From the IMG/VR virus record IMGVR_UViG_3300001533_002237, positions 1-64,000 of that record: a stretch of DNA of 64,000 bases; one strand, 5' to 3'. The first letter of the stretch is position 1; the number at the start of each line of letters is the position of its first letter. The notes under the pieces were generated by a model. It made no database searches, was not told the DNA's origin, and saw nothing but the letters and a program-made list of their open reading frames with translations. Both the position numbers and the translations under genes were made by a program. Positions 1-64,000 of this stretch are shown here, one piece after another. The stretch is from a virus.

Positions 1-78
1 CCAAGTCCAGTAAATAATACACAAGACATTACTGATGCACTAAGAATTTATGTTGCACCAATTTATCTTATTAATTAA
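1..78 (+). CDS. C-terminal end of an unidentified upstream gene (partial)
   Basis: Reading frame 1 is open from the window edge to a TAA at 76-78 and encodes 25 residues ending RIYVAPIYLIN. The start lies outside the window. The short hydrophobic end of beta-strand type would fit a phage structural protein, but there is too little sequence to name a family. The next gene has its own host-type promoter just downstream, so the two are probably separate transcription units. Confidence 0.45.
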   Translation, partial: PSPVNNTQDITDALRIYVAPIYLIN

Positions 79-108
79 TTGTTTATAAGATTTTTTTATT
101 TATCTTTG
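79..108 (+). promoter_or_regulatory. Bacteroidota-type promoter for the helicase gene
   Basis: TTG at 79-81 is followed by 19 bases and then TATCTTTG at 101-108, matching the TTG/TTTG-N19-TAnnTTTG consensus used by the Bacteroidota housekeeping sigma factor. The start codon is 17 bases downstream, so the leader would be short. Confidence 0.6.
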
Positions 109-125
109 TACTATATTGAATTATT

Positions 126-2954
126 ATGCAAAAATTAGTGTTTGTAGTACATTGTGAACGAATAAAAAATAGACAGTGGTATTATCTTAGATTCCCAATT
201 AATGACCAATTAATTCAGAGATTAAAAAATTTACCTGAAGATACTCGTAAATGGAATGCAGGTATGATGTGTTGGGAAGTTAAGGTATCATCATTATTTG
301 CTTTAATAAAAAGATATAAAGGGTCAACTAAAATCCATTTTGATTTTGGAAATGAAGAAAGTCGTAAGATTTTTATTGAACAAGTTAAAAAAATTGAAGT
401 TAAAGAAGAAGAAAAACGGAAATTTATTATTGACCTTAATATAAAAAAAGAAGAATGGGTTAAATATAAAGAAGAACTTGAGAAAACATATGTTGAGTAT
501 AGTGATGAAATGCATGCATTATTAAAAGAAGGTGTTAAATTATATCCGCACCAAATTGTTGCAAGCATGTTTATGAATGTTACTCGTAATACGCTGATTA
601 GCCATGACATGGGTTTAGGAAAAACACTTTCTGCAATATTATATGCTGAGATGAATAATTTTGAAAAAATTTTTGTTATAACACCTAATTCATTAAAATT
701 TAATTTTTATTATGAAATAAAGAAATTTACTGATAGTACTGCACATATAATTAATTGGAATAAAAATGATTGTGGTCTTGAGGAAGCAAAATATATAATA
801 GTAAATTACGATTTCTTTAATCCCAATATTAAAAGTGGTAAATTTTTAACTAAGTGGAAAAAATTGGGTATTAATGTTATTGATGCAGTAATTTGTGATG
901 AAAGTCAAAAAATAAAAAATACTAAGACAAATATTTATAAAAACTTTAAAAGAACTTTTAGTAAATCAATATTCAGGGATGGTAAAATTAGTAAAATATT
1001 TTTATCAGGAACGCCAGCACCAAATCGTGCACATGAATTATATACAGTACTTAATCAAATTTCACCACTTGATTTTCCAACAAAAAAATATTTTCAAGAA
1101 TATTATTGTGGTATGACTCGTGATTTAGAAGGGGGTTGGGGATATCAAATTGATACAATGGCACAAAAATTTGAAGAATTATACCATAAAATAGCACCAT
1201 TTACACATAGAAAACGTAAATTTGAAGTCTTAACCGACCTTCCAGATAAGACATATCAACGTATTATATTGGAAATGACAGAAAAAGAACAAAAAATATA
1301 TAATGATATTGAAGCAGGTGTAAGCAATGAATTCATTGAACAACCTAATGGAAATCCATTAACAATAATGATTCGATTAAGACAGTATTTAGCACAACTT
1401 AAAATTAAACACGTAAATGATGTTATTGAAAATGTTTTGGAAACAGGAGAAAAGGTAATAATAATGGATTATTTTAAAGATTCACTTCGTGAATTAAAAG
1501 AAATGTTTGGTGATATTGCTGGATTACATACTGGTGACCAAAGCGTGGAAGAACGTTCCGAGTTAGTGAAGAAGTTTCAAAACCCTGATAGTAATTTAAA
1601 AGTTTTTTTAGGTAGTATTCAAACGAGTAATTATGGACTTACACTTACTGCTGCAAGTAAATTATTTATTATGACGTTACCATATAGTGTTGGGGAATAT
1701 GACCAAGCTGCTGATAGATGTATTTTAAATGGTGAATTAGTATTAACTAAAAATGGGTATATTCCAATTGAAAAAATTAAAATTAATGATTTAGTTTATA
1801 CAGTTAAAGGTAATTGGAAATTAGTATCTAATATCAGTAATAAGATTGAGAGAAACAAATCGTTTTATGATATTAAATATAAAGGATTTTATAAACCATT
1901 AAGATGTACCGAAGACCATAAAGTATATGTATATAATTATAATGACAATAAATATTATTGGATTGAAGCATCACAGATTAATATAATGAAACACGGAATG
2001 GTTTTTCCAAAAATTAACATTGGTAACTATAATGAAAAATTTCAAATTGAAGAATATAAATCAAATAGACATAATAAACAAAACATTTATTTAAATCCTA
2101 ATTTAACTAAAGAATTATTATATGCTTTTGGTAGATATGTTGGTGATGGACATGTAAACAATCATCAAGTGTCAATATGTGGACATATTAAAGAATATCA
2201 AGAAGTATTGAATTGTATTAATACAATAAAAAATGAATTTAATATATTAAATCATACTGAATATAAAAGAGATAATAAAGTGGAAATGTATATATCATCA
2301 ATCGAGTTAAGAAACAATTTTAAAATCTGGTTTGGTGAAGGCGCATATAATAAATCAATACCTGATTTTATATTTCATTTAGATAAATTTCTAATTAAAT
2401 CTTTTTTGGATGGATATTATGGTGCTGATGGTTATAAACGAAAAAACACACAACAAGCATCGACTGTTTCAAAATATTTATTTTATCAAATAATTTTTTT
2501 GGAAGGCTTATTAGGTAATACTCCTTCACTTAGATTTAATGATAATGCAAAATGTTGGTCAGTCGAATATTCCTTACAGGATAAAATAAAAAGAAAGATG
2601 TTAATTAAAAATCATAATGGTAACATTATATATCCAATTCAAGAAATTAAAAATTATAAACCAAAACGAATTGATGAAAGAGTATATGATTTGACAATTG
2701 AAGATGATGAATCATTTATTGTCGGATTATCTACTGTACATAATTGTCATCGTATTGGTCAGAAGAATGTGGTAAATATTTACCCGTTAATATTTCCAGA
2801 TACAATTGATGATTATATATTTTCAGCTATTGAAGGAAAACGTAAAGAAATTGTTAAAGTTATTGATAATGAAGATTATACTTCAAATATAAATGAATCG
2901 GTATTAAGTGAAGTAATTGAAAAAATTAAGGAAAAACATGGCAAATCAGTATAA
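126..2954 (+). CDS. SNF2-family DNA helicase/translocase interrupted by an intein
   Basis: This is an ATP-dependent superfamily 2 DNA translocase of the SNF2/SMARCAL1 kind. It probably takes part in phage fork remodelling or recombination, the niche of T4 UvsW. Residues 1-75 resemble a HARP-like substrate-binding region. Walker A is MGLGKT (residues 162-167), motif II is CDESQ, motif III is SGTPAPN, and motif VI reads QAADR-CHRIGQ once the intein is removed. The intein occupies residues 532-873, leaving a host protein of about 600 residues, a normal length for this family. The 3' end overlaps the next small gene, whose ATG is at 2938. A host-type promoter lies upstream. The SNF2 assignment is secure; the exact biological role is inferred. 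Confidence 0.9.
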   Translation: MQKLVFVVHCERIKNRQWYYLRFPINDQLIQRLKNLPEDTRKWNAGMMCWEVKVSSLFALIKRYKGSTKIHFDFGNEESRKIFIEQVKKIEVKEEEKRKFIIDLNIKKEEWVKYKEELEKTYVEYSDEMHALLKEGVKLYPHQIVASMFMNVTRNTLISHDMGLGKTLSAILYAEMNNFEKIFVITPNSLKFNFYYEIKKFTDSTAHIINWNKNDCGLEEAKYIIVNYDFFNPNIKSGKFLTKWKKLGINVIDAVICDESQKIKNTKTNIYKNFKRTFSKSIFRDGKISKIFLSGTPAPNRAHELYTVLNQISPLDFPTKKYFQEYYCGMTRDLEGGWGYQIDTMAQKFEELYHKIAPFTHRKRKFEVLTDLPDKTYQRIILEMTEKEQKIYNDIEAGVSNEFIEQPNGNPLTIMIRLRQYLAQLKIKHVNDVIENVLETGEKVIIMDYFKDSLRELKEMFGDIAGLHTGDQSVEERSELVKKFQNPDSNLKVFLGSIQTSNYGLTLTAASKLFIMTLPYSVGEYDQAADRCILNGELVLTKNGYIPIEKIKINDLVYTVKGNWKLVSNISNKIERNKSFYDIKYKGFYKPLRCTEDHKVYVYNYNDNKYYWIEASQINIMKHGMVFPKINIGNYNEKFQIEEYKSNRHNKQNIYLNPNLTKELLYAFGRYVGDGHVNNHQVSICGHIKEYQEVLNCINTIKNEFNILNHTEYKRDNKVEMYISSIELRNNFKIWFGEGAYNKSIPDFIFHLDKFLIKSFLDGYYGADGYKRKNTQQASTVSKYLFYQIIFLEGLLGNTPSLRFNDNAKCWSVEYSLQDKIKRKMLIKNHNGNIIYPIQEIKNYKPKRIDERVYDLTIEDDESFIVGLSTVHNCHRIGQKNVVNIYPLIFPDTIDDYIFSAIEGKRKEIVKVIDNEDYTSNINESVLSEVIEKIKEKHGKSV
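1719..2744 (+). mobile_element. Intein with LAGLIDADG homing endonuclease domain
   Basis: This is an in-frame insertion of 342 residues between the Arg and Cys of helicase motif VI (QAADR / CHRIGQK). It starts with Cys (CILNGE, block A) and ends VHN followed by Cys, the canonical splice junctions. A Hint-type C-terminal block (VYDLTIEDDESFIVG) precedes the end. The central part carries two LAGLIDADG-like helices (YAFGRYVGDGH and FLDGYYGADG), which argues for an active or recently active homing endonuclease. Splicing would restore an uninterrupted DRCHRIGQ. Junction residues and catalytic blocks are read directly; splicing activity is inferred. Confidence 0.93.
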
Positions 2955-3299
2955 ATGGAATATTAATCCTTTTCAAGATTTTTTATTAGCATCATTAATG
3001 TATGATGCAGATATATCTGATACGGATTTAGAAGTTGATATTTATATCGCATTTAATTCAATATTAGGATATTTACTTAATGATTCAAAAGAAATTGAAT
3101 TATTAGATTTTGAAATAAAAAAAATAATAATAAATTTAAAATTATTGGTAAAAATCTAATATCTGCACTTTGGTTATCAGGTATCTTTCCTAAAAACCCA
3201 ATAAAAGTAATAAATGAAAATGAATATTTTATTGACAATTTAAAATATAAGTTTAATCCAAAGACAAATAAATTAACTCATCAATTAATTAAAAAATGA
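2938..3299 (+). pseudogene. Small unidentified gene with a single-base frameshift
   Basis: The ATG at 2938 opens a frame encoding MANQYKWNINPFQDF and so on, which stops at 3159. From the A-run at about 3117-3124 a different frame continues without interruption (KFKIIGKNLISALWLSGIF...HQLIKK) to a TGA at 3297-3299. That TGA overlaps the ATG of the next gene as ATGA. The natural coupling at the far end, and the sensible composition of both halves, indicate one gene of about 120 residues broken by a one-base change in a homopolymer. This is either a real inactivating or slippage-prone site or a sequencing error. No family is recognised. It also overlaps the helicase 3' end. Confidence 0.6.
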
Positions 3300-4108
3300 A
3301 AAAAGTAGGTGTTTTATTTTCTGGTGGTCTAGATTCTACATATTTAGTTTGGAAGAATCTTAAAGACGGAAATCAGGTTTTCCCAATATATGTGGAAATT
3401 GAAAATAATGATGTAAAATCTATTCTTGAAAAAAATAGAATTGAATTATTATACGATGAATTTTCAAAAGAATTTAAAGAAAAAATTCATTTTATTAGTT
3501 ATGCTACAAGTGTTGGCGTTAATGCAAATGAAGATAGTTTATATTTTAAACAAATACCAATTTGGATATTAGCTATGATGTTTTATCAGAGTATTGATAT
3601 TGATGAAATACAAATTGGTTATGTTAGTAATGATGATGCTATACCATATTTAGATGATATACAAAACATTTATAAATCATATGAAGTAATTCATAATAAA
3701 TTGAGACCATTAGTATTTCCTTTATCGAAAAAGAAAAAATATGATATGGCACATGAATTACCTAAAGAATATTTAGATTTAATAATTAGTTGTGAAAATC
3801 CTAAAATTATCGGTTCTAAAGATGATAAGATTATTCAATATGAACCATGTTGTAAATGTGTACCTTGTAGAACGATAATTAGTAGTAATTATTATGAAAC
3901 AAATAATTTTCCTGAAATATATAAGAAAAATTTAATTAAAATGCATTTACATGAATTACAAAAATTAAATTATAAATTATTTGATGAAAATGGAAAAGAA
4001 TTTAATCATTGGAATTATTATTCTGATGATGAAATAACAAATGAACCATATCAACTTAAAATTAATTTTTTTAAATCTCCGAAAATTAATTATATTGAAC
4101 GTGGTTAA
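3296..4108 (+). CDS. QueC-like PP-loop ATPase (7-cyano-7-deazaguanine synthase type)
   Basis: This is a PP-loop enzyme of the QueC (preQ0 synthase) kind, which converts 7-carboxy-7-deazaguanine to 7-cyano-7-deazaguanine using ATP and ammonia. The ATP-pyrophosphatase loop SGGLDST lies at residues 9-15. A zinc site is visible as an upstream Cys (SCENP) plus the CCKCVPC cluster, matching the C...CGxCxxC of QueC. At 270 residues it is slightly longer than bacterial QueC. In phages such enzymes supply 7-deazaguanine bases for DNA modification. No FolE, QueD, QueE or DpdA partner is in this window, so the pathway is not proven. The ATG overlaps the stop of the preceding frameshifted gene. Confidence 0.72.
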   Translation: MKKVGVLFSGGLDSTYLVWKNLKDGNQVFPIYVEIENNDVKSILEKNRIELLYDEFSKEFKEKIHFISYATSVGVNANEDSLYFKQIPIWILAMMFYQSIDIDEIQIGYVSNDDAIPYLDDIQNIYKSYEVIHNKLRPLVFPLSKKKKYDMAHELPKEYLDLIISCENPKIIGSKDDKIIQYEPCCKCVPCRTIISSNYYETNNFPEIYKKNLIKMHLHELQKLNYKLFDENGKEFNHWNYYSDDEITNEPYQLKINFFKSPKINYIERG

Positions 4109-4140
4109 TTAAATTATGAATTAAAAAATAATATTATAAT

Positions 4141-7100
4141 ATGAATAAACATCAAGTTTTAGGTGAAATTAAAGGATTCCTTGAAGGATATAATGAAGAT
4201 ATTAAATATTTAGTTAATGTCGAAACCGACCCAAGAACAAATTATGCTGAATGTATAATTCATGAACCAAATCATGAACCAAGAATTGAAAAGATAAGAT
4301 ATGAACCTTTTATGTATATGAAGGATTTATCTAGAATTGGTCGAATATTATATGCTAATTATGACGAATCATATATTGAAAGCAAGAAAATTAAATATGG
4401 TATAACAATAACTAAATTAAATACTGGAAATCAACAAAGATTATTAGATGGTTATTATTATAAAATAACTAGTCATAGGTCATATAATGATATAATTAAT
4501 TATATTCGTGATGGCGGTATTGATATTTTCGAAAAATTAACTGATGAACTTGGAAATTTTGTTAGAGATAATAAAGGTAAATTTGTTTATAGAAATCGTG
4601 ATTTATTTCATTCAGTTAAAACAACTGAACAATTTTTTATTTCAACACAATCAAGACTTTATAAAGGGTATGAACAATATAAGGAAGTTCATAGATTAAC
4701 ATATGATATTGAGACAACTGGTTTACGTTATCAAATTGCTAGAATGTTTGCTATTGGTGTTAGAGATAATCGTGGTTTTGAACAAGTTTTAGAAATAGAA
4801 AAAAATGATGATGAATCTGAAATAAGATTAATCCAAGATTTTTTTAATTTAATTGATTTAAAAAAACCTGCTGTTATTGTTGGTCATAACTCTGAAGATT
4901 TTGACTTCGAATTTATTTTAGGGAGAGCTAAAATACTTAAAATGGACTTAACTCAAGTCCCAAATGGATTAAAAGAAGGTGTGCTTTTAAAACGAAAAGG
5001 AAATACGAGTGTTAAGTACGGCAATACAACTGATAAATATACTTCAACTGAAATGTGGGGATATTCATTTATTGATACTCTCCATGCTGCGAAAAGAACT
5101 GCTGCAGTTAATAGCGATTTGAAAAGAACAAACCTAAAATATATTGCAAAATTTGAAAACTTTGCAAGAAAAAATAGAACATATATTAAAGGTGAAGATA
5201 ATGATATTGGTAAATTTTATAATGAAAATAATGTTTTCTTAATTAATGAAAAAAATGAATATATTGAATTACCACCTGAATTTCAAGAAGTTGGAAGAAA
5301 TCTATATAAACTTCAAGTAAATAAGGATAACATAACTGATGAACAATACAAGACATATAAAGCTAAATTTCTTAATGATGATAAGTTAATTAATAATGAA
5401 AAAACATTCGTTGATTGGTTTAAAGAAAATTGTATTGATAAAAAATTAACAACGTTTTTAGGTGGTAAGAAATTAGTACATCAATATCTTCTTGATGACC
5501 TTTGGGAAACAGAACAAGTTGATGAATTATATAATCAATCATCATTTATGCTTGCTAAAATAGTACCAACAGTTTATCAGAGAATTTGTACTATGGGTAC
5601 AGCAAGTATTTGGAATTTATTACTTACTGCATGGAGTTATGAAAATGATTTAGCAATTCCAATTCCAGATAAATTTGAAAAATTTGGTGGTGGATTAGCC
5701 AGAACATATAAAAAAGGATATTCAACTAAGATAATTAAAATTGACTACGCATCTCTTTACCCTATGATTCAGTTAACTCATGGAGTATTTCCGATGTTTG
5801 ATATTACTGGTGTTATGCAGAAAATGTTGTTATATATGACAACTACTCGTAATATCTATAAGAAAATGGGTGCTGGTGCTAAGTTAGATAATGAAGAACT
5901 TGGATTATTAAAACAAGTTGATCATGAAGCACATGATAAATATCTTAATGATAAGTTAATCAAAGAAGATATTGCGATGTTTAAGGTAAAACAATTACCT
6001 ATTAAAATTTTGAATAACTCGTTATATGGTGCATTAGGTTCACACATTAGTTTTAACTGGTCAGATAATATTTGTGCTGCATGGATTACAAGTGTTGCTC
6101 GTTTAGAATTAAGACATGCAATTCATTGGTTTAGTCAATTTGGTTGTATTGCATTATTAGCTGTAACTGATGGTGTTAACTTTAAAATACCCGATTTCAC
6201 ACATATAATAGTAAATGAAAATGGAGTTGATGATTCATCAAAAGATGAAGCACCTATTGATGAAATGTGGATTTATGGTGGTAAAACAGGTATTAATGCT
6301 TTAATTGAATATTTTAATGATACTGAAATGCCAAAACCATATATGAGTGTTGATAATGATGGTGAAAGTATTTCTTGTTTAAATCTTGCTCGTATTAATT
6401 ATGCAATGCTTTCAGAAACTAAAGATAAGAAAACTGGTGAAGTTAAAGAAAAAATTAAATTAACAGGTAATACATTGAAATCGAAAGTAATGCCTGAATA
6501 TATTCAAGAATTTATTGATAAAGGTTTGGATTTAATTCTTCATGGTAAAGGAAAAGAATTTGTTGAATATTATTATAGTTATGCTGAAGATATTCGATAT
6601 ATGCAAATACCTTTAAAGAAAATTGCTAGTAAAAGTAAAGTAAAACAAACACTTAAAGCATATAAAAACAGAGGTACTGACAAGAATGGTAAAGCTAAAG
6701 CAAGTCAGGCACACATGGAATTATTAATTCAAGAAAGAGAGAAAATTGCGTTAGAACTTTTTGAAAAACATAAAATAGAGTTAGGTTTTGATAGTCCAGA
6801 AAAAGAACCGAAGAAAATTGATGATATTATGAAAGTTGTCATTAATTACATGCTACCTGAACCTGAATTAGATAGTACTGTTTATTATGTTAATACTGGT
6901 GAACGTAAATCACATGGTGATGTGAAAAAGGATAAAGATACTGGTGAAATAGAATTACGTTGCAAATTGATTAGTGCTAAAGACCTTGAAGAAAATCCTG
7001 ATATGACTGGTGAATATAATTATGAAAGATATCTTGATGCATTTAATAAAAGAGTTTGTTATAGTGATAAAAAAATAGGTGCTTTGCTTTCGGCATTTGA

Positions 7101-7848
7101 ACCAGAAGTTGCTGAGAAAATTCCTATAGAATTAGTGAAGAAAGGTGAAAATGCTGGTGATTTAATCAAAGGTGATTTTAATCCATTAAAAAATGAATTA
7201 GAACTTAAATCATTCGACCTCGATGATTTTGATGAATCAATGCATTTAAGCGAAAAAGAAGTTGATTTCTGGAATAAGACAGGATATGACCCAAGACTTG
7301 TATGGGATGGTTTTAAAATGCGTGATGATTATAAAGTCCATTATGAAATTTATGAAAACGCATTAAATTTCTTAAATTCAAAATTAGAAGAAAAAGGTGA
7401 TAAACTCAGAATTAAATCAGTAAATGATGATTATCAAAAAGATGATTTAGTTCTAATTAAAAATAATAGTAATTATAGTCTTGGTGTATATAATGGTATT
7501 TATATGAAAATTATCAGAGATAATATCGAAATACCAAAAAGTGAAATAGAAATAGAACTCGATAGAATTAATGAAGAAAATCAGAAAAAAAATGAAGAAT
7601 TAAAATCGAGTGAATTAATTACTAAATCAGATAGAGAAATTTTCTTAGAAGCACAAGCTAAAAAAAGACAAGAATATTTTAAGGAATTTAAACAAGTCTT
7701 TTGTCTTGATTTAACATATACAATGGAAAAATTATTTACTGAAATTCCTGAAGCCAAAGGTGCTTTTGATATGTATATTCAAAATATTGAAAATGAAATT
7801 AATAAAAGTGTAGAAGAATATTTAGGTGTTGATGAAGAAACATATTGA
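4141..7848 (+). CDS. Family B DNA polymerase (replicative, T4 gp43-like)
   Basis: This is a replicative DNA polymerase with proofreading. ExoI is YDIET (D189, E191) and ExoII is GHNSEDFDFE. Polymerase motif A is DYASLYP (D535), motif B is KILNNSLYG (622-630), and motif C is AVTDGVNF with catalytic D677. The first Asp of the usual DTD is replaced by Val675. At 1235 residues it is clearly longer than the roughly 900 of T4 and RB69. The excess lies partly between exonuclease and palm and partly in a charged C-terminal region. It sits 32 bases after the QueC-like gene, near the helicase, so this is a replication block. No promoter motif was seen directly upstream. Confidence 0.95.
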   Translation: MNKHQVLGEIKGFLEGYNEDIKYLVNVETDPRTNYAECIIHEPNHEPRIEKIRYEPFMYMKDLSRIGRILYANYDESYIESKKIKYGITITKLNTGNQQRLLDGYYYKITSHRSYNDIINYIRDGGIDIFEKLTDELGNFVRDNKGKFVYRNRDLFHSVKTTEQFFISTQSRLYKGYEQYKEVHRLTYDIETTGLRYQIARMFAIGVRDNRGFEQVLEIEKNDDESEIRLIQDFFNLIDLKKPAVIVGHNSEDFDFEFILGRAKILKMDLTQVPNGLKEGVLLKRKGNTSVKYGNTTDKYTSTEMWGYSFIDTLHAAKRTAAVNSDLKRTNLKYIAKFENFARKNRTYIKGEDNDIGKFYNENNVFLINEKNEYIELPPEFQEVGRNLYKLQVNKDNITDEQYKTYKAKFLNDDKLINNEKTFVDWFKENCIDKKLTTFLGGKKLVHQYLLDDLWETEQVDELYNQSSFMLAKIVPTVYQRICTMGTASIWNLLLTAWSYENDLAIPIPDKFEKFGGGLARTYKKGYSTKIIKIDYASLYPMIQLTHGVFPMFDITGVMQKMLLYMTTTRNIYKKMGAGAKLDNEELGLLKQVDHEAHDKYLNDKLIKEDIAMFKVKQLPIKILNNSLYGALGSHISFNWSDNICAAWITSVARLELRHAIHWFSQFGCIALLAVTDGVNFKIPDFTHIIVNENGVDDSSKDEAPIDEMWIYGGKTGINALIEYFNDTEMPKPYMSVDNDGESISCLNLARINYAMLSETKDKKTGEVKEKIKLTGNTLKSKVMPEYIQEFIDKGLDLILHGKGKEFVEYYYSYAEDIRYMQIPLKKIASKSKVKQTLKAYKNRGTDKNGKAKASQAHMELLIQEREKIALELFEKHKIELGFDSPEKEPKKIDDIMKVVINYMLPEPELDSTVYYVNTGERKSHGDVKKDKDTGEIELRCKLISAKDLEENPDMTGEYNYERYLDAFNKRVCYSDKKIGALLSAFEPEVAEKIPIELVKKGENAGDLIKGDFNPLKNELELKSFDLDDFDESMHLSEKEVDFWNKTGYDPRLVWDGFKMRDDYKVHYEIYENALNFLNSKLEEKGDKLRIKSVNDDYQKDDLVLIKNNSNYSLGVYNGIYMKIIRDNIEIPKSEIEIELDRINEENQKKNEELKSSELITKSDREIFLEAQAKKRQEYFKEFKQVFCLDLTYTMEKLFTEIPEAKGAFDMYIQNIENEINKSVEEYLGVDEETY

Positions 7849-7856
7849 TATTATTA

Positions 7857-7865
7857 AGTATTTAT
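7857..7865 (+). promoter_or_regulatory. Putative phage late promoter (AGTATTTAT)
   Basis: AGTATTTAT lies 16 bases before the ATG at 7882. It is the first of a family of near-identical elements before genes throughout the window. Confidence 0.6.
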
Positions 7866-7881
7866 ATGAAAATATTCTAAC

Positions 7882-8544
7882 ATGAAATATAAAAAGAAAG
7901 AATTAGCTGAAATAATTGATGGAAATGGTGAATTAATTGGTAAAAATGATATACCTGATGTTGATAAAGATGCTGATACTCAAGCAAAAAACACAAGTGA
8001 TTATAATGCGAAAGTAGGAACACAACCATTTAGATACGATATGTTGGGTCGTTTCGGATTCACATTAATGCCTTTTATGGAAGGTGAAGAAAAAAATCAA
8101 GGTCAAACTGAATTAGTTAATGATGTTTCAGATGAATTATTTGACTTATATCTTGAGATTCTTGAAAATTTTTATAGAAATCCTAATAAAATTAAATCAG
8201 AATTTAGAGTAATAGCTAAAGAAAAAGCTGATGGTTCAGATAAAAATGCTCTTAAAGATAATATTAAATTTAATTTTAATAAATATAGTGAAAAATTAAT
8301 CAAAATTTTTGAAAAACATTTAGATGAGTCATTAAAAAATCTTGATGAACAATTTCAAGAAAATATTGTAGAAGGTAAAGTTCTTGAAGTAATTGTTGAT
8401 AAAAAAGAAGATGAAATGACAACTAAAACTGATGATAAAGAAGTACGTGAAAAGAAAATTGAAAAAATCGCTGGTCTAATTAATAAATTAGAAAAGAAAG
8501 ATATTGATAAGTTAGTAAATTTATTGGAGAAAAAGAATGGCTAA
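7882..8544 (+). CDS. Unidentified acidic protein, probably virion-related
   Basis: The 220-residue product is not recognised. It is rich in Lys, Asp and Glu. It has a region with aromatic residues and glycine (residues 50-75, QPFRYDMLGRFGFTLMPF), then long predicted helices and a Lys/Glu-rich C-terminus. There is no signal peptide or membrane segment. It begins a transcription unit led by the putative late promoter and overlaps the next gene by 8 bases, so it is probably translated together with the Nudix fusion. Late expression suggests a structural or assembly role, but no catalytic motif supports a specific function. Confidence 0.6.
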   Translation: MKYKKKELAEIIDGNGELIGKNDIPDVDKDADTQAKNTSDYNAKVGTQPFRYDMLGRFGFTLMPFMEGEEKNQGQTELVNDVSDELFDLYLEILENFYRNPNKIKSEFRVIAKEKADGSDKNALKDNIKFNFNKYSEKLIKIFEKHLDESLKNLDEQFQENIVEGKVLEVIVDKKEDEMTTKTDDKEVREKKIEKIAGLINKLEKKDIDKLVNLLEKKNG

Positions 8545-9301
8545 TCAAGAATTATATAATAAGACGTATAAAATACCAACAGAAGTACTAAAAGACATTC
8601 AAATAGCCTTGGTATCCAATCCTAATGGTGAAGGTGTTAAACGAGCTAAATTCATGCTTAAAAACGGTTATCTAACTTATCAAGCAATGAAAAGAATATT
8701 ACATGATTTTGATAAAATGGATAATACTCAACAAGCTCTTGCTGGTGGTCAACAAATGAAAGCATTTATTGAAACAACATTAAATGCTGATAGAAATGCC
8801 GAAAAAACAGGTAAAAAGGTTAGACGAGATATGAGAAATAATATCCAATCTGATTTAAAATCACATCAGGCAAGACCAGACCTTAACGAGAGTAAAAAAA
8901 AAGATAAAGCAAAAAATGCTGTTGCTGTTATTGTGAATAATGATAATAAAATTTTATTATTAAAACGTTCTGATTACGAAAAACAATGGATGCCGAATAA
9001 ATGGTCATTAGTCGGTGGTGCAATTGAAAAAGGTGAAACACCTCAAAAAGCTGTTGAAAGAGAAATAATGGAAGAAACTGGATTAGAAATAAAAAAATTC
9101 AGTAAATCATTTACAATTGAAACACATCAAGATAGTATTGAACATGTATTCGCCTGTAGATATGATGGTGAACCAACAGATATTAAACTTAATGATGAAA
9201 ATAGTAATTATGGTTGGTATGATATTAGTGAAATGGAATATCTTGATATTGTTCCACATTTAATTGAATTTATTACATTAGTATTTAAAAAATATAATTA
9301 A
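8537..9301 (+). CDS. Nudix hydrolase domain fused to a phage-specific N-terminal region
   Basis: Residues 127-250 form a Nudix hydrolase. The Nudix box GX5EX7REUXEEXGU is complete from G161 to L183 (E167, R175, E176, E179, E180). Such enzymes hydrolyse nucleoside diphosphates linked to another group, for example oxidised dNTPs, NAD-like compounds or RNA caps. Residues 1-120 are a separate helical, basic region (KIPTEVLKDIQIAL..., ending in a Lys-rich linker) of a kind often found alone in phage proteins; its role is unknown. The substrate cannot be read from sequence. The gene overlaps the upstream gene by 8 bases and shares its late-type promoter. Confidence 0.85.
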   Translation: MANQELYNKTYKIPTEVLKDIQIALVSNPNGEGVKRAKFMLKNGYLTYQAMKRILHDFDKMDNTQQALAGGQQMKAFIETTLNADRNAEKTGKKVRRDMRNNIQSDLKSHQARPDLNESKKKDKAKNAVAVIVNNDNKILLLKRSDYEKQWMPNKWSLVGGAIEKGETPQKAVEREIMEETGLEIKKFSKSFTIETHQDSIEHVFACRYDGEPTDIKLNDENSNYGWYDISEMEYLDIVPHLIEFITLVFKKYN

Positions 9302-9303
9302 AT

Positions 9304-9312
9304 TGTATTTAT
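9304..9312 (+). promoter_or_regulatory. Putative phage late promoter (TGTATTTAT)
   Basis: TGTATTTAT is a one-base variant of the AGTATTTAT element, located 33 bases before the ATG at 9346 and just after the stop codon of the Nudix gene. Confidence 0.5.
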
Positions 9313-9345
9313 AATAAATAACAGAAAAGATTAAAAACTAAAAAA

Positions 9346-9627
9346 ATGGCAGATGGTGAAAACACTAGTAGATTATTAACAAGTAGTGAAGAAATAAGAG
9401 AAGCAATGCTTGCAAAAAATGGTAAATTATATACTGAAGGTAAAGAATATAAAACAGGTCACCCAAATTCAATTTCAGATGGTGATGAAAAAGGAAGAGA
9501 CCCCGAAGATGAAGGTGGTTCAATAGGAACATCAGTTGATATTGAGAATAGAGAAGCAATGCTTGCAAAAAATGGTAATTTATATACTTGCGGTAATGAA
9601 TATACTGCTGGTAGTGATAATGTATAA
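9346..9627 (+). CDS. Small protein with two internal repeats
   Basis: The 93-residue product is not recognised. Its main feature is a repeated unit: REAMLAKNGKLYTEGKEY and REAMLAKNGNLYTCGNEY, encoded at 9397-9459 and 9550-9612. The units are separated by a Gly/Asp/Ser-rich linker (SISDGDEKGRDPEDEGG). The first part of the repeat is identical over almost 30 bases at the DNA level, which suggests recent duplication. The stop overlaps the next start as TAATG, so the two are translationally coupled. A small, late-expressed, repetitive protein fits a virion accessory or decoration role, but this is inference. Confidence 0.6.
   Translation: MADGENTSRLLTSSEEIREAMLAKNGKLYTEGKEYKTGHPNSISDGDEKGRDPEDEGGSIGTSVDIENREAMLAKNGNLYTCGNEYTAGSDNV
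9397..9612 (+). repeat. Intragenic direct repeat, two 63-base copies
   Basis: Copies at 9397-9459 and 9550-9612 encode REAMLAKNG-x-LYTxG-x-EYxxG. They differ at a handful of bases, mostly in the second half, and are separated by 90 bases. Confidence 0.8.
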
Positions 9628-10583
9628 TGAAAAACGAAGAAAAAATATTATTTGAGAATATCAAAAATTTTCGTCAATTACTTACTGAAGGAATTGGTCA
9701 GAATGATATTATAGATGCTATTCAAAATCATGAATGGGTTTATCTTTATTATAATGCTGATAACGAAGAAGGTAAAAATGCAACTGGTTATCGAACTGTA
9801 AGACCATATGTTCTTGGTACTAATGCTAAAGGAAATACTGTATTAAGAGCATGGCAAGACAATCCAAAAAATAGTTGGCATTTTGATAATAAATCAACTA
9901 GACATGATAGTCAACAACATGATTTTTGGAGTGACCAAGAGGGTGTTAAACCCGGTTGGAGAATGTTCGATTTATCAAAAATAACAAAAATGTACCCAAC
10001 AGGTAAAAAATTTAATGATTCAAATGGTTTACCAATGATACCTGCTGGTTATCATGAAGGCGGTGATGATGACATGACAAGTATTATTGCTTATGTATCA
10101 ACAAAAAATGAACCTCAATTTGATTATAAATATGATAAAGAAAAACAAATTGATATGATTCCTAAAAAAGACAGAAATAAAGAAAAATGGGATAGTATTA
10201 GAAGAGGGAATAAAAATTCTAGAGAAATAACTGCTAATGATATAATTAAATTACGTGATATTGCAAGTCGTGTTCATAAAAAAGCACATGGAAATTATTT
10301 AGTTGTTATTGATGATAAAAATAATTTTCAGTTAATTCAAAGTAAAGATAAAGAAAAACAAAATATACCTGATATTGCAGTTGTTGGTTCATTACCATAT
10401 TTATATGATAATATTGTTAAGAAAAATGCTCCTCCTGATGATAAATTTTTTAACGATATAAAAAATAAAACACAAAGTGATTTAAGATTAAAAGCACAAG
10501 ACACTGTAAATGAACCAGAATCAGATATTAATGAAAAGAAAAGTCCTACAATTCCATACAAAAAAATGACTTTTTTCAAATAA
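9627..10583 (+). CDS. WYL-domain-like protein
   Basis: Residues 20-130 resemble a WYL domain, a ligand-binding Sm-like beta fold often found in regulators. The visible pattern is a basic strand with EWVYLYYN, then GYRTVRPYVLG, LRAWQ and WRMFDLSKITKMYPTG. The remaining 180 residues are charged, and a later block (HKKAHGNYLVVIDDKNNFQLI) resembles another small beta domain. There is no helix-turn-helix, so it is unlikely to act as a classic WYL transcription factor. The start codon overlaps the stop of the preceding repeat protein. Co-transcription with likely virion genes suggests a structural or packaged protein, but that is inference. Confidence 0.5.
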   Translation: MKNEEKILFENIKNFRQLLTEGIGQNDIIDAIQNHEWVYLYYNADNEEGKNATGYRTVRPYVLGTNAKGNTVLRAWQDNPKNSWHFDNKSTRHDSQQHDFWSDQEGVKPGWRMFDLSKITKMYPTGKKFNDSNGLPMIPAGYHEGGDDDMTSIIAYVSTKNEPQFDYKYDKEKQIDMIPKKDRNKEKWDSIRRGNKNSREITANDIIKLRDIASRVHKKAHGNYLVVIDDKNNFQLIQSKDKEKQNIPDIAVVGSLPYLYDNIVKKNAPPDDKFFNDIKNKTQSDLRLKAQDTVNEPESDINEKKSPTIPYKKMTFFK

Positions 10584-10586
10584 TGT

Positions 10587-10595
10587 AGTATTTAT
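10587..10595 (+). promoter_or_regulatory. Putative phage late promoter (AGTATTTAT)
   Basis: AGTATTTAT lies 24 bases before the ATG at 10620, immediately after the stop of the WYL-like gene. Confidence 0.6.
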
Positions 10596-10619
10596 AAAAA
10601 AATATAAAAATTTATAATA

Positions 10620-11342
10620 ATGACGAATAATAAACTAGACTTAAATAAAATAAGAGACGAAATTGATAAGGAAAAGAAAAGTCGAAATATGACTCCATCA
10701 CAATTGGGTGAAAACGTTGGAAGTGGTGTTGCACCACGTGATGAATTTTTAAATGGCTTAATAACAACACTTAATTCGGGGAAAGAAACTCCTTCAAGTA
10801 ATTTAATTAAAGTTGTTGAAAATAAAGTAGCTGCGAAAAATAATAAAACAGCTAGATATAAGGTTAATGAAACACAATCGCCAACAACTATACCTTCAAA
10901 ACCATCACAAGTTGACATGTCACCTGAAAGAGAAGAACAACTATATGCTGATATGGAAGCTAAACGTAAACAAACACTTGCTGAAAGTATTGCAAGTTAT
11001 ACTGGAAGTCAAAAAGGTAATCAATCTGGGTCTGTTGATTTTAATGGAATAAAATATTTAACTACACCACCAAAAGCACCAGAACCAAATCAATCAGTAT
11101 CTCAACCAATGCAAATTAATGAAGCTGCATTAACCGAAAACGTAAAAAATGTTGTTAATGGTTATTTAAGTGAAAATCTTGGTTCTGTTTTTGAAGAAGC
11201 AATTAAAGGTACTATTATTGAAATGTATGCTGTTGAACGAATAAAAGAAGTTTTAAATGAGAATCGAGATTTAATAAAATCTGTTGTTGTCGAAACCATT
11301 CGAGAGATACAAGCAAAAAATAAGAAAAAAGTGCAATCCTAG
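10620..11342 (+). CDS. Unidentified protein with disordered centre and helical C-terminus
   Basis: The 240-residue product is not recognised. Residues 1-80 are polar and helical (LDLNKIRDEIDKEKKSRNM), the middle is rich in Pro, Ser, Gln and Thr, and residues 160-240 form amphipathic helices (VFEEAIKGTIIEMYAVERI) with a Lys-rich end. The gene has its own late-type promoter and its own terminator, so it forms a single-gene transcript. This suggests an abundant late protein such as a scaffold or head component. No homology supports a firm name. Confidence 0.6.
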   Translation: MTNNKLDLNKIRDEIDKEKKSRNMTPSQLGENVGSGVAPRDEFLNGLITTLNSGKETPSSNLIKVVENKVAAKNNKTARYKVNETQSPTTIPSKPSQVDMSPEREEQLYADMEAKRKQTLAESIASYTGSQKGNQSGSVDFNGIKYLTTPPKAPEPNQSVSQPMQINEAALTENVKNVVNGYLSENLGSVFEEAIKGTIIEMYAVERIKEVLNENRDLIKSVVVETIREIQAKNKKKVQS

Positions 11343-11356
11343 TTGCACTTTTTTTT
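11325..11356 (+). terminator. Intrinsic terminator
   Basis: GTGCAA / TTGCAC form a 6-bp stem (11331-11336 and 11343-11348) with a six-base loop containing the stop codon of the upstream gene, followed by a run of eight or more T. An A-run before the stem could extend the pairing. Confidence 0.8.
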
Positions 11357-11367
11357 GTTATTCCTTT

Positions 11368-11376
11368 CGTATTTAT
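11368..11376 (+). promoter_or_regulatory. Putative phage late promoter (CGTATTTAT)
   Basis: CGTATTTAT lies 20 bases before the ATG at 11397 and directly follows a terminator, so it is the likely entry point for the next unit. Confidence 0.55.
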
Positions 11377-11396
11377 GAATATAAAATATTCGTAAT

Positions 11397-13619
11397 ATGA
11401 CGTATGATGAATTCAAACAAAATTTCTTACCAGAATTTCTAAAAATTAATTCTTATGCTGGTAGAATAAGATATGCCAACCAAAATCTTGAAAGAATTGG
11501 TGGTGGTACTGGTAGAATTGTATATAATATCGATGATGAAAAGGTTTTAAAATTAGCCAAAAACGCCAGAGGTGTTGCTCAAAATGAAGCTGAAGAAAAC
11601 TCATCTGATTATTATTCAAATTCAATTGTTGCTGAAGTATTTGATTATGATGAAAATTATATATGGTTGATTTCAGAACAAGCAAAAAAAGTAACTGAAA
11701 AAAGAATTAAAGAAGTTACAGGAATCCCAAGTCTTCACGATTTATTTATTTTTTTATCAAATACTAAAGATAAAAATAATGGAAAAGAAGAGTCATTGAA
11801 CCAATCCAAAGAAATGGAAGAATTTTTTTGGGAAAATGAATTTGTTGTTGATTTATTTAATTTTATCGCTGGTTATAACCAATCTGTTGGTGATATGGGT
11901 AAACCAAGTAGTTATGGTGAAGTTGTTCGTAATGGTGAACATTTAATTGTTTTGACTGATTATGGATTAAATGATGAAGTATATAATAAGTATTATAACC
12001 CAAAAAGAAAACAAAAATATCAGATGTATGAACTTTATAATTTTGCTGATGGTAATGACGATATACTTAATGATACTGGTGACCAAACTGTTATTAGACG
12101 TGGTATGTGGGCACAAATGCCTTATAGTGTAAGTGATGGTCAAGGTGTTATAAATGAAAAATTTGTTAATTTTGTTAAAAACAGAAATAAATATCCAAAT
12201 GAATCTGTTTCAGGTATTGGTTTACTTGCTGATGGTTTTCATGAATGTGTTAATAATATAAAAGAAACACTTAAAACTGTTGATGATAAAGAAAAGTTTT
12301 ATAATAACTTATTGGAACTTCAAAATTATTTAAGTAATCAAGGATATTATGATAGAGATAAATTATTAAGTGAAGAATATTTTATTAATGAAGAAACACC
12401 TGATGTTGAACAATATTCTTTAGATGATAGAACCTATGCCGATGAATTAGCAAGAGCAGTTGCAATTAAATTAAATTTATCTTCACCAAGATATCTTGGT
12501 GGTGGTGGAAATGGATTTGCATATGAAATTAATAATAATTTAGTATTGAAATTAACATCAGATGTTAGTGAAGCAGATGCTGCATCAAAACTATTAAGAG
12601 GAAAACCAGAATATATTGCAACTATTTTTAATCTATATAAAGTTCATGATACTGAAACAGATAAATCATTTTTTGCAATACTACAAGAAAATATTAATGA
12701 TAAACCAATTGAAAAATTTAAGAAAATACAAAACGATATTGACAAAATTAGTCCGAATGGTATGGGTTATGTCGATATTATGTTTTCAATAAAAAAACCA
12801 AAAAGATTTGATTATGAACAAATGCTTGAATTTGCAAAACAATTATTAACAACTAATCCAGAAGCAAATGTTTCACAACAAGAAAGACAAGAAGCATATG
12901 AATTTTTAGTTGGAATGATTAATATACGTAAGGAATTACTTGATTTTGACATTAAATCTGTTGATTATATTGAAAATGCTAATTTAGGATATAAAGACGG
13001 TGTATTAAAATTTTTTGATACTGGTGGTTATCGTGGCGTTCAAGAACCAAATCTTAATAATGACAAATTAATTACATTACCTGAAGATGCTACAGCTAAA
13101 TTTACTACTGATGACGCAATAAATCAAGATGGTTTTCCATCATATAACACTAATGATACTTCTCCGAGTATTAATAATGATTTAGATGCTAATATTGCAA
13201 TGTATAATGAAGATTTAGAATATAATCATGTTAAAGGCGATGCTAGTAATGATGAATATGTTCTGGGTGAATCTGATATTAATTTAAGTAAAAAAGAATA
13301 TCAAAACATTACTGATGACAAAATATTGGAATATATTAAATCAATTAACAATCTTATTAACCAAATTAAAAGTAAAAAATATTTAAGTCGTGAAGATTTA
13401 ACTGATTTAAAATTTCTAACATTTTCAATGAATTATAATAAAAATAAATATTTAGAACACATGGGGTTTAATTATTTTAATGATGTATTTAAATTATTTA
13501 TTAAAATTTTGAAAAAAAATAATATTATTAAAGACGATGATTCAAATAAGAAATTAACTGAAAATATTCCAATGTATGAAGATTTAATCTATAACTATAT
13601 TAAAGAAATGATGAGTTAA
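11397..13619 (+). CDS. Protein with two tandem protein-kinase-like domains
   Basis: The 740 residues contain two copies of a kinase-like fold. Copy 1 has a glycine loop GGGTGR (35-40), a VLKLAK strand with K52, GDMGKP (165-170) at the catalytic-loop position and TDYG (187-190) in place of DFG. Copy 2 has GGGGNG (368-373), VLKL, a loop with D523 and N529, and FFDTGG (D541). Both catalytic loops depart from the standard HxDxxxxN, so one or both may be pseudokinases. Residues 550-740 are a charged C-terminal region with no family seen. It follows a terminator and a late-type promoter and lies 2 bases before the next gene. The kinase fold is inferred from motif order, and the substrate is unknown. 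Confidence 0.65.
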   Translation: MTYDEFKQNFLPEFLKINSYAGRIRYANQNLERIGGGTGRIVYNIDDEKVLKLAKNARGVAQNEAEENSSDYYSNSIVAEVFDYDENYIWLISEQAKKVTEKRIKEVTGIPSLHDLFIFLSNTKDKNNGKEESLNQSKEMEEFFWENEFVVDLFNFIAGYNQSVGDMGKPSSYGEVVRNGEHLIVLTDYGLNDEVYNKYYNPKRKQKYQMYELYNFADGNDDILNDTGDQTVIRRGMWAQMPYSVSDGQGVINEKFVNFVKNRNKYPNESVSGIGLLADGFHECVNNIKETLKTVDDKEKFYNNLLELQNYLSNQGYYDRDKLLSEEYFINEETPDVEQYSLDDRTYADELARAVAIKLNLSSPRYLGGGGNGFAYEINNNLVLKLTSDVSEADAASKLLRGKPEYIATIFNLYKVHDTETDKSFFAILQENINDKPIEKFKKIQNDIDKISPNGMGYVDIMFSIKKPKRFDYEQMLEFAKQLLTTNPEANVSQQERQEAYEFLVGMINIRKELLDFDIKSVDYIENANLGYKDGVLKFFDTGGYRGVQEPNLNNDKLITLPEDATAKFTTDDAINQDGFPSYNTNDTSPSINNDLDANIAMYNEDLEYNHVKGDASNDEYVLGESDINLSKKEYQNITDDKILEYIKSINNLINQIKSKKYLSREDLTDLKFLTFSMNYNKNKYLEHMGFNYFNDVFKLFIKILKKNNIIKDDDSNKKLTENIPMYEDLIYNYIKEMMS

Positions 13620-13621
13620 TT

Positions 13622-13876
13622 ATGGACGAAGAAAGAAATAAATCATTTGGAAGTGGTTCAAAAACTGTTGAAGTAAAAAAGAAATGTCGTCTTGGTGGTA
13701 AAGGAAATACTAGTGTCGCATGTAATCAAGGTGATATTAATAACTTGATTTTGAAATCAATTAAAGAAGAAATCGAAAATAATTTGGAACTTCAAGAATA
13801 TTTTAGTAGTCTTGTACCTAATATTGATGAAGGAGAAATTATGAAAAATATTAGTGAAGCAAGAAATTTAATGTAA
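13622..13876 (+). CDS. Small unidentified protein
   Basis: The 84-residue product is not recognised. It has a basic, glycine-rich first half (SGSKTVEVKKKCRLGGKGNTS) and a helical acidic second half (SIKEEIENNLELQEYF). It starts 2 bases after the kinase-like gene and is presumably co-transcribed with it. The bases after the stop still look coding in another frame (NDAFRRHI), and a homing endonuclease gene follows at once, so the true 3' end may have been altered. Two Cys are present but no zinc-site pattern. Confidence 0.5.
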   Translation: MDEERNKSFGSGSKTVEVKKKCRLGGKGNTSVACNQGDINNLILKSIKEEIENNLELQEYFSSLVPNIDEGEIMKNISEARNLM

Positions 13877-13899
13877 ACGATGCTTTTCGTAGACATATT

Positions 13900-13908
13900 A
13901 GTATTTAT
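13900..13908 (+). promoter_or_regulatory. Putative phage late promoter (AGTATTTAT)
   Basis: AGTATTTAT lies 14 bases before the ATG of the LAGLIDADG endonuclease gene at 13923. Confidence 0.55.
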
Positions 13909-13922
13909 TATTAAATATTAAT

Positions 13923-14737
13923 ATGGGAAGACCAAGGAAATATAGTTTAAATGAAAATTATTTTGAAAAAATTGATTCGGATGATAAAGCATATATATTA
14001 GGGTTTATATATGCTGATGGTAGTGTTTATAAAAATTATTTGAGTATCTGGTTAGCAATAAAAGATGTTGAAATACTTGATTTTATTAAAGAAAAATTAG
14101 ATTATGGGGGCATAATTTATAATTCTTATAATAAGAAAAAAAATAAAAAATATGTTGGTTTAACAATTTCATCAAATAAAATTGTTTCTGATTTAAATAA
14201 ATTTGGTATTATTAATAATAAAACATATCAGTCAAAAACATTACCAATATATAATAAAAAATATGAAAAAGCATTTTTAAGAGGATTTTTTGATGGTGAT
14301 GGGTCAATATATTCAAATAATAGTAGGAAATATATAGAATATACCGTCAATTTTTCGGGAAATAAAAGCGTTTTAACACAATTAAAGAAAATATTATATA
14401 AATATAGTATTACAAGCAGTAAAATTAGATATAGACATAATAATGAAGAATCGTGTATGTTAGATATTAGAGGTAATAAAAATATTGAAAAATTAATAAT
14501 TTATTTTATAATGATGGTACATTTTCTTTAAAAAGAAAAAAAAATAGATTTGATGAGTTTATCAAAATGTTAAATATGTTAACGAAACGAAATTTATCTG
14601 ATGAAATTATTAACAAAATTAAATTATTATACCTTTCAGGTATTAAACAAACAGATATAGCAGATAAAATAAACATACCAAAGAGTTCTGTGCGAACAGT
14701 GGTACAAAGACTTAGAAAATATGGGGAAGTTAAATAA
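13923..14737 (+). pseudogene. LAGLIDADG homing endonuclease gene, frameshifted
   Basis: The frame from 13923 encodes a free-standing LAGLIDADG endonuclease with motifs ILGFIYADGS (about residue 25) and FLRGFFDGDGS (about residue 120). It stops at 14531 after an aberrant tail. One base away, the frame continues as FYNDGTFSLKRKKNRF and then a helix-turn-helix (GIKQTDIADKINIPKSSVRT) to TAA at 14735-14737. Adding one T to the T-run at about 14503-14506 would join the halves into a normal two-motif enzyme with a C-terminal DNA-binding domain. It overlaps the next gene by 17 bases. The indel is either decay of the mobile element or an assembly error. Confidence 0.85.
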
Positions 14738-16592
14738 AATTACACAATATTATCGAGAAAAAAATTTTATTAAAGAATTAATTAATAGTGGTTTTGAAGT
14801 TTATCTTGTGGGTGGAATTGTAAGAGACCTCATATTAAATAATCAAAATAAAGATGTTGATTTGGTTGTTAGAAAAGCATCTATAGATTCTTTAATTCAA
14901 AAATTACGAAAATTTGGTGATGTAAATTTAGTTGGGAAATCATTTGGTGTATTAAAATTTGTTGACAACGATGGAATTGATTATGATATCGCATTACCTC
15001 GAAAGGATATACCTACTGGTGAAGGAGGTCATAGGGGATTTGAAATTCAAAGTGATGAAAATTTATCGATTGAAGATGAATTAATCAGAAGAGATGCTAA
15101 AATGAATGCAATGGCATTAAATTTAAACACAGGTAAATTTATTGACCCTTTAGGTGGTCTTGATGATATTGAAAACAAACAAATTTCAGCAGCTAATCCA
15201 GAAGCATTTAGTGATGATGCACTCAGAATGCTTAGAGCAATACAATTTGCAAGTTGTTTTGGTTTTACAATTGAACCTAAAACAATGCAAATGATTATTG
15301 ATAATGCAGATAAGATTACAGAAATTGCACCTGAAAGAATATTAATTGAATTAGATAAAATAGTAAATAAAGGTAATCCACGTATTGGTATTCAATTATT
15401 AGTAAATACTGGTTTATTTAAACAGATTTTTGGTAATGAAATTAAACAATCACAAATTGATGATAGAGATTTCAATAATGTAAAAACAATGGGTGAATTT
15501 CTATTTTTAATGATGAATGATGTTGTACAGAATCCACCTGAATTTTATTTAAGTCGATTTAGTACTACTGATGCTAAAAGAGATAAAATTTATAAAGAAT
15601 TACGAGCATTAGACCTAGCATTTAATTCTGATTTAGCTAATGAACAAACAGATAGTGTAAAAGCAAGGTCATTAGCAAGTAATATGTATAATATTGCTCC
15701 ACAAACACTTGAAAATCAAATATTACCTGAAACAATCAGAAATGCTGGACAGGAATTATTACAGGGTAAATACCCTAAAACAGTAAATGAATTAGCAGTT
15801 AATGGTAATGATTTAATGCAACAAGGACTTAGCGGAAAAGCTGTTGGTGATATGCAAAAATCGATGTTAATTTGGATTTATGCTGACAAAATTAGGAATA
15901 ATAAGGAAGAATTACTATCTTTGGTTAATAAAACAAATGATATGGAAGAAGGTTATGGTAATTATAGTAAACCTCCTGATACTTGGGATATTAATGGTGA
16001 ACAAGTTACTATAGATTTCTTTGTTAAGGAATATGATAAATGGAATAATCAGCATGGAAAACCAGTATATGAAAATGCATCAAAGGCAAGTGTTTTAGAA
16101 TTCCTTCAAAATAATTATGAAGATGAATCAGCAGATGAAAATTTGAAAAGACAACTATATTGGGAATTAACTGATAGAGATTTATTAAAAGAAGATAATG
16201 ATGTAAAAAAAATATCATATAGTGCAGTAGTTCTTGATGATAAATCAAGAAAACAATTAATTAAAGTATTTAGTCAAATGATTCCTGAAGATTGGGAGAT
16301 TATTGCTGACCATATGACAATAAAAATGGGTGGTCTTGAAGATGGAAGTCAAGAAAAACAAGACATGGAAGATGGAAAAGAAATTCATTTAAATGTGGTA
16401 GATTATGTTATGGATGATAAAGTAATGGCTATTGGTGTTAAAGGATATCCATTAACAAATGTTAAACCACATATAATTATTGTAGTTAATCGTACTGAAG
16501 GTGGTAAACCGTTTATGTCAAATAAATTAACTGATTGGAGAAAAATAGGATTTTCATTTGAATTAACTGGAAAAATTGAAGAAGTGTCATAA
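14721..16592 (+). CDS. CCA-adding/poly(A) polymerase-type nucleotidyltransferase fused to a 2H-like domain
   Basis: Residues 20-210 are a class II CCA-adding/poly(A) polymerase head: VGGIVRD (GG31-32, R35-D36), DVDL (D45, D47), D89, RRDAKMNAMA (123-132) and DDALRMLRAIQFA. This enzyme adds CCA or A residues to RNA 3' ends. Residues 210-380 are helical neck and body. Residues 480-623 resemble a 2H phosphoesterase-type domain (SYSAVVLDD, HMTI at 531-534, HIII at 584-587). In the second motif Thr/Ser is replaced by Ile, so phosphodiesterase activity is uncertain. Such domains occur in RNA-repair proteins. The start overlaps the broken endonuclease gene. The nucleotidyltransferase call is firm and the 2H-like call is tentative. 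Confidence 0.8.
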   Translation: MGKLNKITQYYREKNFIKELINSGFEVYLVGGIVRDLILNNQNKDVDLVVRKASIDSLIQKLRKFGDVNLVGKSFGVLKFVDNDGIDYDIALPRKDIPTGEGGHRGFEIQSDENLSIEDELIRRDAKMNAMALNLNTGKFIDPLGGLDDIENKQISAANPEAFSDDALRMLRAIQFASCFGFTIEPKTMQMIIDNADKITEIAPERILIELDKIVNKGNPRIGIQLLVNTGLFKQIFGNEIKQSQIDDRDFNNVKTMGEFLFLMMNDVVQNPPEFYLSRFSTTDAKRDKIYKELRALDLAFNSDLANEQTDSVKARSLASNMYNIAPQTLENQILPETIRNAGQELLQGKYPKTVNELAVNGNDLMQQGLSGKAVGDMQKSMLIWIYADKIRNNKEELLSLVNKTNDMEEGYGNYSKPPDTWDINGEQVTIDFFVKEYDKWNNQHGKPVYENASKASVLEFLQNNYEDESADENLKRQLYWELTDRDLLKEDNDVKKISYSAVVLDDKSRKQLIKVFSQMIPEDWEIIADHMTIKMGGLEDGSQEKQDMEDGKEIHLNVVDYVMDDKVMAIGVKGYPLTNVKPHIIIVVNRTEGGKPFMSNKLTDWRKIGFSFELTGKIEEVS

Positions 16593-17240
16593 ATGAGAAA
16601 AGAACAACTTTTAAAAGAAGTACAACGTAATAAATTGCTTGAAAATTCAGGCGTGAATTCAGTTAGTGGTGTTGACTTAATATCAATAGATATTCAACCA
16701 ACATATGAACAAGCATTTGATTTTAATTTAAATAGTTTTATTGAATTTATAAATAATAATTATGATTCAATGAATTCGTTAACATTTCTGTTTAACGGTC
16801 TTGATTTAGGATTTCCCGATGAAAATGAATATAAATATTGGTTATTTGAGAATGGATTGGAAGAAAATATAATAGAATTAGCGAATTTTTATGATAAAGG
16901 ATATGCATTTTTTCGTTTTTGTATGGATGAAGGTATTGATGATGATAAAATTGTTGATTTAATTAAATATATGGTTCGTCATAATATAAATAATAGTAGA
17001 GAAATTGATGAAAATATGTGGAATGAATTCATGAACGAGTATGGTCATTCTGATGTTCGTGAATTATTAGAGCTTGCTGATGATATGATAAATATTCCTG
17101 ATTTAATGGAATATTTACAAAGATTTCGTGGAAGAATTGTATTATGTGGTGGTGGAATTAATGAATGTTTAAAAGAAGTTGAAATTGCATTAATGGCACT
17201 TGATAAAGATTACAATATATTAACAAAATATACGTATTAA
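16593..17240 (+). CDS. Unidentified acidic protein
   Basis: The 215-residue product is not recognised. It starts directly after the stop of the nucleotidyltransferase gene, so the two are translationally coupled. The protein is acidic and mostly helical, with many Asn, Asp and Glu residues (FIEFINNNYDSMNSLTFLFN, GIDDDKIVDLIKYMV). A glycine-rich turn (GRIVLCGGGINECLKEVEIA) lies near the C-terminus. There are no membrane segments and no catalytic motif. Its location suggests a link to RNA processing, but nothing in the sequence proves it. Confidence 0.6.
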   Translation: MRKEQLLKEVQRNKLLENSGVNSVSGVDLISIDIQPTYEQAFDFNLNSFIEFINNNYDSMNSLTFLFNGLDLGFPDENEYKYWLFENGLEENIIELANFYDKGYAFFRFCMDEGIDDDKIVDLIKYMVRHNINNSREIDENMWNEFMNEYGHSDVRELLELADDMINIPDLMEYLQRFRGRIVLCGGGINECLKEVEIALMALDKDYNILTKYTY

Positions 17241-17263
17241 AAATAATATAAAATTTAATTATT

Positions 17264-17770
17264 ATGAATAATCATATTAATGAATTACAGAAAAAAATGT
17301 ATGAAGATGGTTTGAAGGTTGAAGATTATTTCATTGAATTAGCAGAACGTGACGGTTATAAATGTCTTAAATCAAACAATTTTCAAGATAAATATGAACA
17401 TTGGGATATCAAAATAATAAAGGATAAAAAATCTGCACGTGTTGATGTTAAAGGATATAAAGAAAGTCATAAAACTGGATTTACTTGGGTTGAATTTCAA
17501 AATATTAATGGTGATAAAGGATGGATTAATGGGAAAGCACATGTAATTGCATTTGAAAGAGAAGACCGTTTCGATTTAATTGATAGAGTTAAATTAAAAA
17601 AATTTATTAAAAGTAAAATCGTTAATCCAACAGGTTATGTATATATTAAACCTGATGATTTATTAGAAATTGCTTATCATAGATATCGAAGAATGGGTCG
17701 TAGGGACATTATTATTTTAGTACCTTTTGATGATATTGAACAATTTATAATGACAACAATATATAAATAA
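17264..17770 (+). CDS. Putative PD-(D/E)XK-fold nuclease
   Basis: This 168-residue protein has a core resembling the PD-(D/E)XK nuclease fold: an N-terminal helix with Glu (KVEDYFIELAERDGYKCL), then HWDIKII, a turn and ARVDVKGYK, giving D...DxK with correct strand spacing. Later strands include HVIAFERE and IILVPF. Its small size and lack of a separate DNA-binding domain resemble phage-encoded accessory nucleases. It lies between the unidentified acidic protein and the HAD phosphatase with only short gaps. Target and role are unknown. Alternatively it could be a non-catalytic protein of the same fold. Confidence 0.5.
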   Translation: MNNHINELQKKMYEDGLKVEDYFIELAERDGYKCLKSNNFQDKYEHWDIKIIKDKKSARVDVKGYKESHKTGFTWVEFQNINGDKGWINGKAHVIAFEREDRFDLIDRVKLKKFIKSKIVNPTGYVYIKPDDLLEIAYHRYRRMGRRDIIILVPFDDIEQFIMTTIYK

Positions 17771-17776
17771 TATGAA

Positions 17777-18361
17777 ATGAAAAGATTAACTGTATTTGAT
17801 TTTGATGCTACCTTAATAAACACATTTTCTCCTGAAGAAGGTAAACCTATGTGGGAAAAATTTTATGGAAAACCTTATCCTCATAAAGGATGGTGGGGTC
17901 GTAAAGAAAGTTTAGATACTAATGTGTTTGACATCAAACCATTTCCAAATATATTATCTATTCTTAGAAAAGACATGGCTGACCCCGATACAACGACAAT
18001 AATATTAACTTCTCGTTTGGAAAAATTACGTCCAGAACTTGAAAATATTTTAAAGTTAAATAATATTAATGTTGATGAATTAATCACAAAAAAAGGTCGA
18101 GAAGATAAAGGTGATATTATATTAAAAATTTAAAAATATAATGATGATTTAGAAGAAATTGTTGTTTATGATGATTTCGCTGATAAACAACCAAATAAAA
18201 TTGTTGAATATACTAAAATTAAAGATTTATTACCTGATAATATTCAATATAATATTTTTTATGTTAAAAATGATAAAATTAGTTTATTAGAAAGAGTTTC
18301 ATTTGACTCAACAAATAAATTATTGGAGATAATTCAAGAAGAAATCATAAATTTTAAATAA
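17777..18361 (+). pseudogene. HAD-family phosphatase (RNA-repair-like) with an in-frame stop
   Basis: The frame begins with HAD motif I, VFDFDATL (D8, D10). Motif II is IILTSR and a Lys-containing segment follows (KKGREDKGD). A TAA at 18131-18133 (codon 119) interrupts it. The same frame then continues as KYNDDLEEIVVYDDFADKQPNKIVEY to TAA at 18359-18361. The DD of VYDDFAD is HAD motif IV, needed for magnesium binding, so the truncated product should be inactive. The motif I region resembles the Swiss-Army-Knife RNA-repair HAD group. Intact length would be about 194 residues. A TTA-to-TAA change would explain the stop; readthrough or a base-call error are alternatives. Confidence 0.75.
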
Positions 18362-18362
18362 G

Positions 18363-18371
18363 AGTATTTAT
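18363..18371 (+). promoter_or_regulatory. Putative phage late promoter (AGTATTTAT)
   Basis: AGTATTTAT lies 14 bases before the ATG of the DUF723-type endonuclease at 18386 and one base after the restored HAD stop codon. Confidence 0.55.
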
Positions 18372-18385
18372 AATAAATTTTAATA

Positions 18386-19126
18386 ATGCCAAAAAAACTA
18401 ACAAAAGAAGAATTTATTGTAAAAGCCAAGAAAGTTCATGGTAATAAATTTAATTATGATTTAGTTGAATATCTTAATAATAAAACTAAAGTAAAAATTG
18501 TTTGTCCATTACACGGTGAATTTTTACAAAAACCGAATGACCATTTAAGTGGATATGGTTGTAGGAAATGTCAATATGAAAAAACATCTAAAATAAATAA
18601 ATTTACTACTGAAGATTTTATTAATAACGCAATTAAAATACATGGTAATAGATATATTTATTCAATTGTTGAATATAATGGGTATGAAAATAAAGTGAAT
18701 ATTATTTGTAATAAACATGGTAAGTTTAAACAATCATCACACTCTCATTTAAGTGGTGCTGGTTGTCCGTCATGTAAAGAATCTCGTGGTGAGAAACGAA
18801 TTACAGAATTTTTATTAAAAAATAATATTAATTATCAAAAACAAGTATCATTTGATGGATTAATTGGTGATAAATCTTCATTATTTTTTGATTTTTACCT
18901 TCCAGAGTATGAAATGATGATTGAGTTCGATGGAATACAACATACTAAACCAATTAAATTTTTTGGTGGAATGAAAAAACTATTAAAACAAAAAGAATAT
19001 GATAGAAAAAAAATTGATTTTGTTGTTAGAAATGGATATAAATTATTAAAACTAACATATAATATGTTTTCATATCTTGAAGAAGCATTAGAGTGTGAAT
19101 TAAAAAATAATAAAATATTATGTTAA
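18386..19126 (+). CDS. Homing endonuclease with two DUF723-like zinc modules and a Vsr/EDxHD-type nuclease domain
   Basis: Residues 1-125 contain two similar DNA-binding modules, each with the pattern F...A...HG-x-Y...V-x-I-x-C...HG-F...H-L-x-G-x-G-C-x-x-C, as in DUF723-type proteins. Residues 130-246 are a nuclease domain with FFDFYLPEYEMMIEFDGIQH, a Vsr/EDxHD-like PD-(D/E)XK active site. This arrangement is typical of free-standing phage homing endonucleases. It sits between the HAD gene and the ParB-like gene and overlaps the latter by 7 bases (ATGTTAA). A late-type promoter precedes it. The enzyme appears intact; its target site is unknown. Confidence 0.85.
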   Translation: MPKKLTKEEFIVKAKKVHGNKFNYDLVEYLNNKTKVKIVCPLHGEFLQKPNDHLSGYGCRKCQYEKTSKINKFTTEDFINNAIKIHGNRYIYSIVEYNGYENKVNIICNKHGKFKQSSHSHLSGAGCPSCKESRGEKRITEFLLKNNINYQKQVSFDGLIGDKSSLFFDFYLPEYEMMIEFDGIQHTKPIKFFGGMKKLLKQKEYDRKKIDFVVRNGYKLLKLTYNMFSYLEEALECELKNNKILC

Positions 19127-19947
19127 AAAATGGAAGACCATATCATTTACCTCAATTAAATATGGATTACTCTATTGTATTAGAGAAACTAGGTAATGAA
19201 AATATTAATTATAATATAATTGAATTATCACCAAGTGAAAATGATGAAATCAAACCATCACAAGTAATAGTGTATTCAGATGAGATTTCTGGGGTTATTC
19301 TTGATGATAATAAACCTATTTGGATTAGTTCTGATAATCATATTTGTGATGGTCATCATCGATATTTTAAATCAATGTTTGATAAAATATCAATTAAATG
19401 TGTTAAAATTAATTTGAATCATAAAGATGCTTGTAGAATATTAAATAAAATACAAGATATTTATGATTATGAACAATCACAAGGTTTAGAAGAAGTTCAG
19501 GTTCAAGATACAATTAATTTTTATGGTGATGATGAAAATCAATTTCTAAATTCATTAGAAGAAGATAATATTGCAATTCAATCGGAAAGCGAAACACCAA
19601 TAAAAAATCAAAAAACTTTAATTGGTTATAGACAATCGCCAATTAAAGAAAATTCAGTTATTGGTAATTTTTTTACATTAAAACCAGTTGAAGGTTATGA
19701 TAAATATGAAATTGAATTTAATAACTTAATGGATACTAATAGTCTGGGTGTTACATATAAAGATGGTCAAGACCCAATTGATATTTTAGCAAAAAGTTGG
19801 TTTCCAAATATTAATTTTGAAAAATTAAGTACTAAACATAATACAACACCAATTAATTTAAAAACTAAAGCAGTTGCTGAAAAAGCAATGAAGATGGGGT
19901 ATGATGGAATTAAATATGGTGATACAATAATTCAAGGATTAAAATAA
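19120..19947 (+). CDS. ParB/sulfiredoxin-like protein with a second, possibly ADP-ribosyltransferase-like domain
   Basis: Residues 1-115 resemble a ParB/sulfiredoxin-fold domain: KPSQVIVYSDE, then PIWISSDNHICDGHHRYFKS, where DGHHR matches the nucleotide-binding DGHHR/GERR motif. Residues 160-275 are separate. GYRQSP, GNFFTLKP and the end AEKAMKMGYDGIKYGD recall ADP-ribosyltransferase-type effector domains, but no clear ExE catalytic motif is visible, so this part is speculative. The start codon lies inside the stop of the homing endonuclease gene, so its original upstream region was probably displaced by that insertion. It is followed 6 bases later by a small basic protein gene. Confidence 0.6.
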   Translation: MLKNGRPYHLPQLNMDYSIVLEKLGNENINYNIIELSPSENDEIKPSQVIVYSDEISGVILDDNKPIWISSDNHICDGHHRYFKSMFDKISIKCVKINLNHKDACRILNKIQDIYDYEQSQGLEEVQVQDTINFYGDDENQFLNSLEEDNIAIQSESETPIKNQKTLIGYRQSPIKENSVIGNFFTLKPVEGYDKYEIEFNNLMDTNSLGVTYKDGQDPIDILAKSWFPNINFEKLSTKHNTTPINLKTKAVAEKAMKMGYDGIKYGDTIIQGLK

Positions 19948-19953
19948 TAATTT

Positions 19954-20424
19954 ATGAAAACATATAAAATAACAAATACAACAAATCTTGTTGGTAGACG
20001 TGATTCTAAATATAATACAATTGTAAATATTGAATATATTGATAATCGAATTAAGAAAAATACTAAATTAAAAGCAGGTGATACAGTATTTTTAACAGTA
20101 GAATCACTACCGTTATCAATACATAGGTTAAGAATTAAAAATTTAATTACAGTTACTGAAATAAGTGCTACTGAACTTGCCGAAAAAATGGAAAAAACAA
20201 ACCCAAAAGCAAGTAAAAACAAACTAAAAACAACAAAAAAACCTAAAGCAGTAAAGAAACCAGTTATTATTGATAAAAATAATGAATATGATGAAGTCGA
20301 TACAAAAAAATCAAATACAAAATCAACAAGTAAATCAAGTACTAAATCAGGTACTAAGTCAAGTACTAAGTTAAGTAGTAAATCGACTACTAAATCAAGT
20401 AGTAGTGAAAAAGATGATGAATAA
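19954..20424 (+). CDS. Small basic protein with Ser/Thr/Lys-rich tail
   Basis: The 156-residue protein has a compact N-terminal part (residues 1-75, strands such as KAGDTVFLTVESLPLSIHRLR) and a linker rich in Lys and Pro. It ends in a low-complexity tail of repeated KSSTKSGTKSS-type units and an acidic end (SEKDDE). No family is recognised. A positively charged repetitive tail would suit nucleic-acid or membrane-surface contact, but that is inference. The gene is the last of its unit; a strong terminator follows at 20450. Confidence 0.6.
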   Translation: MKTYKITNTTNLVGRRDSKYNTIVNIEYIDNRIKKNTKLKAGDTVFLTVESLPLSIHRLRIKNLITVTEISATELAEKMEKTNPKASKNKLKTTKKPKAVKKPVIIDKNNEYDEVDTKKSNTKSTSKSSTKSGTKSSTKLSSKSTTKSSSSEKDDE

Positions 20425-20449
20425 TAAATAAAACAAATATATAAATTTT

Positions 20450-20477
20450 AAAGTCAACATTTTTGTTGACTTTTTTA
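20450..20477 (+). terminator. Intrinsic terminator
   Basis: AAGTCAAC (20451-20458) pairs with GTTGACTT (20465-20472) around a short T-rich loop, followed by TTTTT. It ends the unit containing the ParB-like and basic-tail proteins. Confidence 0.8.
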
Positions 20478-20565
20478 TTTATTAATTCAAGATTTCTTAT
20501 TAAATTTCGTATTAACTTATAAACAATAATAAATTACATTATTTTATAAAAATTTATAATCAAAT

Positions 20566-21945
20566 ATGGATGGAAAAATAAGAATCTTATTCTATAATTT
20601 AGATGGCGCAGGAGTAAACTATTTTAGAACACAAACACCAGCACAAGAACTGGAAAGAAATCATTCGGATGAATTTTATATTGAAATCAATCCACAATTA
20701 GATTTTAATGACCCTAACATAATTGATTATCTTAAATCATTTCATATAATTCATTATCATCGTCAATTTTTAAGTGATACGGCACAAATGTTGGGATTAG
20801 CTGATGAATTGAGAAAATCAGGAACAATATTAATTGTCGATATTGATGATTATTGGAAATTACATAAATTACATCCATATTATAGTCTTAGTCAAGAAAA
20901 ACAATTATTTATACCGATAATTGAGAATTTAAAAATTGCTGATTATGTGACAACAACAACTGATTTATTTGCATCTGAAATAAAGAAAATAACTGGTAAA
21001 GATAACATTGGTGTTTTTTATAATAGTGTTGACCCTACATGGATGAAACAATTTCAAAATAATTGGAAACCAGACCCAGATGGATTAGTTAGAATTACTT
21101 ATATGGCAGGTAGTTCTCATATGGTTGATGTTCAACAACTAGAAACAGTAATGAATGTTTTAGATGCTGACCCACAAACCAAAGGTAAATTTAAAATAAT
21201 TATTGCTGGTTGGGATACACAAGGAAGTACAACAGATATAACTTTTAATCAAGAATTTGCTGAAGAATTACAAAAAATAGGATTATGGACACAGGATGTA
21301 GTTAAGTCAATTAATAAAACCAGAGGTGATGTTGACCAAATACCACATATATCTCAAGAATTAAAAGATAAATATAGGGATAAAGTATTTAAATCAGAAC
21401 AACGTGATATTAAATCAGAAGAAAGTGTTTATTTAGTTTATGAAAAAATATTAACTGATAATCATAAAATAATTGATAATCCAGATTATCTTCAATGGTT
21501 AATGAATTTTGAAAGAGATGTTACTTATGAAAATGAAGGTAATTTTGGTAGACGTTGGACACAAAAAGCCAATACATATGCACAAGTATTAAATGAAACT
21601 GATATAGTTCTTGCTCCACTTGCTGATAATCAATTTAACAGAATGAAATCGAACTTAAAACAAGTTGAATGTTGGACACGTAAACTTCCAATTGTATGTT
21701 CAGATATTCCACCATATAATGTTCATGGTAGGCATATGGAAAACTGTGTATTAATTCCAGCAGAAAAAAATGCACATAAGTACTGGAAAAAATATTTAAA
21801 AAAATTAATACTTGATGCTGATTTAAGAAAACGACTTGGTGAGCAATTATATGAAGATTTTAAAATCGAATATAACTTAGCTGAAGTTACAAAAAAACGT
21901 ACTGAATTTTATGAATCAGTGGTATTAAATAACTTAAAAACATAA
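20566..21945 (+). CDS. Glycosyltransferase, GT-B fold (GT4-like)
   Basis: The 459-residue protein has the layout of a GT-B glycosyltransferase. The N-terminal Rossmann half contains IRILFYNLDGAGVNYFRTQTP, IIHYHRQF and ILIVDIDDYW, followed by TTTTDLFASEI and FYNSVDP at the domain link. The C-terminal half has ITYMAGSSHMVDV, FKIIIAGWD, IVLAPLADNQFNRMKSNLK and PIVCSDIPPYNVHG, matching the usual donor-binding EX7E-type region in form. Such enzymes transfer sugars to phage DNA bases, virion proteins or host surface glycans; the acceptor cannot be read. It starts a unit after a terminator, but no AGTATTTAT element was seen before it. Confidence 0.8.
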   Translation: MDGKIRILFYNLDGAGVNYFRTQTPAQELERNHSDEFYIEINPQLDFNDPNIIDYLKSFHIIHYHRQFLSDTAQMLGLADELRKSGTILIVDIDDYWKLHKLHPYYSLSQEKQLFIPIIENLKIADYVTTTTDLFASEIKKITGKDNIGVFYNSVDPTWMKQFQNNWKPDPDGLVRITYMAGSSHMVDVQQLETVMNVLDADPQTKGKFKIIIAGWDTQGSTTDITFNQEFAEELQKIGLWTQDVVKSINKTRGDVDQIPHISQELKDKYRDKVFKSEQRDIKSEESVYLVYEKILTDNHKIIDNPDYLQWLMNFERDVTYENEGNFGRRWTQKANTYAQVLNETDIVLAPLADNQFNRMKSNLKQVECWTRKLPIVCSDIPPYNVHGRHMENCVLIPAEKNAHKYWKKYLKKLILDADLRKRLGEQLYEDFKIEYNLAEVTKKRTEFYESVVLNNLKT

Positions 21946-21958
21946 TAATTTTATTTAT

Positions 21959-21967
21959 AGTATTTAT
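21959..21967 (+). promoter_or_regulatory. Putative phage late promoter (AGTATTTAT, overlapping TATAAATA)
   Basis: AGTATTTAT is followed immediately by TATAAATA at 21968-21975, which is identical to the T4 late-promoter element in sense orientation. The first in-frame ATG is at 21997. Confidence 0.55.
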
Positions 21968-21970
21968 TAT

Positions 21971-22036
21971 AAATAATTTTAATAAAAACATTGATTATGA
22001 AAAAAATAATTTTAATAAAAACATTGATTATGAAAA
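21971..22036 (+). repeat. 33-base tandem duplication
   Basis: Positions 21971-22003 are repeated exactly at 22004-22036. The unit contains an ATG followed by an A-run (ATGAAAAAAAT), so it duplicates the translation start of the following gene in frame. Confidence 0.9.
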
Positions 22037-22398
22037 AAATAAATGAAATTAGATAGTTTATCATAGATTTTTTAAAAAAGAGATTTATTCGTAAAGAATT
22101 AAAATTAAAGTTTGAAAATACAGAAATAATATTAAATAAAAAAAATACTGAAAGACTTAATTCATTAACTGATTCACTATTTCGTGCATCAAAAACAGCT
22201 AAAGTTGAAGCCTTTGAAGTTAAAAGGAAACGACTTGAAAAAGAAAATGAGATGTTATTTAATGACATAAAAAATGTTATTGATAAACATTATAAAAAGA
22301 GAGAAGAAAAGTTAAAAAAAGAAAATGAAAAACTTAAAAAAAAGATTGTTGAAAAAGATAAAACAATTAATGAAATCAATGAAAAATATCAAGAGTAA
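22030..22398 (+). pseudogene. Coiled-coil protein gene with an early stop or frameshift
   Basis: From ATG 22030 the frame reads MKKINEIR and then TAG at 22054-22056. The same frame is open from 22057 to TAA at 22396-22398 and encodes about 113 Lys/Glu-rich residues with heptad character (KKNTERLNSLTDSLF, EKLKKENEKLKKKIVEKDK). No ATG lies near the start of the open part. A second frame begins MKLDSLS at about 22043 and could join it if one base were inserted near 22062. It looks like a small coiled-coil protein of about 120 residues whose start has been damaged next to a 33-base tandem duplication. Function is not recognised. Confidence 0.5.
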
Positions 22399-22413
22399 TA
22401 TAAATAAAATATA

Positions 22414-23310
22414 ATGAAAAAATTATTTCAAAATATAATTCTTTGGTTTTATCTTAAATTACATTCAGTTTTGTTTGCAATCAGTATTGCATTATTTAAT
22501 ACTGAACAAGAGATTCTTAAAGCAAATCCTAATGATTTGGATGAAAAATCAAAAAAGAATCAAAGGATGCGTCATAGAAATCAATTACTTGAAAAGTTTT
22601 ATGCTGGTCAAACTGATAGAAAATATGTACGAGACTATTATGATGTTTTAAAAAAAGCAGATAAGTTTATTAGAACAGCAACTCCACACCAAATGGCAGT
22701 TGCTGCCGATAAGTATGGAACAAGTTATGGTATGAAAGATAAGTGGGGTAGAAGATATGAACACTATGGTTTTTTTGATGGTAAACATAAGCATGTTGGA
22801 AAAACACTTGGTGATGTATTGGTTTTAGAATTTGAAGAAAGACGTACTAAAGATGATGATTTAGAAATATTATATATTTTTAACAATAAACCAATTGAAG
22901 TTGGATTAGTTAAAGTTATGGATGTTGTTGAAGAAAATGAAAATGGTGAGTTAACAGTTCTTGATATGGAAAAAAAATCGAAACAATTCCAATTTCCAAT
23001 TAAAATTGTGCGAGAAAATGAAGCTATAAACAAGATTGAAGAACTTTCTGAATTTTTACATGTTAAAAAAATCGGTTTTGAGTACAGGCAATTAGAATTT
23101 TTTGTACCTTTGAAATTCAAAACATCTGAAATTGATGAAGAATCAGATATATTTAAAGACATAATCAATATTAAAGAAGTTCATTTATATGATGAATATG
23201 GTGAATTAATGAGTTTTGGTATTAATAATTTTAAGAAAAGAATAATTTATAACGACACACATGAAGTATTGAAATTCGAAGGAATTGAAATGCAAAGATT
23301 TGGGTCATAA
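22414..23310 (+). CDS. Unidentified protein with hydrophobic N-terminus
   Basis: The 298-residue product is not recognised. Residues 5-27 (FQNIILWFYLKLHSVLFAISIAL) are hydrophobic and could be a membrane anchor. They are followed by a basic segment (KKNQRMRHRNQLLEKF) and a repeated charged pattern. The C-terminal two thirds is mixed alpha/beta with a beta-rich block (LGDVLVLEFEERRTKDD, LEILYIFNN). There are no catalytic motifs. It lies 15 bases after the damaged coiled-coil gene and 11 bases before a helical protein gene, so the group from 22 to 24.3 kb is probably one transcript leading into the baseplate region. Confidence 0.6.
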   Translation: MKKLFQNIILWFYLKLHSVLFAISIALFNTEQEILKANPNDLDEKSKKNQRMRHRNQLLEKFYAGQTDRKYVRDYYDVLKKADKFIRTATPHQMAVAADKYGTSYGMKDKWGRRYEHYGFFDGKHKHVGKTLGDVLVLEFEERRTKDDDLEILYIFNNKPIEVGLVKVMDVVEENENGELTVLDMEKKSKQFQFPIKIVRENEAINKIEELSEFLHVKKIGFEYRQLEFFVPLKFKTSEIDEESDIFKDIINIKEVHLYDEYGELMSFGINNFKKRIIYNDTHEVLKFEGIEMQRFGS

Positions 23311-23321
23311 TATTTAAAAAT

Positions 23322-23804
23322 ATGAGTGAATTTTTAAAAAATTTAAAAAAAGCTGCTGATGGCGGAGAATTTAATTCTGAAGCAGCAAGAAAAATTAATG
23401 AAATTTCAGAATTAGCTGAAATTAAAGCAGGTTCAATTAAATCTGAAGAAGATTTTAATAATTTAAAAGAAAAGATTGAAAATGTTTCAGATAAATCAGT
23501 CGTAACTGAAGAAGAAGCATTAGAACTTAATTCAGAATATGAAAAGAAAATGAGTAAAATTAAAGAAAATGATTTAGTTAATGCACAAATTGTAACACTA
23601 ATTGAAATTGAAGATATGGTTAAACTAAGTATATCTGATATGTTTGAATTTGTTACAAATCTAAATGATAAATTTAAAGATAAATTAGGTGAAGCACGTG
23701 GCAAATATTCTGACGATTTTGCTAAAGAAAATGAAGCATATATTGAATTATCTAGAAAAATTGAAGCAATCGAAATGAAATATAGTAAATTAATTAATGA
23801 GTAA
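23322..23804 (+). CDS. Unidentified helical protein
   Basis: The 160-residue product is not recognised. It is almost entirely helical, acidic and rich in Glu, Lys and Ala (KKAADGGEFNSEAARKINEI, EEEALELNSEYEKKMSKI), and is probably a coiled coil. There is no membrane segment or signal sequence. It lies within a run of three short, closely spaced genes just upstream of the gp25-like baseplate gene. A tail-assembly chaperone or accessory role is possible, but nothing in the sequence proves it. Confidence 0.6.
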   Translation: MSEFLKNLKKAADGGEFNSEAARKINEISELAEIKAGSIKSEEDFNNLKEKIENVSDKSVVTEEEALELNSEYEKKMSKIKENDLVNAQIVTLIEIEDMVKLSISDMFEFVTNLNDKFKDKLGEARGKYSDDFAKENEAYIELSRKIEAIEMKYSKLINE

Positions 23805-23824
23805 AAACAATTAAAAATAAATTT

Positions 23825-24280
23825 ATGGCAAAAATTGAAAAAGCGTCTGAAGACATTGTAAAATTATTTGATGGAATTAGAGATAAAACAGCAATCCCGC
23901 ATTGGATTCAGTTTGAATTATTTTCTAATAAAAAACAAAAAGAACTTTATAAAATTAATAAAACAAATGATGTTACTGAAGTTCTTAGTGATGGTATTAA
24001 CTTTACCGTAGTCGTTAATGAAGAAATATTTGATGGTTTACCTGATGATATGCAAGAAATTGCATTTGTTGAATGTCTTGCTGGTGTTAATGTGAGTGAA
24101 AGTGATGCTGTTTCTCTTGAAAAACCTGATTTTGTTACACATAGTGGTGTAATGAATAAATATGGTGATGATTCAGTAATTCGATTTAAAGAATCTGTTA
24201 AAAGTCTTTTTCATGAGAAAAAACAGAGAGAAGATGAAGAAAAAGCAATGACAAAAAATAAAAGAAAAGTCATGAAGTAA
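23825..24280 (+). CDS. Unidentified protein upstream of the baseplate operon
   Basis: The 151-residue product is not recognised with confidence. A mid-protein stretch (FTVVVNEEIFDGLPDDMQEIAFVECLAGV) has the layout of small phage metallopeptidase-like proteins, in which a helix would carry HExxH. No such motif is present here, so any peptidase relationship would be to an inactive form. The C-terminus is very basic (KNKRKVMK). It is the last gene before a terminator and a new late-type promoter. Confidence 0.55.
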   Translation: MAKIEKASEDIVKLFDGIRDKTAIPHWIQFELFSNKKQKELYKINKTNDVTEVLSDGINFTVVVNEEIFDGLPDDMQEIAFVECLAGVNVSESDAVSLEKPDFVTHSGVMNKYGDDSVIRFKESVKSLFHEKKQREDEEKAMTKNKRKVMK

Positions 24281-24301
24281 TATAGTTAGTTTTAATATTG
24301 T

Positions 24302-24338
24302 AAAAAACCTTGGAAATTTATTTTTCGGGGTTTTTTTG
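24302..24338 (+). terminator. Probable intrinsic terminator
   Basis: AAAAAACC and GGGGTTTTTTT flank an imperfect stem (24303-24310 and 24327-24337), and the T-run closes it. The pairing is weaker than in the other terminators because of mismatches. Confidence 0.6.
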
Positions 24339-24344
24339 TTTATA

Positions 24345-24353
24345 AGTATTTAT
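24345..24353 (+). promoter_or_regulatory. Putative phage late promoter for the baseplate operon (AGTATTTAT)
   Basis: AGTATTTAT lies 15 bases before the ATG of the gp25-like gene and directly after a terminator. Confidence 0.65.
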
Positions 24354-24368
24354 AGGAAATAAATTATA

Positions 24369-24755
24369 ATGAATTCATACAATATAACATTTCCATTTAG
24401 AGACGATAATGAAACTAATAGATTTATTCAAACTAACAAAGTTACTGAAGACGCTTATAGTTCTAATTTATTATTACTTTTATTAACAGAAAAAGGTGAA
24501 AGATATTATGAACCAGACTATGGTACTAATTTATTGAAATATATTTTTGAACCAAATGATACGTTAACATCTGGTCAGGTAGAAGAAGAAATTCGTGATA
24601 CTGTTGCATTATATATACCTCAAATAAATATTAGTTCAGTATCGTTTAATGAAGATCCAAATAAAGTATCTGATTCACAATTAAATGTTAATATTAAATT
24701 TACGTATACAGAAGGTTCATTAACAGAAGAAGGTAATATTGATTTAAATTTTTAA
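24369..24755 (+). CDS. Baseplate wedge protein, T4 gp25-like
   Basis: This 128-residue protein belongs to the gp25/GPW (lysozyme-like fold) baseplate family, a conserved part of contractile-tail wedges. The signature region is LLLLLLTEKGERYYEPDYGTNLLKYIFEP, which matches the family pattern of L-L-T-x-x-G-E-R followed by P-x-x-G-x-x-L. Length is typical. It is the first gene after the putative late promoter at 24345 and lies 11 bases before the gp6-like gene, the same order as in T4 (25 then 6). This anchors the downstream region as the baseplate operon. Confidence 0.9.
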   Translation: MNSYNITFPFRDDNETNRFIQTNKVTEDAYSSNLLLLLLTEKGERYYEPDYGTNLLKYIFEPNDTLTSGQVEEEIRDTVALYIPQINISSVSFNEDPNKVSDSQLNVNIKFTYTEGSLTEEGNIDLNF

Positions 24756-24766
24756 AAAAATAGAAT

Positions 24767-26605
24767 ATGGCAGAAACAAGAAATGTTGTTCAATACGGAA
24801 GTAGAACATTTGGAGAAATTAGAACAGATTTAATTTCATTAATAAGACAAATGTATCCTGAAATTCTTTCAGATTTTACAGATTCAAGTGTCGGTGCAAT
24901 GATGATTGATTTAAATGCTGGTGTTGGTAATAATCTTAGCGTTAATACCGATAGAGCATTTCAAGAAACTCAATTACAATATGCTCAACAAAGAGCAAGT
25001 ATATTAAATATTGCAAAAAATATGGGATTTAATATACCTGCTAGAAGACCATCAGTTACTCTTGTTGATTTTAGTGTTACAGTTCCAGTGCTTGGAAATG
25101 CTCCTAATCCAACATATTATCCAGTATTACGTAGTGGAGCACAAGTATTAGGTGGTGGAAAAGTATTTGAAACTCAAACAACAATTGATTGGAATTCAAG
25201 TGTTAGTAGTCTTGGCGACCCTAATCGTAGTATTATTCCAAATTTAGATAATAATGGAATTCCAGTAAGTTATACTGTTAAAAAAAGAGAAGTTGTTATA
25301 AATGGTGGAACTAGTATTTTTAAAAAAGCAATTACAATAGAAAATGTAATTCCTTTTTACTCATTTATTCTTCCCGATCCTGATGTTATTGAAATCGAAA
25401 GTGTAATATTATTAGAAGGCACAAATTATAGAAATAATCCAAGTAATGATGAGTTTAATAACCCTGAAAATAGATATTATGAAGTTGATTATCTAGCACA
25501 ACAACGAGTTTTTGTTGATGATTTAAATTCATCAGGAAATACAATAGATAATATTAAAGCAGCGAGATGGATTGATGTTACTAAAAAGTTTATTAAAGAA
25601 TATACTACAAGAGGTTTTTGTAGATTAACTTTTGGTTCTGGCGATTCAGATGTTGATGCTTTTAAAGATGGATTTCTTAAAGAAGGTGTTAGTAATCGTT
25701 ATTTTCTTGAGAATTTTTTAAATAACATGGCTTTGGGTGAAAAATTGAAAGCTAATCATACATTATTTGTTAAATATAGAACAGGTGGAGGAAGTTCATC
25801 AAACATTGGTTCAAATGTATTAACTAATCTTGGTTCATATGATTTAAGAGTCGAAGGAAGCCTTCAAGAATTCAATCAAGAAGTTAGAAGAAGTTTAACA
25901 ACAACAAATCCTATTCCTGCAATCGGGGGTAATGATGGATTAAGTACAGAACAAATCAGACAACTAATTAAATATAATTTTTCTTCACAACAACGAAATG
26001 TGACGTTAACTGATTATTTATTAGAGATATATAAAATGCCCGGTAGATATGGTTCACCATATAGAGCGAATGCATTTAAATTAAATAATAAAGTAGTGAT
26101 TTCAATACTTGGAATAGGTTCTGATGGTAAATTATCAAACAGTAGTAATTCTTTATTAAAAACAAATATTACAGAATATTTAACACAATATAGAACAATC
26201 AATGATTATGTTGAAGTTAAAGACGGTAAAATTATTAATTTAGGTTTTGAAATTGATGCATATGTTGATAATGTAGCTGATAATCAAATTGCAAATAGTA
26301 TTATTACTATTGTAAGTGATTTTTTTGATATAAATAATCATGAAATGAATGAAGACATATTTCTTGGTAAACTTCAAAAAGAAATTTTAAATGTTAACAA
26401 TGTTATTAATGTTATTAATATTAGAGTTTTTAATAAAGTTGGTGAGCAATATTCGAATAATTCTATTTCACAATCAATATTAAATAAAAATACAGGTGAA
26501 ATAAAAATTGAAAATAATACAATTTATTCATCACGAGATTCGATGTTTGAAATAAAATATCCTGAAAAAGATATTAAAGTATTATTAAGAAAAAATGTTA
26601 CTTAA
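24767..26605 (+). CDS. Baseplate wedge protein, T4 gp6-like (baseplate J family)
   Basis: At 612 residues this matches the length of the T4 gp6/baseplate J-type wedge protein. The N-terminal part has the conserved pattern of a membrane-proximal wedge dimer domain (SDFTDSSVGAMMIDLNAGVGN, AQQRASILNIAKNMGFNIP). The middle has the gp6 core with repeated beta strands, and the C-terminus contains the region STEQIRQLIKYNFSSQQRNVTL that normally contacts gp7. Order and spacing after the gp25-like gene support the call. The stop overlaps the next ATG (TAATG). Confidence 0.9.
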   Translation: MAETRNVVQYGSRTFGEIRTDLISLIRQMYPEILSDFTDSSVGAMMIDLNAGVGNNLSVNTDRAFQETQLQYAQQRASILNIAKNMGFNIPARRPSVTLVDFSVTVPVLGNAPNPTYYPVLRSGAQVLGGGKVFETQTTIDWNSSVSSLGDPNRSIIPNLDNNGIPVSYTVKKREVVINGGTSIFKKAITIENVIPFYSFILPDPDVIEIESVILLEGTNYRNNPSNDEFNNPENRYYEVDYLAQQRVFVDDLNSSGNTIDNIKAARWIDVTKKFIKEYTTRGFCRLTFGSGDSDVDAFKDGFLKEGVSNRYFLENFLNNMALGEKLKANHTLFVKYRTGGGSSSNIGSNVLTNLGSYDLRVEGSLQEFNQEVRRSLTTTNPIPAIGGNDGLSTEQIRQLIKYNFSSQQRNVTLTDYLLEIYKMPGRYGSPYRANAFKLNNKVVISILGIGSDGKLSNSSNSLLKTNITEYLTQYRTINDYVEVKDGKIINLGFEIDAYVDNVADNQIANSIITIVSDFFDINNHEMNEDIFLGKLQKEILNVNNVINVINIRVFNKVGEQYSNNSISQSILNKNTGEIKIENNTIYSSRDSMFEIKYPEKDIKVLLRKNVT

Positions 26606-26853
26606 TGGAAGTTTTAAAAAAAACAATATTACAAGCTGTGACAACTGGAATTACAGCATGTACTGGTACAACAGGTACTTGTTATGTAATTATTCCTGAT
26701 TTAAGTGTTACTTATCATTTAAAAATCGGATTAGTTCAGGAAACAATTGATTTAGGATTTTTTGATGTATTTGGCGATGGTTATTATTATGGGGAAATAG
26801 ATAATGGTTTTGAAGTTACGTATCCACCAATTGGTTTAAATAATTTATTATGA
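26605..26853 (+). CDS. Small unidentified baseplate-operon protein
   Basis: The 82-residue product is not recognised. It is beta-rich and glycine/tyrosine-rich in its second half (FFDVFGDGYYYGEIDNGFEV), with a Thr/Gly/Cys segment (TGITACTGTTGTCYVIIPD) near the start. It shares a base with the gp6-like stop codon and overlaps the following glycosyltransferase gene by 4 bases (ATGA). Close packing on both sides indicates co-translation. A small baseplate or fibre-attachment part is plausible. Confidence 0.6.
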   Translation: MEVLKKTILQAVTTGITACTGTTGTCYVIIPDLSVTYHLKIGLVQETIDLGFFDVFGDGYYYGEIDNGFEVTYPPIGLNNLL

Positions 26854-27782
26854 AGATAATACAGTCATTTTTTCAAATAGATAAAAAAATCTGTTTTAAT
26901 AGTGATGATGATAATGATAATTATTTAATTAATTTTTATTCATCATTACTTAGCTATATTACATTAAAAAAATTATATGGACATGTCACAATATATTGTA
27001 ATTCATTTGCACATGAAAATATGTTAAAGTTTATTCCTTATGATGAAGTTATTATTGAAGAATTAAAACATGTTAATGGTGTTAATTATGGTAATGAATG
27101 GGGACTGTTAAAATTTCATGTTTTTGAACAGCAAAAAGAACCATTCATTCATATTGATAGTGATGTTTTTTTATTTAATGATTTATTAACTGAATACATA
27201 AATAGTGATGATTATGATGGAATAGTACAATCTATTGATGTTTCAGATGGAGTATATGGTCATTTTTATCGAAATAATATTGATGTTTTAACTAAGTATA
27301 ATTTCGTTAATAAAATACCTGATGATTTAACAATAAAACTCAATGGTAGCATTGGATATAATAATGGTGTTATTGGTTTTAAAAATTTGAGTTTTATGAA
27401 TTATTATATAAAAGTAGCTGAAAAATTAAATGATTTAATGAATAGTGGATTATTTAAATCAATTAATCATCAAACAATGATTTTTGAACAATTTAATTTA
27501 TATCATTTAGGAATAATAAAAAAAATGAAATTTTATAAAGTTTTATCTGATGAATTAATAAGAGAGTTTGGATTAAATGAAGCAGGTAATAAGATAGGTT
27601 ATACTCATCTTTTAAGTGGCAATAAATTTGTTGATTATTTTGTGATGTTAGTTAGAAACAAAGTAATTAATGATTATCCTGAATTTGAAGAAAATATTAA
27701 ACGATTTGAAGAAACAATCACCAATGCAAAAATTAAATATTTGAAACATAAAAACATTGAAAATTTAGTTAAAACACTATGA
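26850..27782 (+). CDS. Glycosyltransferase, GT-A-like, in the baseplate operon
   Basis: The 310-residue protein resembles a GT-A glycosyltransferase. After an N-terminal strand and helix set there is FIHIDSDVFLFNDLL, whose DSD (103-105) is a DXD-type metal/sugar-nucleotide site. NYGNEWGLLKFHVFEQ precedes it, and SIGYNNGVIGFKNLSFM supplies the usual acceptor-side Asn/Gly loop. The family resembles DUF6734-type putative transferases, though I cannot check this. It is the first of four genes that interrupt the usual order of wedge genes. It overlaps both neighbours by 4 bases, so the cassette is translated as a unit. Acceptor is unknown: virion fibre or host glycan. Confidence 0.7.
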   Translation: MKIIQSFFQIDKKICFNSDDDNDNYLINFYSSLLSYITLKKLYGHVTIYCNSFAHENMLKFIPYDEVIIEELKHVNGVNYGNEWGLLKFHVFEQQKEPFIHIDSDVFLFNDLLTEYINSDDYDGIVQSIDVSDGVYGHFYRNNIDVLTKYNFVNKIPDDLTIKLNGSIGYNNGVIGFKNLSFMNYYIKVAEKLNDLMNSGLFKSINHQTMIFEQFNLYHLGIIKKMKFYKVLSDELIREFGLNEAGNKIGYTHLLSGNKFVDYFVMLVRNKVINDYPEFEENIKRFEETITNAKIKYLKHKNIENLVKTL

Positions 27783-28300
27783 AAAAAATCAAATATAATG
27801 TAAATGAAGTATTAAATAATATTATTAAGAATATTAAAACAGATTTTATTGTTTGTGGTAGTATATCTGATTATTTTCATTTTATTAAACAAGATATTGA
27901 TATTAGTGTAAATATTGGTGATATTGATATTATAACATATGATATAAATTTTATATATGCATTAGAAAAAATATTTAATTCTAAGGTTAAATTACTTGAT
28001 TTGCCTTGTGAAGAATTAATTACTATAACAAATAAATCAAATGTTAGTCATTATTTTTTACCAATAAATAAAACACATATTGATATATTTTTTACATCAA
28101 AAGAAACATATGATTTAATTCAAACTGTGTCTGAAAAATATAATGGACAAAATATTACAATTGTCGATGATTTTGATAGATACATGCAATTAAATTCAAC
28201 AATTAGTTTTTGGTATGGTAATGCTCCTAAGACAAAAAGATTATTAAAATATTTAAGAAAAAAAATGATTTATTATAAAATATTGAATGATGGAACATAA
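27779..28300 (+). CDS. Small nucleotidyltransferase-fold protein (first copy)
   Basis: This 173-residue protein shows the minimal nucleotidyltransferase pattern: FIVCGSISDYFHF (G-S turn), then IGDIDIITYD (DxD), and a third acid in THIDIFF. These are the three carboxylates of the Pol beta/MNT/LicD-like fold. It is shorter than LicD enzymes and has no extra domain, ending in a basic helix (TKRLLKYLRKKMIYYKIL). It overlaps the glycosyltransferase upstream by 4 bases and the next gene by 14. A related protein lies one gene downstream. Transfer of a nucleotide or phospho-sugar group is inferred; substrate is unknown. Confidence 0.6.
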   Translation: MKKIKYNVNEVLNNIIKNIKTDFIVCGSISDYFHFIKQDIDISVNIGDIDIITYDINFIYALEKIFNSKVKLLDLPCEELITITNKSNVSHYFLPINKTHIDIFFTSKETYDLIQTVSEKYNGQNITIVDDFDRYMQLNSTISFWYGNAPKTKRLLKYLRKKMIYYKILNDGT

Positions 28301-28745
28301 GATAATATATTATTTACCATTAGAAATTTATTTAATGGAAAAAAAACTCGATGATGTCAAGAATATTTTAATTAAAATGTTCTATAGTATATTAACAGTT
28401 AATGCTAATTTAAATAATGATATAATAGTTTTTACTGATTTCACAGGAATGTCAATTTTTTCAATTTTACCTTTAAATTTTAAAATAGTTCATTCAGATA
28501 CGGTGGGTAATTTTTATAATAAAATGATAATGGAATTAAAAAACGAAAAATATGTTATTATGCATGAAAATCAAATATTAAAAATGTGTACCGAATATAA
28601 GGGAGATTATATTAATAATTTTAAAATAAATGATAATGCTATTAATAATGAAATTGAAATTCATGATATGATAAAAGATATTAAAGAAATTTCAATTATA
28701 GTATATGAAAAGTTTTTTGAAAATATTAAAAAATATGTTAAATAA
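28287..28745 (+). CDS. Unidentified protein between two nucleotidyltransferase-like genes
   Basis: The 152-residue product is not recognised. It has a Rossmann-like beginning (HKIIYYLPLEIYLMEKKLDD) and strands such as DIIVFTDFTGMSIF, NFKIVHSD and YVIMHENQIL. This would fit a small GT-A-like or nucleotide-binding fold, but no DXD motif is visible. It overlaps both neighbours, by 14 bases upstream and by one base downstream, so it belongs to the cassette. A non-catalytic or partner subunit is possible. Confidence 0.5.
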   Translation: MMEHKIIYYLPLEIYLMEKKLDDVKNILIKMFYSILTVNANLNNDIIVFTDFTGMSIFSILPLNFKIVHSDTVGNFYNKMIMELKNEKYVIMHENQILKMCTEYKGDYINNFKINDNAINNEIEIHDMIKDIKEISIIVYEKFFENIKKYVK

Positions 28746-29272
28746 TGTTTATCTCAAAAAAAATAAGAAAGTTCTTAATAAAGTTAGGTGAAAATTTTAA
28801 TACTGATGAATATATTATTACAGCAGGTGTTGCAGATTTATTTAATTTTAATCGTCTAAGTATTAATACTGATTTATATGTTGGAGATATTGATATTAAT
28901 ATATCTGATATGAATGTATTGAAAAAAATTGAAGATGTTTTTAATGTTAAATTGGAATTGTTACAAGAATTTAATGAAAAACCAATAACCTTTTCAAATG
29001 GTTTTTTTGGTCAATCACCAGTTAAACAATATTTCTCACACTTAACACCATTAGATATTTATTATTTGGAAAATAAAAATAGATTTAAAAGTATAGAAAC
29101 AGGAATTGTTGATTTTTATGGGATTAAATTAAGATATAGTTATCCATCAAACACATATTTACAATCAGTAAATGCATTAAATTATAATTATAAAATGGAT
29201 AGAAAAAATATGATATTAAAGTATTTAAAAAAAATAATGATATATAATAGTTTGGATTATAAATTATGTTAA
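28745..29272 (+). CDS. Small nucleotidyltransferase-fold protein (second copy)
   Basis: The 175-residue product is a diverged paralogue of the protein encoded at 27779-28300. The same order of elements is present: YIITAGVADLFNFN, VGDIDINISD (DxD) and PLDIYYL as the third acid, then a C-terminal basic helix ending KKIMIYNSLDY. The G-S turn of the first copy is replaced by GV. It overlaps the next baseplate gene by 7 bases. Two related copies in one cassette suggest different substrates or a heterodimer; both are inference. Confidence 0.6.
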   Translation: MFISKKIRKFLIKLGENFNTDEYIITAGVADLFNFNRLSINTDLYVGDIDINISDMNVLKKIEDVFNVKLELLQEFNEKPITFSNGFFGQSPVKQYFSHLTPLDIYYLENKNRFKSIETGIVDFYGIKLRYSYPSNTYLQSVNALNYNYKMDRKNMILKYLKKIMIYNSLDYKLC

Positions 29273-29703
29273 CAGGAAGTACAGAAAATAGTAGATTAGC
29301 TGAATTACGTAAATATACAATTACTACTGATTTTACTAAACAATATGTTAGTAATGGTAGTTGGACAAATAATGGTGTTGATTATAATAATTCGACTTCA
29401 GGTGTGAGTGTTGTTTATTATATTAATGGAATTAAATACGTTGATGAAACAACTGATGATACAACAATCACAAAATTTAGTTTTATTCCAAAAAATGAAG
29501 CAAATTTCATATCAAAAGAATTAGTAAAAAATCCAAATAAAGATAAAATAATTTCTAATCCTAAAATAATTGATGATGTATTTATAACTAGAAATGATTT
29601 ATCAGCATTTGATAGAAATTATAGATTAGAATTTATTAGAAATTTATTTGAACTTACTACATATGCTGGTGGAAAATATTTTAAAATAATAAATAATACA
29701 TAA
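29266..29703 (+). CDS. 5' part of a split baseplate/tail structural gene
   Basis: This frame encodes the N-terminal portion of a structural protein of about 440 residues. Native sequence runs to GGKYFK (bases 29671-29685), followed by a short non-native tail (IINNT) and TAA. The rest continues at 30657 as VSIGTYGITRPSD. Joining K and V gives a smooth GGKYFKVSIGTYG. Between them lies an inserted homing endonuclease gene. The product resembles no family I can name. Its position after gp25 and gp6 and before the large tail protein would suit a gp8-like or similar wedge part. Whether the two halves act as separate chains is unknown. Confidence 0.7.
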   Translation: MLTGSTENSRLAELRKYTITTDFTKQYVSNGSWTNNGVDYNNSTSGVSVVYYINGIKYVDETTDDTTITKFSFIPKNEANFISKELVKNPNKDKIISNPKIIDDVFITRNDLSAFDRNYRLEFIRNLFELTTYAGGKYFKIINNT

Positions 29704-30656
29704 TATGGCAAATCAACATACAGTAATTAATTATTCTAAAGATGAGATAAATGAAATTGTTTCTTTATATATTAATGGTATGTCTTTTACAAAAATTAGT
29801 TTAAGATTAGGTCGTAAAAAAAATAATATAAAAAAAATATTAATTCGAGAGGGTGTTTTTGTTAAAGATAGAGATAATGTTAAAAAGAAATTTTCTGATA
29901 ACGATATTAATGAAATTATTTATTTATATGTGAAGAAGAATTGGGGGTTACGTAAAATTAGTGAAAAATTTAATGTTAGTATTTCACCAATAAAAAGAAT
30001 AATTAAAGAACATAATGTATTAATAAAAGGGTATAGTGATGGGAAGAAAATTAATATAAGTGAAAGAGAAAAAAAAATAATATATAATTTATATTTAAAT
30101 GAGAAAAAAAATTGTAAAGAAATTGAAGATATTTTAGGATATTCATGTAATTTTATTAGCAGTTTTTTATCTAAAAACAATAAATTAAGGAGTAGAAGTG
30201 AAGCAACTACATTATATAAAACAGGAAAAAGTCCTTCAAAAGAAGCTATTGAAAATATGAAAGAAGGACAGAGAAAATTAGTTCTTAGTGGTAAAAGAAA
30301 ACAAACTGGTGGGGTATGTAAAAAATATCTTGTTAATGAAATTTCATGTCATGGTATATCAGAAAAAAAATATATCGAACATTTAATTAATGAAAATAAA
30401 AATCTTCCCGAAAATTGTTCTTATGTATTAACCCCCTTTGGAACGTATTATCCTGATTTTAAATATGACGATAAATATATTGAAATTAAATCGACATATA
30501 CTTATGATGTATTATATGGTTTAAAAAAAAGTAGATGGACAAAAAAATATGACACAACTCAATTAAAAAAAATAAAATGGGTTAATGAAAATATAATGCC
30601 TATTGAATTAATTGTTGTTGATAAAAATAATTTTATTTCAAATAAAATATAATAAA
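29686..30656 (+). mobile_element. 971-bp homing endonuclease insertion splitting a structural gene
   Basis: The insert runs from just after the AAA at 29683-29685 to just before the GTG at 30657. It consists of 19 bases, the endonuclease frame (29705-30652) and 4 bases. There is no room for a group I or group II intron core outside the coding frame, and 971 is not a multiple of three. It therefore looks like a bare endonuclease gene inserted into coding sequence, as known for mobE in the nrdA gene of phage Aeh1. Exact borders may shift by a few bases because both edges are A/T-rich. Confidence 0.7.
29705..30652 (+). CDS. Homing endonuclease with helix-turn-helix repeats and PD-(D/E)XK-type nuclease domain
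   Basis: Residues 1-160 hold three similar helix-turn-helix units, each of the form I-x-x-L-Y-x-x-x-x-S/N-x-x-K-I-x-x-x-L-x-x-S (EIVSLYINGMSFTKISLRLG, EIIYLYVKKNWGLRKISEKF, KIIYNLYLNEKKNCKEIEDI). A basic linker with SPSKEAIENM (NUMOD-like) follows. Residues 215-316 form the nuclease domain, where GTYYPDFKYDDKYIEIKS is a PD...ExK active site. It seems intact. It lies inside the split structural gene, and its stop is 4 bases before the GTG at which the second half resumes, which would allow translational restart. Confidence 0.8.
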   Translation: MANQHTVINYSKDEINEIVSLYINGMSFTKISLRLGRKKNNIKKILIREGVFVKDRDNVKKKFSDNDINEIIYLYVKKNWGLRKISEKFNVSISPIKRIIKEHNVLIKGYSDGKKINISEREKKIIYNLYLNEKKNCKEIEDILGYSCNFISSFLSKNNKLRSRSEATTLYKTGKSPSKEAIENMKEGQRKLVLSGKRKQTGGVCKKYLVNEISCHGISEKKYIEHLINENKNLPENCSYVLTPFGTYYPDFKYDDKYIEIKSTYTYDVLYGLKKSRWTKKYDTTQLKKIKWVNENIMPIELIVVDKNNFISNKI

Positions 30657-31562
30657 GTGAGCATTGGAACCTATGGTATAACAAGACCTTCGGATGTAAG
30701 CATTAATGATATTGATGTTTATTATAGCTATACGCCTAATAGAGAAACAATTAATGATAATATAATTAAATTAGATTCAAACGAGATTTTATCTGAAAAT
30801 TATTTACCTGAAGACGAACAGATTGTAGGTAATGAAAATCTTTTAGAAGGTCTTTATAACCTAAGACTTCCTGCTTCAGTTTTTGGACAATTAGGTATAT
30901 ATACAATTTATCTTAAACCAAAAACAATTACATTAACTATTCAAAATTGTAGTGTGTTATCATCATTACCTAGTGTTAAAGGAATTGTTATTGATAGTAA
31001 TGATTTACCTTCAGCATTAAGAGAGAATAATTCATTACAGGGTTATAGAATTGAATATATCGATACTATAACAAATAATAAAATAAGAAATCGTGCTCGT
31101 TATATAGTAACATCAAACAAGGTTGTTCCTGTTAATGAAAATGTTGGAAATACAAATCAATTAGCAACAAGATATAGATTTGATGATAGTGGTTCTTTAA
31201 TATTTTTACAAGTCACACCAAGTAGTTCTAGTGATGTTAAACCAAATTCATCACCACCAATTGGAACATCTGACCAAACAATAATTATATCAAATACATT
31301 TTTTTCACCATTAGTTATTGAAGTTGAAATGGTTAAAAATACAATTGATACACTTACTAATTATGTTGCTGGTGAAATGGTTAAAGATGTTGATAATGGT
31401 ATTTTAACATATTATGATGAAAACAGGATTATAACCAGACAATTTAATATTTATGAAATTAAAGACGATGTTGGTGATGTTCCATTATATGAAGTTAAAG
31501 AAAAAAGAACTAATATTGATGAAAATCAAAATTTTGATTCGGTTATCAGTGATGTTCAATAA
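30657..31562 (+). CDS. 3' part of the split baseplate/tail structural gene
   Basis: The native sequence resumes at VSIGTYGITRPSD. I choose GTG 30657 as start because upstream codons in this frame lie inside the endonuclease gene. An ATG at 30612 is possible but would add 15 non-native residues. The 301-residue product is beta-rich with strands such as GLYNLRLPASVFGQLGIYTI, TITLTIQNCSV and NRARYIVTSNKVV. This resembles tail or baseplate proteins without a nameable family. The end of the gene is followed by a terminator. It must work with the 5' part if both pieces are functional. Confidence 0.65.
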   Translation: MSIGTYGITRPSDVSINDIDVYYSYTPNRETINDNIIKLDSNEILSENYLPEDEQIVGNENLLEGLYNLRLPASVFGQLGIYTIYLKPKTITLTIQNCSVLSSLPSVKGIVIDSNDLPSALRENNSLQGYRIEYIDTITNNKIRNRARYIVTSNKVVPVNENVGNTNQLATRYRFDDSGSLIFLQVTPSSSSDVKPNSSPPIGTSDQTIIISNTFFSPLVIEVEMVKNTIDTLTNYVAGEMVKDVDNGILTYYDENRIITRQFNIYEIKDDVGDVPLYEVKEKRTNIDENQNFDSVISDVQ

Positions 31563-31581
31563 TAATTTAATAATTACAATG

Positions 31582-31608
31582 AAAACCCAATTTAATAATT
31601 GGGTTTTT
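31582..31608 (+). terminator. Intrinsic terminator
   Basis: AAAACCCAATT pairs with AATTGGGTTTT around a four-base loop, followed by T. It ends the first baseplate transcript. Confidence 0.85.
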
Positions 31609-31617
31609 TCTTTTTAT

Positions 31618-31626
31618 CGTATTTAT
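31618..31626 (+). promoter_or_regulatory. Putative phage late promoter (CGTATTTAT)
   Basis: CGTATTTAT lies 15 bases before the GTG start at 31642, immediately after the terminator. Confidence 0.6.
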
Positions 31627-31641
31627 AGTAAATCGTAAATT

Positions 31642-34600
31642 GTGGCTAAAGTAAAAGTAGTAAAAACAGGTCTTAATTATAATCTAAATGGTCAGTCTTT
31701 TAATGACACACCATCGAACACAATATTTTCTTTTGGGAAATTTTTTGTTACAACAAATTTTGATAATAAAGTTAATATTGATTATAGTAATACTTTAAGT
31801 TCATTTGTTCGTCCAGTTACATTAAATAGTATGGGTGTTTCAGAAAAACAATCTGAAATAATTCAAAAATATGATACTAATGTTGTTTTAAATCTTGATA
31901 AATCAGATTTAAATACATTTGTTAGATATGGTTCAGCATATGAATTTATTAGAAAATCAATACAAAATATAATTTTAGCCTATCCCGGTTCATTATTCAT
32001 TAATTCACAATTAGAAGATGTTGATACATTTAACAATCTTACATATGATAATATATCAGATACATCAATATTCTATATTCCAACATCAAATATATCAAAT
32101 ACTTTTGGTTTAGTTTATAATTTAGGTAATACCAGTACACCTGATGATAATAAATTGAAAAATTTAAATGATTCATATAATGAATATGTAATTTGGTCTA
32201 GTCTTGAATCAACAACATTTAAAATTATTGGTTTTACTGGAAATACTGATAAAAGTACTGCAAATTATAATATAGGATTACCTAAATCAAATTATTTAAG
32301 ATTAGAAGTTGAAGGAAATCCATTTAAATTATTAACATCTGGTAGTAGTGGTATTGTTGATTATCATATTAGACCAAATAATGTTAATTTTGAAGAATTT
32401 CGTGCTGAACTCAGTTCATATGAACAAAATATTGTTTCTAATAGAAATAATAAAGGTTTTCAATTCAAATTAAAAGACCCTACATTACTTGAAGACGGAA
32501 AAATTATTTATAGTGATTCTGATATTGTTTGGGCAACCAGTGATGGATATAATATTGATGTTAATACACCATCATATCAGAGATTTTTAGATGTTGTATT
32601 AACTATTGGTGCTAAATATGATAAAATAAAAACAGATTTAATTGCAAGATTTTTAACACCTTCTTCACTTAAAACATATGATATTACTGAAGAAGGTAAA
32701 ATAAGTAAATTATTAAGAATATATGGTGCTGAATTCGACCAATTAAGACAATTTATCGATTCATTAGTTAATATCAATAAAGTAACATATGATAAATTAA
32801 ATAATGCTCCTGACCAAATTATAAAAAATATGGCAAATACTTTCGGTTGGGAATATTTTTCATTAGTGAATGAAAGTGAATTAATTGATGGATTTCTAAC
32901 CATTGATGATATTGAAAGAAATTTAAATGATAATATTTTACCAGCAGAAATCGATGTTGAGTTATGGAGAAGAATTTTAAATAATACAAGTTATTTTTGG
33001 AAATCTAAAGGTACTCGTCAAGCAATTAAATCAATGTTTTTATTAATCGGAATTCCAGAACCATTTATTAATATTACAGAATACGTATATACTGTTGATG
33101 GAAAAATCAACCCAAATACTGTAGAATTAAATCAAGACGATTTTCCTTCAAATTCTCTACCATATGATACTGAAGGATATCCTATTGCACCATTAGAAAC
33201 TAATGATTTTTATTTTCAATTATCTGGTGACAGTGATAGCGGTCAAGCATATCTTGATGTATTTCGTATGGCTGGATTTAATCTTAGACAAACACCAGAT
33301 AATAAAAAATTATGGATACAGACAGGTACAACAACAAGGGTTCATTATAGTACACCACAATATTATCAAGAAGATAGTAGACTTGTAATTAATACTAAAG
33401 AAGTTGATATTGCATTAGACACTGCACGTGGAATTGAATATGATGTATATAAATATATTCAAAAAGATTTTGAAGTAAATAGTAGTGGTTATACTCTGCC
33501 TTATTCATATGTTAATATATCATCAATACCGAATGTTGGAAACACATTTACATTACCATATAACATTGATGAAATCCAAGGTGATTTTGAAGTAAGATAT
33601 AATGGTATATTATTAAATGCTCCTTCAATATCAGGTACAAGTTCAAGTACAGATGCTGATTACAGTGTTTCAGGAAATCAATTTACGATTCCCGAACTTA
33701 GTGGTGGAATACGTTCTACCGATGTGATTCAAGCAACATTAATAAGTACTGGTGATACTAATGGTGTTGCTGTTAGTGGAATTACTGTTGATTATATTGT
33801 AACTAGAGTTAATGCTAAATTAAATGGAACATATGTACCACTACCAAGTTTTCCACGTGGTGATGTTCAATTAATAATAAATGGAATTGCACTTACTAAA
33901 GGCACTTCTCAATTTACTGCTGATTATATTTTAGACCCAACAAATTCAACTGGTGGAACAAATCAAATAATAATTCAAAATCCCGATGTAATTGCATATC
34001 TAAATGAAAATCCAGAAATTCAAATTTCCTATGTTGAAGTACAAGGAAGTAATGATATTAATTTAAGAAGTGAAATTATTAGAGTTGATAGTTTTAGTAC
34101 AGGTAAAATATATTTTAATAATAGTGCAAATAAATATGTTTATAAACTTAATTATAAAGTAAATAATGCTAGTGAAATAAAAATGTTAATTAATGGAATT
34201 GCTTTAGAACCTTTAAAAGATTATAATATTAATGTACAAAATAAATATGAAATATTCTTACCTAAAGGAATTAGATATGGTACTGTAATTAGTACGTATT
34301 ATCTTGTTGGGGGTGCTGGTGCATTTAATCCAGTAATAAATGATGTTTTTGGTCTTGGTGATATAAGTAAATTATCATTTCTTGAATTCCTTGAATTAGT
34401 TCAGAGAAAAATGATTAATGTAAGAAATAGAAAAACTATTACAGATTTTAAAGGTGGATGGTATCCAACAGTTTTAAAACTTTATGAAACATATCTAAAA
34501 AGAGCATTATTAGCTGATGATAATCCATTACAATCAAATGGTTATACATTTCAAAACCTATACCCGTTTTTAATTAAATATAATGCATTTTTTCAAAGAT

Positions 34601-36135
34601 TCATAGACCAATTATTGGCTGCAACAATTATCCTTAAAAAAAGTGGCTTATTAATTAGAAATAGTTTATTTACAAGACAAAAACATTGGTATAAAAGAGG
34701 CGTTAATGTCGCAAGTGGTACAACAAATTATGATATGAGAGGTAATGCATTGCTTCAATATTTTGGTGATGATGGAAGTACTTTTGAAATTCTTCAAGAT
34801 ACTTTACCACCTCCACCACCTGAACCACCACAATTATATGTTGAAACAACAACAGGTATTTTAGGTAGTATCATTACTGGTGGTAAAAATATTATTGGTT
34901 ATGATATATTAACTTCATATGGTATTGAATATAAGAAAAAATCTAGTAGTCAATGGATTAAGATTAAAAATATTGGTTCTCTTAATAATAATAGTTTTTC
35001 AATAACAATTCCTGATAGTGTGTTGGATTATGATACACAATATAATTATAGAGCATTTATTGTATTGAATGAATTTAGTTATTTTGGTAATATGAAAACT
35101 ATTACAACTGAACCAGCACCATTACCATCTCCATCAGTTAAAACAACGACAGGTACTGCTGGAATTAATTCTATTATTAATACTGGTGGTGAAAATATCA
35201 TTAGATATTCAGATATTCAATATTATGGAATGCAATATAAAAAATCAACTAATACTACTTGGATATTAAGTCCTAATCCTCCAACATCTGGAAGTTTAAG
35301 TGTTAATAATTATAGAAAAACAATTAGTGGATTAGACCCTAGCACAACATATAATTATCGTGCTCGTATTGTTGTTGATGGTGTTGCATATACTGGTAGT
35401 ATTAAACAAATAACAACAAAAAGTTTAATGACATCTGAACCAACAGTAATTACTAATTGTATTGGTATTATTAGAGTAACAAAAACAAGTATTGTTGTTC
35501 CAAATAATAAACTAATGATAACAGGTGGTGAATCAACAAGTGAATATGGTACATTATATTCACAGTGGTCAAGTTTTTCAAAAGATGATTTAAGTTCATC
35601 TTGTGTTTTTAATGCAGGTAGTATTACTGGTGGTACGACATGGAATAATACAATTAGTGGATTATCACCAAATACCACATATTATTTTAAAGCATATGCA
35701 ATAAATAGTGTTGGTGTTGGTGTTGGTTCAACTTGTAATGCTAAAACTAATGCATTAGATCATCCACCAATACCAGAAGACGAAAATTATATTCGACTTG
35801 ATTTAGAATGGGTTGATGGTACATATAATGATAGTAATGATGGTATGGGTGGTTATGTTAAATTGTATGAAGGAACAACAGAAACTTTTGTAAAGAATAT
35901 ACCTGAACCAAGTTATCAACATACAATGTGTTTTAATAATCTTGATGAAAACTCTACATATGGAGTTTGTTTAGATAGTGTTGTAGCAATAATTAACAAT
36001 GGTGCTGATCAAGTTGCAGATATTTGTTGGTATTGTTGGGATGACGAATCAAATTATAGTACTAGTTTATCAATCCCAAATATTGATGGTGGTAGTATTA
36101 GTAAATTTTGTGTGGAAGTGAAACTTAGTGGTTAA
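31642..36135 (+). CDS. Large tail/baseplate protein with fibronectin type III-like repeats
   Basis: This 1497-residue protein starts at a GTG, chosen because it is 15 bases after the promoter element and gives the conserved-looking AKVKVVKTGLNYNLNG. Residues 300-500 contain an alpha-helical block (DQLRQFIDSLVNINKVTYDKL, GWEYFSLVNES, FWKSKGTRQAIKSMFLLIGI), the form seen in P2 gpI/T4-type tail wedge proteins. Residues about 1070-1380 hold three fibronectin III-like repeats, each ending in YNYRA or YYFKA strand G, after a PPPPPEPP linker. A separate C-terminal domain covers the last 110 residues. It occupies the place of T4 gp7 in the operon, which is inferred. Fibronectin domains suggest surface exposure and glycan contact. 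Confidence 0.7.
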   Translation: MAKVKVVKTGLNYNLNGQSFNDTPSNTIFSFGKFFVTTNFDNKVNIDYSNTLSSFVRPVTLNSMGVSEKQSEIIQKYDTNVVLNLDKSDLNTFVRYGSAYEFIRKSIQNIILAYPGSLFINSQLEDVDTFNNLTYDNISDTSIFYIPTSNISNTFGLVYNLGNTSTPDDNKLKNLNDSYNEYVIWSSLESTTFKIIGFTGNTDKSTANYNIGLPKSNYLRLEVEGNPFKLLTSGSSGIVDYHIRPNNVNFEEFRAELSSYEQNIVSNRNNKGFQFKLKDPTLLEDGKIIYSDSDIVWATSDGYNIDVNTPSYQRFLDVVLTIGAKYDKIKTDLIARFLTPSSLKTYDITEEGKISKLLRIYGAEFDQLRQFIDSLVNINKVTYDKLNNAPDQIIKNMANTFGWEYFSLVNESELIDGFLTIDDIERNLNDNILPAEIDVELWRRILNNTSYFWKSKGTRQAIKSMFLLIGIPEPFINITEYVYTVDGKINPNTVELNQDDFPSNSLPYDTEGYPIAPLETNDFYFQLSGDSDSGQAYLDVFRMAGFNLRQTPDNKKLWIQTGTTTRVHYSTPQYYQEDSRLVINTKEVDIALDTARGIEYDVYKYIQKDFEVNSSGYTLPYSYVNISSIPNVGNTFTLPYNIDEIQGDFEVRYNGILLNAPSISGTSSSTDADYSVSGNQFTIPELSGGIRSTDVIQATLISTGDTNGVAVSGITVDYIVTRVNAKLNGTYVPLPSFPRGDVQLIINGIALTKGTSQFTADYILDPTNSTGGTNQIIIQNPDVIAYLNENPEIQISYVEVQGSNDINLRSEIIRVDSFSTGKIYFNNSANKYVYKLNYKVNNASEIKMLINGIALEPLKDYNINVQNKYEIFLPKGIRYGTVISTYYLVGGAGAFNPVINDVFGLGDISKLSFLEFLELVQRKMINVRNRKTITDFKGGWYPTVLKLYETYLKRALLADDNPLQSNGYTFQNLYPFLIKYNAFFQRFIDQLLAATIILKKSGLLIRNSLFTRQKHWYKRGVNVASGTTNYDMRGNALLQYFGDDGSTFEILQDTLPPPPPEPPQLYVETTTGILGSIITGGKNIIGYDILTSYGIEYKKKSSSQWIKIKNIGSLNNNSFSITIPDSVLDYDTQYNYRAFIVLNEFSYFGNMKTITTEPAPLPSPSVKTTTGTAGINSIINTGGENIIRYSDIQYYGMQYKKSTNTTWILSPNPPTSGSLSVNNYRKTISGLDPSTTYNYRARIVVDGVAYTGSIKQITTKSLMTSEPTVITNCIGIIRVTKTSIVVPNNKLMITGGESTSEYGTLYSQWSSFSKDDLSSSCVFNAGSITGGTTWNNTISGLSPNTTYYFKAYAINSVGVGVGSTCNAKTNALDHPPIPEDENYIRLDLEWVDGTYNDSNDGMGGYVKLYEGTTETFVKNIPEPSYQHTMCFNNLDENSTYGVCLDSVVAIINNGADQVADICWYCWDDESNYSTSLSIPNIDGGSISKFCVEVKLSG

Positions 36136-36159
36136 CAATAATATTAAAATAAAATTAAT

Positions 36160-36168
36160 TGTATTTAT
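36160..36168 (+). promoter_or_regulatory. Putative phage late promoter (TGTATTTAT)
   Basis: TGTATTTAT lies 16 bases before the ATG at 36185. Confidence 0.55.
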
Positions 36169-36184
36169 ATAAAAAGAAAATTAA

Positions 36185-37453
36185 ATGGCATTTATTGAGA
36201 AAAAAAATCCGATTGTAATGAATATTAAATTAACTTCTAAAGGTAGAGAATTATTATCTGGGGGTAATTTAGATTTCAAATATTTTGCTATTGGTGATAG
36301 TGAAGTTGATTATGAATTTAATGCTAAAGTTAATGCTATTGATGAAGAATATAGTGCATTTGATTCAAGTATATTAAGAGCAGCAGATAAAAATCCTAGT
36401 TTAATATCGTTTATACCTAGAAATATAAGTGGTGACTCATATAATGAATTAACATCAGTACCAGTAGCAAAATATGTTGTTGAAAATCAAGTAGAGTCCT
36501 TGGGATTTTTTAGTGATAACAATACTAAATTTATTGTTGATAGTAATCATGTAAAACAACCAGATTGTATAATTGATATTAAAATTCCTGATGGTGGTAA
36601 TGTTATTTATCTAAAAAAGGGAAGTTTGTATGGTAGAAGTAGAGAAGAACCTGCTGTTGGTGACATATTATTTGTAAAGTGGTCGTATAATAAAAATACA
36701 ACAGAATTTACAGTTAATAAAAATGAACCAAGACCACATTTATTTTATAAAATAACTAAAATAATATCTGGTATATTAGCAAATAATAATGTTGCTGTTG
36801 AAGTTGATAGAGACATACCTGATTTTGATGGATATTCATCAGGTAAATATGCTGGTGCAATGATATTATATAATGAACTCACATTTAGTGGTGATACAAT
36901 ATTAAATATGTCATCTACTGATTATCTTGATGAAAGTGTTATTAATTTTCTTGAAAATAGTCAGTGTCCAACAATTGTTTTTCCATATTGGAATATGTCA
37001 ATTATTTATACTGAAGAAATTGCTGGTGTACAGGCAGGAAATTTAAAATATACACAATTTAAAAATAGAAAATTTGGTGGATTTATATCTTATATCCAAA
37101 ATCAAGCACCTATACTAAAAAAATTAGGTATTATACACTATACAAATAATAGTTCTGCTAATGTTTATGGTGAAGGATTTTTACATAATACACCAACGCT
37201 TGATATTCCAACAATAATGTGGCATAAATCAAGTACAAAAACATTAGGTACAACATTATCTGCAAATGGTGGTCAGCAATTATTAACTGGTCTTAATATT
37301 TATTATTATGATTTAGCTGATGATAATGGTTTTGTTGTTGGAAAAATATTTCCAGATTTAAAAATATTTGTGATTGAAGACCAAGAATTATTATTTGCAA
37401 TGTCATATAAATCAAATAGGTCTTGGACTATTCCAAATTATAATATAGTATAA
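36185..37453 (+). CDS. Baseplate/tail-fibre attachment protein
   Basis: The 422-residue protein opens with MAFIEKKNPIVMNIKLTSKGRELLSGG-type sequence and then YFAIGDSEVDYEF. This is the typical N-terminal pattern of baseplate and fibre-attachment proteins (a small helical start, then AIGDG/AIGDS). The middle is beta-rich, with GGFISYIQNQAPILKKLGIIHYTNN suggesting a tail-fibre-like fold. It lies between the large fibronectin-containing protein and another baseplate-like protein, in the part of the operon where T4 has gp9-gp12. I cannot assign it to one of these. Confidence 0.6.
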   Translation: MAFIEKKNPIVMNIKLTSKGRELLSGGNLDFKYFAIGDSEVDYEFNAKVNAIDEEYSAFDSSILRAADKNPSLISFIPRNISGDSYNELTSVPVAKYVVENQVESLGFFSDNNTKFIVDSNHVKQPDCIIDIKIPDGGNVIYLKKGSLYGRSREEPAVGDILFVKWSYNKNTTEFTVNKNEPRPHLFYKITKIISGILANNNVAVEVDRDIPDFDGYSSGKYAGAMILYNELTFSGDTILNMSSTDYLDESVINFLENSQCPTIVFPYWNMSIIYTEEIAGVQAGNLKYTQFKNRKFGGFISYIQNQAPILKKLGIIHYTNNSSANVYGEGFLHNTPTLDIPTIMWHKSSTKTLGTTLSANGGQQLLTGLNIYYYDLADDNGFVVGKIFPDLKIFVIEDQELLFAMSYKSNRSWTIPNYNIV

Positions 37454-37465
37454 AAAATTAAAATA

Positions 37466-38218
37466 ATGAGTGGAAATACAGCATTTATAACATACGTCTT
37501 AATACCTAATGGTTTACAAACAACAGGTAATTATAGTCAAGCAATTCATTGTAATTATATAAAAAAAATTGATTTAGGTTCAGCAGACCCTTATGTTCAA
37601 GAAATTAGATTTAATTTTCCGAATAAAAATGATTTTAAGTTTCTTGCTAAAGATACGATTGTAACAAATACTCTTGGAACAGGTTTTACTGCAAACAAAA
37701 TACATGCAATTGTACAAATTGTCGATAACGCACCATTTACAAGTTATGATGATGTAAAACCAGACCCAATAAAATGGAAACAATTTGATGTTACTAACCA
37801 AGTAAGTGGTTATACAACAGGTAATACATTCTTTTTAACACCTGATAATATCACAAGTACTGTATTTAAAGTATCATTATTATCATATACTAATTCATCA
37901 ATATTTATTCCATATAATCTTGATTATTTAGATTATAGTAATAATGAATTACCTTTTGGTGAAGAAACATATTTTTTTGGTAATGTTTCTTCAGGCATTA
38001 AAGCCGATGTTTATACTACAGATATTAATATTAATTTACCATTAAATGAATTTAATTCCAGTACAAATAAAACTTGGGATGGGGATGAAACTGTCTATAT
38101 TAGTGAAATTGGAATTTATGATAGTAACAAAAACCTTGTTGCAATAGGTAAATTAAATGACCCTGTTGCTAAAGATGGAACTATTGCTAGAACAATAGTA
38201 TTTGCATTAGACTTCTAA
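37466..38218 (+). CDS. Baseplate/tail structural protein
   Basis: The 250-residue product is beta-rich and ends with VYISEIGIYDSNKNLVAIGKLNDP, a pattern common in contractile-tail baseplate and fibre-associated proteins. Another block, ITYVLIPNGLQTTGNYSQAIHCN, is at the start. It follows the fibre-attachment-like gene by 12 bases and presumably shares its transcript. It is the last gene of the tail operon here; a short non-coding stretch and a new late-type promoter follow. Exact equivalence to a T4 baseplate protein is unknown. Confidence 0.6.
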   Translation: MSGNTAFITYVLIPNGLQTTGNYSQAIHCNYIKKIDLGSADPYVQEIRFNFPNKNDFKFLAKDTIVTNTLGTGFTANKIHAIVQIVDNAPFTSYDDVKPDPIKWKQFDVTNQVSGYTTGNTFFLTPDNITSTVFKVSLLSYTNSSIFIPYNLDYLDYSNNELPFGEETYFFGNVSSGIKADVYTTDININLPLNEFNSSTNKTWDGDETVYISEIGIYDSNKNLVAIGKLNDPVAKDGTIARTIVFALDF

Positions 38219-38272
38219 ATTTAATTTATTTTTAATAAAAACATAAAAATATATAATTTTTTATAAAATCTT

Positions 38273-38281
38273 AGTATTTAT
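38273..38281 (+). promoter_or_regulatory. Putative phage late promoter (AGTATTTAT)
   Basis: AGTATTTAT lies 31 bases before the ATG at 38313, in the 94-base gap after the tail operon. Confidence 0.55.
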
Positions 38282-38312
38282 TATAAATTATGAAATAAAA
38301 ATTTAAATAAAT

Positions 38313-38516
38313 ATGAAAGAAATATTTACGCTCGATAAAATAAAACCAAAATCGGTTATTATTGATGGTAATTTACATAATAAATTTAAGATATTATGTA
38401 AAGGAAAAAGTTTGAAAATTGGTGGTGTTATTGAAGATTTAATTAATCTATATATTAACAATCCAAGAAGAATTCAAGAATTAATTGAAGAATTTAAAGA
38501 AAATAAATATAAATAA
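38313..38516 (+). CDS. Small ribbon-helix-helix-like protein
   Basis: The 67-residue product has one basic strand (KPKSVIIDGNLHNKFKILCKG) and two helices (LKIGGVIEDLINLYINNPRR, IQELIEEFKEN). This resembles a ribbon-helix-helix DNA-binding protein of the CopG/Arc size class, with strand residues pointing into the groove. It lies 3 bases before the RuvC-like gene and is probably co-transcribed. It could regulate transcription or guide the nuclease to DNA; both are inference. Confidence 0.5.
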   Translation: MKEIFTLDKIKPKSVIIDGNLHNKFKILCKGKSLKIGGVIEDLINLYINNPRRIQELIEEFKENKYK

Positions 38517-38519
38517 ATT

Positions 38520-39146
38520 ATGGAAAATTATATTTGGTCGTTAGATATCAGCACAACAAATATTGGAATGGCATTATGGGATAGTAATGGTAAACTAATT
38601 GAACTTAAACATCTTGAATTAAAAACAGATAAAAATACACCTGTTGAAAACAGAGACATTTATAAAGCTGAAGTTTTTAGAAAATATGTTTATGAGTATC
38701 AGAAAAGAGTGTTAGATGAATTAAATGGTGTTATTATTGAAACTATTGTTGAAGAACCTTTAGGTGGTAGTAATAATCAAAACACAGTATCATTATTATT
38801 TGGATTTAATGGTATGTGTAGATATATATTATATACGATATTTAACACATATCCAATAAAAATTAGTGTTTATGAATCACGTAAAATATTTTGTGATGAA
38901 TTAGTTAAGATTTCTAATACTAGAAACAGAAAAACAGGTGAAATTGAAAGAAAAGAAACATTATCATTTCCACCAGAATATCGGAAAGAAAAAAAATTGT
39001 ATATCTGGAAAAAAGTTTGTAAATTAGAACCCCAAATTGAATGGTTTTATAAAAAAGATGGTAAACCTAAAGATATGTGCTATGACTTAAGTGACAGCTA
39101 TTGTGTAGGTTATGCTGGTCTAAAAAGTATGGGTATAATAAAATAA
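38520..39146 (+). CDS. RuvC-like Holliday-junction resolvase (RNase H fold)
   Basis: The 208-residue protein has a RuvC-type RNase H fold. The first strand is IWSLDISTTNIGMALWD with D9, the second acid is in IIETIVEEPLGG, and the last acids are in CYDLSDSYCVGYAGL. The four carboxylates are spaced as in RuvC/phage resolvases. A Lys/Glu-rich insertion (RNRKTGEIERKETL) lies before the last helix. Likely role: cutting branched DNA during recombination or packaging. It replaces the unrelated endonuclease VII of T4. Two homing endonuclease-like genes follow immediately. Confidence 0.8.
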   Translation: MENYIWSLDISTTNIGMALWDSNGKLIELKHLELKTDKNTPVENRDIYKAEVFRKYVYEYQKRVLDELNGVIIETIVEEPLGGSNNQNTVSLLFGFNGMCRYILYTIFNTYPIKISVYESRKIFCDELVKISNTRNRKTGEIERKETLSFPPEYRKEKKLYIWKKVCKLEPQIEWFYKKDGKPKDMCYDLSDSYCVGYAGLKSMGIIK

Positions 39147-39147
39147 T

Positions 39148-39555
39148 ATGGGAAAAAGAATTTATAATTTAGAATACTTCAAAAATTGGGCAATTTCTAA
39201 AGGTGAAAGAATAGTTACATATATTTTAACTACAAATTGTATTCAATTTGAAAGACAGAAAAAATTTAATGATTGTCTTGGGAAAAAACAAAAACTATTA
39301 TTTGATTTTTATTTGCCAGAACATAACATTTTAATTGAATATGATGGTGAACAACATTTTAAACCTAAATCATTTTATCGTTGTTCAATTGAAACAGCAA
39401 AAAAATCGTTTAATGAATTAAAAAGAAACGACATAATAAAAAATGAGTATTGTAAGAAAAATAATATTACTTTAATTAGAATTCCATATACAATAAAAAA
39501 TATTAACAAGTATTTGTTGAATAAATTAAATGGTATAATGGAATTAGTTTATTAG
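39148..39555 (+). CDS. Vsr/EDxHD-type endonuclease (probable homing enzyme, no DNA-binding modules)
   Basis: The 135-residue protein is a compact nuclease: LLFDFYLPEHNILIEYDGEQHF gives the D...ExDxxQH active site of Vsr/DUF559-like phage endonucleases. A basic C-terminus (NNITLIRIPYTIKNINKYLL) completes the fold. The related protein at 18386 has the same nuclease core plus zinc modules, so this may be a short or trimmed homing endonuclease. It starts 1 base after the RuvC-like stop and ends 1 base before a GIY-YIG gene. Confidence 0.75.
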   Translation: MGKRIYNLEYFKNWAISKGERIVTYILTTNCIQFERQKKFNDCLGKKQKLLFDFYLPEHNILIEYDGEQHFKPKSFYRCSIETAKKSFNELKRNDIIKNEYCKKNNITLIRIPYTIKNINKYLLNKLNGIMELVY

Positions 39556-39556
39556 A

Positions 39557-39865
39557 ATGAAATACGTATATTTAATTCAATCATTAGAAAATAGTTACTA
39601 TAAAATTGGTGTATCTAAACATCCAAAGAAGAGGATTAAAGAACTTCAAACAGGAAATTCATCAGAATTAAAATTAGTTGAATCATATGAATTTGAACAT
39701 GCACACATGATAGAGAAGACATTTCATAATAAACTTATTTATTTAAAAAAAGAAGGTGAATGGTTTAATTTATCATTAATTAATGAACTAAATTTTATTG
39801 ATGAGTGTAAGAAAATTGAAAATAATATCATTTTATTGAAAGAAAATGGCAATGTATTTATGTAA
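39557..39865 (+). CDS. GIY-YIG endonuclease-like protein (T5orf172/MUG113 type)
   Basis: The 102-residue protein is a small GIY-YIG domain: YVYLIQSLENSYYKIGVSKHPKKRIKELQTG at the start, with the Tyr-Lys-Ile-Gly form of the second motif, and HAHMIEKTFHNKL with the catalytic Glu helix. Such stand-alone domains (T5orf172/MUG113) are widespread in phages. It is adjacent to the Vsr-like nuclease, and the pair probably moved in together or one after the other. Target is unknown. Confidence 0.75.
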   Translation: MKYVYLIQSLENSYYKIGVSKHPKKRIKELQTGNSSELKLVESYEFEHAHMIEKTFHNKLIYLKKEGEWFNLSLINELNFIDECKKIENNIILLKENGNVFM

Positions 39866-39869
39866 ACTC

Positions 39870-39900
39870 TTGTATATTTGATATATTTACCATATTTTTG
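39870..39900 (+). promoter_or_regulatory. Bacteroidota-type promoter for the phosphoesterase gene
   Basis: TTG (39870-39872), 20 bases, then TATTTTTG (39893-39900) match the host consensus. A second TATATTTG at 39873-39880 lacks a well-placed upstream element. The start codon is 38 bases downstream. Confidence 0.55.
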
Positions 39901-39938
39901 ATAAATATATTAAAATTATTTTATTTAAAGATAAAAAT

Positions 39939-41459
39939 ATGACAAAAAAACGAAGTAATAATATGCAAAAAAGAATTGATAAAGCCATTGAGATTATCAA
40001 TTATGGTATTGAAAATAAATTATCGGCAAGAGAAGCAAGTGTTAAGTGTGGATATTCCAATACATATGTTAAGAACATAAAAGCAATGGTTTATCAGAAA
40101 TTTAATGAAGGTGAATTAGAAATTAATCTTTATAATAAATTTGTTAATGCATATACTAAATATTCTCAGAATAAAACGTTTACAAATCAATATCAAAAAA
40201 CTGAAGAAAAAAAGGATAATTACTCACAACCAAATAAAGAAAAAAATATTAATTATTCTGAACCAAATAAACCCAAAGATTTACCAAAAGTTGGTGATCG
40301 TGAAAGTTTTAAAGAAAAAGGTAATGAAGCAGAATATGAGTGGGTTGGTGGTAACAGTTATCCAGATGACCATGTAAAAACATTAGACGAATTACTTGCA
40401 GCATGTAAGGTTAATTCTGATGTATGGAAAGTAAAGGATTTTTTAATTAATAAATGGGATGTTACGAGTTGGAAACGTCATTATCCTGAAACAATTCAAA
40501 ACTGGCAAGTTAAAGCACGTCTTGAACGTGATATTAAATTAGTTAAAGAAAAAATTGCTGGTGAAGTATTTCAAGAAATGACAAAAAATTATATTCCACC
40601 AACATTATATATGGATTGGGAAAGAAATAATATTGGCGGTGATGAAAAAAATTTACTTGAAATTTCAATATTTGATTTACATATTGGTAAATTGGCGTGG
40701 GGTGGTGAAACTTTTGAAAATTATGACGTTAAAATCGCACGTAAAAGATTTTTAACTTCAATACAAAAACTTCTTAAAGGTGCTAATGGTTTTAATTTTG
40801 ATAGAATATTATTTCCTGTTGGAAATGATTTTTTCAATAGTGATACTATGGAAAATACAACAACTAAAGGAATTCCACAAGATGAAGACCTTAGATGGCA
40901 AAAAACATTTGATGTCGGTGTACGATTACTAATTGATGCAATAAATTTATTAAAACAAACAGGTGTTCCTGTAGATGTGGTTGTTATACCGGGTAATCAT
41001 GATTTTGAACGTAGTTATTACATGGGTAAGTATTTAGAGGCTTGGTTTAATACTGATAGGTTGGTTTCAATTAATAACGGAGCATCACCAAGAAAATATT
41101 ATCGTTATGGGAATTTATTACTTGGACTTACACATGGAAGTGAAGAAAAAGAAGCATCATTACCATTAATAATGGCAACTGATATAGAATCTAAGCCAAT
41201 GTGGAGTGAAACAAAATTCCATGAATGGCATTTAGGACATATTCATAGAAAAAGGACTGTGCAATATGATATAAATAAATCAAGACTTTTAAATGAAGAC
41301 TTAGGTGTTACAATTAGGTACTTATCAAGTTTAACAGGTACTGAAGAATGGCATCACAAAAAAGGATTTATTGGTTCAACAAAAGCAGCAGATGGGTTTT
41401 TGTGGAACTATGAATTTGGTTTAGTCGCCACATTAAATAGTAATATTATTTTGGATTAG
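39939..41459 (+). CDS. Calcineurin-like metallophosphoesterase with N-terminal helix-turn-helix
   Basis: The 506-residue protein has a C-terminal metallophosphoesterase domain from about residue 240: ISIFDLHIGKL (DxH), FPVGNDFFNSD, VVIPGNHDFERSY, GLTHGSEEKE and WHLGHIHRK (GHxH). These are the standard ligands of this superfamily, with Asn in the usual GDxxD place. Residues 1-60 include a helix-turn-helix (LSAREASVKCGYSNTYVKNI), and residues 60-130 are disordered and polar. Similar proteins occur widely in phages without known roles. It has a host-type promoter, which suggests early or middle expression. Confidence 0.8.
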   Translation: MTKKRSNNMQKRIDKAIEIINYGIENKLSAREASVKCGYSNTYVKNIKAMVYQKFNEGELEINLYNKFVNAYTKYSQNKTFTNQYQKTEEKKDNYSQPNKEKNINYSEPNKPKDLPKVGDRESFKEKGNEAEYEWVGGNSYPDDHVKTLDELLAACKVNSDVWKVKDFLINKWDVTSWKRHYPETIQNWQVKARLERDIKLVKEKIAGEVFQEMTKNYIPPTLYMDWERNNIGGDEKNLLEISIFDLHIGKLAWGGETFENYDVKIARKRFLTSIQKLLKGANGFNFDRILFPVGNDFFNSDTMENTTTKGIPQDEDLRWQKTFDVGVRLLIDAINLLKQTGVPVDVVVIPGNHDFERSYYMGKYLEAWFNTDRLVSINNGASPRKYYRYGNLLLGLTHGSEEKEASLPLIMATDIESKPMWSETKFHEWHLGHIHRKRTVQYDINKSRLLNEDLGVTIRYLSSLTGTEEWHHKKGFIGSTKAADGFLWNYEFGLVATLNSNIILD

Positions 41460-41555
41460 ATGTGATTTTTAATACAAATAAATTAATTTATGGTTAGACT
41501 GTGGATGAAATTATAAATAATAATAGAAAAATAAAAAATTTAATATTAGAATAAT

Positions 41556-42071
41556 ATGGCAAAAAAAGACATTATTAATTTAGCGAAAGGTAAGAAACCC
41601 GCTACAAAAAGGAAACTTACTGCAAAAAATAAAACTACAGCAGAGAAAAAAGTTGAAACTACTTTAACTCCTGAACAAGAAAGAGATTTAAAAGCGAAGG
41701 CAAAAGTTCAAGAATTACTTGAAGATTCATCAATCAATAAACTTACAAAAAAAGATGATTTAATTGAAATAGCTGAAACACCTGAAGAATCTGATAAACC
41801 AAAAGGTATTGAATGGCTTGAAGAACAAGTAATATTATTAAGAGATAAAAATGAAAAACTTCAATTAGAATTAATTGAAGAAAAAGAGAAAAATAATGAT
41901 GATGTTGTAAAAAAGAGTGTTATTGAATTATTTAATGAATTACAAGAAAATCATATTAAATTAGGTGTAGATAGTCAAGGAATTGGTAATTTTAGAATTT
42001 ATTGTCCCGGATTTCTTAATCGCATGATAAAATTCTTTCCGTTTTTAAAAGAAATTAAAAGATATAATTAA
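41556..42071 (+). CDS. Unidentified basic/coiled-coil protein
   Basis: The 171-residue product is not recognised. Residues 1-40 are strongly basic (LAKGKKPATKRKLTAKNKTT). A helical region follows with a likely coiled coil (WLEEQVILLRDKNEKLQLELIEEKEKN), and the C-terminus is compact (QGIGNFRIYCPGFLNRMIKF). The basic start resembles nucleic-acid-binding tails. It follows a 96-base gap after the phosphoesterase gene and has no clear promoter. A homing endonuclease remnant follows immediately. Confidence 0.6.
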   Translation: MAKKDIINLAKGKKPATKRKLTAKNKTTAEKKVETTLTPEQERDLKAKAKVQELLEDSSINKLTKKDDLIEIAETPEESDKPKGIEWLEEQVILLRDKNEKLQLELIEEKEKNNDDVVKKSVIELFNELQENHIKLGVDSQGIGNFRIYCPGFLNRMIKFFPFLKEIKRYN

Positions 42072-42081
42072 TTTAAAATAA

Positions 42082-42402
42082 TATTGGACTAAAGAAAAAT
42101 GTAATATAGAAGCATTAAAATATAATTCAAGAAGCGAATTTTATTATAAAAATAATAAAATATATGCAGCAGCACAAAGATATGGATGGTTAGATGAGAT
42201 ATGCCAACATATGATACCGAAAATTCATTATTGGACTATCAATGAAATAAAAATAATTGCATTTAAATATAAATCAAGAAATGAATTTCAATTAAAAAAT
42301 AAGGCTGCATATGTTTGGGCAATAAGACATAATATTTTAGATGAAGTATGTTCACACATGCCCTCTATGTTAAGGAATAACCAATATAATAAATTTATAT
42401 GA
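42082..42402 (+). pseudogene. Remnant of a homing endonuclease: two WTKExC repeat modules
   Basis: The open frame starts right after a stop and has no ATG until 42211. It encodes two copies of a 45-residue module: YWTKEKCNIEALKYNSRSEF...GWLDEICQHM and HYWTINEIKIIAFKYKSRNEF...ILDEVCSHM. The same module occurs four times in the GIY-YIG protein at 50158. The nuclease domain is missing, so this is a truncated remnant. It lies between the basic coiled-coil gene and the primase gene, with a 4-base ATGA overlap into the primase. It may still give a 63-residue peptide from ATG 42211. Confidence 0.7.
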
Positions 42403-43484
42403 AAAATGTTATAGGTCAAGAATTTCATTCAATAATTGAAAATATTTTTAAAGATGTTAAGGGATTAAACGTATCGGAACAACTTCAAGTAAATTGTCCT
42501 CGTTGTCAAGAACGTGAGGGACTTTTATACCCAGATGGTAAATATAATCTTGAAATTAATACTAAACGCAAAATATTTTCATGTTGGAAATGTGATGAAC
42601 CTAAATTTAGTGGTTCATTAGGTAGACTTATTCGAACATTTGGTACTAGTATTGATTATGAACTATATAAATCATATGCTGGAATTTTTCATGATTATGA
42701 TTTTAATGAAGATGAAAAAGAATTTCTTCAAGTAAAATTACCTGAAGAAATGATTTATTTTTCACAAATGGACATTAATAATCCAGACCATTTTAAAGCC
42801 TATAATTATTTAGTTAATGAAAGAAAAATAAACCGAGATATTATTTTAAGATATCGACTTGGTTTTTGTACTACTGGAAAATATGCCAATAGAATAATAA
42901 TTCCATCATTTGATAAAAGTGGTGAAGTTAATTATTTTGTTGGTAGATATTATGGCGATGACCAAAAAACTAAGAAAAAATTACCTTATCTCAACCCTAA
43001 AGCCGATAAAAATACAATTATTTTTAATGAAGGTTTAATTAATTGGGATTCAACAGTTTATCTTGTTGAAGGTGTATTTGATATGCTTTCTTTTCCAGTA
43101 AATACAACACCTATGTTAGGGAAAACATTATCAACAATATTATTCATGAAATTGAAAGAATTAAAACCTAATGTTGTTATTTTATTAGACCCAGATGCTT
43201 ATAAAAATAGTGTTGAGTTATATTATATGTTAGAAACTATTTACATAGGATGTGAAGAAAGGGTTAAGTTAGTTAAACTTCCAACTAATGAAGATTTAGA
43301 TGAACTTAGAAAAAATCAAGGGATTGATGTTGTTATTAAGATTCTATATGGTGCAAGAGATTTAATTATAGATGATTACTTTATTCAAAAATTACAAAAA
43401 CCATATGAAAAAGGTGCAGGAAGATACGGAAATTATTCAAAATATTTTGAAGGGAAATCCAAAAGCACAAGAAATATTATATAA
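42399..43484 (+). CDS. DNA primase (DnaG/T4 gp61-like)
   Basis: The 361-residue protein has an N-terminal zinc ribbon (C33PRC36 and C62WKC65) followed by a primase core: DIILRYRLGFC, ANRIIIPSFDKSGEVNYFVGRYYG and LPYLNPKADKNTIIFNEG. The TOPRIM centre has VYLVEGVFDMLSF with the catalytic Glu and VVILLDPDAY with the DxD. Length fits a phage DnaG-type primase without a helicase domain. The 3' end overlaps the sigma-factor gene, which is unusual. Together with the polymerase and helicase it makes up the replication machinery of the phage. Confidence 0.88.
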   Translation: MKNVIGQEFHSIIENIFKDVKGLNVSEQLQVNCPRCQEREGLLYPDGKYNLEINTKRKIFSCWKCDEPKFSGSLGRLIRTFGTSIDYELYKSYAGIFHDYDFNEDEKEFLQVKLPEEMIYFSQMDINNPDHFKAYNYLVNERKINRDIILRYRLGFCTTGKYANRIIIPSFDKSGEVNYFVGRYYGDDQKTKKKLPYLNPKADKNTIIFNEGLINWDSTVYLVEGVFDMLSFPVNTTPMLGKTLSTILFMKLKELKPNVVILLDPDAYKNSVELYYMLETIYIGCEERVKLVKLPTNEDLDELRKNQGIDVVIKILYGARDLIIDDYFIQKLQKPYEKGAGRYGNYSKYFEGKSKSTRNII

Positions 43485-44031
43485 TAAATATAAAATTATT
43501 GTTAAAAACTTTATAAAAAGTAAATATTCTAATATTAATGATATTGATGATGATGTTTCAGAAATCATGATTAAAGTAATTATGAATTTAGAGTCATTTG
43601 ATGTTAATAAATCAAAATTTAAATCATGGGTTTTTAGTATAGCTAAAAATTATATGATTGATAAATGGAGAAATAATTCAATTACTTTAACTGGTAATAA
43701 TACTAATTGTGTAATTTCATATACTACTGGTGATTCGTATTATGATAATATTTCAACAAGTTACATAAATGCAACTAGTGATATGTTTACTAATTCAACA
43801 TCAATAAATAATACTGCTGATTATGATTTTGAAAATTGTAGTTCAATAAGTTATATTACTAATCAATTAACACCACAAGACTATACATTACTTAATATGA
43901 AATATATTCAAGGTTATAATTATAATGAAATTGGTTGTGAATTTAATCTTACAAGTTCTACTATTAGCAATAGAATAAATTATATTAAAACTAAATTAAA
44001 AAAAGATAATCCTGAAATAATATATGAATAA
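43372..44031 (+). CDS. ECF-like RNA polymerase sigma factor, overlapping the primase gene
   Basis: The protein (219 residues from ATG 43372, or 208 from ATG 43405) has sigma-70 regions 2 and 4. Region 2 runs through EILYNKYKIIVKNFIKSKY, DDVSEIMIKVIMNLESFD and FKSWVFSIAKNYMIDKWR. A polar Asn/Ser/Thr linker follows. Region 4 is LTPQDYTLLNMKYIQGYNYNEIGCEFNLTSSTISNRI, a clear helix-turn-helix. It shares 80-113 bases with the end of the primase gene in another frame. In T4 the late sigma gp55 has this role; here an ECF-like factor is the best candidate for reading the AGTATTTAT promoters. That pairing is inference. Confidence 0.8.
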   Translation: MITLFKNYKNHMKKVQEDTEIIQNILKGNPKAQEILYNKYKIIVKNFIKSKYSNINDIDDDVSEIMIKVIMNLESFDVNKSKFKSWVFSIAKNYMIDKWRNNSITLTGNNTNCVISYTTGDSYYDNISTSYINATSDMFTNSTSINNTADYDFENCSSISYITNQLTPQDYTLLNMKYIQGYNYNEIGCEFNLTSSTISNRINYIKTKLKKDNPEIIYE

Positions 44032-44059
44032 AAAAGGTGTCGATATAGACACCTTTTTT
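44030..44059 (+). terminator. Bidirectional intrinsic terminator
   Basis: GGTGTC (44036-44041) pairs with GACACC (44048-44053), flanked by AAAAA and TTTTTT, between the converging sigma-factor and small heat-shock genes. It can act in both directions. Confidence 0.85.
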
Positions 44060-44076
44060 GTTAAGAAAAATAAAAA

Positions 44077-44496
44077 TTAGTTAATTTTAATTGTCTTACT
44101 TAACTTCGTTTTTTCATTTTTTGGAATTTTTATTGAAAGAATTCCATCGCTGAACGAAGCATCTATTTTATCAGCGATTACGTTCTGTGGTAACGTAAAT
44201 GATTTCTTAAAATGACCATAAAAACTACCTTTACGATTGTATTTTATTTCTTCATCAGCAGTACGTTCACCTTCGATTGTTAATATATTATTATCAACAT
44301 CTAATTTAATGTTTTCTTTTTTAAATCCAGCTAAAGCATAATCAACAATATACTCATTATCTTTTTCAACAATATCATAGTCAGGAATAATTGTGTTAAC
44401 AGGAATATCAAGATTAAACATACTATCATCGAAGAAACTGTCAAAAAGATTTAATATTCCATTTTGAGGTTTTGAGTATTTCATTAATGTTGTCAT
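44077..44496 (-). CDS. hsp20: Small heat-shock protein (Hsp20/alpha-crystallin family)
   Basis: The 139-residue chaperone has the alpha-crystallin domain from about residue 40: PDYDIVEKDNEYIVDYALAGF, IKLDVDNNILTIEGER, GHFKKSFTLPQNV and ASFSDGILSIKIPK. The final motif ends with the IxI tail (IKI). Such proteins bind unfolding proteins; some cyanophages and other T4-like phages carry them. It is the only minus-strand gene in the first 61 kb. A terminator closes it at 44030-44059, and a large inverted repeat (44566-44604) lies upstream. Expression is probably separate from the surrounding late genes. Confidence 0.9.
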   Translation of the reverse strand: MTTLMKYSKPQNGILNLFDSFFDDSMFNLDIPVNTIIPDYDIVEKDNEYIVDYALAGFKKENIKLDVDNNILTIEGERTADEEIKYNRKGSFYGHFKKSFTLPQNVIADKIDASFSDGILSIKIPKNEKTKLSKTIKIN

Positions 44497-44565
44497 AATT
44501 TAAATTTTTTTAATTAATATTATTATTATTTTCTAAAAACCTTACCAATAATATGCCAAAAGAAA

Positions 44566-44604
44566 TTTTTATGACATATTTTCATTTTGTCAATGTCATA
44601 AAAA
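44566..44604. promoter_or_regulatory. 12-bp inverted repeat upstream of the heat-shock gene
   Basis: TTTTTATGACAT (44566-44577) and ATGTCATAAAAA (44593-44604) are a perfect 12-bp inverted repeat with a 15-base spacer. It lies between the divergent heat-shock and GIY-YIG genes. It could be an operator or a hairpin; its role is not shown by the sequence. Confidence 0.55.
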
Positions 44605-44613
44605 AAATGTGAC

Positions 44614-44622
44614 AGTATTTAT
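44614..44622 (+). promoter_or_regulatory. Putative phage late promoter (AGTATTTAT)
   Basis: AGTATTTAT lies 10 bases before the ATG at 44633 of the GIY-YIG gene. An upstream GTG (44609) would place the element inside the coding frame. Confidence 0.5.
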
Positions 44623-44632
44623 CTTAAAAACT

Positions 44633-45373
44633 ATGAAAAAAATATCTATTACGTTATCAAATAAATTATATAATAAAATTAATGAAATTAGACATGATTT
44701 ATCTAAAATAGAAAATTATAATATTAGTTTTGATGAAATTATTGAAGAAAGTATAATGAATCATTTCAATATAAAATTAATTGATATAAATGATGATGTT
44801 GAAATTATTGATAATAAATTAGTTAATGCAATCAATCAATCAAATAATCATAACAATTATTATATCTATGTTTATTTTAATGAAAGAAAAAAATGTAATA
44901 TTAAAGTAGGTGATTATATTTTTACTTCTGAACCAATATATATTGGAAAAGGGTTAAATAATAGGATGTTTGAATTAAGTAATCGAGATAATAATCTAAT
45001 TGATTTTATTGATGAATTAAAAAGTACAAATGAATTTTCATCAGTTAAATTAATTAATGATTTAACTAAAGAAAATGCATTTTATTATGAACAAATGTTT
45101 ATTAGTTCAATTGGTAGATTAAATAATGGTACAGGAACATTATATAATAAAAATGGTGGAAATTTAAATATTTTAAAAAAAGAAATTGATTCAAACAATT
45201 ATGAATTAAATATTGAGTATAATTTAGGAAAAATGATATTAGATTCTTTAAATAAAACAAAAAATATGTCAAAAACAGCAAAAGAACTGAATATTAATCT
45301 TAGAACACTTTATAGAAAATTAGATAAATATTCAATAAAAAAATATGGTGATAATTGGGTTATTTTAAAATAG
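44633..45373 (+). CDS. GIY-YIG homing endonuclease with C-terminal helix-turn-helix
   Basis: I choose ATG 44633; the GTG at 44609 is unlikely because the promoter element lies between. The 246 residues begin with a small helical region like a ribbon-helix-helix (KKISITLSNKLYNKINEI). A GIY-YIG domain follows, with YYIYVYFNERKKC and PIYIGKGLNNRMFE, the catalytic Arg and a later Glu (AFYYEQMFISSIG). The last 50 residues contain a Fis-like helix-turn-helix (NMSKTAKELNINLRTLYRKL). This matches free-standing phage GIY-YIG homing endonucleases. It sits between the heat-shock gene and the recombination nuclease gene. Confidence 0.8.
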   Translation: MKKISITLSNKLYNKINEIRHDLSKIENYNISFDEIIEESIMNHFNIKLIDINDDVEIIDNKLVNAINQSNNHNNYYIYVYFNERKKCNIKVGDYIFTSEPIYIGKGLNNRMFELSNRDNNLIDFIDELKSTNEFSSVKLINDLTKENAFYYEQMFISSIGRLNNGTGTLYNKNGGNLNILKKEIDSNNYELNIEYNLGKMILDSLNKTKNMSKTAKELNINLRTLYRKLDKYSIKKYGDNWVILK

Positions 45374-45405
45374 TTTGTATATTATCGTTCTTTTAGATAT
45401 ATTTG
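45374..45405 (+). promoter_or_regulatory. Bacteroidota-type promoter for the gp47-gp46 fusion gene
   Basis: TTTG (45374-45377), 20 bases, TATATTTG (45398-45405). This is the best match to the host consensus in the window, 16 bases before the ATG at 45422. Confidence 0.75.
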
Positions 45406-45421
45406 TAAAAAAAATAAAATA

Positions 45422-48400
45422 ATGAATATAAGAACAATATGTCATATGGCTGACATTCACATTCGTAAAACACCTACAAGAAATGATGAATATCAGGAAG
45501 TTTTTGATAGAACTATTGATTCAATTAGTAATAATAAACCAGACAGAATTGTAATTGTTGGTGACCTCGTTCACGACTACCTTGACCTTCAGGGTGAACA
45601 ATTAATAATGGCAAATGACTTTCTAAAGAAATTAGCTAAGATTGCTCCTGTTAGAATAACAAGGGGAAATCATGATTGTAGAAAGAAAAATTTAAAGCGT
45701 GTTGATAGCATTAAAGCAATAGTTAAAACTCTTGGTGATTATGATGTAATTTATTATGAAAAAACAGGGTTTTATACTGATGATAATATTATTTGGGTTA
45801 TCTGGCATCATGGTGAATCAAAAAATAATCCTTGGAAAACTAAAGAAGGTAAAAAGATTAATGCATATAAAACCGAAAGTGGCTTAACTACAGTTGATTT
45901 ATTTCATGACCCAATAACAGGTTGTATTTCTACAACAGATTTTGAAATGAAAAGTAAGTCTTATTATAAGATTAGTGATTTCAAAGGTGATATTTCGATG
46001 TTTGGTGATATTCATAGAATGCAATTTTTAGATAAGAAAAAAACTAAGGCATATTGTGGTTCATTAATAGCACAAAATATTAGTGAAGGTGATGATGCTT
46101 TTCATGGTTATTTATTATGGGATATTGAAAAACTAGAAGCAATACAAGTTCCGATTCATAATGACTATTCATATCATAATATTAAGATAACACCATATAC
46201 TGATTTTGAAGATTTAGATTTTGAAATTGATAACTCAACTAAATTTATGAGAATTAGATTTGTTTGGGCAACACTACCGCAAACAAGAACAAAGGAAAAT
46301 GAAAGAAAGGTTATTGAATATATTAAATCTAAATATAAAAATATAACTATTTCACATAAAAATGAATTTATTGAAAACGATAATGTTGATATTAATGAAA
46401 CGATTACATTAGAAAATGTAACTGATAAGGCTGTTCAACAAGAAATATTTAAAGAGTATTTGGAGAAGATTGGAACTGACGAACAACTAATTAAAGATAT
46501 CCTTGCTCTTGATGAAGAAATTCTTAAAGAAATTGATGTTTTTGATGAACAAAGTATTGAGTGGGACATTATAAAATTTGGTGGTAATAATTTTATGTCT
46601 TATGAAAAACTAGATATTGACTGGCGAGAATTAGATGGTTTATTTCAGATTACTGGTGAAAATACTGCTGGTAAGACTACTATAATGAAAATAATTACTT
46701 ATATATTATTTGGTAAAACACTTGAAACTGAAAATAGAGTTAAGTTCGGTGATAAACGTTTTGTAAATAATAGAAATAATGCCAGTTTTACTGATGCATA
46801 TTTGGTGCTTGAAGCCAATGGTGAATATTTTGGTATAAAAAAGAAAACTGAAATCAATAAAAATAAAAGTGGTGATATTATTGGTACACCAACAAGTCTT
46901 AGTTATTATATACTTGCAAGTCCTGATGATGAAATGAACGATGATTCTGCATTAGAAAAACTTGATGAAGACCATAGAATAAAAACTCAAAAGAAAATTA
47001 ATTCGATTATTGGTACGTATGATAATTTCATGCGAATTGTAATGACGACTTCCGATACACTTAATAAAATATTATCCAATGATATGGCAGATTTTATTGA
47101 TTCGTTATTATATGATAGTGGTCTCGATATTTTTGATAAAAAACTTGAAGGTCTTAAAACTTATCAAAAAAGAATTAATGAAAAACCAAAAATAGTATGT
47201 AATGTTGAAACAACAACAAATCAAAATACAATATTAAATCAAGAAATCAAAGTACTTCAAAATGAAATTATTGAAATTGAAGAAAACCGACTTCCTGATA
47301 TTAAAAAAAGAATTAGTACTGGTCGTGATTATATTGAAACACTAACAAAAAAATTATATCAAATAGACCCTGAAATATACAATTTAGACGTAGATATTGC
47401 ACGAGAAGATATAAGTGACAATCAAAAGAATATCGTTGAAATAAAGGCACGTAAAATGGTTTTACATCAAAGTATTAATAATTTAAAAGAAACTTATGAT
47501 GAAAATAGATTGAATGAGTTAATTGAAAAACGTGATAATCATAAACAACTAGTATATGATAAAAAATTAGAAATTAAATCACTAGAACGTCAAAAATCTG
47601 AATATGAACATAAAATTGAAGTAATTAATGGAAGTATTTTTATATTAAAAAAAGATGGTGGAAAATTAAAAGATGAAATAGTTGTTTTAAAAAACAGCAA
47701 AGTTTGTAGTCAGTGTGGACAAGTTATTGATAAAAAAGAACATCAAGACCATATAATTAAAATGGTTGGGTTAAAAGAAACTGAAATGTTTAATATCGTA
47801 AAAGAAATTAAAGAACATGAAAACGATATAAATGTTAATTGGAAGCCATTAATTAATAAATGTAACAAAGACATTACCAAAATTGATGAAGAAATTATTC
47901 AATTAGGACTTGATATGGAAGACATTTTAACTGAGATAGGTACTCTAACTAATGACCAAAATGATGTTAATAAATGCAAACAATTTCAATCTGAATTGGA
48001 TTTAATACCGACACGTATTCAAAATGAAGAACTAAAAATTAATATTTTAAAACAAAAGATTAATCAACATGAAAATAGTTTAAAACAAATTGAAGAAAAT
48101 AAGCGAATTGAAAAAGGAATTGTTGCAGCTAAAGAAAGAGTTGAAAGTCTTGTAATTGATGAAAATGATTATAAAGAAGATATTTTCATAAAAAAAACAA
48201 GTATTGGTGAAAAACAAATAAAAATAAAGGATAATGAAAAATTAGTTTCTGAATATAAAGTACAAGAATATCAAAATAATGTTATGAGTCTTTATAAAAA
48301 ATGTGTTCATCGTGATGGAATTCCGAGACAAATGTTAACAAATTATATTATACCAAAAATTAATGTTACATTAGAAAATATTTTAAGTGTTGCACAATTT

Positions 48401-48754
48401 AAAGTATGGCTTGATGTTGATGACCTTAGACCTAAATTAATATATAATGACAGACCAAATTCGATTATTGATTGTATTAGTGCAAGTGGTAAAGAAAGAA
48501 CATTTTCAAGTGTTGTTTTAAAATTTGCTTTAAATAAAGTTAATGTAAAAGCAAAACCGAATATTTTTTTATTAGATGAAGTAATGGGTAAATTAGATGA
48601 AAATAGTGTTGAAGAATTTATTGAAATATTATTATTAATTAAACAAAAAATGAAAAAAGTATTAGTAATTGAACACAGAACTAATATCGAACCAGATTAC
48701 TTAATTGATGTTAATGTTAATAATGAAGGAATATCAAGTTTAAGTATTGAATAA
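45422..48754 (+). CDS. Fused Mre11-Rad50 (T4 gp47-gp46 / SbcD-SbcC) recombination nuclease
   Basis: One 1110-residue chain combines both subunits. Residues 1-370 are the Mre11/SbcD/gp47 nuclease: HMADIHI, GDLVHD (D48), RGNHDC, WHHGE and FGDIHR. Residues 385-1110 are the Rad50/SbcC/gp46 ATPase: Walker A GENTAGKTT (412-420), two coiled-coil arms around a zinc hook CSQCG (C762, C765), signature SASGKERT (1020-1026), then LLDEVMGKLDE (Walker B and D-loop). In T4 these are separate genes 47 and 46. The complex processes DNA ends for recombination-dependent replication. A host-type promoter lies directly upstream, so early expression is likely. The fusion has no visible frameshift. Confidence 0.92.
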   Translation: MNIRTICHMADIHIRKTPTRNDEYQEVFDRTIDSISNNKPDRIVIVGDLVHDYLDLQGEQLIMANDFLKKLAKIAPVRITRGNHDCRKKNLKRVDSIKAIVKTLGDYDVIYYEKTGFYTDDNIIWVIWHHGESKNNPWKTKEGKKINAYKTESGLTTVDLFHDPITGCISTTDFEMKSKSYYKISDFKGDISMFGDIHRMQFLDKKKTKAYCGSLIAQNISEGDDAFHGYLLWDIEKLEAIQVPIHNDYSYHNIKITPYTDFEDLDFEIDNSTKFMRIRFVWATLPQTRTKENERKVIEYIKSKYKNITISHKNEFIENDNVDINETITLENVTDKAVQQEIFKEYLEKIGTDEQLIKDILALDEEILKEIDVFDEQSIEWDIIKFGGNNFMSYEKLDIDWRELDGLFQITGENTAGKTTIMKIITYILFGKTLETENRVKFGDKRFVNNRNNASFTDAYLVLEANGEYFGIKKKTEINKNKSGDIIGTPTSLSYYILASPDDEMNDDSALEKLDEDHRIKTQKKINSIIGTYDNFMRIVMTTSDTLNKILSNDMADFIDSLLYDSGLDIFDKKLEGLKTYQKRINEKPKIVCNVETTTNQNTILNQEIKVLQNEIIEIEENRLPDIKKRISTGRDYIETLTKKLYQIDPEIYNLDVDIAREDISDNQKNIVEIKARKMVLHQSINNLKETYDENRLNELIEKRDNHKQLVYDKKLEIKSLERQKSEYEHKIEVINGSIFILKKDGGKLKDEIVVLKNSKVCSQCGQVIDKKEHQDHIIKMVGLKETEMFNIVKEIKEHENDINVNWKPLINKCNKDITKIDEEIIQLGLDMEDILTEIGTLTNDQNDVNKCKQFQSELDLIPTRIQNEELKINILKQKINQHENSLKQIEENKRIEKGIVAAKERVESLVIDENDYKEDIFIKKTSIGEKQIKIKDNEKLVSEYKVQEYQNNVMSLYKKCVHRDGIPRQMLTNYIIPKINVTLENILSVAQFKVWLDVDDLRPKLIYNDRPNSIIDCISASGKERTFSSVVLKFALNKVNVKAKPNIFLLDEVMGKLDENSVEEFIEILLLIKQKMKKVLVIEHRTNIEPDYLIDVNVNNEGISSLSIE

Positions 48755-48766
48755 AACATAATTATT

Positions 48767-48775
48767 ACTATTTAT
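48767..48775 (+). promoter_or_regulatory. Possible phage late promoter (ACTATTTAT variant)
   Basis: ACTATTTAT differs by one base from AGTATTTAT and lies 14 bases before the ATG at 48790, the usual spacing. Confidence 0.4.
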
Positions 48776-48789
48776 TGTAAACGAAAAAA

Positions 48790-49941
48790 ATGGATTTAAA
48801 GAAATATGATAAATTAAGAAAAAAGATAGACACTAAAGATTTTGAAGGTGCTAATAAAGAATTGGATAAATGGTTATTTAATTTTTCATTTGTTGGAAAT
48901 GTAAGTTCAATATTTTTTGCATATTTTTTAGTTTTTCCTTCACTATTAAAAGCAATTTCTGCAAATTTTATTACTGGTGATTGGGGAATGATTATTGCTT
49001 TTATATTAACATTAGTTTTCTTATCAATTTTTGAAATAATAAAAAGGTATTTTGTTCGAAATTTCAGTAATGACTTTGTAAAAAATCAAAGAAAACTTGG
49101 ATTTAAAATGTTAGGTTGGTTAATTATATCAATGGTAACGATTATCTTGAGTTTTTATTTATCAATAAATGGTTCTAAAAATTTAGCAATAACAAATTTA
49201 TCAAAATATAATGTAGCTAAAACCGAGATATCATCATTAAAAGATAGTCTTAATTTAATATATGATGAAAAAATATCAGTATATGTTAATGATAACAAAT
49301 CATTAAGGGCAATTAATATTGAATTACGTGAAAAATTAAAAGAAACACCTTTAAATTATATTACAGCAAGAAAAGAATATCAAAATAGTATTGATAAAAA
49401 CACTAATTTAATTAAAGATAATAATAATGAAATAAAATTAATTAAAATAGAACTTCAATCAAAGATTGAAGAATTACAAACAGAATTATCTACAACTAAA
49501 TCTAGTAATGAAGATGCTGATACGAAAAATAAAATATTATTCATAATAATTGTTTGTTTTAATGAATTGATTATAATTGGTGGTCTTTATTTTCGAGAAT
49601 ATTTTGAATATAATTTATATGTTATTAATCAAGATAAATTTGAAAATATTTATAAGAAAAAAGATAGATATCGTGCATTAATTACATTCATTTATCGTGA
49701 TGGTAAATTGAATATTGGTGATAGAGTAATGAGTGGATTAGAATTAAAGGCTGCTGTTGCTGAAAAAGCAAAAATTAATAATTCAAATAAATTTGTTGAT
49801 GAATTTTTACGTGATATGGATAGATTAAATATTTTTACTACCGTTGGTAAAAGAAGAAATATTGCAACAAGTTTTATTGAAGCATTAGATATCATTGAGA
49901 ATTTTGATGATACTTATAGAATACTTGAAAATATGAAATAA
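48790..49941 (+). CDS. Multi-pass membrane protein with coiled coil
   Basis: The 383-residue product is not recognised. Four hydrophobic segments are visible: about residues 31-57 (FSFVGNVSSIFFAYFLVFPSLL), 65-85 (MIIAFILTLVFLSIFEII), 108-128 (MLGWLIISMVTIILSFYLS) and 253-272 (KILFIIIVCFNELIIIGGLYF). Between the third and fourth lies a long polar helical region rich in Asn, Lys and Glu, probably a coiled coil. The C-terminal 100 residues are basic, with a helical module (SGLELKAAVAEKAKINN). It could act at the host membrane in lysis, lysis inhibition or superinfection exclusion, but no family supports this. A 56-residue gene follows 3 bases later. Confidence 0.7.
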   Translation: MDLKKYDKLRKKIDTKDFEGANKELDKWLFNFSFVGNVSSIFFAYFLVFPSLLKAISANFITGDWGMIIAFILTLVFLSIFEIIKRYFVRNFSNDFVKNQRKLGFKMLGWLIISMVTIILSFYLSINGSKNLAITNLSKYNVAKTEISSLKDSLNLIYDEKISVYVNDNKSLRAINIELREKLKETPLNYITARKEYQNSIDKNTNLIKDNNNEIKLIKIELQSKIEELQTELSTTKSSNEDADTKNKILFIIIVCFNELIIIGGLYFREYFEYNLYVINQDKFENIYKKKDRYRALITFIYRDGKLNIGDRVMSGLELKAAVAEKAKINNSNKFVDEFLRDMDRLNIFTTVGKRRNIATSFIEALDIIENFDDTYRILENMK

Positions 49942-49944
49942 ATT

Positions 49945-50115
49945 ATGGGTGAAGAAAGAGATAAAGCAAGACTAATTAAAGACGCATTAAAAATTGTTGA
50001 TAAGTTAACTAAATTTGATGTTGATGATTTGAGTGGTTATGATAAAGATATTTTAGAAGAATTAGTCGATAAAGCAAAAAAATTAAAGAAAAATAGATTA
50101 TTTGTATTGAAATAG
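49945..50115 (+). CDS. Small helical protein
   Basis: This 56-codon gene starts 3 bases after the membrane-protein stop. The product is highly charged and helical (GEERDKARLIKDALKIVDKL, DILEELVDKAKKLKKN) with no membrane segment. Its close spacing suggests co-translation with the membrane protein, perhaps as a partner of the cytosolic coiled coil. It is not recognised. A late-type promoter for the next gene follows at 50135. Confidence 0.6.
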   Translation: MGEERDKARLIKDALKIVDKLTKFDVDDLSGYDKDILEELVDKAKKLKKNRLFVLK

Positions 50116-50134
50116 CAACTAATTTAATAATTAT

Positions 50135-50143
50135 AGTATTTAT
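50135..50143 (+). promoter_or_regulatory. Putative phage late promoter (AGTATTTAT)
   Basis: AGTATTTAT lies 14 bases before the ATG of the GIY-YIG gene at 50158. Confidence 0.6.
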
Positions 50144-50157
50144 ATTAAATAGATATT

Positions 50158-51240
50158 ATGAGAAAAAGAAGAAATTTTTGGAATAAAGAAAATTGTCATA
50201 AAGCAGCATTAAAATATTTAACAAGAAGTGAATTTAAATTAAATTATCCTTCAGCATATCATAGCGCAAGGAAAAATAAGTTTCTTAATGAAATTTGTTC
50301 ACACATGATTAAATTGGGTAATATAAAAAAAAGATGTATATATTCTTTTGAATTTTCAGATAATCATGTTTATGTGGGATTAACAGGTAATCCAAAAAAA
50401 AGAATGATGTGGAGAAAAAATAATAAAAAAGATTCAGTAACTAAACATATTTTAAAAACTGGACTTGAACCTAATTATAAACAATTGACAGATTTTATAG
50501 ATATCAATGAAGCATCTAAAATGGAAGGTATTTTACTTAATAAATATATTAATGATGGTTGGAAAACATTAAATATATCAAAAACAGGTGGAATTGGTAG
50601 CGACAATTTTTTTTGGAATAAAGAAAATTGTCACAAAGAAGCATTGAAATATCAAAGTAGAAATGATTTTAGAATTAACTCTGGAAGTGCATATAACTCA
50701 TCACGTAGAAACGGATGGTTGAATGAAATTTGTGAACATATGGAAAAGCCTAAACGTGTAATATTTTGGACTTTTGATGTATGTAAAAAAGAAGCATTGA
50801 AATATCAAACTAAGAAAGAATTTAGTGAAAAATCATCTTCTGCATATAGCACATCTGTGCAAAATAAATGGATTGATGGGATTTGTGGTCATATGCATAA
50901 ATTACCATATAATACTATTTATTGGACTAAAGAAAATTGTGAGAGTGCTGCAAGTAAATGTAAAACGAAAACAGAATTTGCTAAAAAATATGGTGGTGCA
51001 TATTATAGGTCACGTAAGAATAATTGGTTAAATGAATTTTTTTTAATATTAATTATTGGGATGTTAAGTTCATGTGCTACAATACAAGTTAATCAATATT
51101 CAAATATTGGAATATCGCCTGAAGTCAGAAAAGAACAGATTAATGCTCAAAAAAGAATTAACAAACAACAAAGAATTGTTAATAGAGAACATAGGAAAAG
51201 AACTAGATATATTAATAACCTTCAAAATAAAAAAATATGA
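50158..51240 (+). CDS. GIY-YIG homing endonuclease with WTKExC modules, run into a lipoprotein sequence
   Basis: Residues 1-50 and 155-290 carry four copies of a 45-residue module (FWNKENCHKAALKY...AYHSARKNKFLNEICSHM and relatives). Between the first and second copies is a GIY-YIG domain (CIYSFEFSDNHVYVGLTGNPKKRMMWRK with the Glu in EASKMEGILLNKY). The last module breaks off at NNWLNE and continues as FFLILIIGMLSSCATIQ, which looks like a lipoprotein signal peptide, then a basic helix to 51240. The normal module would end NEICxHM. The frame therefore joins an endonuclease to a different gene, probably through a one-base change in a T-run at 51037-51044. Confidence 0.7.
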   Translation: MRKRRNFWNKENCHKAALKYLTRSEFKLNYPSAYHSARKNKFLNEICSHMIKLGNIKKRCIYSFEFSDNHVYVGLTGNPKKRMMWRKNNKKDSVTKHILKTGLEPNYKQLTDFIDINEASKMEGILLNKYINDGWKTLNISKTGGIGSDNFFWNKENCHKEALKYQSRNDFRINSGSAYNSSRRNGWLNEICEHMEKPKRVIFWTFDVCKKEALKYQTKKEFSEKSSSAYSTSVQNKWIDGICGHMHKLPYNTIYWTKENCESAASKCKTKTEFAKKYGGAYYRSRKNNWLNEFFLILIIGMLSSCATIQVNQYSNIGISPEVRKEQINAQKRINKQQRIVNREHRKRTRYINNLQNKKI

Positions 51241-51355
51241 TTGGGATGATGTTAAATGGGGTGAAGGATTTAAAAGAGCAATACAAAAATTAATTGAAGG
51301 TGACGTAGATGTCGTTTATTTAAATTATAATGCACATAGACAAGGAAACATATAA
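51032..51355 (+). pseudogene. Small lipoprotein gene with two one-base frame changes (reconstruction)
   Basis: ATG 51032 opens MNFF and then hits TAA in the T8 run (51037-51044). With one more T the frame reads MNFFLILIIGMLSSCATIQ, a signal peptide with lipobox LSSC, followed by a Lys/Arg/Asn-rich helix to 51240. A second shift at the A7 run (51229-51235) would continue it as KYDWDDVKWGEGFKRAIQKL to TAA at 51353-51355. The restored product is about 107 residues. Adjacent genes encode an amidase-like and a membrane-anchored protein, so an outer-membrane lysis partner is conceivable. The reconstruction needs two indels, so confidence is limited; sequencing error is an equal alternative. Confidence 0.4.
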
Positions 51356-51938
51356 AATATCAACTTATAATCATTATAAGACTAAAACAGTTAAAACTCA
51401 AATTGTAATTGGTTCTAGTTTGAGAAAAGATAATAATCATATTAAAAGACTACAACATAAAGAATTTGGTAAAACAAAAAAATGGAATACATTTACAATT
51501 AATCGAGAAGGAAATATTTATCAACATTATGATGATAAATATCATAGTGATTTTCTTGGTGTTAAAGAAGGCGATAAGCGCAGTATATCAATTGTATTAG
51601 AAAACATGGGTTGTTTATTTGAAACAACATCTGGAGAGTTTATAAATTGGTTAAATGAGTTTTGTATTAAAGATCGAGTTGTTGAAAAAGAATGGTTAGA
51701 TTATGATTTTTGGGAAAAATATTCTGATGAACAATTAGATAGTCTTATTAATTTAATTAATTTTTTGTGTGAAAAACATAATATACCTAAAACATTTATT
51801 GAATTTTACACATATCATAAAAATACTCATAAATTTAAAGGAATTGTATTTAGAGGGAATTATATTGAAGACAGTAGTGATATGAATCCTTTGTTAAATA
51901 TTGACCAATTAACTGAGATGTTATCTAATGATAATTAA
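51330..51938 (+). CDS. Amidase_2-like protein lacking the zinc ligands
   Basis: The 202-residue protein follows the N-acetylmuramoyl-L-alanine amidase (PGRP/T7 lysozyme) layout: KTQIVIGSSLRKD, WNTFTINREGNIYQHYDDKYHSDFLGV and KRSISIVLENMG, then SDEQLDSLINLINFLCEKHNIP. The first histidine position reads GSSL instead of HHT, and no C-terminal H...C ligand pair appears near the expected place. It is therefore probably inactive as an amidase. The canonical paralogue is encoded at 57707. The start overlaps the lipoprotein-frame end. A structural or regulatory role, or peptidoglycan binding, is possible. Confidence 0.6.
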   Translation: MHIDKETYKISTYNHYKTKTVKTQIVIGSSLRKDNNHIKRLQHKEFGKTKKWNTFTINREGNIYQHYDDKYHSDFLGVKEGDKRSISIVLENMGCLFETTSGEFINWLNEFCIKDRVVEKEWLDYDFWEKYSDEQLDSLINLINFLCEKHNIPKTFIEFYTYHKNTHKFKGIVFRGNYIEDSSDMNPLLNIDQLTEMLSNDN

Positions 51939-51939
51939 T

Positions 51940-51948
51940 AGTATTTAT
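51940..51948 (+). promoter_or_regulatory. Putative phage late promoter (AGTATTTAT)
   Basis: AGTATTTAT lies 13 bases before the ATG at 51962. Confidence 0.6.
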
Positions 51949-51961
51949 ATAAAAAGAAAGC

Positions 51962-52468
51962 ATGGAAAATAGCATAAATCAAAAAACAAGTCCAAACCAA
52001 ATGAGAGAACTAATGAAAAGAGTTCGTGAAGGTAAATTTATTGTAAATGAATCTGAAGCACTAAAGAAAGATTTAAGTGTTAATGATATGTTAAAAATAA
52101 CTCGTAGACTAAATGAAGATGTTAAAAATAAAGAAACGATTTATGACCAAAGTATTGAAGAAGAAAAAATTAGAAGATTTTTTGATGATATGGAAGTTAG
52201 TCTTAAACTAATTGATTTAGAAGTATATGATGACCTTGTTTTCTGGGGAGGAACTGTTGATGGTGTTATTCAGTTTGTATATAAAGTAACTCCTGAAGAA
52301 AGTACTTCTGGTGTTGAGTTTAATTATCTTGAAGATTTTTCTCCAGATAATCTTGAGAACGAAGAAATTATTGGTAGACTTGAATCTTATTTTGATACGT
52401 TTTATAAATATTGGAGAGATAATGTTATAAGTAATAATAGTGCAAATGAACCTGAAAAACAATCATAA
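51962..52468 (+). CDS. Unidentified acidic protein
   Basis: The 168-residue product is not recognised. Residues 1-60 are helical (SPNQMRELMKRVREGKFIVNES), the centre is acidic with a beta block (VYDDLVFWGGTVDGVIQFVYKVTPEE), and the last part is helical and polar. There are no membrane segments. It starts a unit with the single-pass membrane protein that follows 2 bases later. The N-terminal pattern of short helices with KFIVNES recalls virion-associated proteins, but without a family. Confidence 0.6.
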   Translation: MENSINQKTSPNQMRELMKRVREGKFIVNESEALKKDLSVNDMLKITRRLNEDVKNKETIYDQSIEEEKIRRFFDDMEVSLKLIDLEVYDDLVFWGGTVDGVIQFVYKVTPEESTSGVEFNYLEDFSPDNLENEEIIGRLESYFDTFYKYWRDNVISNNSANEPEKQS

Positions 52469-52470
52469 AT

Positions 52471-53262
52471 ATGAAAACAATATTTAAAATTTTAATGAAA
52501 AATAACCGATGGGCAATAATGTTAATAATATTATTAATTATTGTTGGTGGTAGTATATATCAAATTCAACATAAAAAAATATTGAATCTTAAAGACAAAT
52601 ATGATTCAGAAGTTAAACTAAAGAATGCTTTAATTGATACTGTTGAAATATTTAAAAACAAAGAAGGTGAATGGGTTGCTGAAAAACTTACAATTCAAGC
52701 CGAACTCAATTATTTGGATGAAATGAATACTCAATTAACTGAAAGTCAAAAAAATTTAATAAAGAAAATTAAAGAAGTTAATAAAGAAAATTCAGTTATA
52801 ACAGCAGCACTTATTCATGCTAATTTTGTAATTGATTCTTTAAAACATAGTGGTGTTGTTCTTATAGATACAACAAATAAAACAGTTAATTTTATTGAAA
52901 CTGATAACCCAAACATTAACTATAATTTTTTAGCAACAGGTGTATTACCTTTTCCAATAAATACAAAACCAAATTTATTTATAAATAAATTAACATTACC
53001 TAATGAACAATTCATTGAATTTCATTGGGAAGATAATAAAAGGAAGGGTTATCCTATTTCATTTAGTGTAACTAATTCAAATAAATATGTAAAAGTATAT
53101 GATGTTAATGGTTATGCAATTCCTGCTTTAAAAAAAGAAATCATCGACCCAACTGGCTGGCAAAAAATTGGTCTTTGGTTTAATAAAAACGGTAAGATTG
53201 TTGGGTATGTCTTTGGTGGTGTAGTTGTTGGTGCTGGTGGTACATATTTTTTAATGAAATAA
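52471..53262 (+). CDS. Membrane-anchored coiled-coil protein, possible inner-membrane spanin-like
   Basis: The 263-residue protein has one N-terminal transmembrane segment (about residues 15-32, WAIMLIILLIIVGGSIYQI). A long periplasmic-type coiled coil follows (about 35-120, KILNLKDKYDSEVKLKNALI, LTESQKNLIKKIKEVNKENS), then a beta-rich region and a Gly-rich hydrophobic end (IVGYVFGGVVVGAGGTYFLM). This layout is shared by inner-membrane spanins and by small Bacteroidota phage proteins of unknown role. A terminator follows. Lysis function is inferred from topology and from nearby amidase-like genes. Confidence 0.6.
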   Translation: MKTIFKILMKNNRWAIMLIILLIIVGGSIYQIQHKKILNLKDKYDSEVKLKNALIDTVEIFKNKEGEWVAEKLTIQAELNYLDEMNTQLTESQKNLIKKIKEVNKENSVITAALIHANFVIDSLKHSGVVLIDTTNKTVNFIETDNPNINYNFLATGVLPFPINTKPNLFINKLTLPNEQFIEFHWEDNKRKGYPISFSVTNSNKYVKVYDVNGYAIPALKKEIIDPTGWQKIGLWFNKNGKIVGYVFGGVVVGAGGTYFLMK

Positions 53263-53299
53263 TATAGATATATTAAGAAGCATATTGTCTAATATAATT

Positions 53300-53330
53300 A
53301 AAAGCACATAAATAATATGTGCTTTTTTTA
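53300..53330 (+). terminator. Intrinsic terminator
   Basis: AAAGCACATA (53301-53310) pairs with TATGTGCTTT (53316-53325), closed by a T-run, between the membrane-protein gene and the next late-type promoter. Confidence 0.85.
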
Positions 53331-53354
53331 TTAAAGCATTTTTTGTATTAACTA

Positions 53355-53363
53355 AGTATTTAT
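53355..53363 (+). promoter_or_regulatory. Putative phage late promoter (AGTATTTAT)
   Basis: AGTATTTAT lies 20 bases before the ATG at 53384, after a terminator. Confidence 0.6.
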
Positions 53364-53383
53364 AAACAACTGATAAACACAAT

Positions 53384-53590
53384 ATGGATAAACAAGAAGT
53401 TAAAGGAATTGTAAATGATGAAATTAATAAATTTGTTAAAGATTCATTAGATAAAGAAATTAAAAATGTCTTAAATAAATCTAATTCATTAACAAGGGGA
53501 GAAACTATTTCTATAATAAAAAATGCAATGGAAGCAGTTTATAAAGTATTGTGGCAAAAAAGAGACTTCTGGAAGACAGGAATTATGTAA
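53384..53590 (+). CDS. Small helical protein
   Basis: The 68-residue product is highly helical and charged (KQEVKGIVNDEINKFVKDSL) with an aromatic end (VYKVLWQKRDFWKTGIM). There is no membrane segment. It is the first gene after the terminator and late-type promoter. Short late proteins with such an end often join virion structural proteins, but this one is not recognised. An HNH endonuclease gene follows 10 bases later. Confidence 0.6.
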   Translation: MDKQEVKGIVNDEINKFVKDSLDKEIKNVLNKSNSLTRGETISIIKNAMEAVYKVLWQKRDFWKTGIM

Positions 53591-53600
53591 TTAATTAGTT

Positions 53601-54233
53601 ATGGAAAATAATGTTGAAAAGAAAAGGGAATACAATAAGCAATATTATTTAAATAATATTGAGAAAAAGAAAAAACGTGAACGAGAGCGTTATTTAAATA
53701 ATAAGAAAAAAATTCTTGAAAGTAGAAAGGATTATTATTTAAATAATGTTGAGAAAATTAAAGAGAAAAATGTCAAATATTATGAAATTAATAAAGAAAA
53801 AATATTAAAAAATAAAAAAGAGTATTATGTTAATAATAAGGAAGATATTATTAATTATGGAATAAAATATAAACGAAATAGATATACTAATGATAAATTT
53901 TATCGATTAACAAAAAATATAAGAAATTTAATATCAAATTCAATAAAAAAGAACGGACATAAAAAAACATCTAAAATACAAAATATTCTTGGTTGTACTT
54001 TTGAAGAATTTAAAATATATCTGGAAAATAAATTTGAAAGTTGGATGAGTTGGGATAATTACGGTAATTGGAATGGTCAACCCAAAGAATCAAATATTTC
54101 ATGGGATATTGACCATATAATACCAGTTTCAACAGCGTGTTCAGAAGAAGATATTATTAAATTAAACCATTATATGAATTTACAACCATTATGTTCATAC
54201 GAAAATAGATTTGTAAAAAGTAATAAAATATAA
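53601..54233 (+). CDS. HNH homing endonuclease with Lys/Tyr/Asn-rich repeats
   Basis: The 210-residue protein has an HNH domain near the C-terminus: WDIDHIIPVSTACSEEDII, then LNHYMNLQPLCSYENRFVKSNK. The first DH pair, the Asn of LQPLCSYEN and a final Lys-rich end match the HNH pattern. Residues 1-85 consist of about seven imperfect copies of a ten-residue unit of the form K-x-Y-Y-L-N-N-x-E-K. These are highly positive and probably wrap DNA. It lies between two late genes and appears to be a free-standing mobile endonuclease. Confidence 0.85.
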   Translation: MENNVEKKREYNKQYYLNNIEKKKKRERERYLNNKKKILESRKDYYLNNVEKIKEKNVKYYEINKEKILKNKKEYYVNNKEDIINYGIKYKRNRYTNDKFYRLTKNIRNLISNSIKKNGHKKTSKIQNILGCTFEEFKIYLENKFESWMSWDNYGNWNGQPKESNISWDIDHIIPVSTACSEEDIIKLNHYMNLQPLCSYENRFVKSNKI

Positions 54234-54246
54234 TAAAATATAATTC

Positions 54247-57246
54247 ATGGCAAACATAAAACCAACACACAAAGAACCGATAAGTCCTCAATCAAAAAAA
54301 TTTGAAAAGGATTTTAAAAAAAGTATGGTAACAAACAATCTTAATATACGTGAATCTCAAGAAAAATTAAATGAAATTGATGAAATGTTAAGTGAAGCAG
54401 AACAATCATTAAAGAAAAAGATTTTTAGTTTACCTAAAATGGAAGCACTTGTATTTAGTGACCCTAAATTATCGGCAGTTTATGATAAAATGGCTGAAGA
54501 TGGTGAAGAAAAATATGGTTATCATCATAATGAAACTATTATGAATATGATTTTTAATGATTATGTATTAAATAGTTCACAATATCTACAAAAATATAAA
54601 AATGCTATACCTAAAGAAAAAAAGAGAAGGGATAAAAGTGGAATTAATCAATTAAAAAAAGCAGGTAAGAAAAAAATGGATGCCACTGGAACAAAATTGG
54701 ATAAAAGTGATGTTGATGAAACAACCAGTGCTGGTAGTGCTGGTGGTGCTGCTGGATATGTTGGATATGCTGGTCCTGCTGCATTTAGTTCGAAAGGTGA
54801 TTTAATGGGTGATAATAAGGAAAAAGGTCAAAAAATAAGAAAACCTATTTGGAAAGGCGGTACAATTATTCAAGAAAGTAATTATTTAATAGACCCATCA
54901 GGTTTTGAAAAATATGTCGATATGCTTAATGAATCTTCGGTTTCTTCTAGTGCTAGTGCTTTTGTAACAAAAATGGGTGATAAAAACAATTATCAAGCCA
55001 ATCAAATTAATACTGATAAAGAATGGAAAGAATTAAATAATCCCAAAGTCTCGGAAATTGCAAGTGAAAAAAAGATGAAGGATAAAGGAAAAGGTAATTC
55101 ATCTGTTATTGATGATAGTAATTTAGTTGGTGGTAGTAATGCAAAACCAACTTACAAGGGTGGTAAAATCGTAAAAAACCCAAACAATACAATAAAGGAA
55201 AATAAAGAAATAAACAAGACTAATCTTAACGAAGGAGCATATAATGATTTTGAACAAGCAAAAAATGATGCATTTAATATAAGTAAAGAAGAAGGTGTAG
55301 TACAACATGTTAATCAAATTTCTGATAATACATATGAAATATCTGATTGGTATGATGCCGATAGTACAGTTGCTAGTTTTGAAAATGGTAAAGAATTAAA
55401 TGAAATGAATCTCGATGAAAAATCAAAATCTAAAGCACAACAGAAATTTATGGGAATGGTACATGCATATCAAAAAGGTGAATTAAGTGATTCTGAAGTT
55501 AGTGATAGTGTTAAAAAAGCAGCGAAATCAATGACGGATAAAGAAGCTGAAGATTTTGCAAGCACAAAACATAAAGGACTACCTGAAAAAGTTAATGAAG
55601 AAATATATGATAAAATAGTTGATATTCAATATTTTAATAAAAATAACCAATTAAAACATAGTGTTGATAATAAAATTAATCCTAATGACCTAAGTAATTT
55701 ACTTGATAAACCAATTAAAATAATATTTACTGATGGTAGTGAAGAAAGAGTTAATTTCGATGAATTTATGCAAGTATATTCACATAATGATGATAGTAAA
55801 TTAAATATTAATGAATATTTAAGTTTACATGATATAGTTGAATACTTATCTGATAGACAAGATGAAAAACCATTCATGATGGGTGATACTAAATGGCAAT
55901 TTGTAAATGCTAGATATCCTGACGGTAAAATCGATATTGGTGTTTATAAATTTGGTGATGATTTAGTTTATGATTATTCAAGATGGATGGAAGAATATAA
56001 CATTAATGAAAATTCAGAGTATTTACAAAAGAAAGATAGTTTACCACAAAGAAATGATAAAAATATTAAAGAAGACACACAAACTATGATACAAAATAAC
56101 GGAAATTCAATGTCAAATAAAGCACAACCAACTGGCGACCAAGGTAATGGATTGCCTGTAGGAACTCAACAAACTAGTGGGTTAAATGAAGCAGAAAAAT
56201 TGCTTGAAGAAATAAATAAAGAATTGGAAGCATTTTCAATTCATCATGATAAATTAAAAATAATGAGTGAAGATAGAAAATCAAATTCTCAAATACTTAA
56301 TGCTCGTGTTGGAGATGAAAATAAGAAAAATTTTAAAAAAGATTTTAAAAATAGTGATACTAAAGATGTCATTAATGTCGAAAAAGAATTACAACATAAA
56401 GACCAACAAACTGATGTACCTAAAGACCCTCAGAAATTAGGTCAGGACATTGAAAAACAAGTAATAAAAAATGCCGATATGAAAAGTGATGAATCACTTA
56501 AAAATGTTGGAAATAGTACAAATAATGATGGTGATGAAATACCTAAACGTAATTTAACAACTAAAGAACAAGAAGAAGTTGATTTATATCGTAATGGACA
56601 ACATAGTTTAAATTATGATAATGAACCTTCTGAACGTTTTGTTGAAAGAATGAAAGCTGACCAAGGAGAATTCTTTGAAATGGGTGAGAAACAAAAGAAA
56701 TTTAAAGGTGATGCACCAATGTATGGTAAAGATAGTCAACCAGTTGATGATGGAATTGAAAAAGTTCAGTTTGATAAGAACGTAAAGAAAAAAAATGATG
56801 ATGTTGCTTGGAATGAAAGAATGGGACTTAATAGTAATATTAAACTTTCTGAATCAATGATTACTGGTAGATATATTGATGTTTTAGGTAAGAGACGTTT
56901 AATGGAGTTTAGACTAAATGAAGTTAAAGAAATTGAAAAACTTGATGAAAATATATTAATGGAATTAAGTTTTGATGGTCTTGGAAACATATATTTAAGT
57001 AAGACAATTGATAAAAAAGTTGTTGTTAATGAAGCTGTTGTTAATGCAATGAATACACATAAATTCTATACGGATGGTAAATCAGTGGTAGCAATAAAAA
57101 ACCCAACACAACAATTGACTGAAGGCAGTGTAAAAGATGATAAACTTGTTGTTAATGAACAAATAGATAAAATAAAACACTTACTTGGATATAAACCAGA
57201 TTCATTTGTTAATACTAGAAATGTAAAGAAAAACAGAGGTTTTTAA
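54247..57246 (+). CDS. Large probable virion protein with a DUF3008-like segment
   Basis: The 999-residue product is mostly polar and probably flexible, rich in Lys, Asp, Glu and Asn. A short Gly/Ala segment (SAGSAGGAAGYVGYAGPAAF) lies at about residue 160. At about residue 393-440 a compact block reads KSKAQQKFMGMVHAYQKG, then VKKAAKSMTDKEAEDFASTKHKGLPEKV. This is the DUF3008 pattern found in phage structural proteins. The last 130 residues are more ordered (MITGRYIDVLGKRRLMEF...). Large size, low complexity and late-type context suggest an abundant virion or internal protein. Cleavage by a prohead protease is possible but no site is proven. Confidence 0.65.
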   Translation: MANIKPTHKEPISPQSKKFEKDFKKSMVTNNLNIRESQEKLNEIDEMLSEAEQSLKKKIFSLPKMEALVFSDPKLSAVYDKMAEDGEEKYGYHHNETIMNMIFNDYVLNSSQYLQKYKNAIPKEKKRRDKSGINQLKKAGKKKMDATGTKLDKSDVDETTSAGSAGGAAGYVGYAGPAAFSSKGDLMGDNKEKGQKIRKPIWKGGTIIQESNYLIDPSGFEKYVDMLNESSVSSSASAFVTKMGDKNNYQANQINTDKEWKELNNPKVSEIASEKKMKDKGKGNSSVIDDSNLVGGSNAKPTYKGGKIVKNPNNTIKENKEINKTNLNEGAYNDFEQAKNDAFNISKEEGVVQHVNQISDNTYEISDWYDADSTVASFENGKELNEMNLDEKSKSKAQQKFMGMVHAYQKGELSDSEVSDSVKKAAKSMTDKEAEDFASTKHKGLPEKVNEEIYDKIVDIQYFNKNNQLKHSVDNKINPNDLSNLLDKPIKIIFTDGSEERVNFDEFMQVYSHNDDSKLNINEYLSLHDIVEYLSDRQDEKPFMMGDTKWQFVNARYPDGKIDIGVYKFGDDLVYDYSRWMEEYNINENSEYLQKKDSLPQRNDKNIKEDTQTMIQNNGNSMSNKAQPTGDQGNGLPVGTQQTSGLNEAEKLLEEINKELEAFSIHHDKLKIMSEDRKSNSQILNARVGDENKKNFKKDFKNSDTKDVINVEKELQHKDQQTDVPKDPQKLGQDIEKQVIKNADMKSDESLKNVGNSTNNDGDEIPKRNLTTKEQEEVDLYRNGQHSLNYDNEPSERFVERMKADQGEFFEMGEKQKKFKGDAPMYGKDSQPVDDGIEKVQFDKNVKKKNDDVAWNERMGLNSNIKLSESMITGRYIDVLGKRRLMEFRLNEVKEIEKLDENILMELSFDGLGNIYLSKTIDKKVVVNEAVVNAMNTHKFYTDGKSVVAIKNPTQQLTEGSVKDDKLVVNEQIDKIKHLLGYKPDSFVNTRNVKKNRGF

Positions 57247-57247
57247 G

Positions 57248-57619
57248 ATGAGTGATTGGAAAAAAATAACTAAAAAAGAATTTGATAATGCAACCAAAAG
57301 GCATTTACCAAATTCTTGGATTAAATTTGGTTTTAAATATTTTTCAAAAGAAACAACAAAAACTAATTTAAAATTAAATAATAGAATTGGATTATTATTA
57401 ATAATATTATTTGTTTTAGGTTTTTTTAGTACAGTATTAAAATTATCATCAACAATAATCGGAATATTTACAATATTATATTCAATATTATTAGTTGGTT
57501 TAGTACTATATCTTTTTAGCGTAGCTATTTTAAATAATATTAGAATTAATAAAATAAGAAAAATACTTGGTGTTAGTAAATTAGAATATAATGCTTTAAT
57601 AAGAAAATTTAATAAATAA
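57248..57619 (+). CDS. Small membrane protein, two transmembrane segments
   Basis: The 123-residue protein has two hydrophobic segments: residues about 47-65 (IGLLLIILFVLGFFSTVL) and 69-92 (SSTIIGIFTILYSILLVGLVLYLF). The first 35 residues are cytosolic, with TKKEFDNATKRHLPNSWI, and the basic tail is IRINKIRKILGVSKLEY. It starts one base after the stop of the large gene and precedes a terminator. The amidase gene follows with its own promoter, so a holin-type role is possible but not shown. Confidence 0.55.
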   Translation: MSDWKKITKKEFDNATKRHLPNSWIKFGFKYFSKETTKTNLKLNNRIGLLLIILFVLGFFSTVLKLSSTIIGIFTILYSILLVGLVLYLFSVAILNNIRINKIRKILGVSKLEYNALIRKFNK

Positions 57620-57642
57620 ACATAATTTAATAAACATAATTT

Positions 57643-57675
57643 AAAGGATATTGCTAAAGTAATATCCTTTTTTCT
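57643..57675 (+). terminator. Intrinsic terminator
   Basis: AAAGGATATT (57643-57652) pairs with AATATCCTTT (57661-57670), followed by TTT-rich DNA. A short direct repeat of AAACATAATTTAA lies just before the stem. Confidence 0.8.
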
Positions 57676-57680
57676 TTTAG

Positions 57681-57689
57681 AGTATTTAT
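57681..57689 (+). promoter_or_regulatory. Putative phage late promoter (AGTATTTAT)
   Basis: AGTATTTAT lies 17 bases before the ATG of the amidase gene. Confidence 0.6.
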
Positions 57690-57706
57690 AATAAAATACT
57701 TAAAAT

Positions 57707-58450
57707 ATGATTAGTCGAAATAGAATATCAATGGGATTCTTTTGTGATAGTCTTCCATATGCAAATCTAGAAAAAGATACTGAAAAAGTAATATTAAATA
57801 AATTAAATTTAAGTGATATAATTCAAGTTGATTTTCCGAGTAATCAATATATTAGAAAACAAACTAATAAAAAACAATTGGTTTTACATCACACAGTATC
57901 TGGACAAGGAGTTGATGGTGATATTGCATGGTGGAGAAAAACGACTCAAAGAATTGGAACAGCAATTATTATTGATTGGAAAGGTAAAATATATCAATGT
58001 TTTAGTAGTAAATATTGGGCATATCATCTTGGTGCAGGTGATGCAAACTTAGATAAAGGTTCAATTGGAATCGAAATAGATTCATGGGGCGGTTTGGTTA
58101 AACACAATAGATTGTGGTATCCAGCAAAATGGGATAAAAAATTAAAAAAGAATATTGCAAATATTTCATTATCACCTGTAAAAAATATTCAAAAATACCC
58201 AAAAGGTTTTAGAGGTTTTTATGCTTTTGAAAAATATACTGATGAACAAATTGAAGCATTACGAAAACTTTTAGTTTTTTTTAGTAAAAAATATAAAATA
58301 CCTCTTGATTATAATGAAGATATGTGGGATGTTTCAGATAAAGCAATGAGGGGTAAAGAAGGAATCTGGACACATGTCAGTTATAGAAAAGATAAATCGG
58401 ATTGTCATCCTCAAACAGAATTAATTGAAATGTTAAAATCATTAAAATAA
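57707..58450 (+). CDS. Endolysin, N-acetylmuramoyl-L-alanine amidase (Amidase_2/T7 lysozyme type)
   Basis: The 247-residue protein is a zinc amidase that cuts the bond between muramic acid and L-alanine in peptidoglycan. Visible ligands are H61/H62 in LVLHHTVSG, H223 in WTHVSY and C233 in SDCHP, the T7 lysozyme set. Other family marks are GTAIIIDWKGKIYQCF and GSIGIEIDSWGGL. An insertion at about residues 130-178 makes it longer than T7 lysozyme. A start helix (residues 1-50) precedes the domain and no signal peptide is visible, so a holin would be needed. It begins a new transcript with a late-type promoter. Confidence 0.9.
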   Translation: MISRNRISMGFFCDSLPYANLEKDTEKVILNKLNLSDIIQVDFPSNQYIRKQTNKKQLVLHHTVSGQGVDGDIAWWRKTTQRIGTAIIIDWKGKIYQCFSSKYWAYHLGAGDANLDKGSIGIEIDSWGGLVKHNRLWYPAKWDKKLKKNIANISLSPVKNIQKYPKGFRGFYAFEKYTDEQIEALRKLLVFFSKKYKIPLDYNEDMWDVSDKAMRGKEGIWTHVSYRKDKSDCHPQTELIEMLKSLK

Positions 58451-58870
58451 ATGAGTACGACACAAAAATTTATAATAGTTAAGGACAGAGTTGAAATTTA
58501 TCGTGATTTTGCTTTAAATTTACTACATTATATTTATCATTATTATATTGATAGAGAAAGTTTAAGCGAAGACCAAGATATAAAAAATCATTTTAATTGG
58601 TGTTTTAAAAAAGTTTGCGATGAATTTATGGAAGAAGGTATAGATTTTAGAAATAATAAAGAATTAAATCAATATTTTTTTTCATATTACTATCATCAAT
58701 TTTATACTATTAATCAAGACGTGTCAATAAAATATTTCGAAAAATTTTGGAATGAAATTTTTGAAATTGATAGGTTAAAAAATAAAAATATAATAAATAT
58801 TCTTATTGAAATCTACAATATTTACGACAAATCAATTAATAATGAAAAAAATATATTAGAAATTGTTTAA
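58451..58870 (+). CDS. Unidentified protein after the endolysin
   Basis: The 139-residue product is helical, rich in Tyr, Phe and Asn (YIYHYYIDRESLSEDQDIKN, QYFFSYYYHQFYTINQDVSI), and has no membrane segment. Its start follows the amidase stop without a gap, so they are translationally coupled. It is not recognised. Coupling suggests a lysis-related or amidase-binding role. Confidence 0.55.
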   Translation: MSTTQKFIIVKDRVEIYRDFALNLLHYIYHYYIDRESLSEDQDIKNHFNWCFKKVCDEFMEEGIDFRNNKELNQYFFSYYYHQFYTINQDVSIKYFEKFWNEIFEIDRLKNKNIINILIEIYNIYDKSINNEKNILEIV

Positions 58871-58884
58871 AAATACTTGCAATT

Positions 58885-58893
58885 AGTATTTAT
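58885..58893 (+). promoter_or_regulatory. Putative phage late promoter (AGTATTTAT)
   Basis: AGTATTTAT lies 56 bases before the ATG at 58950, the longest leader in the set. The leader itself is A/T only over long stretches. Confidence 0.5.
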
Positions 58894-58949
58894 ATTGACT
58901 ATTTTTACAAAAATTATAATAAATAATAATAAAAAAACAAAAACAAATT

Positions 58950-59222
58950 ATGGCAAATTTAAAACTTGACCTCGTTAACAAATTAAATAACGAGAAGTAT
59001 TTTAGTGAAATCGAACTTATTCGTTTAGCACAAGACCCAAACACAAATTATAAAGAGAAAATTGAAGAAATGAGCGAGCTTCTTGAAACAATTGTAATTA
59101 CCAATGCACAACTTGGTTTAGTTGAACAATATTTTAAAGAACCAGCACAAGAAAATGCACCTGCACCACAAAATGCACCTGCACAACCTAAAGTTAATCC
59201 GGGTCAAAGTCACTCAGAATAA
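58950..59222 (+). CDS. Small helical protein with Pro/Ala/Gln tail
   Basis: The 90-residue product has a helical first part (ANLKLDLVNKLNNEKYFSEI, MSELLETIVITNAQLGLVEQ) and a repeated Ala/Pro/Gln tail (ENAPAPQNAPAQPKVNPG). Codon use in the first part (CTTGACCTCGTTAACA) is less AT-rich than that of its neighbours. A long leader after the late-type promoter may serve strong translation, so this could be an abundant virion or internal protein. No family is recognised. Confidence 0.6.
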   Translation: MANLKLDLVNKLNNEKYFSEIELIRLAQDPNTNYKEKIEEMSELLETIVITNAQLGLVEQYFKEPAQENAPAPQNAPAQPKVNPGQSHSE

Positions 59223-59224
59223 TT

Positions 59225-59425
59225 ATGACAGATTTAATTACTGAAATATATCAGTTTTTATTTATTTCTTCCATTGTTTTTATTATTAATATTTTAATCG
59301 ATTTAATTGTAAAAACATATGGAAGATTTAAATTAAAAAAGGAAACAAGAATTTTATTAACAAAAACCGAAAAAATTATTTTATGGATTTCCATAGCAAT
59401 ATTTTTTTCATATATAATTAATTAA
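59225..59425 (+). CDS. Small two-segment membrane protein
   Basis: The 66-residue protein has two hydrophobic segments (about 8-28, IYQFLFISSIVFIINILIDL, and 47-65, TEKIILWISIAIFFSYI) with a basic loop (KTYGRFKLKKETR). It starts 2 bases after the preceding gene. The size and two-helix layout are shared with class II holins, and the endolysin lies less than 1 kb upstream. There is no direct proof of lysis function. Confidence 0.5.
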   Translation: MTDLITEIYQFLFISSIVFIINILIDLIVKTYGRFKLKKETRILLTKTEKIILWISIAIFFSYIIN

Positions 59426-59953
59426 ATGAAGCAAATTGAATTAGCATTAGAATCAACAAATGGTTATATTAAATCTTTCAATAGAAATACTGAAAAAGGT
59501 TGGTGGGAAATTGAAGTAGGATTACCAATTAGTTGGGTTTATGATGAAAACTCTAAGATTGGTTGTGAGATAATTAATGAGAATGAAATCGGTAAATTAA
59601 TTAAAGTATTTCCAAAATTAAATGGTGTGGTAATTGATGATTTAATTAATTTTATTGAAATAATTATTGTAACAAATCAAAAAATTGCTGAAAAAGAAAA
59701 GCAATTTACTGATAAAATGCAAGAAATGAAAAATCATTTAGAAGATGAAGCAAATAAATTTTATAAAGAACTTGAAGAATTAAAAGAAAATTCTTTTAAA
59801 AAGAACAACAATGATTTTATTCAAAATTTAAAAAATAAAAAAGTTGCTTCAAATAACACTAAATCTACAGATAAACTCAAATCAACCACAAAAAGAAAGC
59901 CAAGAACACTGAAAAAAGTAAATACTGTTACCGAAGAATCATCAAAAAAATAA
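59426..59953 (+). CDS. Unidentified protein with coiled coil and basic tail
   Basis: The 175-residue protein begins with a compact region (QIELALESTNGYIKSFNRNT, WWEIEVGLPISWVYDENS). A coiled coil follows (about 85-130, AEKEKQFTDKMQEMKNHLED), and the tail is strongly basic and Thr/Ser-rich (NTKSTDKLKSTTKRKPRTLK). It has no gap to the previous gene. The tail resembles that of the small basic protein at 19954, which also carries Lys/Ser/Thr repeats. It is not recognised; nucleic-acid contact is possible. Confidence 0.55.
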   Translation: MKQIELALESTNGYIKSFNRNTEKGWWEIEVGLPISWVYDENSKIGCEIINENEIGKLIKVFPKLNGVVIDDLINFIEIIIVTNQKIAEKEKQFTDKMQEMKNHLEDEANKFYKELEELKENSFKKNNNDFIQNLKNKKVASNNTKSTDKLKSTTKRKPRTLKKVNTVTEESSKK

Positions 59954-59959
59954 TTATTC

Positions 59960-60307
59960 ATGGATGATGAAAAAGAAATATTACCTCTTGATAATGATTT
60001 ATCTGATTATATTTCATTAAGTAATCATCTTAAAGATGATACTGAAAGGAAGAAAAAATTAATTTCTAACGAAATTGAAGAACTTGGTGAAACATATATT
60101 TTCGAAATAGAACGAAAAAGAAAAAATAAAGAATTAAAACAAAAAAAATTAATTCCTTATATATTGAAATATTGTAATGAAAAATATAGTAAAAAAGAGT
60201 TAACTTCATATAGTTTAGAAGATATACAAGAAATTTATAATCAAATCAAAACTGAAAGAAAATCCCCGATAATTAAATTTATTGAATTTATTTTTAATCT
60301 TGAATAA
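59960..60307 (+). CDS. Unidentified charged helical protein
   Basis: The 115-residue product is helical and charged, with two similar Lys-rich helices (KDDTERKKKLISNEIEELGE, EIERKRKNKELKQKKLIPYI). It starts 6 bases after the preceding gene and is the last of the plus-strand late unit before a host-type promoter. There is no membrane segment or known motif. Confidence 0.55.
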   Translation: MDDEKEILPLDNDLSDYISLSNHLKDDTERKKKLISNEIEELGETYIFEIERKRKNKELKQKKLIPYILKYCNEKYSKKELTSYSLEDIQEIYNQIKTERKSPIIKFIEFIFNLE

Positions 60308-60312
60308 TTTGA

Positions 60313-60320
60313 TTATATTT
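60313..60320 (+). promoter_or_regulatory. Possible Bacteroidota-type -7 element
   Basis: TATATTTG at 60313-60320, 31 bases before the ATG at 60352. No TTG/TTTG at the usual 19-20 base spacing is visible, so this is weaker than the other host-type promoters. Confidence 0.4.
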
Positions 60321-60351
60321 GTTAATTATAAACTTTAAATAATATAATATA

Positions 60352-61146
60352 ATGGTACAAAAACAATTATTTGATGATATTTTTTATCCTCAACGTATTC
60401 ATGAAATACTTTTTTTAAATGTTAAATCAATCTTAACATACCCAACACTTATATTACTTGAGTCAAACAATAAAGTAATGTTTGAGCGTTGGAAATACTT
60501 ATCGCAAAGTAAGTATGATACTCTTGATACTGACCAATATGAAGATTTACAAAAAGTCTATGAAAAAAACGCACCATATTATCCTGAATATAGTAAAATT
60601 GTTGCAATAACATATGGAACTGTTTATATTGAAGATGGGAAATTAAAGCGTTACATGAAAAAGATTGTAAATAATGATGAATTTATTGTTTTGGCTACTT
60701 TCATGGATGAATTATTCAAAGTATCAAGCGATGGTATTAAGTCAACACCTAATTTTTTTCCAATTCTTTGTGGACATAATATTATTGGTTATGATATTCC
60801 TTTATTAATGAAAAAATTTATTCAGTATAATGATAGGTTTGAAACAAATAAAACAATTCCTTTAATTCTTAAAAAAAGTTTAACAATTAAACCTTGGGAA
60901 TCAGGAATTATTGATACCCTTAATGTTTGGAAATTTAATGGTTATGATAATATGCCGTTAATGTTAATATCTGATTATCTTGGTCTAAAAAAGACTGTAG
61001 ATTTACTTCCACTTGACGAAATGTCAAAAAAATATTGGGAATTATATGATGAAGATATTGAAAAGGCAATGGAATTCGTTTCACTACAATCTGCAACACA
61101 AACAAATTTAGTAATTCAGTTAATTAATACTTTACGAGTATTGTGA
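60352..61146 (+). CDS. DnaQ/PolB-type 3'-5' exonuclease-like protein with altered catalytic residues
   Basis: The 264-residue protein follows the layout of stand-alone PolB-type exonuclease proteins (DNA_pol_B_exo2-like). At the ExoI position it reads ILFLNVKSIL where D-x-E is expected, giving Asn and Lys. ExoII is conserved as CGHNIIGYDIPLL. The ExoIII-like helix reads FVSLQSATQTNLVIQLI without the usual Asp. The fold is likely, but with three changed acidic positions the enzyme is probably inactive or uses other residues. A terminator follows and a host-type -7 element precedes it. Confidence 0.6.
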   Translation: MVQKQLFDDIFYPQRIHEILFLNVKSILTYPTLILLESNNKVMFERWKYLSQSKYDTLDTDQYEDLQKVYEKNAPYYPEYSKIVAITYGTVYIEDGKLKRYMKKIVNNDEFIVLATFMDELFKVSSDGIKSTPNFFPILCGHNIIGYDIPLLMKKFIQYNDRFETNKTIPLILKKSLTIKPWESGIIDTLNVWKFNGYDNMPLMLISDYLGLKKTVDLLPLDEMSKKYWELYDEDIEKAMEFVSLQSATQTNLVIQLINTLRVL

Positions 61147-61164
61147 CATTTTTTTTAGTTTAAC

Positions 61165-61197
61165 AAAAAAAGGTGAAATATTAATTTCACCTTTTTT
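61165..61197. terminator. Bidirectional intrinsic terminator
   Basis: GGTGAAAT (61172-61179) pairs with ATTTCACC (61184-61191), flanked by A and T runs, between converging genes on the two strands. Confidence 0.85.
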
Positions 61198-61298
61198 ATT
61201 TTAAGCCGTTTTAATGAATTATATAATTAAAGCATATACATCTATCAATTAGAATAGAAATTGATTTAAAGTTCATCTAAAATAGATTTTAGATGGTA

Positions 61299-61586
61299 TT
61301 ATGACCAATCAAGCATATCACTAAATTTACCATCAATATATTGTGCATCATAAATTCTATCAAAATCTTCTTCAGTAATATAAGCTCTACCCATTTTAGT
61401 ATCACCGTAAAGTATATAATCATTCATTGCGATAATCGTATTAAAAAAAATATACATTCCTTTACGATAAATATATATTAAACTATCAATACGTTCAGAA
61501 TTTTCATTAATATTAAGCAGAACACCTAGTGTCCTGCTGTTATCTGAATATTCTTCTTCATGTGCTGTAAGGATAAATGTTTTCAT
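61299..61586 (-). CDS. Small unidentified protein with host-type promoter
   Basis: The 95-residue product has a beta-strand start (KTFILTAHEEEYSDNS), a central strand pair (RIDSLIYIYRKGMYIFFN) and a helix (ITEEDFDRIYDAQYID). No family is recognised. The host-type element TATATTTG at 61591-61598 on this strand lies 4 bases from the ATG, so the mRNA may have little or no leader. This suggests early expression. Small early phage proteins often act against the host, but nothing here shows it. Confidence 0.6.
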   Translation of the reverse strand: MKTFILTAHEEEYSDNSRTLGVLLNINENSERIDSLIYIYRKGMYIFFNTIIAMNDYILYGDTKMGRAYITEEDFDRIYDAQYIDGKFSDMLDWS

Positions 61587-61590
61587 ATTA

Positions 61591-61598
61591 CAAATATA
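61591..61598 (-). promoter_or_regulatory. Bacteroidota-type -7 element with almost no leader
   Basis: On the minus strand TATATTTG is followed by TAAT and the ATG. The usual start site of such promoters would fall at or next to the start codon. No clear TTG is found 19-20 bases upstream. Confidence 0.45.
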
Positions 61599-61606
61599 AT
61601 TAAAAA

Positions 61607-62491
61607 TTATTTATTAGCATATAGTTTTTCAGTAATATTTGAATAAAAATATCCTAATGGGTCACGAGGTTCATTATTTTTACGAATCTCATAGTGTAAA
61701 TGTGGACCTGTACTTAAACCAGTATTACCAACAGTACCAATCAATTGATTTTTATTAACCCACTGACCTTTTTTTACATTAATTTGATCTAGATGTGCAT
61801 ATAATGTTTCAAAACCATATGCGTGTTTAATAATAATTCTATTTCCGTATCCGTATTTGGAATACATTATTTTCACAACATAACCTTGTGCTGTTGAATA
61901 TATGGGTGTTCCAACTCTCGCTGAAATATCGACTCCTTCATGAAAAAGAACTTTCTTTTCAATAGGATGATTTCTCCAACCAAAAGGTGATGTTAAACTA
62001 ACAAAATCTTTTGTTTTTATTGGAGAAATTGTAGGATAATAAAGAATTGCATTTTTATTTGATTTAAAAAATTTTGATGTTTCTTGTAATTTAATCAATT
62101 GTGTTGCAAGCATTTCTGCTGCATATGCTGCTCTTTTACTAACATTTTTAAATATAGTGTCATTATTAATGATATCTCTAGCATTATCATTTCTATACTG
62201 AGCAAAACCAGTGGTATCAAAATCAACACCAAGATATTGAGAGTATATGATATTATCATATTTATGGATTTCATCAACTATTTCTTCCATTTCTAATACT
62301 TTATTAGAAAGTTCAGATAGTTGTTGTTTTAATTTCATGTTTTCATGTTTTAATTTCGAGTTATTTGCTCGAAGAGTAACATCATTTTCTCCACTTATTC
62401 CAGAAGATAAATTATTATTTAATCCTAAAATAATAAAAATTACCATCATAATAAGTAAAAATTTTAAGAAATTAATTTTTGTTTTTTTCAT
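61607..62491 (-). CDS. M23-family peptidoglycan endopeptidase, membrane-anchored
   Basis: The 294-residue protein has an N-terminal transmembrane anchor (residues 9-25, LKFLLIMMVIFIILGL) and a coiled coil (residues 38-80). The C-terminal M23/LytM domain starts at about 165: LTSPFGWRNHP, FHEGVDISA (H184, D188), a Gly-rich strand pair, LYAHLDQ and GPHLHYEIR (H264, H266). These are the four zinc-site residues of M23 peptidases that cut peptide cross-links. The anchor and coil resemble host cell-division proteins of this family rather than virion endolysins. It lies on the minus strand in the accessory region. Confidence 0.9.
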   Translation of the reverse strand: MKKTKINFLKFLLIMMVIFIILGLNNNLSSGISGENDVTLRANNSKLKHENMKLKQQLSELSNKVLEMEEIVDEIHKYDNIIYSQYLGVDFDTTGFAQYRNDNARDIINNDTIFKNVSKRAAYAAEMLATQLIKLQETSKFFKSNKNAILYYPTISPIKTKDFVSLTSPFGWRNHPIEKKVLFHEGVDISARVGTPIYSTAQGYVVKIMYSKYGYGNRIIIKHAYGFETLYAHLDQINVKKGQWVNKNQLIGTVGNTGLSTGPHLHYEIRKNNEPRDPLGYFYSNITEKLYANK

Positions 62492-62531
62492 AAATAAAAT
62501 TTAAATAAAATTATTTTTTTATTGATTATCA

Positions 62532-62688
62532 GTTACTTGTGTTTAGTAACATCAGCCCACAATAGAGGAAGTTAGTGGTTTTTAAATGAAAATGCCCAGA
62601 ATATTTAATATTTCTGGATATGATGAAATTCAAGGGGTTATGTTTAATTGAATTTCGTTGTCGATGAATTCCACTTCGACATTTTTTT
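62532..62688 (+). ncRNA. Candidate structured RNA with terminator-like end
   Basis: The stretch between two minus-strand genes is less AT-rich than its surroundings. It holds three hairpins on the plus strand: GTTAC/GTAAC (62532-62536, 62546-62550), an imperfect CCAGAATATT/AATATTTCTGG (62596-62617), and TGTCGA/TCGACA (62659-62664, 62676-62681) followed by seven T. The last looks like a plus-strand intrinsic terminator with no plus-strand gene before it. No promoter is recognised. A 21-codon frame (MKMPRIFNISGYDEIQG...) lies inside, so a small peptide gene is an alternative. Confidence 0.35.
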
Positions 62689-62753
62689 ATTATTTTTGAA
62701 TTTACATTCATAATTTCGTTAATATAAATACTAAAGATATCGAAAAGACCAAA

Positions 62754-63494
62754 TTATTCATTATCAGTTTGTTGTAACCAATTTTGTTTTTTCGATATTC
62801 GGTTTTCTATTTTTTTAGGTTTAAAAATAAATAAATATGAGTCATTTATTCTTTGAAAACCACACCTATTAGCCACATTAAATAATTTATATTCATTTAA
62901 TTCAACATCATTTTTTTCAAGTAATTCATTAAGTGAATAATATTCAAAAGCAGATATATTTATATTGTTTTCATTACTTAAACTATCTTTAATAATAATT
63001 CTTTTATGATTGAGATAAAAATCGGCATCAATTGAATTGTCTTGAAAAGGTTTAACTAACATAATTATAGCAACATCTTTAGCATAAAAATTTCTGTACA
63101 TCATTTCAATAAATTCTTCAGTAATTCCTTGTTTACGATAGTCTTTATTTAAAATTAAAGTATGAATTAAAACAATTTTATTATATTTATTTATATTAAT
63201 TTCATTCTTTTTAATTATATTAATTAATTCATGATAAGTATCTTCAAATGCATGGTCTTTAATTAATAAATTAAAATCTACAGCAAATTTTTCACCCAAT
63301 CCAATATTCCAAATAGAAAAACCATATTCACCAACTGGACGAGGAGGTTTACGTTTATTTAATCTAACTTCTGAAATTGTTCCATCATATTCTGTAATAA
63401 AATTTTCATTCACATTAATTAAATCAAAATTTCTATGATAATTTTGTGTCTTAAATGTTATATTACTTAATAAATTCCAATTATTTTTATTCAT
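62754..63494 (-). CDS. GNAT acetyltransferase-like protein
   Basis: I choose ATG 63494; an upstream TTG at 63506 overlaps the promoter element. The 246-residue protein has a GNAT-type core: IVLIHTLILNKDYRKQGITEEFIEMMYRNF, where RKQGIT lies at the acetyl-CoA pyrophosphate loop, AIIMLVKPF, and a last strand LFNVANRCGFQRINDSYLFIF with the N..R.GF form of the family. The N-terminal 80 residues are separate. A host-type promoter lies 9 bases upstream, so early expression is likely. Acceptor unknown. The GNAT call rests on motif A only and is moderate. Confidence 0.55.
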   Translation of the reverse strand: MNKNNWNLLSNITFKTQNYHRNFDLINVNENFITEYDGTISEVRLNKRKPPRPVGEYGFSIWNIGLGEKFAVDFNLLIKDHAFEDTYHELINIIKKNEININKYNKIVLIHTLILNKDYRKQGITEEFIEMMYRNFYAKDVAIIMLVKPFQDNSIDADFYLNHKRIIIKDSLSNENNINISAFEYYSLNELLEKNDVELNEYKLFNVANRCGFQRINDSYLFIFKPKKIENRISKKQNWLQQTDNE

Positions 63495-63503
63495 AATTAA
63501 GTG

Positions 63504-63534
63504 CAAATATATGTAAAAGTAAATTAAGTTCCAA
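63504..63534 (-). promoter_or_regulatory. Bacteroidota-type promoter (minus strand)
   Basis: On the minus strand TTG (63534-63532), 20 bases, then TATATTTG (63511-63504), 9 bases before the ATG at 63494. Both elements and the spacing match the host consensus. Confidence 0.7.
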
Positions 63535-63537
63535 GAA

Positions 63538-63972
63538 TTATAACAATTCTTCAGATTTACCCATTTTTGTTAGTAAAATAGTAAAATATTCTTTTATTTC
63601 ATTAGCATGTAAATATTCCTTTGGCTCGAAGTTCTGGTTAATCCAATTTGTCCAGTATAGTTGAACACCAAATCTATCCATATCATTAATAAAATCATCA
63701 ATTGTTTCGGGTATTGACATCATATATTTTATGCTGTCTTCGGGTTTATTTTTTTTTATAGTATAATATGTTGGATAGAATTCCAGTGTATATTCGTCAT
63801 TAGTAAACCTATACCAATTAATCATATCTTTTCCTCGCCAATCTTCAAAAAGTGTTTCAGTAGATTGCTCGTTAAATACTGGATATAACATGTCTATTTT
63901 GAAAGGAGTAGCGAGAAACTCCTTGAACTTCTCGCTATCCATAGTTCTGTTAAATGGAATAACTTTTATCAT
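63538..63972 (-). CDS. Unidentified protein near the window end
   Basis: The 144-residue product is not recognised. It contains aromatic-rich stretches (DWRGKDMINWYRFTNDEYTL, FGVQLYWTNWINQNFEPKEY) and a helical end (EIKEYFTILLTKMGKSEEL). There is no membrane segment. A short A-rich sequence (AAAAAAG) precedes the ATG. The upstream region lies beyond the window edge, so its promoter cannot be judged. It is oriented like the other minus-strand accessory genes. Confidence 0.6.
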   Translation of the reverse strand: MIKVIPFNRTMDSEKFKEFLATPFKIDMLYPVFNEQSTETLFEDWRGKDMINWYRFTNDEYTLEFYPTYYTIKKNKPEDSIKYMMSIPETIDDFINDMDRFGVQLYWTNWINQNFEPKEYLHANEIKEYFTILLTKMGKSEELL

Positions 63973-64000
63973 CTTTTTTCTACTAAATTTAATTTCCCAG

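Follow-up and report, generated by a model that had tools for sequence, protein, structure and literature searches.

Which promoters are read by a phage sigma factor whose gene begins inside the end of the primase gene? The question arises in a 64,000-nt stretch of viral DNA, referred to here as the window, which covers positions 1 to 64,000 of IMG/VR record IMGVR_UViG_3300001533_002237, itself a 94-kb fragment. The phage group is large and T4-like (gp20/gp23/gp25/gp6-type), and its host is probably a member of the Bacteroidota, given the host-type promoter described below, the absence of Shine-Dalgarno sequences, the sister phage Immutovirus with its Flavobacterium host, and a relative that lies in a Bacteroidota MAG. 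The initial annotation had paired the factor, here called sigma A, with the single-element late promoter AGTATTTAT. The reading favored here, at a probability of roughly 0.6, is that the host sigma would serve early promoters, sigma A a middle class of bipartite promoters, and a gp55-like sigma the AGTATTTAT late promoters. We infer the pairing of promoters with proteins from what occurs together, from the shape of the promoters, and from the domains of the proteins, and the timing is inferred as well.

A two-domain ECF-type sigma factor

The primase and sigma A genes lie in one transcription unit, with the following features.

42399..43484, + strand: DNA primase (PHROG 47, 8.2e-34), in one transcription unit with sigma A
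43405..43484, + strand: 80-nt out-of-frame overlap of primase and sigma A, kept in 13 of 14 relatives
43405..44031, + strand: sigma A, ECF-like sigma factor, 208 aa from a conserved ATG (43372 in the initial annotation)
43477..43677, + strand: sigma region 2 (Pfam Sigma70_r2; aa 36-102 in the numbering of the 219-aa frame)
43678..43863, + strand: variable Asn/Ser/Thr-rich linker (from the alignment; mostly <50 pLDDT in the predicted structure)
43864..44004, + strand: sigma region 4, the domain that reads the -35 (Pfam Sigma70_r4; alignment)
44031..44060, either strand: hairpin between A and T runs (aaaggtgtc gatata gacacctttttt), by direct reading

The stretch from 43405 to 44031 encodes a two-domain ECF-type sigma factor. 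The 219-aa open reading frame at 43372-44031 (+) matches Pfam Sigma70_r2 at aa 36-102 (1.7e-12) and Sigma70_r4 at aa 165-211 (1.4e-5), matches the sigma family PHROG 1740 at 2.5e-21, and passes the NCBIfam sigma70-ECF cut-off (71.7 vs 42.9 bits), all of which agrees with the ECF-like factor of two regions and an Asn/Ser/Thr linker that had been described. The nearest PDB sequences are SigW and sigma-E (1e-10), which are also the top Foldseek matches of the predicted model (E 2e-5 to 6e-4; mean pLDDT 67). Sigma A shares with these ECF factors of Bacillus and E. coli both the fold and the restriction to regions 2 and 4; in the 208-aa protein only the variable, low-complexity Asn/Ser/Thr linker lies between the two, and regions 1.1 and 3 are absent. 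It differs from them in being encoded by a phage, in the nesting of its gene in a primase gene, and in the unusual length of the linker. An alignment of 14 relatives shows regions 2 and 4 to be conserved and the linker variable, with region 4 intact and among the best conserved stretches in the family. The presence of region 4 also sets sigma A apart from T4 gp55, which has region 2 only, and a comparison of gp55 with the ECF sigma set by hhalign gave 0.8%. The nearest annotated phage proteins are the sigma-W annotations of crAss-like phages (cr53_1 and others; 24-26% identity over 89% of the query), which are a different lineage from the sigma A phage group. Sigma A is encoded in all 10 large family genomes examined.

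The start of the gene is probably the ATG at 43405, giving 208 aa, because this Met is kept in the relatives and several of them have no start codon upstream of it. The overlap with the primase gene is 80 nt from this start and 113 nt from 43372, so the 80-113 shared bases in another frame that had been reported hold for either start, and it measures 56-92 nt in 13 of the 14 relatives. The hairpin downstream is likely, as judged from its sequence, to be a two-way terminator that ends the primase/sigma A operon. A small heat-shock protein gene (Hsp20/Hsp18-like; 44077-44496, - strand) faces sigma A across this shared hairpin. Further on, 45422-48754 encodes an Mre11-like phosphoesterase and a Rad50/SbcC-like ATPase that are apparently fused into one protein of 1110 aa, unlike the separate gp47 and gp46 of T4, with a host-type promoter candidate at 45374.

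Promoter classes and the probable timing of sigma A

Enrichment of k-mers 5′ of 1075 gene starts, which, like every gene start used in the promoter statistics, were called with a simple ORF finder and not taken from annotation, yielded three classes: GTATTTAT, the pair TGTAACA/CGTATAA, and a host-like TATATTTG. The last matches the -7 element of the Bacteroidetes -33/-7 consensus, TTTG/TAnnTTTG (PMC6847099). A hairpin and a host-type promoter of this kind (TATATTTG with TTTG upstream) lie just 5′ of the primase ATG in 12 of 15 relatives, where the -7 element stops just short of the ATG. Since primase and sigma A follow a host-type promoter in these 12 relatives, sigma A looks like an early product, co-expressed with the primase. 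The window departs from its relatives here, as the spot has changed and the primase has no host-type promoter directly 5′. Upstream of the gene in the window are another late element at 39853 and the following two features.

39870..39902, + strand: host-type promoter candidate (TTG...TAnnTTTG), upstream of the gene block 39939-44031; a single consensus match, weak alone
38273..38281, + strand: AGTATTTAT late element, upstream of the gene block 38313-44031

A late element without a -35 partner

The element AGTATTTAT occurs 14 times in the window, 13 of them on the + strand, against an expectation of 3.5 on both strands, and none of 100 shuffles reached 14 copies. Across ten family genomes, 312 of 425 copies fall 8-80 nt 5′ of a gene start, where 19 would be expected. 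In the k-mer enrichment, GTATTTAT was found in 299 regions, the controls giving 27 and 38. In relatives, GTATTTAT stands 5′ of the terL, portal, sheath, tube, and baseplate genes. Sites in the window include the following.

7857..7865, + strand: AGTATTTAT, 5′ of gene 7882
13900..13908, + strand: AGTATTTAT, 5′ of endonuclease-like gene 13923
18363..18371, + strand: AGTATTTAT, 5′ of HNH endonuclease gene 18386
24345..24353, + strand: AGTATTTAT, directly after a terminator-like hairpin and 15 nt 5′ of the gp25-like baseplate gene 24369
44614..44622, + strand: AGTATTTAT, with a downstream ATG 10 nt after the element
50135..50143, + strand: AGTATTTAT, 5′ of GIY-YIG-like gene 50158
51940..51948, + strand: AGTATTTAT, 5′ of gene 51962
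53355..53363, + strand: AGTATTTAT, after a terminator-like hairpin and 5′ of gene 53384
57681..57689, + strand: AGTATTTAT, after a terminator-like hairpin and 5′ of endolysin-like gene 57707

For the gene that follows the site at 44614, translation probably begins at the ATG that lies 10 nt past the element, and the GTG at 44609 given by the ORF tool is likely wrong. The gp25-like gene was followed through 51 distinct orthologous loci, in almost all of which AGTATTTAT lies 12-23 nt before the ATG; it comes directly after a hairpin whose own sequence varies. Between -60 and -15, counted from the element, no position carries more than 0.08 bit, so that no -35 partner is seen in this range. Downstream, an A-rich patch is conserved at +12 to +14, i.e., 4-6 nt past the element, which fits a transcription start site. 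AGTATTTAT is best read as a late promoter made of a -10-like box only. This part of the initial annotation stands, as the element is over-represented, one-sided, found before late genes, and free of a -35 signal.

It is very improbable that AGTATTTAT is instead a translation-start signal or some other RNA element. Such a role is favored by its most frequent position, 14-17 nt before the ATG, and by the absence of Shine-Dalgarno sequences in Bacteroidota (PMC6847099), but the distances to the ATG reach 67 nt, the element directly follows terminator-like hairpins, and it heads transcription units and not each gene. In the Microcystis phage Mel-JY01, moreover, the TATTTATA core occurs alongside GGAG-type leaders. 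A second candidate was rejected. The T4 late promoter consensus is TATAAATA, and AGTATTTAT might be taken for a T4 late promoter read from the other strand (reverse complement ATAAATACT); however, the sites share the orientation of the gene that follows them, and TATTTATA outnumbers TATAAATA before genes by 354 to 107.

A bipartite promoter class of ECF shape

The promoter class with AAC in the -35 and CGT in the -10 is defined by its spacing: 140 TGTAAC...CGTATA pairs are 16 nt apart and 68 are 17 nt apart, compared with 19 over 54 other spacings. The preferred spacer differs by genome. It is 17 nt in G016 (52/55) and mostly so in G012 (35/44), and 16 nt in the remaining genomes with many copies; both lengths are present in G012 and G019. 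The window contains no such promoter, and its own 94-kb record has 8 copies of TGTAAC-N16-CGTAT at 64.9-85.3 kb. One bipartite promoter of that record (G000:79472, L028), outside the window, lies directly 5′ of a stretch that resembles the start of a tRNA gene. Some 17-nt pairs in G001, G016, G022, and G024 read TGTAACATTTTATATCTTTGCAACGTAT, which places a host-type -7 element within the bipartite spacer and gives the look of two superimposed promoters.

The pair has the promoter shape of ECF factors as it is known from SigW and related proteins, and TGTAAC-N16-CGTATA resembles the SigW consensus, TGAAAC-N16-CGTA. A literature search on TGTAAC with phage and ECF returned nothing related, and the class is a previously unsuspected one in this phage family.

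These observations bear on the proposal that AGTATTTAT, as a late promoter of one element, is the target of sigma A. The two do co-occur in the family, region 2 might in theory recognize a box of the -10 type, and there are extended -10 promoters that lack a -35. However, region 4 normally requires a -35 element, and AGTATTTAT offers the conserved region 4 of sigma A no such signal. A distinct class of ECF shape is present in the same family, and the late element remains AGTATTTAT where the bipartite spacer shifts from 16 to 17 nt. Together with the phages described in the next section, this makes the pairing of sigma A with AGTATTTAT improbable, and the initial annotation is not followed on this point. 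In the favored reading, the host sigma would read the early promoters, primase and sigma A being among the early genes; sigma A would then join the host core RNA polymerase and direct it to the middle class TGTAAC-N16/17-CGTATA, with TGTAAC recognized by region 4 and CGTATA by region 2. AGTATTTAT would form a late, -10-only class served by another sigma, a gp55-like region-2 factor whose gene lies at a different place in these genomes.

A gp55-like protein in phages with and without ECF factors

Iterated searches from gp55-like open reading frames led to a conserved 250-aa protein in the larger family genomes, with 242 relatives in viral contigs. Immutovirus, Mel-JY01, and LR756508, the first two from Flavobacterium and Microcystis, respectively, each encode a distant homologue. 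None of the three has a sigma70_r2 protein above the cut-off, and no TGTAAC-CGTAT pair at 16 or 17 nt was found in the scanned stretches, which for Mel-JY01 and LR756508 amounted to a part of each genome. Late boxes of the TATTTATA type nevertheless stand 5′ of late genes in Immutovirus and Mel-JY01: TATTTATA precedes genes in 24 of 42 cases in Immutovirus (2.0 expected, P 4e-21), and ATATTTAT does so in 14 of 47 in Mel-JY01 (1.6 expected, P 4e-10). LR756508 showed no clear late box. The presence of TATTTATA late elements in phages without a recognizable ECF sigma argues against sigma A as their reader, and this distribution, combined with the gp55 profile link, is what assigns TATTTATA to the gp55-like protein and TGTAAC-CGTATA to an ECF sigma in the favored reading.

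The profile link is a remote one. In hhalign comparisons, the homologues of the three sister phages matched T4-type gp55 at 86% (E 5e-6), or 92% when the small gp55-like open reading frames described below were added, while the full gp55-like set matched gp55 at 8% alone and 81% with these additions. The whole set also matched the ECF sigma set at 87% (4e-6), and reversed controls for the gp55-like comparisons stayed at or below 0.7%. A2 gave no match to T4 gp55 alone, a match requiring more gp55 sequences. Searches of PHROG, NCBIfam, and PDB sequences gave no significant match for the 250-aa protein, a fold search with its low-confidence model (pTM 0.42) returned no sigma, and phmmer with the Immutovirus protein found only itself among the loci compared. 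By profile comparison, the gp55-like protein is a candidate remote relative of gp55. At 22 of 24 loci, the 8 kb upstream of its gene contain neither a late nor a bipartite promoter, a pattern compatible with expression ahead of the late phase. A subset of these proteins carries an insertion of ~40-45 aa within region 2, just before the KAFSYCQ motif (G016:118404-119273 and G010:24088-24969; longer matches such as L301, L306, L310, L317, and L331).

A gp55 homologue elsewhere in the genome had been named as evidence against the pairing of sigma A with AGTATTTAT, and the outcome is divided. At the level of the family the remote homologue is present, and the window's own record holds a small gp55-related open reading frame outside the window (G000:78543-78947, L028; PHROG 234-like family); the 250-aa protein itself was not found in this 94-kb fragment. 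The small frame also occurs in G001, G009, and G010. It was considered as a universal late sigma (~110-134 aa) and rejected, since it was not found in G013 or G016, where the late element is still there. A search for a gp45 equivalent, which had also been suggested, came out negative for PHROG 223 in all 13 records, leaving room for a divergent clamp.

A second ECF-like factor

Most large relatives encode a second ECF-like sigma, sigma B. It may read part or all of the bipartite class, because it heads co-oriented arrays of these promoters, which it adjoins in G012, G013, G016, and G018. The arrays near sigma B precede small genes (L211-L212, G012 ~4633-23073; L136-L137, G013 ~186643-202269), and several of the G012 promoters there sit in inverted repeats such as aaccctatcattTGTAACatttgatagggttt. 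It is possible, though rather unlikely, that sigma B reads the bipartite promoters and that sigma A has a different target, either a share of the promoters that has the other spacer or a class not yet recognized. Besides the arrays, this is favored by the two spacers of G012 and G019, all 16-nt copies in G012 being near sigma B. Against it, sigma A is the factor present in every large genome examined, and the bipartite core is identical near and far from sigma B. In addition, five genomes in which sigma B was not found (G000, G005, G006, G010, and G017) keep 3-16 bipartite sites at 16 nt, although all five are fragments. The family genomes are metagenomic records and may each be incomplete, so that little weight rests on a missing sigma B, or on a missing gp55-like protein in the window's own record. 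The promoter class itself is observed, and of the two factors sigma A is its more probable reader. For the wider scheme, with the host sigma acting early, one or two ECF sigmas in the middle phase, and a divergent gp55-like protein late with no recognizable gp45 clamp, the odds are about even.

Relation to known systems

T4 late transcription offers the closest parallel to the late class: both use one -10-like box before the same late genes, and the family encodes a gp55-like region-2 protein by remote profile match. T4 late promoters likewise have no -35 conservation (PMC2988020; PMC7892883). Differences from T4 are that the family box is TATTTATA and not the T4 consensus, that the gp55-like protein exceeds gp55 in length and has diverged strongly, and that the gp45-type clamp was not found. 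In the sigma cascade of SPO1, gp28 is followed by gp33/gp34. Phage sigmas that redirect the host polymerase in time order, as proposed here, are common to SPO1 and to the group 2 jumbo phages, all of which have sigma factors in a review of these phages (PMC7824862). Unlike those cascades, the family described here combines a true ECF-type sigma and a large, recognizable ECF-shaped promoter set with a putative gp55-type late system.

A large uncultured phage group thereby gains a testable transcription program from its sequence, with a clean promoter set for each class. It becomes plausible that an ECF-type sigma can act as the middle sigma of a phage and serve many promoters, and the change from a 16-nt to a 17-nt spacer between genomes amounts to a natural experiment on the promoter spacing of ECF sigmas. 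The T4-like late element, in altered form, reaches phages of Bacteroidota and Microcystis.
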